Shown one piece after another: positions 1 through 30,744 of a stretch of 30,744 nucleotides of DNA; positions within the stretch are counted from its first letter, which is position 1, and each line of letters begins with the position of its first letter. The DNA lies in the IMG/VR virus record IMGVR_UViG_3300047369_000089, positions 1-30,744 of that record; one strand, given 5' to 3'. The notes below the pieces were generated by a model, which did not search any database, had not been told where the DNA came from, and saw only the letters and a list, made by a program, of their open reading frames with translations. Source of the DNA: a virus. The position numbers and the translations under genes were made by a program.

Positions 1-209
1 CTTTCATTATCCTAGTCTTTTAAGTTGCTCAGGTGTTAACTTGAAGCCGTTAATAATTTGCTCTTTTTTGATTGTACCTTTTTCAATCGCTGAAAGAGCT
101 TTCTCAAATCTGTCATTAGGTAGAGTTTTCTCAAATCTGTCGCTAGGTAGAGGCTGCTTAGCTGCGTCTGTATCTACATCTGTAACAATGCCGAGAAGAC
201 AGCTCAATG
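1..209. repeat. Left copy of the 209-bp terminal redundancy
   Basis: Bases 1-209 match 30536-30744 throughout except one position, T126 against C30661. The repeat covers the 3' part of the ERF gene and the start of the downstream exonuclease reading frame. This shows that the contig closes on itself, either as an assembled circle or as a molecule with short direct terminal repeats. The sequence alone cannot tell these apart. Confidence 0.95.
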
Positions 210-549
210 AGTAGCGACGGAAGTAGGTCACTCCCGAACCAGCAGACTGAAAAATATTCATACGACTAGCCTCGTCTTGTGGTATCTCTGTAAGACTTTC
301 GATAGTTTCTCCAGTTTCTACATGGAATAAGATTGTTTGTATTGAGCTACCTTGTAGCAGTTGAGTAAATCCTAGTCCATGCTTTTCTAAAAGCGGATTG
401 ATAACCTCAAAGATAGTTGGTAAATCTGCATACTGGTAGTTATGACCTTTAGTAGATTTCGCTATTACTGGGCATTCTTGTTGGAAAGCAGCTAGACTCT
501 TGTAAATACTTAGCTTTCTCTTTTCTAATTCTTCATTAAAATTGTTCAT
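7..549 (-). CDS. erf: ERF-family single-strand annealing protein
   Basis: The 180-residue protein belongs to the ERF superfamily of phage recombinases. These anneal complementary single strands during recombination-dependent replication and repair in the cytoplasm. The conserved core is visible: an N-terminal YADLPTIFEVINPLLEKHGL stretch (about residues 40-60) and the signature AGSGVTYFRRYSLSCLLGI followed by DVDTDA near residues 104-129. Two in-frame nine-residue repeats follow, then a short basic tail. The stop codon TAA overlaps the ATG of the exonuclease gene (TAATG across the contig junction), so recombinase and nuclease form a translationally coupled pair like the Red and RecET systems. 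NinG lies immediately upstream. The 3' part is repeated at the other end of the window because of terminal redundancy, not as a second gene. Confidence 0.9.
   Translation of the reverse strand: MNNFNEELEKRKLSIYKSLAAFQQECPVIAKSTKGHNYQYADLPTIFEVINPLLEKHGLGFTQLLQGSSIQTILFHVETGETIESLTEIPQDEASRMNIFQSAGSGVTYFRRYSLSCLLGIVTDVDTDAAKQPLPSDRFEKTLPNDRFEKALSAIEKGTIKKEQIINGFKLTPEQLKRLG
98..151 (-). repeat. Two 27-bp tandem repeats in the ERF gene
   Basis: Units 98-124 and 125-151 are near-identical and in frame. They encode two copies of a nine-residue motif of the form DRFEK(T/A)LPN. They lie in the linker between the conserved ERF core and the C-terminal tail. The unit length is a multiple of three, so copy number can change without breaking the gene. 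Confidence 0.85.
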
Positions 550-573
550 AATCTTTGATTTTTGTTTGTAAAG

Positions 574-1113
574 TTAACGTTTATTCTGTAAAGTTTTAAG
601 TTTTTCTTGAAATTTCTTTTTTAGTTTTCTTAATTCGTCCCTTGTAGGCTTGTATTCTTTATGTGCCAATTCATGCAATTTAAGTAATCTCTCCGCTCCT
701 ATTCGTTTCTCTATGCCTATTTGATACTGTATGAGGTTTCCACGTCTATGTCTGTTACAAAATACACACTGACCATGTACGTTGTCTTCGTGGAAAGTTA
801 TATTTTTATGACCTCCAGAGCTGAAATAATGACCAGCATCGAACTTACCAACTAGCAATCTATTACAGCTTATGCAAGGCTTGTCTTTGTCTCTCTCTCT
901 TATGAAATCATTAAACGCCTTTTGTGCTTCCTTCATCAAATCTGTAACAGTTTTAAGCTCTTCCTTCTTTACTTTCTTTTCCTTGCTCCACTTTTTTAAG
1001 GCTTTCTTTTGTAGCTCCTCGTAATATTTGTCATTACATGGATTCTCTATGCAGTACTTTCGATTAAAGGATACTGGTTTAAATTCGTCTCCGCAGTTTT
1101 TACATCTTGGCAT
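574..1113 (-). CDS. ninG: NinG/Rap-like recombination endonuclease
   Basis: The 179-residue protein resembles lambda NinG (Rap), a structure-specific endonuclease that acts on recombination intermediates. An N-terminal zinc-ribbon-like segment holds CKNC at residues 4-7 and further Cys at 21 and 26. A long basic helical linker follows. The nuclease core then shows CISC (80-83), the DAGHYFS motif (92-98), and DNVHGQCVFCN (110-120) with GN, as in HNH-type Cys-rich nucleases. The C-terminus is Lys-rich. It starts on the base where the 83-aa upstream gene stops and precedes ERF by 24 bases, so it belongs to a recombination operon. Assignment to the family is secure; cleavage specificity is inferred from the family. 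Confidence 0.9.
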   Translation of the reverse strand: MPRCKNCGDEFKPVSFNRKYCIENPCNDKYYEELQKKALKKWSKEKKVKKEELKTVTDLMKEAQKAFNDFIRERDKDKPCISCNRLLVGKFDAGHYFSSGGHKNITFHEDNVHGQCVFCNRHRRGNLIQYQIGIEKRIGAERLLKLHELAHKEYKPTRDELRKLKKKFQEKLKTLQNKR

Positions 1114-1364
1114 TATGACAAAGTTTTAAATTGTGAATAAGGTCTTAACTTTTTCATGCTTCTAAAGTCTCTTGCTCTAACCTTAGAGTAGACCTTCTCT
1201 ATTAAGCCTTTTATTAAATGCTTGTTTTCTAGCTTTACTGGAAACTCAAAATAGTCTATTTCTATAATGTAATATTCGTTAGCTAGTTTTTCCAGCGTTC
1301 CAATAATTTTGCCATCGCTTAAAATCTCGCTTTGGTAGTCTGTCAATTTGTTAAAGTAAATCAT
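1113..1364 (-). CDS. Hypothetical protein, 83 aa, in recombination operon
   Basis: I do not recognise this protein. It is 83 residues, with alternating beta-type segments in the first 55 residues (YYIIEIDYFEFPVKL) and a basic C-terminal helix rich in Arg and Lys. No Cys pairs, signal peptide or membrane segment are visible. It is packed tightly, 3 bases after the helicase gene and overlapping the NinG start by one base, so it is almost certainly translated with them. A small accessory role in replication or recombination is a guess from position only. Confidence 0.7.
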   Translation of the reverse strand: MIYFNKLTDYQSEILSDGKIIGTLEKLANEYYIIEIDYFEFPVKLENKHLIKGLIEKVYSKVRARDFRSMKKLRPYSQFKTLS

Positions 1365-1367
1365 AAT

Positions 1368-2312
1368 TTAAAAATCTTCGTTAATAAATGTACTCAAATC
1401 TGCTAAAGGTTTCTTCTGTGGCTCTGCAAATTTCTTTTTACCGTCAATAAATTCATAGAAAGCTCCTTGTTTTATGTCGTATTGTAAAGACGTTAAGCCT
1501 TGAACTCCTACAATTTTAGGTTTTGCCTTGTTTATTTTAATATCTGTTACGCTACTTCCAAACTCTCGGTGTACAATTATAATACTTTTACCATTGTTTG
1601 CCCACTCAGAGCCTCCTTTTAAATCGTGCATGTCTGGCATCTGTGTCTTGCCATCTACTTTTTTACCGCTTTTAGGATGTATAATTGTATGAAAGTGCAA
1701 AGCGTTACGTTCAGCTAGTTCGTTTCTAAAGCTCAAAGTATCTTCTAGCCATTGGTCGTAACGTAACAAACCTATATCATGCTTCATATAGTTCCAGCTA
1801 TCAATCACAGCTGAGAATATACCTAGCTCTTTTTTATTGTCTGCTGAGAACTGCCAAAACTCTTTAGGAGTTAACGCTTTTGAATTATTGGCTTTCTTTG
1901 GGTCTAGTATTTTAAAGAACTCAAGAACAATAGGTAAGTAATGGTCTAGTTCTTCTGGAGTTACTCTGTTTTCAATTAGGCGTTTATTGCCATCTGAATC
2001 AATATAAAACTCTTCAAACTGTTTGCCACTCATTTTATGTATTAGCTTTCCTATAATCTCTTCAATAGTACCAGCGTCTGGCATGTGTATTAAGTGCTTA
2101 TGCCTGTAATGTCTTGAGCAGAACTTTAAACAGTCTAGCAGTACCTCTGTTTTACCACTTGCTGGAAGCCCACTCCAATCTGTGCATCCTCCTTCTTTGA
2201 TACTATACAAACTTCCTAGCGTGTTGAATCCTAAGTAGTATGTAATGCCTCCACCAGTATGGTAGTAATCCTTTAGTCGTTCTTTTATTTCGTTTTCTTT
2301 TACAATGTCCAT
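1368..2312 (-). CDS. DnaB/Twinkle-like replicative helicase (ATPase core)
   Basis: This 314-residue RecA-fold ATPase resembles the C-terminal domain of DnaB-type replicative helicases. The Walker A motif is GLPASGKT (residues 48-55). Later motifs include HTIIHPKSGKK (about 207-217), where DnaB and Twinkle proteins carry an H-P loop, and DLKGGSEWANNGKSIIIVHR (about 229-248), equivalent to the family's GS-x-x-x-x-N-x-x-x-x-V-x-R region. No primase or DnaB N-terminal domain is present, so it is a stripped-down helicase that may depend on host primase. It sits 3 bases downstream of the initiator gene, as a helicase next to its loader or initiator. An alternative is a RecA-like or RepA-like ATPase, less likely given the HP and GGSEWANN signatures. 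Confidence 0.75.
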   Translation of the reverse strand: MDIVKENEIKERLKDYYHTGGGITYYLGFNTLGSLYSIKEGGCTDWSGLPASGKTEVLLDCLKFCSRHYRHKHLIHMPDAGTIEEIIGKLIHKMSGKQFEEFYIDSDGNKRLIENRVTPEELDHYLPIVLEFFKILDPKKANNSKALTPKEFWQFSADNKKELGIFSAVIDSWNYMKHDIGLLRYDQWLEDTLSFRNELAERNALHFHTIIHPKSGKKVDGKTQMPDMHDLKGGSEWANNGKSIIIVHREFGSSVTDIKINKAKPKIVGVQGLTSLQYDIKQGAFYEFIDGKKKFAEPQKKPLADLSTFINEDF

Positions 2313-2315
2313 AAT

Positions 2316-2990
2316 TTAGCCTTTTTGTTTATGTTCCAAATTTAACCTTTTTACTCTATCTTCCAAAGATTCTTTTATAGGATCAATTGGTTTTTTATAT
2401 CGTTCGTTTAAATACTTGAGCGTATTGGTTAAAGTAGACTTCCAGTTTTTAATAGGTCTGTTGATTCCGTTTCTGTTTATGCTCCAGTCATTATCTACCC
2501 ATGAATAGTATCTCAGCTTTACATCTTCAGGACAAACGTTAGGCTTTCTTTTCAATGCGTGTTTTAAGTACTCTTCGACACTAGGTACTGAGTCTTTATT
2601 TACATTATTTACATTATATACATTATTGTTAGTTGTTATTCGTTTGTTGTTCGTTTGTTGCTGGTTTGTTATTTCGCTTGTTAGCAGTTGATATTTCAGA
2701 TAGTTAACTACTTGAATCTTAGTACCTTGCGAAGTTGAAACGCTTGTTATTTCGTTTGTTGATTTTAGACGTTTTATACTTGTGCGAATTTGTTGTACAC
2801 TTAGTCCAGTCTGATCAGATAAAACACTCAGACCAGTAACCAGCTCTCCAGCTTTTATGGTCGTACCTTTGTACTTCCTTTGCTTGTGATTTGCTTTTAA
2901 TAGTAAATACATAAACAACCGAAAAGTATTGTGGTCATCAAACCACTCCCACTCTAAGATCTGTCTGTGAATTTGAATGTATCCTTTCAT
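2316..2990 (-). CDS. Replication initiator-like protein with winged-helix N-terminus
   Basis: The 224-residue protein has the layout of phage replication initiators of the O/DnaD-like kind. Residues 1-100 begin MKGYIQIHRQILEWEWFDD and continue into a helix-turn-helix (about 60-85, with LSDQTGLSVQQIRTSIKRLK). An Asn/Gln-rich linker (about 103-132) is followed by a C-terminal helical region with RYYSWVDNDW and a basic tail. The linker is low-complexity because its DNA is an iteron-like repeat array, so the origin probably lies inside the gene as in lambda O. The neighbours are a DnaA domain IV-like gene upstream (overlapping by one base) and a DnaB-like helicase downstream, which fits an initiation module. 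The role is inferred from architecture and context. Confidence 0.75.
   Translation of the reverse strand: MKGYIQIHRQILEWEWFDDHNTFRLFMYLLLKANHKQRKYKGTTIKAGELVTGLSVLSDQTGLSVQQIRTSIKRLKSTNEITSVSTSQGTKIQVVNYLKYQLLTSEITNQQQTNNKRITTNNNVYNVNNVNKDSVPSVEEYLKHALKRKPNVCPEDVKLRYYSWVDNDWSINRNGINRPIKNWKSTLTNTLKYLNERYKKPIDPIKESLEDRVKRLNLEHKQKG
2596..2622. repeat. Three 9-bp DnaA-box-like direct repeats
   Basis: Three consecutive 9-mers read TTATTTACA, TTATTTACA and TTATATACA on the plus strand. The known DnaA box is TTATNCACA, so these match except for T in place of the first C of CACA. They lie in the linker-coding part of the initiator gene and next to a gene for a DnaA domain IV-like protein. A role as initiator-binding sites is an inference. 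Confidence 0.6.
2639..2761. repeat. Iteron array, probable origin of replication
   Basis: The 11-mer TTCGTTTGTTG occurs exactly at 2639-2649, 2650-2660 and 2751-2761. Degenerate copies are at 2661-2671 (CTGGTTTGTTA), 2673-2683 (TTCGCTTGTTA) and 2739-2749 (AACGCTTGTTA). They lie within the initiator gene beside a very AT-rich stretch (2590-2640) that could unwind. Iterons within the initiator gene are the classic arrangement of lambda and similar phages. Origin function is inferred, but the repetition is seen directly. Confidence 0.65.
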
Positions 2991-3334
2991 TAGTTATAAT
3001 TTTTAAATTGCTGCTGCAAGTTAATAAAATCTGTATAACTTTGACAATTTAAAAACTGTTGCTCAAATGTGTATACGTTTAAATCTGCCTTTAGCTCGTT
3101 TTCTATGAGCTTAAAGTCTTCGTATTTCTTGAGAGTGTTATAGTGCTTACGCATATAGATTGCCCAGTCATGCTTACGCCCAAACATACTACCAGTTTCT
3201 GTAAGATTCAAGCCCTCCTCTTTCAGCATATTGCAAATAATAGCTCTAGTGTAGACTATTTCTCTCGATCTGTTTGGCTTTTTTAGCTCTTTTCCTTCAA
3301 TGTAGTCTTTGATTTTTTGGATTTTTGTATTCAT
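2990..3334 (-). CDS. Stand-alone DnaA domain IV-like DNA-binding protein
   Basis: The 114-residue protein carries a region (about 19-69) that matches the C-terminal DNA-binding domain of DnaA. The run KPNRSREIVYTRAIICNMLK corresponds to the conserved helix with its Arg contact, and LNLTETGSMFGRKHD corresponds to the L-x-x-I-G-x-x-F-GGRDH segment. No AAA+ domain is present, so it cannot itself act as an ATP-driven initiator. At the recognition helix, the usual DHTT is replaced by KHDWA, which suggests altered box specificity. It overlaps the initiator gene by one base, and a cluster of DnaA-box-like 9-mers lies within that neighbour. It probably binds the phage origin or competes for host boxes. 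The fold call is confident; the role is inferred. Confidence 0.75.
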   Translation of the reverse strand: MNTKIQKIKDYIEGKELKKPNRSREIVYTRAIICNMLKEEGLNLTETGSMFGRKHDWAIYMRKHYNTLKKYEDFKLIENELKADLNVYTFEQQFLNCQSYTDFINLQQQFKNYN

Positions 3335-3529
3335 TTATTTTGATTTTATAGTTAATAATTCTGCTCTTACGTTTTGGAATACTTCATTAAATGTAGCACG
3401 TTTCGCTGGTTGTATTGTTTTAGCGATTTTAAGCGACTTTGACCTACTCGCTGGTATAAATACATTGTCAACATTAGAAGTGTAGTTAGAAGCGTTAAAA
3501 AACGCATGTATCTTTTTATTGTTATTCAT
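3335..3529 (-). CDS. Hypothetical basic early protein, 64 aa
   Basis: I do not recognise this 64-residue protein. It is basic, with a Lys/Arg/Ser-rich centre (PASRSKSLKIAKTIQPAKRA) and a short C-terminal helix, and resembles small nucleic-acid-binding or structural peptides only in composition. It directly abuts the DnaA-like gene, with no gap, and starts 2 bases after the 126-aa gene, so it is co-transcribed with replication genes. No motif allows a function. Confidence 0.65.
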   Translation of the reverse strand: MNNNKKIHAFFNASNYTSNVDNVFIPASRSKSLKIAKTIQPAKRATFNEVFQNVRAELLTIKSK

Positions 3530-3531
3530 GT

Positions 3532-3912
3532 CTATGAGTTTTTGTGTAATCGTTCGTAATCTCTCATTGAGTCAAACTCCATGTCTTCGTTACATGGCTC
3601 TTTCTCTGGTATCTCTCTAGTCTCGTGTTCAATGTCATAAGCTAGGTAATCTGTTAAAGGTAAGTCTTGAATGTACTCGTTACCAATCATCCACAAGTTT
3701 GTCTGCTTACATTGTTCAGTACTTGCTATATGCTCGTCATCATCGTTATAGATTTCTACACAGTCATCTTCTTGTTTACCCACTAGCTCAGTACCTTCTG
3801 AGTAAAGAACTTCTTTATAAGTTCCGCCTTGAGCTTTCCATATTGTAGCCTCATCAATTGCAGCTGTTGCCTTTATGATTCCGCTTTCGTTTGATAATAC
3901 AAATATTGTCAT
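3532..3912 (-). CDS. Hypothetical acidic early protein, 126 aa
   Basis: This is an unrecognised acidic protein. The first 35 residues look like a small beta-strand module (TIFVLSNESGIIKATAAIDE), and the middle and end are rich in Asp and Glu (YNDDDEHIAS, ETREIPEKEPCNEDMEF). Strong acidity and small size are common among early phage inhibitors, including DNA mimics, but nothing specific is visible. The start codon is preceded by the repeated leader ending ACACTTAGAAATTATG that also precedes two other early genes. Confidence 0.7.
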   Translation of the reverse strand: MTIFVLSNESGIIKATAAIDEATIWKAQGGTYKEVLYSEGTELVGKQEDDCVEIYNDDDEHIASTEQCKQTNLWMIGNEYIQDLPLTDYLAYDIEHETREIPEKEPCNEDMEFDSMRDYERLHKNS

Positions 3913-3931
3913 AATTTCTAAGTGTTTAAAT
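3910..3931 (-). promoter_or_regulatory. Repeated early leader, copy 1
   Basis: On the minus strand this reads TTAAACACTTAGAAATTATG, ending in the start codon of the 126-aa gene. The identical 20-mer occurs at two other early genes. The stop codon of the upstream gene (TAG) lies inside it. It probably serves as a conserved A/T-rich ribosome-loading region. Confidence 0.75.
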
Positions 3932-4106
3932 TTTTAATATATTTTATTGATTGGTTTTTCATGTGTTCAATATCTACCCATTCTAATAATTCAATAGTAT
4001 TGAAGACAATAGTAAATTCGTTTCCCATTTCATCATCTCCGATTAAAATAGTTTCGTTGTCTGATGTTGTCATAAACGAGTTTACATCGTGTATTGTTTT
4101 TACCAT
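3918..4106 (-). CDS. Hypothetical early protein, 62 aa
   Basis: This is an unrecognised 62-residue protein with a beta-rich core (ETILIGDDEMGNEFTIVFNT) and a basic end. Its last codons (LNT, then TAG) are written in the same repeat that forms the next gene's leader. The start is preceded by the same leader as the neighbours. A predicted plus-strand frame across it (3922-4128) has no supporting features. Confidence 0.6.
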   Translation of the reverse strand: MVKTIHDVNSFMTTSDNETILIGDDEMGNEFTIVFNTIELLEWVDIEHMKNQSIKYIKNLNT

Positions 4107-4123
4107 AATTTCTAAGTGTTTAA
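4104..4123 (-). promoter_or_regulatory. Repeated early leader, copy 2
   Basis: This is an exact copy of the 20-base leader ending in the start codon of the 62-aa gene. The upstream gene's TAA stop is at the leader's left edge, so its sequence serves both stop and start. Confidence 0.75.
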
Positions 4124-4425
4124 TCTAATTGAATATCTAATTCGTTACACAATTCTAATCCGTACCAATATACAATATTATTTACTAAGATTTCAGCGTT
4201 ATCAAAATCGGTTTGAACTTCTCCGTAGTTGTCACGTTCAAAGTCTTTGCATATGCTTATACCTTCAAATACATCTATATCGTGTTGTTTTAGCCATTCG
4301 GTACAATTATAGTATCCAAGTATGTAGTAATCTTCGTTGAACATATTGAAGTGTGTTACTTCATCAAAATCGTTCTTACAGTCTTCAATGTAAGTTAGTA
4401 GTTCTTTTCTAATTGATTGTTTCAT
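4120..4425 (-). CDS. Hypothetical acidic early protein, 101 aa
   Basis: This 101-residue protein is unrecognised. It is acidic and rich in Tyr and Asn, with alternating short helices and strands (DYYILGYYNCTEWLKQHDID) and no membrane segment. It lies in the run of small genes between the early promoter and the replication module. Its stop codon is part of the repeated 20-bp leader of the gene that follows. Confidence 0.65.
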   Translation of the reverse strand: MKQSIRKELLTYIEDCKNDFDEVTHFNMFNEDYYILGYYNCTEWLKQHDIDVFEGISICKDFERDNYGEVQTDFDNAEILVNNIVYWYGLELCNELDIQLD

Positions 4426-4469
4426 AATTTATTTGTTTTTTGTTTCTACTGTCATCGTTATTGTGCAAA

Positions 4470-4811
4470 TTAATCTACAATACCACCACCATAATACATA
4501 TTAAACCTCACACTTTCTGGTAGATTTCTATACCAAACAAGGTATTCATTAACCAAAGTCTCATCTTCAAACTTATAATGAGAGCCATTGCAATACCTAA
4601 GACTATGATTTTGTTTATAATATCTATTGAATATCTCCTCTCTTGAGCCCTCCCATTTCTCAACTCTCTTTACGACTGATTTTGTACTCTGATAACAAAA
4701 ACCACTTTCTGTTGTAACAGTTTTACTTTCATTATCCCAATACTCTACATTCAGAATATATACTACTTGTTGTCCTTTGTACTCTCCTGCAAATTGTTTT
4801 ACTAATTTCAT
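4470..4811 (-). CDS. Hypothetical early protein, 113 aa
   Basis: This 113-residue protein is unrecognised. It starts with two strands (MKLVKQFAGEYKGQQVVYIL), has a Trp/Glu-rich middle (VEKWEGSREEIFNRYYKQ) and ends in a Gly/Tyr-rich tail. It is soluble by appearance. It is preceded by a strong intercistronic hairpin at 4828-4845, whose partner stands upstream of the previous gene. Confidence 0.65.
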   Translation of the reverse strand: MKLVKQFAGEYKGQQVVYILNVEYWDNESKTVTTESGFCYQSTKSVVKRVEKWEGSREEIFNRYYKQNHSLRYCNGSHYKFEDETLVNEYLVWYRNLPESVRFNMYYGGGIVD

Positions 4812-4827
4812 ATCTATTTTGTTTTGT

Positions 4828-4845
4828 GGGGAGCATTCGCCCCCC
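4828..4845 (-). other. Intercistronic RNA hairpin, copy 1
   Basis: As minus-strand RNA this forms a 7-bp stem GGGGGGC/GCUCCCC with one G-U pair and loop GAAU. On the plus strand the same stem has an A-C mismatch, so the structure is better on the minus strand. No U-tract follows on that strand, so it is not a normal terminator. It may protect or process the early mRNA. Confidence 0.7.
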
Positions 4846-4851
4846 TTGTTT

Positions 4852-5100
4852 TTATTTTTTTTGTAAGTAAATCATGTGGCGAGAAATTTGCTCTTTCGAT
4901 AACCAGCCTTTAACACCTCTCGCTGTTTTCTCAGTTGACGAGCTCATCATTTCAAAAGATGTAATTCCGTTTCCGTGGAAGCTACCTTTTGAACATCCTA
5001 CAACGCTAACCCATTCACCATTTGGAAAATTAATTCTAGCGTGTATTCCTGTTCTTATTGATGAATGTTGTTTGAATTTTAAATCGTTAAATTTTTTCAT
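4852..5100 (-). CDS. Hypothetical early protein, 82 aa
   Basis: This is an unrecognised protein of 82 residues, basic, with a strand-rich start and Gly-rich centre (VVGCSKGSFHGNGITSFEMM) and a C-terminal helix. It is the second gene after the early promoter. It is flanked on both sides by near-identical hairpins and carries the TTAAACACTTAGAAATT leader just before its ATG. This flanking makes it look like a movable cassette, which is an inference. Confidence 0.65.
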   Translation of the reverse strand: MKKFNDLKFKQHSSIRTGIHARINFPNGEWVSVVGCSKGSFHGNGITSFEMMSSSTEKTARGVKGWLSKEQISRHMIYLQKK

Positions 5101-5119
5101 AATTTCTAAGTGTTTAAAT
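5098..5119 (-). promoter_or_regulatory. Repeated early leader, copy 3
   Basis: This is the third exact copy, ending in the start codon of the 82-aa gene and immediately preceded on the minus strand by the hairpin at 5120-5137. A divergent copy (TTTAAACACTTAAAAATG) precedes the tail gene starting at 22136. Confidence 0.75.
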
Positions 5120-5137
5120 GGGGAGCTTTCGCCCCCC
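5120..5137 (-). other. Intercistronic RNA hairpin, copy 2
   Basis: The stem is the same as in the copy at 4828-4845, with loop GAAA (a GNRA tetraloop). It stands between the first and second early genes, directly before the 20-base leader. One base in the loop is the only difference from its partner. Confidence 0.7.
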
Positions 5138-5149
5138 TTTGTTTTTGTG

Positions 5150-5410
5150 TTATTGTTCGATAAATTTAATAGTGCTTTTTAATCCTTTCTTTTTTTCGTT
5201 TAGCTCGATAGTTCCCCAGAAAGATAGTCCGCAGTTAGTGTGTATCTCGTGTACACATTCGAAGCGCATAGATTTAAAATTTAACCTTGTTCCTTCAAAA
5301 GAAAAGTGATTCCAATCACTTGTGAACTGTTTAGAGAATTCTGACTCAATCAATGAGCGAAAGTTATCCTCTTGCTTCTCTGTTAGTGATACTGTGTTTG
5401 TGGTAATCAT
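5150..5410 (-). CDS. First early gene, hypothetical, 86 aa
   Basis: The ATG at 5410 is chosen over one at 5443 because the upstream choice would place the -7 promoter box within the coding sequence. The product (about 86 residues, beginning MITTNTVSLTEKQEDNF) is unrecognised. It is a mixed alpha/beta, mildly charged protein with two Cys (ECVHEIHTNCG). As the first gene behind the early promoter/operator, it is likely made at once on infection. Takeover or counter-defence functions are common at this position, but none can be assigned. Confidence 0.65.
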   Translation of the reverse strand: MITTNTVSLTEKQEDNFRSLIESEFSKQFTSDWNHFSFEGTRLNFKSMRFECVHEIHTNCGLSFWGTIELNEKKKGLKSTIKFIEQ

Positions 5411-5430
5411 GTTTTTCGTTTTTGTTTCTA

Positions 5431-5461
5431 CAAATATAAACACAATGTTTATATCTCACAA
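5431..5461 (-). promoter_or_regulatory. Early promoter with embedded operator
   Basis: The minus strand carries TTG (5459-5461), a 20-bp spacer, and TATATTTG (5431-5438). This is the Bacteroidota -33/-7 pattern (TTG...TAnnTTTG). Arms ATATAAACA and TGTTTATAT around a TTG centre (5434-5454) form a perfect inverted repeat over the spacer and the -7 box. The promoter would start about 20 bases before the ATG at 5410. A near-identical element lies at 24390-24420, which supports function. Confidence 0.75.
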
Positions 5462-5500
5462 GTTTTAAACAGTTTTTTTTTATTTTTTTTTTGATACAAA

Positions 5501-5527
5501 GAAAAAGCCCCCATTTCTGAGGGCTTA
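5501..5527 (-). terminator. Intrinsic terminator after the lysis/phosphoesterase genes
   Basis: The minus strand gives stem AAGCCCTC/GGGGGCTT with loop AGAAAT and a following T-run. It separates the end of the late operon from the early promoter at 5431-5461. Stem, loop and layout closely match the terminator at 23899-23923. Confidence 0.85.
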
Positions 5528-5573
5528 AACAAACAATTAAAAAAACCTAACTAAATTATGAAGTACAAATATA

Positions 5574-6665
5574 TTAATAAAAATGAGTTAATCTAGCAAC
5601 TTGTCCAAATTCTTTTGAATGAATGAACGCTTCAACCCCACACTTGGAAATATATCCGTTTCTATGATGCCATGAGTCCGCTGGGCTTGGGCTTCTTAGA
5701 GTCTCTACTGTGACATTGATAAAATCCTTAGAGCTTTTGTGATGCACATGATGAGTATAGAAGTATCTATGCTCTGCATCTGCCCAATGTTCTTTGGCTT
5801 CTACACTCATAAGGCTACCTAGATTGTGTTGCTTTGCTCCATCGCCATGAGTAGTTCCAATTAACGAGTTACCATAGGTTGAGTATTTACGATGAGCTAT
5901 TGAACAGTCAAAAGTAATATTCTTAGAAGTGTGGAAGTGCGCCTCTATCGTTTGAGCTAGGAAAAACCCAGACTGATAATCATGGTTCGATGGATTAAAT
6001 ATAAACTCAACGTCTGCCACTTGCATAAGCATTTCTAATATGTCTATGTATAGCTTCTTAGCCGTTAGAAACATATCGTACCACATACCATCAGTGTCCT
6101 GTGGGGTATTGGAAGTCGTAGTACGTCTAGGTGTATCGGTGTGTAGTATGTCGTTACCACCGATAAACATGATTTTATCAATGTTAAAACCATTAGACTT
6201 ATCTAGTAAACCCTCTACGCCTTCAAGTACTCTCTTAACTGCTATGTTTTGATTGTAGTCTGTTCCAGTTTCATAAGCTGTGCATAGTTTACCAATATGT
6301 ATGTCTGCTGGGTCTATGATTAATAGGTGTCCATCCTTTGATTTCTTGCGTTTTATAGTTGGGTATTTAGGCGCATAGTCTCTGAACTCTTCTAGTAGTT
6401 CATCACGCATCTTCTCAATACCAATCTGCTCTGGCGTTTTGTAGTTAGGATTCTTAAAGTATAGACTAGCATCTTCTGATTTAATCCAGCCACTTTTTAC
6501 GCTGTCAACATCTAGACCAGCAGCTTCTGCCTCGTCTTTGATTCTTCTAAATTGCTCAAGTACTTTAACCTCATCTTCTCTGAGTCTGTAACGTCTTGAA
6601 CTTTTACTGCTTTCTTCAGCTCTTTCGTGAGCTGGTTTGTTAGTTCTTTTGTCTCGTTTTTTCAT
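5574..6665 (-). CDS. Calcineurin-like metallophosphoesterase
   Basis: The 363-residue protein shows the metal-binding motifs of the metallophosphoesterase fold in order: DIH (121-123), GGND (169-172), NPSNHD (224-229), TTHGD (271-275) and HHVHH (305-309). Residues 1-110 form a basic, charged helical region with no recognisable domain. Members hydrolyse phosphodiesters in nucleic acids or nucleotides, and related proteins are frequent in phages of this group. Its start overlaps the spanin-like gene by 26 bases, and a terminator follows the stop. A DNA-processing or counter-defence (cyclic nucleotide-cleaving) role is possible but unproven. The enzyme class is secure. Confidence 0.8.
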   Translation of the reverse strand: MKKRDKRTNKPAHERAEESSKSSRRYRLREDEVKVLEQFRRIKDEAEAAGLDVDSVKSGWIKSEDASLYFKNPNYKTPEQIGIEKMRDELLEEFRDYAPKYPTIKRKKSKDGHLLIIDPADIHIGKLCTAYETGTDYNQNIAVKRVLEGVEGLLDKSNGFNIDKIMFIGGNDILHTDTPRRTTTSNTPQDTDGMWYDMFLTAKKLYIDILEMLMQVADVEFIFNPSNHDYQSGFFLAQTIEAHFHTSKNITFDCSIAHRKYSTYGNSLIGTTHGDGAKQHNLGSLMSVEAKEHWADAEHRYFYTHHVHHKSSKDFINVTVETLRSPSPADSWHHRNGYISKCGVEAFIHSKEFGQVARLTHFY

Positions 6666-7083
6666 ATAGATAAATTAAGATAATTCCCAGCAATATAAGA
6701 ATAATAATTAACTTGTTCCATAACTTGCTGTCTGCCTTTGCTATATGCTTTGCAGTTTTCTTATCTTGAAGCTCTAGTTTATACTCTCTTTTGTCTTCTG
6801 TTTTCTGCTTTCTGTATTCTCTCCGTTTGTCTTTACGAGTAATATAACGAACCTCTCCTTCTTTAGTTATTACCTTCTCAATAACCTTAGTAATCTCTAT
6901 AAATACAGTATCATTCTGTATGTAATTACTATCTACTACTGTATTGGTTTGTATAGTGTCGCTTGTTTCTGTGAATGTCGCACCCTTTTTAATAGCTTTA
7001 TTGGTGTGTTTCTTAGCCTTGTTTATATGGTACTGAGGAGTACACGAAGCTAGTAGCATCGTTACAATTAGAATGTATCTCAT
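6640..7083 (-). CDS. Putative unimolecular spanin (lipoprotein with C-terminal TM)
   Basis: The 147-residue protein starts with a lipoprotein signal (MRYILIVTMLLASC, lipobox LASC at 11-14) that would anchor Cys14 in the outer membrane. A long charged, coiled-coil-prone middle (about 30-120) follows, and then a hydrophobic segment near the end (LIIILILLGIILIYLY, about 125-140) that would span the inner membrane. Both anchors in one chain define u-spanins, which fuse the membranes in the last step of lysis of Gram-negative hosts. It lies directly downstream of the endolysin, with a 5-base gap. The topology is seen; the role is inferred from topology and position. Confidence 0.65.
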   Translation of the reverse strand: MRYILIVTMLLASCTPQYHINKAKKHTNKAIKKGATFTETSDTIQTNTVVDSNYIQNDTVFIEITKVIEKVITKEGEVRYITRKDKRREYRKQKTEDKREYKLELQDKKTAKHIAKADSKLWNKLIIILILLGIILIYLYEKTRQKN

Positions 7084-7088
7084 AGCTG

Positions 7089-7664
7089 TTATTTTGGTGC
7101 GTATTCCTTAGAGAACGCCTCTAGTCTTCTTAGCCACCCTCTCAAAAAGCGTTGGTTGTTAGTGTACCTTTGTCTAGCTGTTTGGCTTTTGGCGTTTCTA
7201 GGAGTAGCAATGTAGTGAAAAAACAGACGTCTAGACTCTACGCATTTTGCGAATAGTTCCTTTTCATCTGCTTCGTTGATTGCTGCTAGTGTGTTCTTTC
7301 CTATGATTCCATCTCTAGTAACTCCTAGTACTCTTTGCATTTGTTTTACAGCTGTTCTAGCACCAGAACCCCAAGCCCAAGAAACCAAACAGTCTGCAAT
7401 GCTTTGGTGTTCTATATCGTCTCCTTTTACAGCATCCCAGTATTTAGACTTGAAGATTAAGCCCCAGTCTTCGTGATTCATTTCTAAGAATCTTTCTACC
7501 TCATCCTTGCCAAATACTCCTACCCAAGCCTTGTAAGTTACTCCCTTGTTTGTGTGAATACCATCTACTCCGCAAGTGTAACTACTAGCCGAGTCTTTAA
7601 CGTCTGAACTTGTACCGCCTTCCCACTTGTAAAAAAATGGAACTATGTTTTTATGATTTGCCAT
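7089..7664 (-). CDS. GH108-type endolysin (lysozyme-like)
   Basis: The 191-residue protein matches glycosyl hydrolase family 108, phage endolysins that cleave peptidoglycan. The N-terminal FFYKWEGG motif (about 10-17) contains the probable catalytic Glu15. DNA-encoded landmarks of the family follow: the GIHTNKGVTYKAW stretch (about 35-47), the KYWDAVKGD region (about 73-81), and the C-terminal peptidoglycan-binding segment with LGVTRDGIIGKNTLAAI (about 113-129). No signal peptide is visible, so release probably needs a holin. It overlaps the start of the preceding membrane protein's 3' end by 14 bases and is followed by the spanin candidate, giving a complete lysis cassette. Confidence 0.9.
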   Translation of the reverse strand: MANHKNIVPFFYKWEGGTSSDVKDSASSYTCGVDGIHTNKGVTYKAWVGVFGKDEVERFLEMNHEDWGLIFKSKYWDAVKGDDIEHQSIADCLVSWAWGSGARTAVKQMQRVLGVTRDGIIGKNTLAAINEADEKELFAKCVESRRLFFHYIATPRNAKSQTARQRYTNNQRFLRGWLRRLEAFSKEYAPK

Positions 7665-7872
7665 TACTATTCTTTTTTATTGATTCGTAAATATTACCAC
7701 CAGCTAGAAAAGACAAAAAGGTTAAAAGCTCAGCCAGTACAAACTCGAAGTTTTCATAGGTTGTATAGATGAAGCACAGAGGAGTAACTAATATAGTAAT
7801 CACATAAAGAAAGACTGCTCTTTTAGATGACCTCTTTACTATTACGGATATATGTCTAAATAGTTTCCTCAC
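7651..7872 (-). CDS. Small membrane protein, holin candidate 2
   Basis: The 73-residue protein has a basic N-terminus and two hydrophobic stretches (AVFLYVITILVTPLCFIYTT, about 19-38, and VLAELLTFLSFLAGG, about 45-59). Size, topology and position directly before the endolysin suit a class II holin or its accessory. It overlaps the preceding membrane-protein gene by 4 bases (ATGA). Which of the two neighbouring proteins forms the lethal hole cannot be decided from sequence. Confidence 0.6.
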   Translation of the reverse strand: MRKLFRHISVIVKRSSKRAVFLYVITILVTPLCFIYTTYENFEFVLAELLTFLSFLAGGNIYESIKKNSNGKS

Positions 7873-8084
7873 TCTTTTAGCTTCTTCTTTTTTATTTTGT
7901 TGTCTAGTATTTGACCTTTAATTCTGTGATACAAAAATACTGCACCACCAATAGCAAGAGCAAACTGTAAGAAGTTGTTTATGTCATCAAATGTAAGCCA
8001 CTCGTATATCTTTATTAAACCAGTAGCAGCCAGAGAGAAAATCCCTCCTATGTTTGCCTCTTCGCTATTCATTAGGTCTTTCAT
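7869..8084 (-). CDS. Small membrane protein, holin candidate 1
   Basis: The 71-residue protein has two hydrophobic segments (about 12-30, GGIFSLAATGLIKIYEW, and 38-54, LQFALAIGGAVFLYHRI) and a strongly basic end (KIKKKKLKE), which is typical of small holins. It overlaps its upstream neighbour by one base and the second membrane protein by four. Together they precede the GH108 endolysin, so they may be a holin and partner pair. Confidence 0.6.
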   Translation of the reverse strand: MKDLMNSEEANIGGIFSLAATGLIKIYEWLTFDDINNFLQFALAIGGAVFLYHRIKGQILDNKIKKKKLKE

Positions 8085-8329
8085 TAGATTTCGTATTGTT
8101 TCAAGCCGTCTAAAGCTCTTAACATTAGGTTGCCTTCTCCTTCGTAGTTTAAGTTTTCTACTGGGATATCTGCTAACTCAACTCCGTATAGTTTAGCGTT
8201 ATCAGTTTCTAGCGTTACGTTTAAGCTAATCTCGTTACGCAAAGCGTGAACTATAATAGAGTCAGAATCTACTGTTATTGTAGGCTCTACTAGTTCAGAG
8301 TTAAATTGTGGAAATTTGTAAGTTGCCAT
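8084..8329 (-). CDS. Hypothetical protein between fibre and lysis genes, 81 aa
   Basis: This is an unrecognised 81-residue acidic protein with beta-strand character (PTITVDSDSIIVHALRNEIS, SLNVTLETD) and no hydrophobic anchor. Its position after the receptor-binding module and before the holin candidates suggests a minor virion or fibre-tip protein, but this is only positional. Confidence 0.6.
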   Translation of the reverse strand: MATYKFPQFNSELVEPTITVDSDSIIVHALRNEISLNVTLETDNAKLYGVELADIPVENLNYEGEGNLMLRALDGLKQYEI

Positions 8330-8346
8330 TTTTTTTATTTTTTAAA

Positions 8347-9174
8347 TTATGTTAATGTTGTTCCTGATACTGTGAAGTTTCTAACGGGAATGTATGGCCA
8401 TGATAAGGTTTTTGAGAAATCCTGAATTTCTCCGTCCAGATTTCTAAACATTATGACGTTATTTACGTTATTTGGTGCGCCCGTAGAACTGTAAATAAGA
8501 GAGCTTGAAAAATTAAATGGTGAATAGTTCAAAGTGTTTGCCGTGCCATAATTAGCAATGTTCATCATTTCTTTTATATTTGATACCCTCCACCCACTTG
8601 TGTAAGTTCCTACTGAATAAGCCAAAGCATTGTCTATCGCATCATTCCATATTCCTTGTTGAAAAAGTCTTGAATATCCTAGAACATCCGTTCCGTTATA
8701 AGTTGACCAATCAATAACAATGTTGTTTGTGTAGGTTTGACCGCCTAATTCATCCGTGAATCTATCAGTTGTTCCAAAAGGATTTTCAGATGCCAAAGTA
8801 AAAAAGTCCGTTTCTCTACCCGCTTGTATGTCGCCGTCATCACCAGTCCTCAGAACTACTGTTTGGTTCGTTTTCATTAAAGTTGCTCCTACTGGAGCTG
8901 CTCCGCTACCGCCCGAAGCTGGTCTAAAACCCGTATTTTCTCGTAAGAAAGTTCTTAGAGTTGCCTCAGTATAAGCTACTGCTGAATCATCAACCCAGTT
9001 AGTAGAATCTGCATAAGAGATAACTAATTGGTCATCCTCAATAAGCCCCTCAGTTAATCTAAATACGCTGTTATATTCATCGTAAACTGTTTTTCCTATT
9101 GGGAATAGTCTTGAGTTGTTATCTGCGTCTACTGTTACTATGTAGTTTCCAGACTTATAAATTTCTTTTGCCAT
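8347..9174 (-). CDS. Receptor-binding candidate with DUF1566-like lectin domain, paralogue A
   Basis: The 275-residue protein has an unrelated N-terminal part (about 1-90) and a Gly/Ala hinge. The C-terminal domain begins PVGATLMKTNQTV and contains TDFFTLASENPFG, IVIDWSTYNGTDVLGY and SGWRVSNIKEMMNIANYG, and ends PVRNFTVSGTTLT. That series is typical of DUF1566/C-type-lectin-fold domains, whose exposed loops bind ligands. The same domain forms the 205-aa neighbour, so the locus carries a tandem duplication. It sits at the end of the structural genes, where receptor-binding proteins are usual. The lectin fold is likely; the receptor is unknown. Confidence 0.7.
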   Translation of the reverse strand: MAKEIYKSGNYIVTVDADNNSRLFPIGKTVYDEYNSVFRLTEGLIEDDQLVISYADSTNWVDDSAVAYTEATLRTFLRENTGFRPASGGSGAAPVGATLMKTNQTVVLRTGDDGDIQAGRETDFFTLASENPFGTTDRFTDELGGQTYTNNIVIDWSTYNGTDVLGYSRLFQQGIWNDAIDNALAYSVGTYTSGWRVSNIKEMMNIANYGTANTLNYSPFNFSSSLIYSSTGAPNNVNNVIMFRNLDGEIQDFSKTLSWPYIPVRNFTVSGTTLT

Positions 9175-9193
9175 TGTTTTTGTGTTTATATTT

Positions 9194-9811
9194 TTATGTT
9201 AATGTAGTTCCTGATACTGTAAAAGTTCTTACTGGCATTCCCGGATATGACGAAGTCTTACTTCTACCAAATAAATTTACATAATTCCAATTATATGCGC
9301 ACGCTTGAGTAGTTGGACTGTATGGATAAGAAGTACTTGCCCATATAAAACTCATCCAAGCGCCTCCGTTAAAAATATTAATTGGTGTATATGTATGAGG
9401 CCAAACTCCGTAATTACTTATATTGTATAATTCTCTTATGTTTGCTAATCTCCAGCCGCTTGTGTATGTACCTACTGTGTGAGAATTACAGTTGCTTATC
9501 ATATTAGCCCAAGTGTCAGAACTCAATAAATCTGCATAACCAAGTACATTAGTACCGTCATAAGTACTCCAATCAATTACTATTTTATTAGTATATGAAG
9601 TGCCTCCCAATTCATCGCTAAATCTTGAATTTGTACCGAAAGGATTATTACTAGCAAGAGTAAAAAAGTCTGTTGCTCTTCCAGCTTCTAAATCGCCATC
9701 GTCTTTAGAATTATAAGATACTGTCTGGTTAGTCTTCATTAGAGTTGCTCCAACAGAACCACCACCACCTCCAGCTGCTTGTGCTTTTATATAATAAGTC
9801 TCTTGTACCAT
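9194..9811 (-). CDS. Receptor-binding candidate with DUF1566-like lectin domain, paralogue B
   Basis: The 205-residue protein consists of a short N-terminal part, a pure Gly hinge (GGGGG, residues 14-18) and the same lectin-like domain as its neighbour: VGATLMKTNQT, TDFFTLASNNPFG, IVIDWSTYDGTNVLGY, SGWRLANIRELYNISNYG, and the ending VRTFTVSGTTLT. The frame is well conserved between copies up to about residue 135. The following 50 residues (rich in Trp, Tyr, Asn and Ser) differ sharply, while the last 12 are nearly identical. This suggests that ligand-contacting loops have diverged after duplication. Confidence 0.7.
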   Translation of the reverse strand: MVQETYYIKAQAAGGGGGSVGATLMKTNQTVSYNSKDDGDLEAGRATDFFTLASNNPFGTNSRFSDELGGTSYTNKIVIDWSTYDGTNVLGYADLLSSDTWANMISNCNSHTVGTYTSGWRLANIRELYNISNYGVWPHTYTPINIFNGGAWMSFIWASTSYPYSPTTQACAYNWNYVNLFGRSKTSSYPGMPVRTFTVSGTTLT

Positions 9812-9812
9812 A

Positions 9813-10181
9813 TTACAATTTGGTTGCGTTTAATCTTATTACAGCAGCTATATTAACGTCTACTGTTATTGCTCTTCCAGCTATTATAGTATCTCCTAAA
9901 GTGTAAGCAGCTCCACCCACTTGAATTGTAGTAGTTGGTACAGCTAAAATATTTGTAATGCTATCTATTGACATTTCAAAAGGAGCATAAAAATCAACAG
10001 TTTGAGCGTCTACCAATTCAACTACAAACTCAGGCTTTGACTGTATGTAGGTTTTTACATCGTCAGCACTAGCTTGAATAGTAGTAAAAGAAGTGTCTAT
10101 ATCTCCTTGAGCTACTGCAAATAAATCTGTATCCTCTAAAGGTGTACCAGTTGGTAAGTTACTTATTCTGCTGTCTGCCAT
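9813..10181 (-). CDS. Fibre/virion structural protein, 122 aa
   Basis: The protein begins MADSRISNLPTGTPLEDTDL, a start I know from phage tail-fibre and virion-decoration proteins in which such repeats form trimerisation or attachment regions. The rest is beta-rich with Thr, Val, Ile and Ala. It abuts the two lectin-like proteins and may be the stem or adaptor that carries them. The assignment as structural is moderately supported; the precise role is inferred. Confidence 0.6.
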   Translation of the reverse strand: MADSRISNLPTGTPLEDTDLFAVAQGDIDTSFTTIQASADDVKTYIQSKPEFVVELVDAQTVDFYAPFEMSIDSITNILAVPTTTIQVGGAAYTLGDTIIAGRAITVDVNIAAVIRLNATKL

Positions 10182-10248
10182 TGTTAATCTTTTTTATCGC
10201 TTTCTTTAGCTTAATTATGTTCTTCTTTTTTACTTTGTACTTAATCAT
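10159..10248 (-). CDS. Very small basic ORF, 29 aa
   Basis: Between connector and fibre genes, an ATGA overlap at 10245-10248 opens a 29-codon frame. The product is extremely basic (MIKYKVKKKNIIKLKKAIKK followed by a short tail). It ends inside the next gene. The tight overlap suggests translation; otherwise it could be a chance frame in A-rich spacer DNA. No function can be proposed. Confidence 0.35.
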   Translation of the reverse strand: MIKYKVKKKNIIKLKKAIKKINNGRQQNK

Positions 10249-10745
10249 AAAAACCAGTTCGTAAAATTAACGTCTTTGTCTGGGTACATATCTCCGTTAC
10301 TGTTGCTGTTGTATTCTGGATATAACGTAGAATTGTTACACATATAATCTGTGAATCTCTTAGCGTAGTGTTCTGCTATGCTTCGCTCTTTGTTTACTAA
10401 AAAGTCTACTTCGTTTTTCTCTACTGTTTGAGAATTCTCAGAGTTATGCTTATACACTCCCTTGTTAGCGATTGTGTAAGCAGCAAAAGGCAAATATTCT
10501 ACCATTCCGAAATGAATAACCATCGGCTTTATATAGTCAGTAACAAGGCTCAAGTAGTTACCGCTAAGCGTACCAGCTACGATGTCGTTATTAATCTTAT
10601 TAAATAAATCAGTACCGAGATAATTTTGTATATGTATATCTTGAGCAATCTTTACAAATTGTATGAATTTATCTGTGTCTACATTGCCGTTCAAAGCTGT
10701 GAACTTTGCAATGTCTTTTGTTGTTATAAATAGTGCTTGTGCCAT
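10245..10745 (-). CDS. Head-tail connector protein (DUF6712-like)
   Basis: The 166-residue protein begins MAQALFITTKDIAKFTALNG and continues with DTDKFIQFVKIAQDIHIQNYLGTDLF, the typical opening of the DUF6712/gp6-like family of phage head completion proteins. Its helical build and size match adaptor proteins that join the portal ring to the neck. It follows the portal gene with a 2-base gap. The family is fairly certain; the position in the neck is inferred from relatives. Confidence 0.75.
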   Translation of the reverse strand: MAQALFITTKDIAKFTALNGNVDTDKFIQFVKIAQDIHIQNYLGTDLFNKINNDIVAGTLSGNYLSLVTDYIKPMVIHFGMVEYLPFAAYTIANKGVYKHNSENSQTVEKNEVDFLVNKERSIAEHYAKRFTDYMCNNSTLYPEYNSNSNGDMYPDKDVNFTNWFL

Positions 10746-10747
10746 GT

Positions 10748-12568
10748 TTATCTTACATCTGAGGGTAAATTCTTATTATTAGGGCTGAATCCTTTTAAGG
10801 GCAAATTTTTAGGATATACAGAAACCTCAAAAGGATTCGTAACTTTAAAGCCTTTTATTTCTGCTGCTCTAGTTCCTATTCTTTTAAACTCATCTGAATC
10901 TTTGTCAATATCTAACATCATAGTAACTCTTTTCCACGCATGTCGGCATCTAGGGCCTCCCTTGAATTTGAAGCAATTATATGTGTCAGAGCCACCTTCT
11001 CCAAATCCCGCATTAACTGGCTGCATACTCATATTTTCAATATCTTCTCTTCGATATAACTTGTTTGCTCTCATCATAGCCTTACAAAAAGCTCGTTCAG
11101 GTGATTTGTTGCCCACATACTCATATCGTACCTTAAAGAATTTGTCCTTAACAAGCTTATCTTGAGAACTTATAGCCGTTGGTCTAGCTGTGCCAGTTGA
11201 TACAAAGTTAAACACCTTTGAAAGTAAAGTAGAAGTTTCTAGTTTATCATAAAGCTCCTTATTCATTTCAGCTAAATGATTATTTAAAGTCTCTTCATCC
11301 TCATAATCTACTTCTCTCTCATCTAATGTAATCCATCCAGTCTGCTCTTTAGGCTCTCCTAAATCGCTTAAAAACTCTTCTAAATTAAACTCTTTAGATG
11401 TTTCAACATTTTTATTGTTTTCTTCGCTATCTTCTTCTCCAAGTTTAGTATTATCTTCTAGTACTGTTTCTACTTCTTCTCTTGTCTGTAAAAGGTTAAG
11501 ATTTTCAAAGTATAATTTTAAAGATATTCCGTTAAATGCTAATATCTCGTCTATTGCATCTATTAAAAGCTCTTGGTGTGGTTTTACTGTTTGATTGTAA
11601 AAGAACTTTGTAGCTACTTCTATCTCGTCTCCATTAGAGCTAAATCCGCTGTTTGCTGTCGTTATTCCTACAATCATTGGACTAACTACGTTGTGATTGT
11701 TTAGTATCTTAGCTTGTGCCTCAGTACTCAAATAGGTGTAGTGTTCTGGCGCATTGTTTAATGGTATATCTTCAACTGTTGTTTTCTCTTCTTGGTTGTC
11801 GTTAAATGCTATAATTACCTTATCACCTTGCGCACCAGTTAATTGTCCTTTTACTTTGTTAGCTATCAATCTCTGTTGCTCTTCGCTTGGAGTTCCTGAA
11901 TTAAAGTTGACTACCTTAGTTCCAGAAAAACCGTTCTGAGTGTCATTGATGAGGTAGTTACTTATTTCTTCCTCAAGTACACAGTAAGGTATACACGCTT
12001 GGTAGTCTACCTCTGAGAAGTATTTAAGGTCTATTGAGTCTTTACCATAAACCAAAAACTCGATAGGCTCTTTTGAAGTTCCGAAAGCTGGTATTCTCTT
12101 AGGTGGAAACTTCTTAGTATCTGACCAATTATCAGAGTAGTAGTACGCCTCTATTTCTCCATCTTCGTTACATTTAGCTGGGCGAACGTGTTTAGTCTTT
12201 ACAGCTTCAACTCTAATTATCTTAGTGTGCTTTTCATCGAAGATACATTGTATCACTCCACAGCCTAGCATATACTCATTTAAGGCTAAAGCTCGTAACG
12301 TCTTAGGCTTAAAAAGTGACTTCATTTGTGCGAACTCGTTAGGCTTTTTTGAAGCGTTTGAAGCGTTCAATCCTTTTCCGTAAATTAACCGAGCTACGTT
12401 ATTGATAATTGAGTTGTTCGTAGTACTGTTTTTGTATCGATCAATCAAAAACTCGTAGTGATCATTATTGACTCCGTATTCTACCCAGTCATTTTTAGAA
12501 TCTTCTATAATGTCTGGCTGTGAATAGGTCGAAAGTTCTAAAATATGTATATTCTTTTTGTCGCTCAT
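10748..12568 (-). CDS. Portal protein with C-terminal extension
   Basis: The 606-residue protein has the features of phage portals: the N-terminal region with NNDHYEFLIDRYKNSTTNNS and NVARLIYGKGL (about 40-66), the wing/clip region around residues 100-300, and a long helical stem. After about residue 430 there is an extension containing FKVRYEYVGNKSPERAFCKA, ANKLYRREDI, VNAGFGEGGSDTY and GGPRCRHAWKR. This resembles minor-head (MuF-like) ends and is known from portals of Bacteroidota phages. The portal forms the ring for DNA entry. In most siphophages portal follows terminase directly; here it follows capsid and tail tube genes. It overlaps its upstream gene by a single base. Confidence 0.85.
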   Translation of the reverse strand: MSDKKNIHILELSTYSQPDIIEDSKNDWVEYGVNNDHYEFLIDRYKNSTTNNSIINNVARLIYGKGLNASNASKKPNEFAQMKSLFKPKTLRALALNEYMLGCGVIQCIFDEKHTKIIRVEAVKTKHVRPAKCNEDGEIEAYYYSDNWSDTKKFPPKRIPAFGTSKEPIEFLVYGKDSIDLKYFSEVDYQACIPYCVLEEEISNYLINDTQNGFSGTKVVNFNSGTPSEEQQRLIANKVKGQLTGAQGDKVIIAFNDNQEEKTTVEDIPLNNAPEHYTYLSTEAQAKILNNHNVVSPMIVGITTANSGFSSNGDEIEVATKFFYNQTVKPHQELLIDAIDEILAFNGISLKLYFENLNLLQTREEVETVLEDNTKLGEEDSEENNKNVETSKEFNLEEFLSDLGEPKEQTGWITLDEREVDYEDEETLNNHLAEMNKELYDKLETSTLLSKVFNFVSTGTARPTAISSQDKLVKDKFFKVRYEYVGNKSPERAFCKAMMRANKLYRREDIENMSMQPVNAGFGEGGSDTYNCFKFKGGPRCRHAWKRVTMMLDIDKDSDEFKRIGTRAAEIKGFKVTNPFEVSVYPKNLPLKGFSPNNKNLPSDVR

Positions 12569-12897
12569 TAGTCAATAATTACAAATTCGTTGTTTGTCTC
12601 ATTCTGTACATACTCATCTTTATTAATAGTGTAGTCTTTTACTACTTGATTTGTGCAGAATATCTTATCCTTATATACTACGTCTGTACCGTTTAAAACT
12701 GTCAGAGTATAAAACCTACCTTCTACGAGAGTAAGTACCTCAGAAACGCTTAAATAGTATCTATCTACTACTGGAGTAATAGCTATTGTGTCGCTTGTGT
12801 TCTCTGCTTCATCAGTTATAACCATACTATCTGCTGTCAAAGTTCGTGGTATAAACTTAAACGATTGAGATAGTAAAGACTCCCTTAGTATTATCAT
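12568..12897 (-). CDS. Conserved virion-region protein, 109 aa
   Basis: The protein begins MIILRESLLSQSFKFIPR and is beta-rich, with a conserved-looking end (YKDKIFCTNQVVKDYTINKD). I know such proteins from the capsid-tail region of flavobacterial phages but not a proven function. It stands between tail tube and portal and is preceded by the bipartite motif at 12897-12932. A head or neck component is likely by position. Confidence 0.65.
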   Translation of the reverse strand: MIILRESLLSQSFKFIPRTLTADSMVITDEAENTSDTIAITPVVDRYYLSVSEVLTLVEGRFYTLTVLNGTDVVYKDKIFCTNQVVKDYTINKDEYVQNETNNEFVIID

Positions 12898-12932
12898 ACT
12901 TATATAACTAAAAAAAAAGAATTTGTTTTAAA
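12897..12932 (-). promoter_or_regulatory. Bipartite motif upstream of the 109-aa virion gene
   Basis: On the minus strand this reads TTTAAAACAAA, nine bases, then TTTAGTTATATAAGTA, whose last A is the A of ATG. It starts right behind the terminator at 12934-12960. One of five copies. Confidence 0.6.
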
Positions 12933-12933
12933 T

Positions 12934-12960
12934 AAAAAAACCCCTACCAAAAGGTAAGGG
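12934..12960 (-). terminator. Intrinsic terminator after the tail tube gene
   Basis: The minus strand forms CCCTTACC/GGTAGGGG with a TTTT loop, one G-T wobble, and seven following Ts. It would reduce read-through from the strongly expressed tail tube gene into the portal genes. Confidence 0.85.
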
Positions 12961-12982
12961 CTTTAAAAGATTGTTTTGTTGC

Positions 12983-13537
12983 TTATGGTATCTCTACAAC
13001 ATTAATCCCAGCGTTTGCTAATTCAGTTTGAGTTACTGCTTCAAAGAAGTTTGCTGGTACTCGCTCTTGTGCTGTAAGAGTGATTGTGTATCCAGACATA
13101 TCTCCCATAGCAGCTCCAGTAGAAATTGTACCACCAGTTACCTCTGCACCATGCTCTAAACCACAGTAAAAGAAATTATTGTTATGGTCTTTTACAATGA
13201 TATGAGGGCGACCGAAAGCCATCAATTTAACTTCTTTATGAGTAGCTAAATCTTGCTTCTTTAGAGACAAATTTAATACTTGCTCAAAGAAAGTTGTTCC
13301 GTTATCTCTTGAGCTTGTAATAGTTTGCTCGAAAGATGAAGTACCTTTTAACTCGTACTTGTAAGCGTTAATAGTACTAGGTGTACTATTTAGATGGTCT
13401 ATAACATCTGTATTAGTTGCGTTATAGCTGATGTCTTCTACTGGCGCATCGTCAAAATTGATGAAGTAAACGGCATCCAATCCACCCACTACATCTTTAC
13501 AAGGCTCTATTCTGCCTAAGCTTAAGTCACATGACAT
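12983..13537 (-). CDS. Major tail tube protein
   Basis: The 184-residue protein starts MSCDLSLGRIEPCKDVVGGL, followed by a beta-rich fold with FEQTITSSRDNGTTFFEQVL and YTITLTAQERVPANFFEAV. These features match the tail tube protein family common in flavobacterial phages and prophages. Two hundred residues or less and strong beta content fit the subunit of a siphophage tail tube. It lies between the major capsid gene and the portal, with its own terminators on both sides, which is typical for highly expressed virion proteins. The call rests on recognition of the family. Confidence 0.8.
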   Translation of the reverse strand: MSCDLSLGRIEPCKDVVGGLDAVYFINFDDAPVEDISYNATNTDVIDHLNSTPSTINAYKYELKGTSSFEQTITSSRDNGTTFFEQVLNLSLKKQDLATHKEVKLMAFGRPHIIVKDHNNNFFYCGLEHGAEVTGGTISTGAAMGDMSGYTITLTAQERVPANFFEAVTQTELANAGINVVEIP

Positions 13538-13554
13538 ATTATAAAGTTTTATAT

Positions 13555-13583
13555 AAAAAAAAGGGAAGGCATTTTACCTCCCC
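13555..13583 (-). terminator. Intrinsic terminator after the major capsid gene
   Basis: The minus strand gives stem GGGGAGG/CCTTCCC (one G-T wobble), loop TAAAATG, and eight Ts. It lies between capsid and tail tube genes. Confidence 0.85.
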
Positions 13584-13609
13584 TCTTCTTATTGGTTAAT
13601 AATTAATTC

Positions 13610-14551
13610 TTAGATTCCGTAAGTTACAACGTCACCAGCGAAAGCGTACTGAACAGCAGCGGTCATTCGCATGATTACACGTACATTCTCTGAACCATCA
13701 AGGTCTGCCATATCCAAAACTTTAACTTCTTGTGAGTCAGAAGCCAAACCAGTTCCGAAGAACAAGTTATCTTTAGTAGTACAGATAGCTGTATCGTCAG
13801 ACATTCCGTTACACATGAACAATGGAATACCATCGAACATTAAATCTCCAAATGCTTGGTTGTTACCTTGTGCATTAACACCAGCAGCTCCAAGTCCGCT
13901 ACTTCCGAATCCACCAAGTGAACGTACGTAAGCTCTGTAAATGTTAGAAGAAACGTAAAGAGTAAGTCCTTCAACTCCGTACAAACGTGTAGGAATTGCG
14001 TCTACAATAGAACCCAATTCTGTAACTACGTTTCCAGCGTCAACACCGCCAACTGCTGCTGCGATTTGCTGTCCAGCTGGAAGCTCTGCGTCTGCTGCTA
14101 ACAAAGTTTCGAAACCATCGAATTCTCCTGCGTTAGCGTTCACTCCAGACCAGATATTCTGTTCCATCTTACCAGCTACTTTAGCTGCTACGTGTCCGAT
14201 TAAGAAATCAGCAAAAGATGCTGGAATCTCATCGAATGCAGAATAACCCATTTCAACCGCATCCCAATCTTCTCTGAAATCTGCTTTACAAACTTGTAGA
14301 TTCACTTTAAAAGTTTCTGGCTCAAGAATCTTCTCATCCAAAGTAAGTGAAGAGTTTGCGTCAAAGTCACAGTTTGCATTAGATAACAAGTCTCCAGTAG
14401 AAACTCTTTTCAATACTGATTTGTACTTTACATTTGGCTTTACTGTAATACCACCGTTCTCGATAGTGTTAGCACTCAATAGTGCTGCTGCTACATATCC
14501 AGCTGCTTTTTCTCCAGCGTATGTAGTTGTAATTGTTGTTGTTGTTGGCAT
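13610..14551 (-). CDS. Major capsid protein
   Basis: The 313-residue protein is preceded by protease and scaffold-like genes and followed by a terminator, the usual surroundings of a major capsid protein. It has a Thr-rich N-terminus, central helical and beta sections (CKADFREDWDAVEMGYSAFD; AKVAGKMEQNIWSG) and the ending MTAAVQYAFAGDVVTYG, all consistent with the HK97-fold capsid family of flavobacterial phages. Its N-terminus is not obviously processed. The fold is inferred from family recognition and neighbourhood. Confidence 0.8.
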   Translation of the reverse strand: MPTTTTITTTYAGEKAAGYVAAALLSANTIENGGITVKPNVKYKSVLKRVSTGDLLSNANCDFDANSSLTLDEKILEPETFKVNLQVCKADFREDWDAVEMGYSAFDEIPASFADFLIGHVAAKVAGKMEQNIWSGVNANAGEFDGFETLLAADAELPAGQQIAAAVGGVDAGNVVTELGSIVDAIPTRLYGVEGLTLYVSSNIYRAYVRSLGGFGSSGLGAAGVNAQGNNQAFGDLMFDGIPLFMCNGMSDDTAICTTKDNLFFGTGLASDSQEVKVLDMADLDGSENVRVIMRMTAAVQYAFAGDVVTYGI

Positions 14552-14577
14552 ATTTGTTGTTTTTAAAAAAAAAATTA

Positions 14578-15225
14578 TTATTTACTCAATTTTGCTATTT
14601 TGCTCATTACAGAATCAGTAGTACCTCTCTTTCTTTTGTTTCCGAAAGTGTGAAGTTTTACTTCTGCTTTTGGCTCTGGATTGTGAGCGATAGGCTTAAC
14701 CTCTGAAAGCTCTACTTCCTCAGTTACCTCTTCTTCTACCTCTTCTACTTTTGTAGACGCTTCAAGCTGTGATTTAAGCTCAGTAATTTCAGCTGTCAAC
14801 GCCTCAATTAATGCGCTTTCTTTTGAGAACTTAGTTTCTTTAACTACTGACTCAATGATTGACTTAGCTGGGCGTACTTCCTCAGAAGCCTCAACTTCTT
14901 CAGCTGGTTCTTCTGTAACTTCTTCTGCTACTTCTTCTGTTGGCTCTTCTGCTTCTTCTTCAACTTCTACCATTTCAGAAATAACTCCTTCTTCTGCTAC
15001 TTTGAACGCTCTACCATCTTCGAGTTCGTAAGCCTCATTTTCTCCAGATACTGGAACTGGGATAAGTTGCTCGTCTTCTGTTTTAACCATTACTGCCGCA
15101 CCAGCTTCAAAGTCTGGAGTAGCTTCAATAATTGTAACTCCATCTTTTAACTTAGCCTCAGCAAGTTTAATCTCTTCAGCTTTCAAGCCTACTGCTTTTA
15201 GAATTGTGTTTATTTGCTCTTTCAT
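14578..15225 (-). CDS. Scaffold-like acidic protein
   Basis: The 215-residue protein has a short globular N-terminus and a long, very Glu/Val-rich middle (repeated EEV, AEEPTEEV, about residues 85-120 and 155-175), with a helical coiled region between. It lies directly before the capsid gene and behind the protease gene. Composition, coiled-coil propensity and position fit a capsid scaffolding protein, degraded or removed when the head matures. The basic ending could bind capsid protein. Confidence 0.7.
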   Translation of the reverse strand: MKEQINTILKAVGLKAEEIKLAEAKLKDGVTIIEATPDFEAGAAVMVKTEDEQLIPVPVSGENEAYELEDGRAFKVAEEGVISEMVEVEEEAEEPTEEVAEEVTEEPAEEVEASEEVRPAKSIIESVVKETKFSKESALIEALTAEITELKSQLEASTKVEEVEEEVTEEVELSEVKPIAHNPEPKAEVKLHTFGNKRKRGTTDSVMSKIAKLSK

Positions 15226-15237
15226 TTGTTGGATATT

Positions 15238-15271
15238 TAACTATATAACTATTTATATTTGATTTGTTTTA
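15238..15271 (-). promoter_or_regulatory. Bipartite motif upstream of the scaffold gene
   Basis: On the minus strand this reads TAAAACAAA, nine bases, then AATAGTTATATAGTTA, ending 12 bases before the ATG at 15225. It is one of five copies of the same arrangement. It may be a phage-specific promoter or translation leader. Confidence 0.6.
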
Positions 15272-15274
15272 TTT

Positions 15275-15424
15275 TTATCCGCTTACGTTTATAATAGTAC
15301 GCTCAGTATTAACGTTTACAACATTGCTAACGCCTTGATTGACTAGCGAACCTATACGCTGTCCAGTTAACTTTTCATACTCCTCAGCTGTTAGCTTTGT
15401 AGCGTATTTCTTTTTTCTTCTCAT
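15275..15424 (-). CDS. Small basic protein between protease and scaffold, 49 aa
   Basis: The start codon follows the protease stop (TAG) without a gap. The frame encodes 49 residues beginning MRRKKKYATKLTAEEYEKLT and ending with VNTERTIINVSG. It is basic at the N-terminus and otherwise beta-like. Exact abutment of stop and start supports translation. No function is recognised; a minor head protein is possible. Confidence 0.6.
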   Translation of the reverse strand: MRRKKKYATKLTAEEYEKLTGQRIGSLVNQGVSNVVNVNTERTIINVSG

Positions 15425-16345
15425 CTACTTAGATTCAATGATATTTTTAATCTGATCTACTATGTCTTTAAGCTCAGACTTGTTGTCTATGGACTTTAGT
15501 TTATCAATAGCCCAGTTAATACCAGAAGCTCCACCCCATCCAAGCCAAGCTACTCTGCCTTTATCTTTCCATGGAGTATCTTTGAACTCTTCGCTTACCT
15601 CAGCATTTTTTTGATGACGTTTAAAAGATGCCATTCTAGCAATCGTATCTCTAGAAATATTTTCTCCCTTTGCTAATTGGTTGGCACGAGTCCAGCCCAC
15701 TCTAGTCATTCCTTGTACCTCATCTCCGTACTCTTCTCTCCACTTCAAAACTTTCTTAGCGTTGTTCTTTGCGCTTTGCGGATAGTCGTTATATGATTCA
15801 AGCTCTACTTCTTCATTCATTTGCAAAGCCTCAAATCCTTGAAAGATTGCCTCTATACTAAAACCTTTGTAAGTACCATCTTTTGCTTTACTGTACTCTG
15901 AATCGCTTAGAGACATCATTACTACCCACTCGCCACCTTTAGGCTCAAGTCCGTACATGTTAGCCTTGTCGTTATCTTTGTCTTCTACTATCCAGCTCTC
16001 AATAACGCAGCAGTCTTTTACTGGCTTCTCGTGTTCGCTTGTTACGTTGTTTAGGTTTAAGTTCTTCATGTAAAGAGCAGCCGCTTGTGCTACTGTATCC
16101 TTTGACATTATTATATTGAACTGCTTACCATCTTTCACTCTAGGTATTTCAAGGTCTGGAATTAAAGCGTATCCTACTACTACCTTTCTCTCCTCATCAA
16201 TAGTCTTTAATTCTACTGTGAATTTGTTAGCGTCTTCCTCAGATAGTGCTATAAAGTCTTCCATAATCGCTGGATTTTCTACTAGCGAAATTGCGAAAAC
16301 TCCATCTTCGTCTTCGTCTTTGATAAATAGTTCTATGGTCTGCAT
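15425..16345 (-). CDS. XkdF-like head maturation protease with extra C-terminal domain
   Basis: The 306-residue protein has an N-terminal half (about 1-175) with the pattern GVFAISLVENPAI, VVVGYALIPDLEIPR, EHEKPV, IESWIVEDKD and KGFSIEAIF. That is the pattern of the XkdF-like family of putative phage serine proteases. The C-terminal part (about 190-290) is a distinct domain with RVGWTRANQLAKGENISRDT and KGRVAWLGWGGASGINWA, seen in proteins near capsid genes but without known function. The protease would process scaffold or capsid. It stands upstream of scaffold and capsid genes. The proteolytic role is inferred from the family. Confidence 0.75.
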   Translation of the reverse strand: MQTIELFIKDEDEDGVFAISLVENPAIMEDFIALSEEDANKFTVELKTIDEERKVVVGYALIPDLEIPRVKDGKQFNIIMSKDTVAQAAALYMKNLNLNNVTSEHEKPVKDCCVIESWIVEDKDNDKANMYGLEPKGGEWVVMMSLSDSEYSKAKDGTYKGFSIEAIFQGFEALQMNEEVELESYNDYPQSAKNNAKKVLKWREEYGDEVQGMTRVGWTRANQLAKGENISRDTIARMASFKRHQKNAEVSEEFKDTPWKDKGRVAWLGWGGASGINWAIDKLKSIDNKSELKDIVDQIKNIIESK

Positions 16346-16378
16346 ATTTATTTAACTAGTTTTTTGTGTTTTGTTTTA
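16345..16378 (-). promoter_or_regulatory. Bipartite motif upstream of the protease gene
   Basis: On the minus strand this reads TAAAACAAA, nine bases, then ACTAGTTAAATAAATA, with the last A being the first base of the ATG. The arrangement is shared with four other gene starts. Confidence 0.55.
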
Positions 16379-16403
16379 AATTCTTTTCTTATATTTGCAT
16401 CTG

Positions 16404-16501
16404 CTAAAGAGAGCAAAATTTAATTTAATTTATTTATTTATGTTCCCTTAGTTTCTTTAAGGTTAGGTATTAGGGTAGGCGTGGTTTCCTACCCTTTTTT
16501 T
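16404..16501 (+). ncRNA. Putative plus-strand small RNA ending in a terminator
   Basis: In the 154-base gap between protease and tape measure genes, the plus strand has TATATTTG (16390-16397) and, about 75 bases on, a perfect intrinsic terminator. An RNA of about 95 bases would result, with a small internal hairpin (CCTTA/TAAGG, 16446-16462). No plus-strand protein of any size is encoded. The -33 element is weak (TTTTG with 16-bp spacing, overlapping a minus-strand motif), so the start is uncertain. The RNA would be the only plus-strand transcript of the genome. Confidence 0.4.
16473..16501 (+). terminator. Plus-strand intrinsic terminator
   Basis: GGGTAGG (16473-16479) and CCTACCC (16488-16494) form a perfect 7-bp stem around CGTGGTTT, followed by seven Ts. 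On the minus strand no T-run follows the stem, so it works in the plus direction, opposite to all genes. The tape measure stop codon lies in the T-run. Confidence 0.8.
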
Positions 16502-18593
16502 ATAGTGTCGCTGTTTCTACTTTGTTTCTATCTAAGCTCTGCTGAGTTGTAACCTCAGAACCTACTACAAACGCTTGTATAGGTTGCTGTCCTTGATTGC
16601 CTAAAGTCTCAGCTAATTGATTCACTCCAGTATTACCTACTACGTTGAAACTCGCTGGCTGTGATGATGGAGTAGAAACGCTACTACTAGGAGCAGTTGG
16701 ACTACTTCCAGCCGCACCGCCTTGAAACTTGCTTTTTGCTATTGTAGCAATTTGAGCCGCACCAGTTGCCGCTACGATTCCAGCCTTTACAAAGTTAGCA
16801 CCAGTCAAAGCATCTTGAGGGACTGATAACTGAGCCATTACACCCTGAGCTGTGCTTATTACTGCTTGAGCTATACCAACAGCTTTATTAACTTTAAACG
16901 CTCTCTCTGCTGATTTTTCATCATCTTTAGCGAATGCAGTAGCCAAGTCTCCTAAAGCTCCGAAAGTATCAGAAGCTAAACTTAATCTTTGGTCTGCTAG
17001 GTCTATCTTTCTTTGTCTTTCCTCTTCATCGTATTCTTGTAAATATCTTTGAGTTTGTTCTTCTGTTTTTCTTCTTGCTACCGCAGCATCTATATCAGCA
17101 GTCTCATTCGTTAAGTCCGCTTGTTTTCTTAAAGGTATTTCTTCCTCTCTATATTTAGCCCTTATTTCAGCTAACTTTTTCTCTAGTTCGTCTGCCTTTA
17201 ATATCTTAATTTGATTCTTCTGGTCTTCTGTTCCTACTATGTTTTCTATTTCTCTTTCGTGTTGAGTTCTAGCTTGTGCTATTTCTCTCTCTCTATCGTC
17301 TTCAATAGCTTTATTAGTTAGGTCTTCTATTAGCTTTCTTGCAGTTTCTTTATCTCTTAAAAATTCTTTGTATTTAGCTACTCTTTTAGCTTGTCTATCT
17401 TCTTCTTCTTTAACTCGTTTTTCCGCTTCTGATTTTATTTCTTCATTACCAGCTTGTATCTCTTCCAATATAGAGGCTTGAAACTGTCCCTCCATATTTT
17501 TAAGAGTATGATATTTTTCTCTAGCAGTTTTTATTGTTTCCTTTGCAGCTCTTGCAGCCTCATCGTCTTCTGCTTCTTTGGCTTCTTTGTAAAGTTTCTT
17601 ACCTTCTTCTAGTACGGCTTCTTGTAGAGCTAAATTTTCAAGCCTTGCCTTTTCATCTTCTTTAAGGTTTTTAAGTCTTGTCGCTCTCAGCTCTTCCTCA
17701 CTTGCTCCAGTAGCTTTTAAGATTCTCATTTGAGTATCTGCTAACGCTTTACGTCTATTATTAACTCTATCCATCGAAGTAGTTAACTTGTCATAAGCAG
17801 CGTTCAAGTTTTCTGTACTTGTTGTTAAGTCTTCAGTACTAGAGAAGAAATACGCAAAAGCTGAGACAACAGCAGTTATAGCAGTAACTAACCAGAATAT
17901 TGGACTACCCTTTACTGCTGCGTTAAATATTTTCATTCCAACAGTACCAGCTTTAGTAGCTGCGTTAGATGCCGTTTGCGCTACTGTTTGTCTTATAGTT
18001 GCAAGTGTTAACTTTTTATCTCCCTTAGCTTGTAGGTTTGTTAATACAGTTCTTACTTTTAAACCTAGTGCTGTCTCATCACTTAAAGCATTAGCAACTG
18101 CGTTAACACTATTTAGGATTGACTGTACAGCCATTAGCTTTTGAATGCTCTTAGTTACCTCTTCATTCTCAGAACCAAATAAAGCAGCCGCACCCATTGC
18201 ACCCTGAGCAGCTCCACCAATCGCTTGAAAGGCTTGAGTACCTAATTGCAATCTTGGGAAGTCTGCCGACATACTACGAACCGCAGCCTTAGCGTTATTC
18301 ATTTGGTCTCTTAGTACACCAGCCTCTTTTGCTAACTTCTGAAACTGTGGACTGTTAACGTCTCCGATATCTGCTAGTTCATCCTCAAGCTCTCTTAATC
18401 TAGTCTTTGTATTCTTAGCAGCTTGAGCTGTTTTGTCAAGTTCTTTGTTTAGCTTTTTAGCATTCTCTCCAGATAGATTTTTCTTTGCGCTTTGCCCAAT
18501 AGCGTCAATGTCTTTTTTGATTGCTTTTAAATCCTTATCCGCTTTTTTGCTGTTGCTTTTAATATCTATTTCAACGGTCTTTTTTACTGCCAT
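16500..18593 (-). CDS. Tail tape measure protein
   Basis: The 697-residue protein is of tape measure type. It has a Lys-rich N-terminus, heptad-rich coiled regions (about 10-110 and 280-510, strongly charged), a hydrophobic stretch (about 228-250, IFWLVTAITAVVSAFAYFF), and an Ala/Gly-rich region followed by a Ser/Pro-rich end. Such proteins set the tail length and enter the cell envelope with the DNA. Using the usual 0.15 nm per residue, the tail would be about 100 nm. It lies after the tail tip genes, not before them, in the direction of transcription. The start overlaps the small upstream gene. Confidence 0.85.
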   Translation of the reverse strand: MAVKKTVEIDIKSNSKKADKDLKAIKKDIDAIGQSAKKNLSGENAKKLNKELDKTAQAAKNTKTRLRELEDELADIGDVNSPQFQKLAKEAGVLRDQMNNAKAAVRSMSADFPRLQLGTQAFQAIGGAAQGAMGAAALFGSENEEVTKSIQKLMAVQSILNSVNAVANALSDETALGLKVRTVLTNLQAKGDKKLTLATIRQTVAQTASNAATKAGTVGMKIFNAAVKGSPIFWLVTAITAVVSAFAYFFSSTEDLTTSTENLNAAYDKLTTSMDRVNNRRKALADTQMRILKATGASEEELRATRLKNLKEDEKARLENLALQEAVLEEGKKLYKEAKEAEDDEAARAAKETIKTAREKYHTLKNMEGQFQASILEEIQAGNEEIKSEAEKRVKEEEDRQAKRVAKYKEFLRDKETARKLIEDLTNKAIEDDREREIAQARTQHEREIENIVGTEDQKNQIKILKADELEKKLAEIRAKYREEEIPLRKQADLTNETADIDAAVARRKTEEQTQRYLQEYDEEERQRKIDLADQRLSLASDTFGALGDLATAFAKDDEKSAERAFKVNKAVGIAQAVISTAQGVMAQLSVPQDALTGANFVKAGIVAATGAAQIATIAKSKFQGGAAGSSPTAPSSSVSTPSSQPASFNVVGNTGVNQLAETLGNQGQQPIQAFVVGSEVTTQQSLDRNKVETATL

Positions 18594-18730
18594 GCTTTCT
18601 CTCTTTTAATCTGTTTAGACTTCTCTTTAATTGATTTGCTTATCTTGTGCTTTCCTTTTGCTATGTCTATTAGTTCGCTCTCTCCGTAGAAGTCTGAGAC
18701 TTTTAACATCTGTATTAATAAATCTATCAT
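18584..18730 (-). CDS. Small basic protein upstream of tape measure, 48 aa
   Basis: An ATGA overlap with the 791-aa gene opens a 48-codon frame that runs into the tape measure start. The product begins MIDLLIQMLKVSDFYGESEL and ends in a Lys-rich helix (KISKSIKEKSKQIKREK). Position and overlap at both ends strongly suggest a real gene. Small proteins here may help tape measure assembly, but no family is recognised. Confidence 0.6.
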   Translation of the reverse strand: MIDLLIQMLKVSDFYGESELIDIAKGKHKISKSIKEKSKQIKREKAWQ

Positions 18731-21102
18731 AGTAGTATATTATCAAAGTTTTCTTGTAGTATTGAACCATCACTTTCTGTAAGTAGTTTGTCACTATACG
18801 CCTCTTGCGTTACTACAAGTGTTCTAGTCCACGCTAACGAACCATCTGCATAGTAAGAGGAGTATATTATAGTCTGAGTTCTATCTTGTCCAGTAGTGTT
18901 GGCTGGTGCTGTTATTGTCCAAATCTGTTCTCCAGTTACTCCAGTAGATGGAAGCGGAATAGATGAGGTAATAAATGGAGTTTCTATTGGTGCTTGAAAA
19001 TCTGTATAACCTCCGTTTTTGTTTTTGACTGGTACATATATCGTACCTCCAACATCTGGTATAGGAGGAGGCGTTGGTTGTAGCGTTCTCTCATCTACAA
19101 AGTCACTAACTAGAACCATCTTTACAATTCCGCTTGTTAGGTCGCTAGTCATGTCGTTAATTCTGTACTTCTTATCTCTTACTATAATCGCATCATCTAG
19201 AGTTAACTTAGTCAGAATCTCAAGCGGAAGCATACATTCTAGCGATACTTTTCTACTCTTAGTGTTGAATAAGTTTACAATGTAAGATTGATAGTATGTC
19301 TGGTATAATCCGTTTGTTACTACGTTGTTAGATAGTGAGCTGACTTCCTCTCCAAAGTTTATAGAGTACTCAGCGTTATTGTACTGTATCTCTTGACCGA
19401 ATGGCATATAAGATGATACTGGATTATTACTAGTTCCATCGTTAAAATAGAACTCGCATACTTTAGAATCTTGTAAATACAGCTTGACTGGTTTTGGTAT
19501 GTATGGCTTTACTGGTACAGTTGGCTCTTCTAAGCAGTAAGATACTTGCAAGTTTCCGTTAATAGTATCGAAGTTTGTAAAGAGTAAAGTTTCAAAAGGT
19601 AGCTTAACTTCATACTTGCCACCATCGTTATTAAATACTTGTTTTAGGTTTCCGTATTGCCTAGCGTTTATACCCTCAAAAGCATCGTTTAAAAACGCTT
19701 TACTTTTTACATATTCAAAGTTAATCTCATTGTACAGTTTTAAGCGGTCTACTTGTATCGTATCTGTGTTTACATACTTAGTGATGTCTATAATATCTCC
19801 AGCAGCGTACCAGTCCTCTAATGGCTCAATCTGGTAAGTTAAATTTTCATCTAAAGGATAGCACGTTAAATTGAACTGCTTTAGAGTACCAGATAACCAG
19901 TCTGTAACTTTCATGTCTGGTGCTGTTGTGGTTAGGTTTAGAGTTCCAGTCGTAACTAGTCCAGTAGTTGTGTAGCTACAATTTTCTGTTAAAGTTTGCA
20001 AGGCTAAAGGAGACTCTAAATACTGACCTTGAAAAGTGTACTCTACATTAAAATCAAAGCTCATCGCTCCGTTACTTCTAAACTGAAACGTGTACTCATC
20101 ATCTAATCCAGAGAAGTTGTTTTGTACAACAACATTTTGAACAATACTATTTGAGCCGCTAATAGTGTTTATTAGAGTTCCGTTTTTGTAAACATCTACA
20201 AAGAAGTTACTACTTGTAGAAGTGTTAAATATTGCTATCGTTACTGTGTGATTGAAAGAGTTAAAAATCCAGCTTCCAAAGTTTGGAGGAGTGGGAAACG
20301 TGTTAAGGTTTACATATTCAACATTTACAACATTCGTACCTACTGCGTTAGGAATGTCAGTAGTACATGAAGTGCTAAGAGGATTGAAGGTTATATCTAT
20401 TGGTTCAGAAGTAAAGTTAGGATTGTTGCTGTTTTTCCACCAAGTATAAGACTTCTTAAAACGCTGGTCTGTTAAAAAATTACCTTGAAAAGTTACGTTA
20501 AAACTGTCCTCTATAATCTCCATTATTTTGGCATCGCTAACTGCTGGGAATAGCTCTTGATAGTTTACCGCTTGAGCTTGTTCGTCAATACCACTACCAT
20601 CGTTATAAGTCCAAATCCTATCCGAGCTAATTAAAGGGAAACGTATATCTCTAAACGTAGGGTCTGTGATTGAATCTTGAACGTCTGAGCCGCTGTAGTT
20701 TTGTGAGATACTAGAATAGTCCAAATCTCTGAGCTTTGCCTCTCCTATGACATCTTTAAGCGTTACCACATCGCCATAAAAAGTAACCTTGTACGATTCT
20801 ATTTGGTTGTTCTTTATGGTTGTACCTTCAAGCTGTAACTTACCCTTTCTAAACTTATTGAAATCTATCTCTATTCTAGCATCTACTCTCGTATTTGCGT
20901 CAAAGCTATCGTTATCATTATTGTAGTAGAATCCAAATATCTCGTTATTGTTGTCACTCGCTGGAAGTGTAAAGCTCTGCGAGAAGTCGGTAAACACTTT
21001 GGCGATGTCTGCAATATCCTGAACGCTAGATTTAACAACTATCTTCTCATCGTTAAATAAGTCTACTCTTTTATTGTTAACGTATATCTGTACCTTTCTC
21101 AT
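18727..21102 (-). CDS. Tail tip/baseplate-like protein with C-terminal Ig-like domain
   Basis: The 791-residue protein starts MRKVQIYVNNKRVDLFNDEK and continues with a beta-rich region that contains FSQSFTLPASDNNNEIFGFY, a pattern I know from large tail proteins of Bacteroidota phages. The middle has long beta-rich stretches, and the last about 100 residues (IPLPSTGVTGEQIWTITAPA, RTLVVTQEA) resemble a bacterial Ig-like/BACON-type adhesion module. It probably forms part of the tail tip and contacts the cell. It overlaps the 344-aa gene by a single base. An exact baseplate role cannot be fixed. Confidence 0.65.
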   Translation of the reverse strand: MRKVQIYVNNKRVDLFNDEKIVVKSSVQDIADIAKVFTDFSQSFTLPASDNNNEIFGFYYNNDNDSFDANTRVDARIEIDFNKFRKGKLQLEGTTIKNNQIESYKVTFYGDVVTLKDVIGEAKLRDLDYSSISQNYSGSDVQDSITDPTFRDIRFPLISSDRIWTYNDGSGIDEQAQAVNYQELFPAVSDAKIMEIIEDSFNVTFQGNFLTDQRFKKSYTWWKNSNNPNFTSEPIDITFNPLSTSCTTDIPNAVGTNVVNVEYVNLNTFPTPPNFGSWIFNSFNHTVTIAIFNTSTSSNFFVDVYKNGTLINTISGSNSIVQNVVVQNNFSGLDDEYTFQFRSNGAMSFDFNVEYTFQGQYLESPLALQTLTENCSYTTTGLVTTGTLNLTTTAPDMKVTDWLSGTLKQFNLTCYPLDENLTYQIEPLEDWYAAGDIIDITKYVNTDTIQVDRLKLYNEINFEYVKSKAFLNDAFEGINARQYGNLKQVFNNDGGKYEVKLPFETLLFTNFDTINGNLQVSYCLEEPTVPVKPYIPKPVKLYLQDSKVCEFYFNDGTSNNPVSSYMPFGQEIQYNNAEYSINFGEEVSSLSNNVVTNGLYQTYYQSYIVNLFNTKSRKVSLECMLPLEILTKLTLDDAIIVRDKKYRINDMTSDLTSGIVKMVLVSDFVDERTLQPTPPPIPDVGGTIYVPVKNKNGGYTDFQAPIETPFITSSIPLPSTGVTGEQIWTITAPANTTGQDRTQTIIYSSYYADGSLAWTRTLVVTQEAYSDKLLTESDGSILQENFDNILL

Positions 21103-22136
21103 TATATGTTATAGTTTAAGGTTGGATTCGAGTACTTAAATGAAAGGTTGTAGTTTATGTTTCTGTTGTTTATGTTCTTCTGTAATTCTAAAGACTTCGT
21201 TTCTACATTTACTGGTTTGTCATCTAGTAAAATATTCTCACTCAGTAGTAACTGTTTCATTACCTCGCTGTATGATTCAAACACCCAGCCAGTGTTGACA
21301 GTTATTTTATCCATTCCGTTAACGTTAAATACTTGCCTTACATTTCGCTTTACGTTGTAATCTATATCTTCTGGCATTAGGTTGTACTCAGAGTTTGACA
21401 TTGCAAAGCTCTCTTGAGAAGCCTTAAAGAATACTAGCCTCTGCCACGCTCCAAACTTGTTAACAAAGTCGCAGTTTATAGTCTCGTATTTGCACTCACT
21501 TTGAACGTGAAAATAGTAGGTATTTTGTACTACTGAGTCTTTTATAATCTCCAGCTTGTTACCAGTTGTTAAATATGATAAATGAACGTAAGGAATATAA
21601 CCTACTTCGTTGGCTAGTGTTATCGTTGTAGTAGTTCCTCCAGCTGCTAGGTCTGTGTATCTAGCTTGCCAAGTTACAGACTGATCATCATAGTAGTAAA
21701 CGCCTCCACTATTACCAACAGCGTTAACGTAGTAATCTCCATCGGATAAGAATTGTGTGTGAGCTGGATTCGCTCCCTCTGCATGGTATCCGAAACCATC
21801 AAAGCAAATAAAGTTGTAATTGAATGAAGCTAGTAAAAGTACTCCGTTACGATATACGTCAACGTGACAGTAAGCGTACTCGTTTACATTTGCTGCTGTG
21901 TCTGTTGTTACTTCTACATAGTTGATATGTTCAATGAAGCCTCTACAATATGGCGAAATGTCAAAGTGACATTCTGTAATAATACTGCTTGGTATTGGTT
22001 TCTCAAGTATAAAGTTAGGAGTTGCTGGTTGTGACGCTGGGTCGTTCCATAGGAATATCTCAGCTCGTATGTCATCATTCGCTACACCAGTTGCGCTAAT
22101 TATCTTTGGACTTCTTACGTTTATTGGTTCTGACAT
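21102..22136 (-). CDS. Tail protein, distal tail candidate, 344 aa
   Basis: The 344-residue beta-rich protein begins MSEPINVRSPKIISATGVAN and includes aromatic-rich and Cys-containing strands (CHFDISPYCRGFIEHINYVE). It has no membrane segment. I know similar proteins from the same place in flavobacterial phages but not a proven function. It overlaps the large tail tip gene by one base and is preceded by a divergent form of the early-type leader (TTTAAACACTTAAAAATG). Likely tail tip or fibre-attachment. Confidence 0.6.
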   Translation of the reverse strand: MSEPINVRSPKIISATGVANDDIRAEIFLWNDPASQPATPNFILEKPIPSSIITECHFDISPYCRGFIEHINYVEVTTDTAANVNEYAYCHVDVYRNGVLLLASFNYNFICFDGFGYHAEGANPAHTQFLSDGDYYVNAVGNSGGVYYYDDQSVTWQARYTDLAAGGTTTTITLANEVGYIPYVHLSYLTTGNKLEIIKDSVVQNTYYFHVQSECKYETINCDFVNKFGAWQRLVFFKASQESFAMSNSEYNLMPEDIDYNVKRNVRQVFNVNGMDKITVNTGWVFESYSEVMKQLLLSENILLDDKPVNVETKSLELQKNINNRNINYNLSFKYSNPTLNYNI

Positions 22137-22138
22137 TT

Positions 22139-22663
22139 TTAAGTGTTTAAAGAGCTTTCTATTAGCTCGTCAATATCTAGGTTAAATTTCTCTATTATCT
22201 CGTCTGGTAAGTTCTTAAATGCGTTCTCAAATGGTTTAGTAAAGAACATACTTGGAGCAATTCCTTTATGGTATATTGATTTAGCAATCAGAAATCCCAT
22301 AGCTTTATGAGACATGAACCTACCAGTCTTCTTATCATTCCATTGGAAACCTTTTCTCTTTACCCAGTCAGTCATAATTTCACTCATTGGTCTTCCGCCA
22401 GTTGCAGAACCAGTACCAAATCTAAAAGGACTCTGTGGTGCTTTTGCGCTAGATGATTTACCTTGTACTCCCTCATCAACGAAAGCTCCGTACTCTTCCA
22501 TGTAAAAGCTCAAACTAAACGAGTTCTTAAATACGTCTAACTGATAACCTAGAGAGCCGTACAAGTTGTTCGTGTCTTTCTTGCCCGAATTACTTAGTCT
22601 GTTTTGGCTTTCTTTAATTACAGCCTTTGCAAACTTGCTTAGATATTTCTGTACCTCTTGCAT
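22139..22663 (-). CDS. HK97-gp10-like neck/tail completion protein
   Basis: The 174-residue protein carries SQNRLSNSGKKDTNNLYGSL near its start, then YMEEYGAFVDEGVQG and PFRFGTGSATGGRPMSEIM, patterns seen in the gp10-like family of head-tail joining/tail-completion proteins. The rest is helical. It follows the 151-aa gene with a one-base overlap, and both precede the distal tail genes. The family call is moderate. Confidence 0.65.
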   Translation of the reverse strand: MQEVQKYLSKFAKAVIKESQNRLSNSGKKDTNNLYGSLGYQLDVFKNSFSLSFYMEEYGAFVDEGVQGKSSSAKAPQSPFRFGTGSATGGRPMSEIMTDWVKRKGFQWNDKKTGRFMSHKAMGFLIAKSIYHKGIAPSMFFTKPFENAFKNLPDEIIEKFNLDIDELIESSLNT

Positions 22664-23118
22664 TAGCAGATAGTCATATCGTTTTTATACAACACGTTAA
22701 AGCTCAAAGCCCATCCAGCTAGGTAGTTCTCAAAGCGTTCTGTAAATGGCTCAAATGTAGGTTGACCATCAAGTTGGTATTTATCTCCCCAGATGTCTCC
22801 ACGCCTAGCTCTTTCCATCAATCTCATTCCTACTGCAAACTGAGTATTGAGTACATCGTGTTCGTTATCGTTTCCTACAAATACGTCTTTTGTTTGTTCG
22901 TTGTTTATGTCTACTATATCTGTGAGTATAATAGAAACCGAAAAGCTAACTACTGGGCCTTGATGCAGAACGCTTCCCACCATAATATGAGACAGAGGAA
23001 AGATAGTCTGTTTGTTTAGGTCTACTTTAAATATATCTCCCTCAGATACTGTGTTAACGTTTACGTCTTCCTCTAAGGCGTTTTTAAGTAGTGTTGTTAT
23101 ATCGTAGAATGCTGTCAT
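22663..23118 (-). CDS. Tail terminator-like protein, 151 aa
   Basis: The 151-residue protein contains VDLNKQTIFPLSHIMVGSVL, then a set of beta strands (VSFSVSIILTDIVDI), and NYLAGWALSFNVLY at the end. This layout recurs in flavobacterial phages and has the size and fold pattern of tail terminators, which cap the tube and join it to the neck. It starts on the ATGA overlap with the stop of the chaperone's frameshift extension. The role is inferred from size, neighbours and pattern. Confidence 0.65.
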   Translation of the reverse strand: MTAFYDITTLLKNALEEDVNVNTVSEGDIFKVDLNKQTIFPLSHIMVGSVLHQGPVVSFSVSIILTDIVDINNEQTKDVFVGNDNEHDVLNTQFAVGMRLMERARRGDIWGDKYQLDGQPTFEPFTERFENYLAGWALSFNVLYKNDMTIC

Positions 23119-23382
23119 CTTTTTAGTGCTTTATTCATTAGGTTTCTTTCTAATTGGTTTTTCTGTTTTATATAGGTTAGAAAATTAAATGCTTGGGAAG
23201 CTCTAATTTTTGTAACATCTCCGAACTTTCCAATATCTCCATCTGCGAGTGCATAGATTGAATGATACCATCCCCATTGTCTGTTGAATTGTGCTTGTTC
23301 GCTGTAATCATCTCTTTCAGCTCTTGCTTCAAATAGTTGTGAGTAGCTTTCAATAGTTCGTTTCCTAAACGATAAAAAAAAA
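23115..23382 (-). CDS. -1 frameshift extension of the tail assembly chaperone (T-like)
   Basis: In the -1 frame relative to the 227-aa gene, a clean reading frame runs from the T9 run (23374-23382) to TGA at 23115. It would add 86 residues, including FNRQWGWYHSIYALADGDI and KFGDVTK, typical of the T-part of tail chaperones, then TYIKQKNQLERNL. It has no usable ATG, GTG or TTG start after the preceding in-frame stop. The stop overlaps the next gene's ATG (ATGA). Slippage on GTT TTT TTT TAT would join 162 residues of the first protein to this part, giving about 248. The two frames share about 200 bases, and both look coding. Confidence 0.75.
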
Positions 23383-23860
23383 CCAGCGAACCCATCGCAA
23401 CATTCAACGGCATGAATTTCATTATTTCTGCGTACTCTTCTGTACCATCGTAATCTCTGACATCGTACTTGTCTTTATAGGTATTGGTTACTGGTCTGTA
23501 AAGAACTGCCATAGCTTTGTGCATCTCTTCCCAGTCTGTTGAATACTTATCTAAATCTACGTACTCTCCAAAAGTGATAGATTCAAGCGATGGTATAAAG
23601 CCGAAGTCTACGCCCTCAAGTTTAAACCTAACTTGTATATCTTGTTCTACACTAAACAACATATTTAAGTGTTCGCTAATGTCTCTAACATCAGATAGCT
23701 TTATATTTGCCACCTCGTTGATTCTAACGCCACATAATGAGCTTACTGTACATTGTGCTAGTTCATCGCCTTCGAGTCCCTTAGAAGCGCTTAAAAACGT
23801 CTGATACTGTCCTAGAGTTATCTCGCTTAAATCTTCTGGTATTGTTATTGTTGCTTTCAT
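23177..23860 (-). CDS. Tail assembly chaperone (G-like), zero-frame product
   Basis: The 227-residue protein begins MKATITIPEDLSEITLGQYQ, a start shared by chaperone-type proteins near the tail genes of flavobacterial phages. It is helical and acidic, with LVFFYRLGNELLKATHNYL near 160-178 and an ending (GIIQSMHSQMEILESSEMLQ) that fits the family. It carries the T9 slippery run at codons 160-163, which allows a longer -1 product. Such G/GT pairs keep the tape measure soluble and recruit tail tube subunits. It is preceded by a terminator and a bipartite motif, so transcription may start anew here. Confidence 0.7.
   Translation of the reverse strand: MKATITIPEDLSEITLGQYQTFLSASKGLEGDELAQCTVSSLCGVRINEVANIKLSDVRDISEHLNMLFSVEQDIQVRFKLEGVDFGFIPSLESITFGEYVDLDKYSTDWEEMHKAMAVLYRPVTNTYKDKYDVRDYDGTEEYAEIMKFMPLNVAMGSLVFFYRLGNELLKATHNYLKQELKEMITANKHNSTDNGDGIIQSMHSQMEILESSEMLQKLELPKHLIF
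23374..23382 (-). promoter_or_regulatory. Probable -1 ribosomal frameshift site (nine consecutive T)
   Basis: Nine Ts read on the minus strand span codons GTT TTT TTT TAT. They provide the type of slippery stretch in which P- and A-site tRNAs can re-pair after shifting back one base. Downstream the -1 frame is open for 86 codons with family-like sequence. No clear stimulatory stem or internal Shine-Dalgarno was established by eye. Confidence 0.65.
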
Positions 23861-23896
23861 TACTTATAAAACTAAATCTTTCTATTTTGTTATAAA
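23861..23896 (-). promoter_or_regulatory. Bipartite motif upstream of the chaperone gene
   Basis: On the minus strand this reads TTTATAACAAA, nine bases, then TTTAGTTTTATAAGTA directly before ATG. It starts within or just after the terminator at 23899-23923. One of five copies. Confidence 0.6.
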
Positions 23897-23898
23897 CC

Positions 23899-23923
23899 AA
23901 AAAAGCCCCCATTTCTGGAGGCT
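23899..23923 (-). terminator. Intrinsic terminator before the chaperone gene
   Basis: The minus strand gives stem AGCCTCC/GGGGGCT (one G-T wobble) with loop AGAAAT and six Ts. It ends the two-gene unit transcribed from the promoter at 24390-24420. Loop and arms match the terminator at 5501-5527, so the two are paralogous. Confidence 0.85.
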
Positions 23924-23928
23924 CTCTG

Positions 23929-24051
23929 TTACTTTAATCTTATTGTTCTAATTAGGAACTGCTCAAATGTGATTCCTTTCAGATTGAGAGCAATATATAA
24001 ACCATACTGCTCTTGCCTCTGTTTCTTTGTGATTAACTTACTCGGCTTCAT
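23929..24051 (-). CDS. Small protein, 40 aa, in the operator-controlled unit
   Basis: The start codon lies one base after the stop of the 101-aa gene. The frame encodes 40 residues starting MKPSKLITKKQRQEQYGLYI and ending with EQFLIRTIRLK. It is basic and helical. It is the second and last gene of a short unit that has its own promoter and terminator. Translation is likely from the coupling; no family is recognised. Confidence 0.6.
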   Translation of the reverse strand: MKPSKLITKKQRQEQYGLYIALNLKGITFEQFLIRTIRLK

Positions 24052-24052
24052 T

Positions 24053-24358
24053 CTATCTTTTTACTAAGTCCATTATTCTATCAATTGACTCTTGGTCTCC
24101 GTCAAAACTTCCGCTCAGATATATAAAGTTAGAACCGTTGTCCTCATGGTCTTCTGCTTCAAGAATACCCTTTTTACACAGACTACCAACCACACCCTTT
24201 AATGTTGAAGGTAGAAGCAGCTCCTTCTCATTGTCGAATATATCAATCGAGATATTGTTAATATTCTTAACGTTCTCTCCCGCATCGTTGATATTTTGCG
24301 TTGGGATGAAGTTTCTTAAAACTTGCTTCTCTAATTTTGTAAAATTTAAATCTTTCAT
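24053..24358 (-). CDS. Winged-helix-like small protein, 101 aa
   Basis: The start at 24358 is chosen because the longer frame from 24418 would run through the promoter; the ATG is preceded by AAAGGAATT. The product begins MKDLNFTKLEKQVLRNFIPT and contains LLLPSTLKGVVGSLCKKGIL and NFIYLSG. This looks like the recognition helix and wing of a small winged-helix DNA-binding protein. Its promoter carries the same inverted-repeat operator as the early promoter, so it may be a phage regulator that acts on both. The fold call is moderate; regulation is inferred. Confidence 0.6.
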   Translation of the reverse strand: MKDLNFTKLEKQVLRNFIPTQNINDAGENVKNINNISIDIFDNEKELLLPSTLKGVVGSLCKKGILEAEDHEDNGSNFIYLSGSFDGDQESIDRIMDLVKR

Positions 24359-24389
24359 AATTCCTTTACTTTGTTTGTTTCTGTTGGTA

Positions 24390-24420
24390 CAAATATAAGT
24401 AAACTGTTTACATCTCACAA
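24390..24420 (-). promoter_or_regulatory. Second early-type promoter with operator
   Basis: The minus strand carries TTG (24418-24420), a 20-bp spacer, and TATATTTG (24390-24397). Arms GTAAAC and GTTTAC (24399-24411) form an inverted repeat in the spacer. Compared with 5431-5461, the flank AACTTGTGAGAT, the TAAACA and TTATATTTGTA are the same, and the spacing is equal. It drives the 101-aa and 40-aa genes. Confidence 0.75.
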
Positions 24421-24491
24421 GTTATTAACGAACTTTTTTTAAATTATTTTTGATTTGCCCACTATGACTGAGATACAGAGCGAAAGTTTTT

Positions 24492-25697
24492 TTAGTAAAT
24501 GAAGTACTTGCCTCTATTTGGTTTCTCAAGCTGGTATGTCACAGCGTACCTGATAGCATCTAAAGCATGGTTATGATCATCTATCGGTGTGTTAGATTTA
24601 CGCTCTAGCCAACAGTAATTATTTAGCTCTTTGATTAGCTCTTGAGAATCTGGGCTTATTACTAGGTCGTAATCTTGTAGGATAGTTATTCCATGAGTTA
24701 CTGAGCCTTGACCTTTCACAGCTGGAATTATGTTTAGTCCTTTCTGCTTTAGTTCTTTTATCAATCGAGGCTCTGCGCTGTCTGCTATAATTAAGCTCGT
24801 ACCAGCTACTTTTTCATTCACTTGATGTATTTGGCTTGTGGTTAAGTTTGGCTTGTATAGATGAAGCATAAGGTATATCTTCTTGTTTGCTTTGTCTACG
24901 TTCGTTTCTACTAGCGTTGTGGGGTCTACTGAGAAGCCGAAATCTTGACCATAAACAGAAGTACCTACTCGCTTAAACTCTCCGACTTCCCAGTTAGAGA
25001 ATATCACACCTTCAGCTTTCGATAACCAGCCTCCTAGTATTTGGTGCTTGTACTTCTCTGGTCTTCTCTGTTTAATATTCTCTACTTGCTTTAGAAAGCT
25101 CTCAGATAGATTCTCTAAGTTGTCTAGGTAAGTAGTGTGTATGTATGTAGTATCGTCTTTACTTATGTTGCTTCCCTCTTGAACTCCTCTAGTCTCAAAG
25201 AACTTCTGATAGATAAAATGTTCTTTTGTGGTTGGGTTCATTATCATGATCACTCTGTTAGCTATTCCTTTTTGACGTACTGACATATCAATAGTGTCAA
25301 ATACGTTCTCGTCTACAAGCTCTTCAGCCTCATCTAGTACCCACGTTGTTACTCCTTGCAAAGACTTTAGAGAAGCTACCTGATTCCCTGAGCTGGTTTT
25401 GATACCTCTGAATAGAATCTTAGAGCCAGTCCTTGTATTTATTACCTCATCTCTTGTAATATAAAACTCAGATTCTAAACCTAATAAACCAATCTTTTCC
25501 ATAAACTCTGGTATGATGGAAATACTAGCAGACCTCAAAGTATAACGAGTAAAAAGTATAGTATGCCCAGCTTCATAAGTTAAAAGCAAAAGAAGCGTAT
25601 TAACAGCGAACGACTTACCAGAACCACGACCACCAGTTATAACGCAATACCTAGTATTATTCTCAATAGAAAGGTACTTGCTATTTATCTCCATCAC
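24492..25697 (-). CDS. terL: Terminase large subunit
   Basis: The 401-residue protein is a Terminase_3-type motor and nuclease that packages DNA into the prohead. The ATPase domain shows Walker A GGRGSGKS (22-29), Walker B VLDEAEEL (120-127), and a coupling motif MIMNPTT (151-157). The nuclease domain follows with QDFGFSVDPT (251-260, Asp252), IIADSAEP (303-310, Asp306) and DDHNHALDAIRYAV (373-386, Asp380). All are intact. Its start overlaps the small subunit gene by 17 bases. After the gene there is a gap of about 70 bases leading to the promoter at 24390-24420. Confidence 0.95.
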   Translation of the reverse strand: MMEINSKYLSIENNTRYCVITGGRGSGKSFAVNTLLLLLTYEAGHTILFTRYTLRSASISIIPEFMEKIGLLGLESEFYITRDEVINTRTGSKILFRGIKTSSGNQVASLKSLQGVTTWVLDEAEELVDENVFDTIDMSVRQKGIANRVIMIMNPTTKEHFIYQKFFETRGVQEGSNISKDDTTYIHTTYLDNLENLSESFLKQVENIKQRRPEKYKHQILGGWLSKAEGVIFSNWEVGEFKRVGTSVYGQDFGFSVDPTTLVETNVDKANKKIYLMLHLYKPNLTTSQIHQVNEKVAGTSLIIADSAEPRLIKELKQKGLNIIPAVKGQGSVTHGITILQDYDLVISPDSQELIKELNNYCWLERKSNTPIDDHNHALDAIRYAVTYQLEKPNRGKYFIY

Positions 25698-26046
25698 TTT
25701 TTATAGACTTAATAATATCAGAAAAAGATAGGTTTGTCTTTAGGTTTGTTGTCTGTGTAATGTCTTGCTTTTCAATGTAGCCTCTTTTGCTTCCTTTTGT
25801 TTTTAGGTAGAATATAGTTGCGCTTGTGTTTCCGCTTCCAATCTGTTTATGTAACTGGCTTTCTGCAAAATCTAAAGCTATGTTTTGTATGTCTTCAACT
25901 TCTTTTGCAAATTCTTCATCTGTTTTTAACCAATTGTAATATTGAGTTCTACCTATTCCTACACTTTTACAAGCTGTTGTAACTACTCCTAAAGACTTTT
26001 CTAGGGCTTCTATTACTGCTTTTTTATGTTGTTCAGTTTTGTTCAT
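25681..26046 (-). CDS. terS: Terminase small subunit
   Basis: The 121-residue protein begins with a helix-turn-helix-like region (about 8-45, ACKSVGIGRTQYYNWLKTDE), the type of DNA-binding domain of phage small terminases. A helical oligomerisation region (about 48-78, ALDFAESQLHKQIGSGNTSA) and a family-typical IFYLKTKGSKRGYIEK stretch follow. It recognises the phage genome and loads it onto the large subunit. It overlaps the large subunit start by 17 bases, and the gene upstream ends ten bases before it. Confidence 0.85.
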   Translation of the reverse strand: MNKTEQHKKAVIEALEKSLGVVTTACKSVGIGRTQYYNWLKTDEEFAKEVEDIQNIALDFAESQLHKQIGSGNTSATIFYLKTKGSKRGYIEKQDITQTTNLKTNLSFSDIIKSIKSDGDK

Positions 26047-26055
26047 CAGTTTAAT

Positions 26056-27132
26056 TTATTTCATTTCGAAAGACGCTGTTATTCTTTGTTTGCTATTATT
26101 ATTAGGGTCATTGTTTCCATGAATAATTCCAGTTTTTGCATTTAATCTGCCAAATCTATTACATTTCCAAATATTTGATTTTTTTAAAGCATTAATTAAA
26201 CTTGGAGCTGAGGTAACTATTGTGTACCTAAATTTTTGATTTTTGTAAAGTTTTCCTATTTCATTTAAAAATTTAATGCCAAATCCAGCACCTTGATAAT
26301 CTGGCAAAATTACCAATCTATGGACTTTTTTAATGTTTTTAGCTTTTGGATGAGGCAAATGTAAAACACTTAAAAATCCTGCTATCTCATTGTTAATAGT
26401 TGCCAAATAAACATGAGCTGCATTATTATGACTATGACTTAGATAATGGTGTTTAGCAAACATCTTCCAAATTGATTTATTTTTAGATTCGTAGATGTTG
26501 AATTTAATTTTTGGTCTATTTTTTTTTTGCTCTTCAAAAGATTGAAAAGTCATAGTATCTGTATTAAAAACCCAATCTGGTAATAACCAATCTTCTACGT
26601 CATGATGACAAGTAACAGCTATAAATTGTTTTTTTGTTTTTCTTATTGCTTTCTGCATTGCAAAAGAACCTATTTTAGCTACATTTCTATCCACTACGCT
26701 TGTAAATTCATCAAAAACAAATAATTCATTTTTTTCTAAAATTGCTCTTGCTAAATCTACTCTCATTTTTTGACCATTAGATAAAACAGAATAAGGTTTT
26801 AACCAACTTGGTGGACTTGAAAAACCTACCGAATTGAAAGCATTAGTTATATCTTTTAAACTACAATTTTTTGGCATATCATCTAAAATAGTTTCAGCTT
26901 TATAGTTGAATTTATCTATATATGAGTTTTTAAATAATTGTTTTGCTATTGTTGTCTTACCAGTTCCACTTTTTCCGACTATCAATCCTATTTGCCAATT
27001 TTCTTGTATATCTATATCTCCTTTAAAATGTTCTATAACATGTTCAGATTTTAAGTCAAATTGCCCTATTATAGATGCTACTCTAAATGTTTTTTTGGGT
27101 TTTACTTCTTTTATAATGTCAAAATTCGGCAT
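26056..27132 (-). CDS. ABC-type ATPase fused to a GNAT acyltransferase domain (COG2401-like)
   Basis: The 358-residue protein joins an ABC ATPase half to a GNAT half. The ATPase has Walker A GKSGTGKTT (53-61), signature LSNGQKMRVDLARA (117-130), Walker B LFVFDEF (137-143) and H-loop CHHD (175-178), with no membrane domain. The GNAT part (about 220-327) has KHHYLSHSHNNAAHVYL, HRLVILPDYQGAGFG (271-285; the acyl-CoA-binding Q-x-x-G-x-G/A-like loop), and TSAPSLINALKKSNIWK. The HHYL and RLV landmarks resemble the Mom-like GNAT subgroup, which modifies DNA bases. It overlaps the ParB-like gene by 22 bases. It is much richer in A/T (about 28% GC by hand count against about 40% in terL), a sign of recent gain. 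A DNA modification or counter-defence role is inferred. Confidence 0.8.
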   Translation of the reverse strand: MPNFDIIKEVKPKKTFRVASIIGQFDLKSEHVIEHFKGDIDIQENWQIGLIVGKSGTGKTTIAKQLFKNSYIDKFNYKAETILDDMPKNCSLKDITNAFNSVGFSSPPSWLKPYSVLSNGQKMRVDLARAILEKNELFVFDEFTSVVDRNVAKIGSFAMQKAIRKTKKQFIAVTCHHDVEDWLLPDWVFNTDTMTFQSFEEQKKNRPKIKFNIYESKNKSIWKMFAKHHYLSHSHNNAAHVYLATINNEIAGFLSVLHLPHPKAKNIKKVHRLVILPDYQGAGFGIKFLNEIGKLYKNQKFRYTIVTSAPSLINALKKSNIWKCNRFGRLNAKTGIIHGNNDPNNNSKQRITASFEMK

Positions 27133-27635
27133 TCGTATCCTTTTTCTAATAATTTATTATAAGTATTTTCTTGTTCTTCTTCATCTTTACAATAAACTTC
27201 TATTCTATATAAGTTATTTATTGTATCAGATAAATCTTTATCTTCTTCGGCTTCCAGTTCAACTTCTTCAAATGGAAAACCATCTAAACCCCAATCTTCA
27301 AGTTTTTCAGCATCCCATTCATTTGCTAAAATATCCCAATCCCACTCACCAAAACCTACATTATCTTTAACTATAAACTGCTTCTGCTGTTCTTCTGTTA
27401 AATCTTCCGCTTTAATTATATGTACGTTTTTCAATCCAGCTTCTTTACAAGCCTTTAATCTCATGTTTCCTCCTAAGACTACCATGTCATTATTGACAAC
27501 GATAGGTCTTAACTTTAGCATCTCTGGGAACTCTTCAATAGACTTTACTAGTTTCCTAAACTTATCGTCTTTTATGATTCTAGGATTGTCTTTGTTAGCT
27601 TTTACGCTGTTTATTTTAACTTCTTTTATATCCAT
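27111..27635 (-). CDS. ParB/sulfiredoxin-like nuclease-domain protein
   Basis: The 174-residue protein has ParB-family motifs: KANKDNPRII (12-21), RPIVVNNDMVVLGGNMRLKA (43-62), where the GGNMR replaces the usual GxxR, then AGLKNVHII and a KDNVGFGEWDWD motif (90-101) common in phage ParB-like proteins. The end (NTYNKLLEKGYECRILTL) is also typical. Such domains bind or cut DNA, or use nucleotides in modification systems; their phage role is not fixed. It is coupled to the ABC-GNAT gene by overlap and headed by a bipartite motif. The last about 130 bases share the low-GC composition of that gene. Confidence 0.8.
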   Translation of the reverse strand: MDIKEVKINSVKANKDNPRIIKDDKFRKLVKSIEEFPEMLKLRPIVVNNDMVVLGGNMRLKACKEAGLKNVHIIKAEDLTEEQQKQFIVKDNVGFGEWDWDILANEWDAEKLEDWGLDGFPFEEVELEAEEDKDLSDTINNLYRIEVYCKDEEEQENTYNKLLEKGYECRILTL

Positions 27636-27641
27636 TTTGTC

Positions 27642-27676
27642 TAATTATATAACTAAAAATATACCTCTTTGTTTTA
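27642..27676 (-). promoter_or_regulatory. Bipartite motif upstream of the ParB-like gene
   Basis: On the minus strand this reads TAAAACAAA, ten bases, then TTTAGTTATATAATTA, seven bases before the ATG at 27635. It overlaps the stop codon of the upstream gene. One of five copies, and the one heading the packaging-linked genes. Confidence 0.6.
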
Positions 27677-28198
27677 CTCGTAAGTATTGTAAATATCTTT
27701 TAAGTCCTTTACACGTTGTTTAACGCAGCTTGAGCAGCTTGTAACCTCTACGCCTTTCTTTTGAAATACTCTAGCGTATATTGTAGCAAGTTCATAGTTT
27801 TGTGACTGGCTTACCATTCCGTTTGAATTTGTAAAAAAACCATGTAGAAAAGTGTACTCTGATTCTGTAAGGCAAAGCGGTTGTTTTCTAAACCTCATCT
27901 TATTGAGTTTCTCTTTACGCTCATCACAGCCGCAATCTTCCCCAGCTAAAAACTTTACAGCCTTTTTAATACCAGTAACTTCTGTTATTGCTTCTACTAC
28001 ATCTCCTAATCCAGTTGGTGCGTTCTCTGCGTGTTTCGCTTCTAGTTCTTCTTGAGTCTTAATAGGCTCATCACAAACCTCAGCAACAGCTTTCTCTGCA
28101 TCTTGAATCTCTTTCTCTATTCTTGCAGCTTTCGCTTGTTCTACCGTGAGACCTTGATCAATCTCTTCTGGTGTTCTTCTAAATCTTTTATTTGCCAT
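27674..28198 (-). CDS. Conserved Cys-rich phage protein, 174 aa
   Basis: The 174-residue protein contains GLGDVVEAITEVTGIKKAVK followed by FLAGEDCGCDERKEKLNKM, a pattern that recurs in Bacteroidota phages and prophages, and ends with SCSSCVKQRVKDLKDIYNTY. Two Cys pairs (CGC and CSSC) could bind metal. A charged N-terminal helix (about 15-60) precedes. It lies between the 57-aa gene and the ParB-like gene. The family is conserved but of unknown function as far as I know. Confidence 0.7.
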   Translation of the reverse strand: MANKRFRRTPEEIDQGLTVEQAKAARIEKEIQDAEKAVAEVCDEPIKTQEELEAKHAENAPTGLGDVVEAITEVTGIKKAVKFLAGEDCGCDERKEKLNKMRFRKQPLCLTESEYTFLHGFFTNSNGMVSQSQNYELATIYARVFQKKGVEVTSCSSCVKQRVKDLKDIYNTYE

Positions 28199-28361
28199 CT
28201 TTGTTCTTTTTTATTCCTTGTAGAGTTATCTCATTTGCTATTACCATGTTCAATATATCTCGCATTGCTACAAAGTTAGGGCTTTCGCTCTTCATCTCTT
28301 CCAGTAGCATTACTGTATAAATGTCTTTTTGATTGCTTAAAAATGCTTTTATCTCTTTCAT
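28188..28361 (-). CDS. Small protein upstream of Cys-rich gene, 57 aa
   Basis: A 57-codon frame starts at the ATG at 28361 and ends within the next gene, overlapping it by 11 bases. It begins MKEIKAFLSNQKDIYTVMLL and continues with EEMKSESPNFVAMRDILNMV. It is helical throughout and has a good start position 11 bases after the sigma-like gene. Function unknown. Confidence 0.65.
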   Translation of the reverse strand: MKEIKAFLSNQKDIYTVMLLEEMKSESPNFVAMRDILNMVIANEITLQGIKKNKDGK

Positions 28362-28372
28362 TGTGTTCGTGT

Positions 28373-28918
28373 TTATAGTTTATCGTAGTCTTCGTTATTA
28401 AAGTCTTCGTAGTCTTCTCCTAGACGCTCTCTAAGTTGGTTCTTACAGAAGTTTACTGTATGGAATATGTTCGTAACGCTGATTCTTGTTACTGTGCTTA
28501 ATGCTCTCATAGACATTCCAGACTCAATGTACAAAGTAAATAGTTCTTTGTTGTATGGATATCCTTCCTTATCTAAGTTGTTCAGCTCTTCGTATAGTTT
28601 TTGAGTGATCTTCGTGTAGCCTCCCTCTCTTTGTTCTTTGTAGTCTTCTGATTCGATAACTTTGAACTCTGTAATATCGTAGAAGAAAAACTTACCTTTG
28701 TCTTTTAGGTAAGACTTGTACATATTGTTTAGCACTCTCCAGATATAGGACTTGCTTACTTCTCCTTTTTCGTTTATTACTTTCTCTCCAGCGTTGTAAT
28801 AGTGTAGTCTTAAATACATCTCTTGTACTATGTCCTCAGCGTGAGAAGTGCAGCCCATAGCTTGTAAGAATCTTAGATACTCTTCGTGATACTTTGATAC
28901 TTTTTCTAGCCAGTCCAT
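28373..28918 (-). CDS. Sigma-70-like RNA polymerase factor
   Basis: The 181-residue protein has a region 2-like segment (about 25-42, HAEDIVQEMYLRLHYY), a linker, and a region 4-like helix-turn-helix near residues 134-165 (MSMRALSTVTRISVTNIFHT, then VNFCKNQLRERL). This is the layout of small, ECF-type sigma factors, which replace the host factor at selected promoters. It sits at the end of the early genes just before the packaging and structural genes, a fitting place for a late-gene activator. The bipartite motif found at five later genes is a candidate target. The fold is moderately secure; the target is inferred. Confidence 0.7.
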   Translation of the reverse strand: MDWLEKVSKYHEEYLRFLQAMGCTSHAEDIVQEMYLRLHYYNAGEKVINEKGEVSKSYIWRVLNNMYKSYLKDKGKFFFYDITEFKVIESEDYKEQREGGYTKITQKLYEELNNLDKEGYPYNKELFTLYIESGMSMRALSTVTRISVTNIFHTVNFCKNQLRERLGEDYEDFNNEDYDKL

Positions 28919-29115
28919 TAGTTTTTGTCTTTTAGAGTTGCTGTGAAATGGTCTAGGAACTCATCTTGTGTAATTTCGTTTACCATCAATGCACTCGGCA
29001 AGTCTGTTAAATATATTACAATGTGGTTTCCGTTCTCTTTGAGATATTCAATTATTGACTCAGCCAGTTCTACTGTATCTTTGCCGTAATCAATAATGTA
29101 AAATTTATCCTTCAT
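28918..29115 (-). CDS. Hypothetical protein, 65 aa
   Basis: This is an unrecognised 65-residue acidic protein, beginning MKDKFYIIDYGKDTVELAES. It is a mix of strand and helix with no motif. It overlaps the sigma-like gene by one base and its upstream neighbour by four (ATGA), so it is translated with them. Confidence 0.65.
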   Translation of the reverse strand: MKDKFYIIDYGKDTVELAESIIEYLKENGNHIVIYLTDLPSALMVNEITQDEFLDHFTATLKDKN

Positions 29116-29360
29116 TTAATACGCTTTGAGTTTATAGGCTGTCTGTTTAGCTGGTCGTACTCTTTAAGGATTGTGAGAATTTGATTCTTTAGGTTTATTG
29201 CTTCGATTGATTCTCTTGGATTCTTAATCTGTTTTATAAGTGCCACGTTTCCACGTGTAAACTTGTGCAAGTCTTGAACAAACCCAATAGAAGTTTCTGC
29301 ACTTCCGTTAGGTTTGCTCAAAATTGCCATTAATATCTCGTCACTAGAAAGGTAAGTCAT
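29112..29360 (-). CDS. Hypothetical protein, 82 aa
   Basis: This is an unrecognised 82-residue helical protein. It overlaps the SSB gene by 17 bases and the following gene by four. It has a charged, basic end (QLNRQPINSKRIK). Its place between an SSB and a sigma-like gene suggests a minor role in replication or transcription, without direct support. Confidence 0.65.
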   Translation of the reverse strand: MTYLSSDEILMAILSKPNGSAETSIGFVQDLHKFTRGNVALIKQIKNPRESIEAINLKNQILTILKEYDQLNRQPINSKRIK

Positions 29361-29685
29361 TTTTTGTCTCTTCTATATGTGGACTATCTGACATTTCTAC
29401 CTTGTCACATCTCCAATGGTTCAAACTGTTGTAGACTTTACCATTGTACTCTTGTCCTCGAATTGTAAATTCGACCTTTACAACATCTCCAACGTTATTG
29501 AACTTTATAAAGTTGTCTACATGTTCTACATAGTCTGCTTTTTTGTACATTCCGAACTTCATTCTAGTTACATAGCCACTCTCTGACGTTGTGTCTACTA
29601 CGTAATCTAATACAGCAGCTCCGTTGTCTAGTACTTTCTTTTCTGTGATCTCTGAAATTGTACCCTTTACTTTAAAATTTTCCAT
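29344..29685 (-). CDS. ssb: DUF3127-like single-stranded DNA-binding protein
   Basis: The 113-residue protein begins MENFKVKGTISEITEKKVLD, has strands typical of an OB fold, and contains VGDVVKVEFTIRGQEYNGKV, a motif of DUF3127 proteins of Bacteroidota. The final residues NDLPF match the acidic, Phe-ending tail by which bacterial SSBs bind partner proteins. It follows the exonuclease gene after a gap of 74 bases. It probably coats single strands during replication and recombination by the phage system. Confidence 0.8.
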   Translation of the reverse strand: MENFKVKGTISEITEKKVLDNGAAVLDYVVDTTSESGYVTRMKFGMYKKADYVEHVDNFIKFNNVGDVVKVEFTIRGQEYNGKVYNSLNHWRCDKVEMSDSPHIEETKNDLPF

Positions 29686-29759
29686 TTTTCTTTACTTTTT
29701 TTTGTTAATATATTAAACTTTTTTAGTTAATCCTCGTAGTGTTTAAAACTTACCACTTA

Positions 29760-30542
29760 TTAACTTAGTGTTTTGTAGTATTCTCTAGCCATCTTTACAG
29801 CCGTTTTCATCTTCTCAATGTCTTCATCTGTTAGCATAACCTTAAACGCTTTTAATCTCTTATCTGTTGGGATCTTAGATATGTCGAAGTACTCTATTAC
29901 CTCTCGCTCTGTTTCCTCAGATACCTCTGCACCCTCGCCACGCTTCCAGCTAACTCTTCTCATTTCATCCAGTATTAAGTTCTCTGGAGTTGGTACAAGA
30001 CAATAGCATAGGTAGCTCTCAGTTCTACCAGTTAGCCACATATAAGCCTTGAGCTGCCATTCGTATAGACTATTGTTTAGTTCAGTATCAAAGAATGGAA
30101 ACGTAGCGGCAGACCAACTAGACTTAACATCTATAACGCTATCACTTGTTAACACATCAGGTGTACCTTGAATGAAGTCATTCTCAAAATGCTCATCATT
30201 CTTAAATAAGAAATCCTTCTCTAGCATTATGCTGGTAAGCTCTATAGAAGCCTCCTCTACCTCGTTACCCTTATCCAGATACTTAGAATTGATTTCTTGC
30301 TTAATACCGAACTCACGCTCTAAATAAAGCTCTGTAACATAGCTCTTCGCTCCCTTGCTTAGTTCTGGCTCTGCATCTCTCTTGAGTAGTAGCGTATCTC
30401 TTAGCTCTGCTTGTTTCTCGGTTAGCTTAATCTTAGCCAGTAACCCGTTCAAGGTTACCAGCTGCTTCTCTGTGATACTTGTTTTACTATCTGTTGCCAT
30501 CAGCCTACCAAGCTGTGAGGCTCTTATCTTTAAGTCTTTCAT
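29760..30542 (-). CDS. PD-(D/E)XK exonuclease (YqaJ/RecB-like)
   Basis: The 260-residue protein has the active-site pattern of PD-(D/E)XK exonucleases: KGNEVEE (91-97), IQGTPDVL (124-131, Asp129), SVIDVKSSW (135-143, with DVK at 138-140) and QLKAYMWL (163-170). An N-terminal helical region precedes. Such nucleases degrade one strand of duplex ends to create substrate for the annealing protein, here ERF, whose stop overlaps this start (TAATG). The pair therefore forms a Red-like recombination system, with SSB downstream. Confidence 0.85.
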   Translation of the reverse strand: MKDLKIRASQLGRLMATDSKTSITEKQLVTLNGLLAKIKLTEKQAELRDTLLLKRDAEPELSKGAKSYVTELYLEREFGIKQEINSKYLDKGNEVEEASIELTSIMLEKDFLFKNDEHFENDFIQGTPDVLTSDSVIDVKSSWSAATFPFFDTELNNSLYEWQLKAYMWLTGRTESYLCYCLVPTPENLILDEMRRVSWKRGEGAEVSEETEREVIEYFDISKIPTDKRLKAFKVMLTDEDIEKMKTAVKMAREYYKTLS

Positions 30543-30744
30543 TATCCTAGTCTTTTAAGTTGCTCAGGTGTTAACTTGAAGCCGTTAATAATTTGCTCTT
30601 TTTTGATTGTACCTTTTTCAATCGCTGAAAGAGCTTTCTCAAATCTGTCATTAGGTAGAGCTTTCTCAAATCTGTCGCTAGGTAGAGGCTGCTTAGCTGC
30701 GTCTGTATCTACATCTGTAACAATGCCGAGAAGACAGCTCAATG
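30536..30744. repeat. Right copy of the 209-bp terminal redundancy
   Basis: This is the second copy of the window's first 209 bases and differs only at C30661 (T126 in the left copy). The mismatch changes one codon of the ERF protein (Ala here, Thr in the left copy). It falls within a 27-bp tandem repeat, so it may reflect strain variation or exchange between repeat units. Confidence 0.95.
30542..30742 (-). CDS. erf: ERF gene, repeated 3' part (contig redundancy)
   Basis: This is the C-terminal 66 codons of the same ERF gene found at 7-549, seen again because the contig overlaps itself. It is open to the window edge and has no real start here; the apparent Met is internal to the full protein. 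It differs from the other copy by one residue (Ala for Thr in the first repeat motif). Count it as one gene with 7-549. Confidence 0.9.
   Translation of the reverse strand: MSCLLGIVTDVDTDAAKQPLPSDRFEKALPNDRFEKALSAIEKGTIKKEQIINGFKLTPEQLKRLG

Follow-up and report, generated by a model that had tools for sequence, protein, structure and literature searches.

A conserved T9 slip site followed by a dual-coded overlap of about 200 nucleotides in a putative tail assembly chaperone gene of a phage family

The slip site of the lambda G/GT gene pair is GGGAAAG. The shift at lambda G/GT is ribosomal (PMC5009743). T-runs are found as slip sites in Smp131-type P2-like prophages, which carry T6G, T7G and T7C (PMC3931495), and the original prediction for the locus described here, which called a homopolymer slip site unusual, is hence right in part only. 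In the SEA-PHAGES set, the distance from the slip to the zero-frame stop averages 26 nt (PMC10885494). In many bacterial genomes, signs of selection against slippage begin at runs of nine A or T residues (PMC1088944). Neither the G/GT principle nor the use of a T-run as slip site is new; what appears to be new is the family, its near-invariant T9 and an overlap of about 200 nt with selection on both frames. No earlier report of this arrangement, a T9 run with a dual-coded overlap of about 200 nt, nor of a frameshifted tail chaperone in Bacteroidetes phages, was found in a literature search that mostly covered work outside subscription journals.

We identified the gene in a virus contig (IMG/VR record IMGVR_UViG_3300047369_000089, positions 1 to 30,744; this whole stretch of 30,744 nucleotides is referred to as the window). 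It is encoded on the minus strand, as are all features described for this locus. The zero-frame gene (23177..23860) specifies a G-like product of 227 amino acids (computed mass 26.0 kDa) that matches phrog_32199, a family without a functional label. Within the gene lies a run of nine T residues (23374..23382; A9 when read on the plus strand) with the zero-frame phasing G GTT TTT TTT TAT, and past this run the zero frame continues for 65 codons until a stop at 23179-23177. Reading one base back at T9 gives VFF-LSFRKR...NKALKR (full -1 sequence LSFRKRTIESYSQLFEARAERDDYSEQAQFNRQWGWYHSIYALADGDIGKFGDVTKIRASQAFNFLTYIKQKNQLERNLMNKALKR), an extension of 86 codons (23118..23375) which contains a WGWY motif and is predicted to form a T-like domain. 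The TGA stop of the extension (23115..23117) overlaps the start codon of the following gene, an ATG at 23118, in the form ATGA. These coordinates confirm the predicted -1 frame of 86 open codons ending in an ATGA overlap, and the computed mass of the 248-amino-acid fusion, 28.7 kDa, agrees with the predicted value of about 28 kDa. It had also been proposed that the -1 frame has no independent start after its last stop. The open stretch begins at 23474, upstream of T9, with no ATG, GTG or TTG between 23474 and the T-run, and the first ATG in this frame (23138) is only seven codons short of the end of the ORF, leaving a shift as the sole access to the extension. Taken at the level of sequence, the T9 run almost certainly allows this phage and about 170 distinct relatives to produce a second protein that ends differently.

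Relatives were gathered with the window protein, one relative of 41% identity and two alignments as queries. The search returned 255 homologous loci, a few of which represent the same contig twice, giving 256 sequences with the window; after removal of near-duplicates, 172 non-redundant clusters were retained, window included. P12024L was left out of one set of family alignments. In the wider family, 346 relatives were confirmed in one scan and more than 560 in each of two others. Two of the homologous loci belong to cultured Nonlabens phages, P12024L and P12024S, in which the T9 is likewise found, and three further contigs originate from genome bins labelled Winogradskyella and Bacteroidetes. 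Because of these relatives, the hosts of the phage family are likely flavobacterial, with marine flavobacteria as the best link.

A T-run was present at the equivalent place and in one phase in all 256 sequences. T occupies zero-frame positions 3-10 in 172/172 clusters (T TTT TTT T is kept), and the run is nine bases long in 167 clusters, ten in four and eight in one (L094). On a tree of 167 clusters, a minimum of 22 changes is required in the codon before the run, of 35 in the codon after it and of 6 in the class of the run. The absence of homologues of the -1 frame in related phages, or stops or a separate start within it, had been named as observations that would speak against the prediction. 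Homologues of the -1 frame were found at the 255 loci and the frame is unbroken, comprising 80-92 codons in all loci not ended by a contig edge. The WGWY motif is present in 154/172 clusters and recognisably altered in most others, and the ATGA overlap at the -1 stop is found in 111 of the 166 testable clusters. Some ATG, GTG or TTG codon occurs in the -1 ORF of 81/167 relatives; no -1 frame ATG precedes codon 60 in 153 of the 167 non-redundant relatives. Homopolymers are error-prone, and the annotation of gene 41 of P12024L begins at an ATG within the -1 frame, which could point to a sequencing or assembly error at the run or to a -1 ORF that forms an independent gene with a start codon of its own. 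We regard either as very improbable. An error was ruled out by the single phase in 256 sequences including the cultured phages, and both frames remain open between proteins of 41% identity; a separate start was rejected on the position of the first ATG in the window and the counts in relatives given above.

To assess selection on the two frames, stops were counted in fixed 10-codon bins after the slip, regardless of where the first zero-frame stop falls. Given the -1 proteins and the codon usage of the family, the zero frame is expected to stay open for about 13 codons; the mean over 167 relatives was 65, and the probability that the window's own zero-frame tail is open by chance was about 0.007. 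Over the first 50 codons, 13 zero-frame stops were observed vs 383 expected, and over the first 60 codons past the T-run 61 were observed vs 566 expected (bins 1-6: 0, 2, 3, 2, 6 and 48 observed; 180, 7, 42, 3, 151 and 183 expected). The next three bins held 211, 257 and 109 stops, with 257, 215 and 92 expected. These counts therefore indicate that selection removes stops over a stretch of about 50-60 codons, beyond which they are neutral. In the reverse test, the -1 frame contained 1 stop vs about 870 expected given the zero-frame protein, and among 150 synonymous recodings of the window's zero-frame tail none (0/150) kept the -1 frame open. On this comparative evidence, neither chance nor a sequencing slip explains the frame pair.

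Substitution classes were analysed in 62 independent pairs, with rates expressed relative to the single-frame synonymous rate. Changes that alter the zero frame and are silent in the -1 frame occurred at 0.16, 0.28, 0.42, 0.50, 0.42 and 0.59 in successive bins, and at 0.59 in the -1-only tail, which serves as the reference for the same class. Changes that are silent in the zero frame and alter the -1 frame occurred at 0.36, 0.40, 0.32, 0.16, 0.27 and 0.33. Constraint on the zero frame is strongest in codons 1 to about 20 and that on the -1 frame in codons of about 30-40, so zero-frame constraint prevails in the first 20 or so codons and -1 constraint around the WGWY motif. Stop depletion and substitution classes both support the prediction that about 200 bases are coding in two frames; the stretch in which both frames are open measures 199 nt (23177..23375). 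Both endings are under purifying selection in the overlap, as judged from relatives that are not independent of each other.

The fading of the zero-frame constraint from codon 25 or so, which reaches the -1-only level by codon 50-60, could also mean that the -1 ending alone matters and that the zero-frame tail is a by-product which is kept open for another reason, for example so that ribosomes stay on the message and Rho-dependent polarity ahead of the following tail genes is avoided. The zero-frame tail moreover ends early, after 16-26 codons and with the -1 ORF intact, in four clusters (L154, L165, L174 and L012), and because of these the distal part of the zero-frame ending seems dispensable in some phages. 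We nevertheless consider a mere by-product improbable, since the first 20 or so codons are strongly constrained (0.16 and 0.28 vs 0.59 in the -1-only tail) and the helix predicted across the slip site continues in the zero frame. The short tails end roughly where this helix is predicted to end. Two selected endings remain the preferred reading: the slip site and the start-less -1 ORF are conserved and both frames are constrained, as established by comparison of the relatives.

The shift had originally been described as translational. That the -1 extension is accessible by a shift only is supported, but T9 fits transcriptional slippage equally well, and sequence gives no decision between slippage of the ribosome and of RNA polymerase. 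The run provides the heptamer T TTT TTT, which is perfect for ribosomal slippage, and to a ribosomal shift by tandem slip on U UUU UUU we assign slightly better than even chances, a slight lean that is due to precedent. Alternatively, RNA polymerase may add one U on T9, and some mRNAs would then have U10 and be translated into the fusion without any ribosomal shift; products of third-frame transcripts would stop at once. This is a serious possibility, if somewhat short of an even chance. Nine A or T is a common threshold length for such slippage (PMC1088944), and a run of nine is kept in 167/172 clusters, with L120 and L133 having the run shifted by one base and still nine long. Position 9 of the run is never C, though C would be silent in both frames, and the remaining genes of these phages avoid A9 runs (0 found vs 17 expected). 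The third frame is closed within 2-3 codons in 163/172 clusters, and immediately in the window. An energy scan for a stem-loop stimulator, a downstream element that accompanies many but not all programmed -1 frameshifts, also gave no local folding signal near the site (mean z -0.5 to 0.2). Against slippage by the polymerase, L094 has T8 only and an intact -1 ORF, which counts for the ribosome, and amino-acid constraints together with the U UUU UUU heptamer predict an almost identical pattern of conservation. T9 elsewhere was seen once vs 2 expected, numbers too small for a test, and the literature search, conducted mostly without subscription journals, found no report of slippage for a tail chaperone. 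That a chaperone pair whose ratio is set by the polymerase on a near-invariant T9, with two separately functional C-termini in about 200 nt, operates across a large, probably flavobacterial, phage family is, taken as a whole, less likely than not.

Structures were predicted with AlphaFold2 for the two halves separately. The zero-frame product showed a confident N-terminal domain followed by a long helix (residues 152-191) which runs across the slip site (161-162) and in which model confidence falls towards the end; the -1 extension was modelled as a four-helix domain. According to these models, the slip thus replaces the last part of a helix by an additional domain. A fold search of both halves against the PDB gave no significant matches, and the similarity to 2ob9, the tail assembly chaperone of HK97, is within noise (Z 3.3 over 68 residues). 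Among viral predicted structures, 36 matches at E up to 1e-3 were all to uncharacterised or unnamed proteins, and one weak match (E 0.1) is labelled tail assembly chaperone. Searches of Pfam, NCBIfam and PDB sequence profiles returned chance-level matches only and no significant named family; phrog_166 ('tail protein') was matched by 3/61 relatives.

The neighbourhood of the gene is conserved. Upstream lies the gene for the terminase large subunit (24492..25697, minus strand), which was identified by tblastn against relatives and whose homologue in P12024L is annotated as terminase, and downstream the gene for a conserved protein of 151 amino acids (22663..23118, minus strand). In relatives the order terminase large subunit, frameshift gene and genes of 151, 174, 344 and 791 amino acids is kept. 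In the window this series is followed by the gene for a probable tape measure protein of 697 amino acids (16500..18593, minus strand), four genes downstream of the frameshift gene and with several weak tape-measure matches that include phrog_1506 and phrog_1538. Across positions 10748-25697 of the window, the genes are transcribed in an unusual order: terminase comes first, the putative chaperone and further tail-type genes follow, and after the probable tape measure come a protease, genes of capsid type and the portal.

Because of the structural resemblances, the conserved neighbours and the phrog_166 matches, we infer that the product is a tail assembly chaperone, an assignment which is quite likely correct. 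The chaperone identity put forward in the original prediction draws on the architecture, the tail-gene context and weak fold matches, and is less firm than originally put. The gene might instead encode a two-ended minor structural or other tail protein, since it matches no significant named family or solved fold and does not adjoin the probable tape measure gene, whereas G/GT genes typically sit directly upstream of theirs. This is unlikely in view of the G/GT-like architecture, the tail-gene neighbourhood and the weak resemblances to the HK97 chaperone, the chaperone-labelled viral model and phrog_166. The G/GT arrangement of a common N-terminal domain and a -1 extension is present, and the gene probably encodes a G/GT-type pair with a shared N-terminal domain and two alternative C-termini, for which a chaperone role is proposed.

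In our model, for which expression, slip rate and tail-chaperone function are inferred, most of the product would be the zero-frame protein, with the helix across the slip site running about 29 residues further and ending in a poorly ordered tail. A minority of decoding events at T9 would step one base back and result in the fusion, which would carry the T-like domain of 86 residues, predicted to be helical. If the pair acts as lambda gpG/gpGT does, its common domain would attach to the tape measure protein, the T domain would bring in the tail-tube protein, and the slip rate would set the ratio of the two products.

Several other features of the window were observed. A run of ten A residues on the coding strand (26519-26528) is located inside a gene of 358 amino acids (27132..26056) with a P-loop motif, which on visual inspection resembles an ATPase. 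Elsewhere in the coding regions of these phages, long A-runs are rare; past this run both other frames close, one of them only after about 34 codons. The ORFs at the two ends of the window (7-549 and 30542-30742) share a nearly identical C-terminal peptide, DRFEKALSAIEKGTIKKEQIINGFKLTPEQLKRLG; there is no exact terminal repeat, so the shared peptide may reflect varied terminal redundancy or an assembly wrap. Two neighbouring genes (8347-9174 and 9194-9811) have in common a C-terminal domain that ends in FTVSGTTLT and is present once in each, in what looks like a tandem duplication.

Annotation has missed the longer product in this family; for the two cultured members it shows a pair of hypothetical genes in the region. 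About 170 natural variants round one slip site make the question of ribosome or polymerase directly testable. The locus is further a clean example from nature of extended dual coding on one strand, with constraint passing from one frame to the other along the overlap, and it opens a way into the tail module of a phage group that is abundant and poorly annotated.

A structural relative of the N-terminal domain was identified by Foldseek in gp10 of Flavobacterium phage 6H (L257 10352-10927). This gene carries T6 near the C-terminus and its -1 frame closes at once, without an open extension, so any second 6H product must arise in another way, and for the same reason the frameshift arrangement is not universal among flavophages. 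The 6H gene lies about 2.6 kb upstream of an annotated tape measure gene. Genes 40/41 of Nonlabens phage P12024L and 38/39 of P12024S are direct homologues (about 30% identity) with T9 and the -1 ORF, but have a zero-frame tail of 25 codons and are annotated as two hypothetical genes with no frameshift. At these loci (L012 5995-6689 in P12024L and L013 3995-4689 in P12024S), the deposited annotation has genes 41 and 39 begin at an ATG within the -1 frame; the conserved domain starts upstream of that ATG, at T9.

Thermus dnaX, IS elements and Shigella mxiE have a nine-base homopolymer and two C-termini in common with the present gene (PMC1088944, PMC5009743); slippage is established there and is a candidate here, and no tail chaperone was reported to use slippage in the papers found. 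P2 E/E+E' and the Smp131-type prophages share the T-run slip site and a -1 extension without a good start (PMC3931495). Unlike here, E' of P2 overlaps E by 37 nt only, and in the P2-like prophages the length of the run and the next base vary, whereas T9 is nearly invariant in this family (PMC3931495). With about 200 nt of dual coding, the locus takes a device known from phages to an uncommon length. As in lambda gpG/gpGT, one gene gives two products by a -1 shift near its 3' end, the C-terminal extension is reached by the shift only and the site is located among tail genes (PMC5009743). In contrast to lambda, with which no sequence similarity was detected, the slip site here is a T-run, the tape measure gene is not adjacent, and the zero-frame ending of 65 codons past the slip is itself under selection.

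Follow-up and report, generated by a model that had tools for sequence, protein, structure and literature searches.

We found that the virus record analyzed here encodes a two-gene module, an ABC ATPase-GNAT fusion (ABC-GNAT) and a ParB-type partner, that is probably a phage DNA base-modification system, in which ABC-GNAT would perform an ATP-dependent acyl modification targeted by the ParB module. The window is the whole stretch of DNA analyzed, 30,744 nucleotides of IMG/VR record IMGVR_UViG_3300047369_000089. Since the slot behind ParB is filled by known DNA-modifying enzymes in related phages, ABC-GNAT most likely puts a protective group on phage DNA. The leading reading, based on genomic evidence, is that it works like Mom. 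Observations that bear on this are the anatomy of the module, the conservation of its motifs and of its partner, the co-evolution of the two genes, and the interchange of the module with others of Mom or methyltransferase type.

All window features described below lie on the minus strand. The ABC-GNAT gene (26056..27132) encodes 358 aa, and the ParB/Srx-type partner gene (27111..27635) encodes 174 aa (ParB_N, E 4.7e-7). The two genes share 22 bases (27111..27132), with the ABC-GNAT start codon and an AAGG ribosome site lying within the ParB coding sequence. The small terminase subunit gene terS (25681..26046; phrog_4044, E 1.3e-7) begins 9 bases downstream of ABC-GNAT and is followed by terL (24492..25697; Terminase_3, E 1.6e-30). 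A first-pass annotation, made from the sequence alone, had correctly described both the overlap and the position before terminase. Its estimate of about 28% GC for the fusion gene, against about 40% for terL, was close to the measured values (ABC-GNAT 27.6%, ParB 30.9%, terS 32.0%, and terL 38.1%). The fall in GC does not begin within the last 130 bases of the ParB-like gene, as had been proposed; GC is already reduced over the entire ParB gene. Third-codon-position GC is also low (15.6% in ABC-GNAT and 23.4% in ParB, with most other genes at 24-42%), so the dip touches synonymous sites. A scan of the window for tRNA and Rfam features found none. Upstream of the module, positions 28373-28918 encode a small protein resembling sigma-70 region 2 (E 1.8e-4), a match that falls short of the curated cut-off.

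The ABC ATPase domain spans aa 1-203 (26524..27132; ABC_tran, E 2.6e-10), with structural matches at Z ~15 over residues 1-209. Every checked ABC motif residue was invariant in 59 diverse relatives, and the Walker A lysine was followed by S or T. These residues are G53, S55, G56, G58, and K59 of Walker A (GKSGTGKT, aa 53-60; 26953..26976), L117, S118, and G120 of the ABC signature (LSNGQ, aa 117-121; 26770..26784), D141 and E142 of Walker B (FVFDE, aa 138-142; 26707..26721), and the H-loop histidine H176 (26605..26607). The GNAT domain occupies aa 204-358 (26059..26523; Acetyltransf_1, E 1.6e-6), and Acetyltransf_1 or Acetyltransf_7 was detected in 16/16 relatives. H229, Y230, R272, W322, and R350 were invariant in this part across the 59 relatives, the first two lying in the HHYL motif (aa 228-231; 26440..26451). 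Q280 and G281 of the acyl-CoA pyrophosphate loop QGAGFG (aa 280-285; 26278..26295) were present in 58/59, with one gap. AlphaFold2 gave a confident two-domain model of the full-length protein (mean pLDDT 90.8). The fusion proposed in the first-pass annotation was thus borne out, as was the intact ATPase lacking a membrane domain: no permease is fused to or adjoins ABC-GNAT in the window, which sets it apart from ABC transporters. PADLOC reported general ABC similarity only for the enzyme.

A model of the GNAT domain alone (pLDDT 89.3) matched GNAT folds at Z 12.7-14.8 over 126-141 residues; matches to the whole model were filled by ABC domains. The top matches of the GNAT-only model were IAA acetyltransferase, Naa50, and RimI (Z 13.7-14.8), that is, generic and protein N-acetyltransferases. 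A canonical GNAT with such nearest folds counts against base modification. It would suit a protein or tRNA acetyltransferase that serves host takeover or counter-defense, with the ABC domain as an ATP-dependent switch and ParB as a guide to DNA-bound targets (RNA polymerase, restriction enzymes); there is precedent in phage GNATs such as Rac, which acetylates RNA polymerase (cited in PMC7824862). We consider this alternative unlikely. Fold neighbors of GNATs are a weak guide to substrate and do not decide it for ABC-GNAT, and it is DNA methyltransferases and Mom, rather than protein modifiers, that use the same ParB module and slot. That ABC-GNAT and Mom replace each other next to one kind of ParB domain, as described below, gives grounds to expect DNA as the substrate.

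In a profile search, ABC-GNAT was a full-length match to phrog_11143 (aa 13-325, E 1e-97) and belongs to this phage family of ABC-GNATs, which has no function assigned. Annotated phage records with relatives (coverage of at least 80%) numbered at least 35, and relatives also occurred in hundreds of viral contigs and in prophages of many bacterial phyla. Complete ABC ATPase motifs with a C-terminal GNAT domain are what is expected of the COG2401-like, ABC-coupled GNATs; our literature search for COG2401 found no paper naming it. The linkage with ParB described in the first-pass annotation recurs among relatives: 142/144 IMG/VR relatives, on viral contigs like the window, had an upstream ParB gene with exactly the same 22-base overlap, which also occurred in 30/80 bacterial loci. 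Together with its conserved AAGG ribosome site, the overlap was exact in 179 loci, and this recurrence, with the invariance of the motif residues, argues that the arrangement is not due to chance. Across 114 loci, pairwise ABC-GNAT distances tracked those of ParB (Spearman 0.87; partial 0.81) far better than those of TerL (0.58); therefore, lateral movement of the pair as one unit is supported.

The module had been regarded as a recently acquired cassette. As a claim on time, this fails because the pair, its overlap, and its low GC recur across relatives. The pair and the overlap are old and widespread, and ABC-GNAT had lower GC than its flanks in 117/124 related viral loci. GC of the gene tracks that of its flanks across all loci (r 0.97), and among related viral loci the dip persists as a feature of the gene.

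Some relatives had other gene structures. The ABC and GNAT halves were two ORFs, several of them overlapping, in (pro)phages of Streptococcus, Lactococcus, Gilliamella, Spirosoma, and Alicyclobacillus (L091:4001-5070, L092:4001-5055, L107:4001-5070, L187:6001-7070, L183:6001-7142, and L200:6001-7112); these are either recurring split genes or frameshifts. In Enterococcus phage 9184 (L268:7565-9006; also L105:3983-5424), the ABC and GNAT ORFs lie inside a DNA polymerase gene, and the polymerase C-terminal sequence resumes in the ORF after the ABC ORF, as if a module had been inserted.

The N-terminal part of the partner is that of ParB-methyltransferases (phrog_498, E 1.5e-29; PADLOC MTase_II, E 2.1e-11). 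It differs from the ParB of ParABS systems: only ParB_N was found, with no HTH or dimerization domain, and no ParA was annotated beside the partner gene in the phage loci examined. Separate from the ParB domain, the C terminus carries an adaptor micro-domain of ~32 residues (aa 143-174; 27114..27209) with the consensus FGVIVECEDEEEQEKLYNRLKEEGYKCRVLTL. In three groups of loci, the stretch immediately before ABC-GNAT encodes it in 143/144, 60/80, and 66/80 cases; Mom loci lack it (0/80), though a ParB gene is present in most of them. Of the seven columns that reach at least 95% conservation among ParB partners, five fall within it. In Mu-like phages, it forms a stand-alone mini-gene (phrog_28816) without a ParB domain; we considered this mini-gene as a ParB and rejected the assignment, since it comprises the adaptor micro-domain only. 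The micro-domain is the ABC-GNAT-specific part of the ParB partner, and it may serve as a docking element for the enzyme. The large P12024S-type group has neither ParB nor adaptor micro-domain (0/80 loci), which counts against the base-modification reading.

Related phages have either ABC-GNAT or another effector in one slot. Between L172 and L312, similarity covers the upstream DNA (74%) and the ParB domain (70% aa) and resumes downstream (69%) 14 bases after the ABC-GNAT stop codon in the former and 10 bases after the Mom stop codon in the latter. The two differ in adaptor and effector, with the micro-domain and ABC-GNAT in L172 versus a CxxC tail and Mom in L312. Similarly, Arthrobacter phages EastWest (ABC-GNAT) and Martha (Mom) have flanks of 65% and 80% aa identity and ParB proteins of 59% identity. 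ABC-GNAT and Mom replace each other in P. gingivalis phages 011a and 014a between flanking tail genes 88-96% identical, and this slot is at the genome end, like mom in Mu. For methyltransferases, Streptococcus GBSInt8.1 and Javan492 have 82% identical ParB domains, followed by ABC and GNAT in the first and fused to a methyltransferase in the second. Two other candidates were set aside: Pseudomonas Komp_PAO1_1 and PAN70 had one short match and otherwise no common flanks, and Enterococcus 9184 and PMBT2 are not a clean exchange, with ABC-GNAT lying inside the DNA polymerase gene.

A survey with the 132-aa ParB domain of L312, in which the effector played no part, was analyzed for the best 80 loci. 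Directly behind ParB in 77 of them was a DNA methyltransferase (67), Mom (8), or ABC-GNAT (2). The methyltransferase loci comprised 62 fusions identified by motif, three that were cut or broken, and two N6_N4_Mtase fusions assigned by Pfam, one of which was scanned and the other assigned by the same sequence type. Each ParB of the eight Mom loci bore a CxxC tail, and each of the two ABC-GNAT loci bore the micro-domain. Conversely, Appa-type true Mom genes had a ParB gene directly upstream in 72/80 loci. Another C-terminal domain was present in the remaining three survey loci. In L626 (2501-3265 and 3225-5058), as in L627 and L631, this ParB domain is joined to a C-terminal domain of another kind, with no assigned function. 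The genes that follow in L626 resemble, by eye, a fusion of phosphoglycerate mutase with nucleotidyltransferase and a glycosyltransferase-like protein; the locus is possibly another modification variant.

These data bear on whether ABC-GNAT, Mom, and methyltransferases are simply unrelated accessory genes inserting at a variable cargo slot behind ParB. The slot is exchange-prone, and in loose windows shared-flank pairs were almost as many from random anchors: the count of 172 pairs, 135 of them controllable, was not clearly above that background, and therefore we rely only on the tight exchange cases. With tight flank limits, 19 Mom/ABC-GNAT pairs sharing both flanks were found versus 0 in 100 random-anchor sets. 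The ParB C terminus switches together with the effector, and the ParB partners are base-modifying enzymes or ABC-GNAT in nearly all survey loci, all of which makes the cargo explanation improbable. Exclusion between Mom and ABC-GNAT is not strict because a few Mom loci also contain an ABC-GNAT match, or the reverse; this too counts against base modification.

Recurring neighbors of ABC-GNAT are ParB, terminase, portal, and formyltransferase genes. ABC-GNAT could instead be a DNA-handling ATPase that serves replication, concatemer processing, or packaging, with GNAT as a regulatory domain. This would fit its joining to a DNA-binding ParB-type protein and its position just before terS/terL in the window, many viral contigs, and prophages, but is improbable given that the gene lies after tail fiber genes in Mu-like phages and near replication genes in others, and that Mom takes its place in the same slot.

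Accessory genes lie behind ABC-GNAT in several phages. In the Mu-like group, a formyltransferase-fold gene is directly downstream in 56/61 loci with room for one. Gordonia phage Axumite also has such a gene after ABC-GNAT, annotated as a tRNA methyltransferase. Formyltransferase-fold genes (phrog_9240) directly behind ABC-GNAT are L104:4990-5607, L096:5089-5562, and L098:1805-2452. Directly behind ABC-GNAT in phage Jace is an aspartate 1-decarboxylase gene (L094:5074-5499). This enzyme makes beta-alanine, and the gene is possibly a donor-supply gene. Streptococcus phage MismyG has an ASCH-domain gene after ABC-GNAT (L107:5117-5485), ASCH being a predicted reader of modified bases. An ORF adjoining the module in another locus (L210:7012-7506, minus strand) is ASCH-like by eye, with no Pfam match. 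We speculate that the accessory genes point to elaboration of an amine- or amide-bearing group.

Base modification by ABC-GNAT would proceed as follows. The ParB-type protein would bind or target DNA, and its C-terminal micro-domain would dock ABC-GNAT, made by translation presumably coupled to that of the ParB gene. The ABC domain would dimerize and, by hydrolyzing ATP, load onto DNA, track along it, or open it, while the GNAT domain would move an acyl-type group from a CoA donor onto a DNA base; acylated progeny DNA may then resist host nucleases. More tentatively, phages could have a plug-in platform for DNA modification with ParB as its shared base. Effector-specific C-terminal adaptors would link this targeting domain to one of three enzymes: a methyltransferase, Mom, or ABC-GNAT, the last of which would depend on ATP and install a new acylated base. 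In Mu-like phages, the formyltransferase would probably process the ABC-GNAT product further. A new base modification would give phages a new means of evading restriction, perhaps CRISPR as well, and would supply a new enzyme tool. EastWest and Martha are a natural matched pair for a direct search for the modification, and the adaptor micro-domain, being small, lends itself to tests of its putative docking role.

The family and the DNA-acylation hypothesis are not new, since such a role was predicted earlier: PMC7824862, citing Iyer et al. 2013, describes a GNAT coupled to an ABC ATPase, with predicted acylation of a DNA base, and names phage pT24 as an example. The COG2401-like protein described there has two domains identical in kind to those of ABC-GNAT. 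The pT24 homolog (H33; 37.5% identity) is split into two ORFs. The ParB partner, the adaptor micro-domain, exchange with Mom, and the formyltransferase go unmentioned in the text consulted. We did not find the ParB/adaptor architecture or the exchange with Mom and methyltransferases described in the literature searched, and Iyer et al. 2013 may overlap with them. The same literature yielded no report of a modified base in any phage carrying ABC-GNAT and no experimental proof that ABC-coupled GNATs make a DNA modification. The Leptospira LE3/LE4 paper contains no restriction data, and the MetaGPA paper does not mention GNAT, ParB, or ABC.

The first-pass annotation had put forward a DNA modification or counter-defense role, now supported by the ParB module and slot common to DNA methyltransferases and Mom, and had ascribed Mom-like landmarks to the GNAT domain. 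The strings KHHYL, HRLV, and DYQGAGFG are present, but the last is no landmark of Mom, being the usual loop by which GNATs bind acyl-CoA. The Mom profile PF25680 in Pfam was matched by 0/16 GNAT domains at E 0.01, and hhalign of ABC-GNAT with Mom was weak (probability 26%); identification as Mom by sequence was therefore rejected. The Mom structure 8bv8 was absent among the matches listed for the GNAT-only model, which included hundreds of GNATs. Mom of phage Mu (PF25680, PDB 8bv8) is, like ABC-GNAT, a member of the GNAT superfamily, occupies the same slot with the same ParB domain upstream, and has an invariant His-Tyr pair near the domain N terminus. Unlike ABC-GNAT, it has neither the QxxGxG loop nor an ATPase, and the sequence-profile relation between the two does not go beyond GNAT.

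ParB-like proteins act in DNA modification elsewhere, as in ParB-methylase (PMC5512222). DpdB, a ParB-like ATPase of the Dpd 7-deazaguanine system, acts with a DNA base-modifying enzyme (PMC12839542); the likeness is one of description, and the enzyme, unlike ABC-GNAT, is a transglycosylase. The ParB-DNA methyltransferase fusions of phrog_498 have a ParB domain of the same kind; over 140 aa, those of GBSInt8.1 and Javan492 are 82% identical. Unlike the ABC-GNAT system, they carry their effector, a SAM methyltransferase, on the same chain and have no micro-domain.
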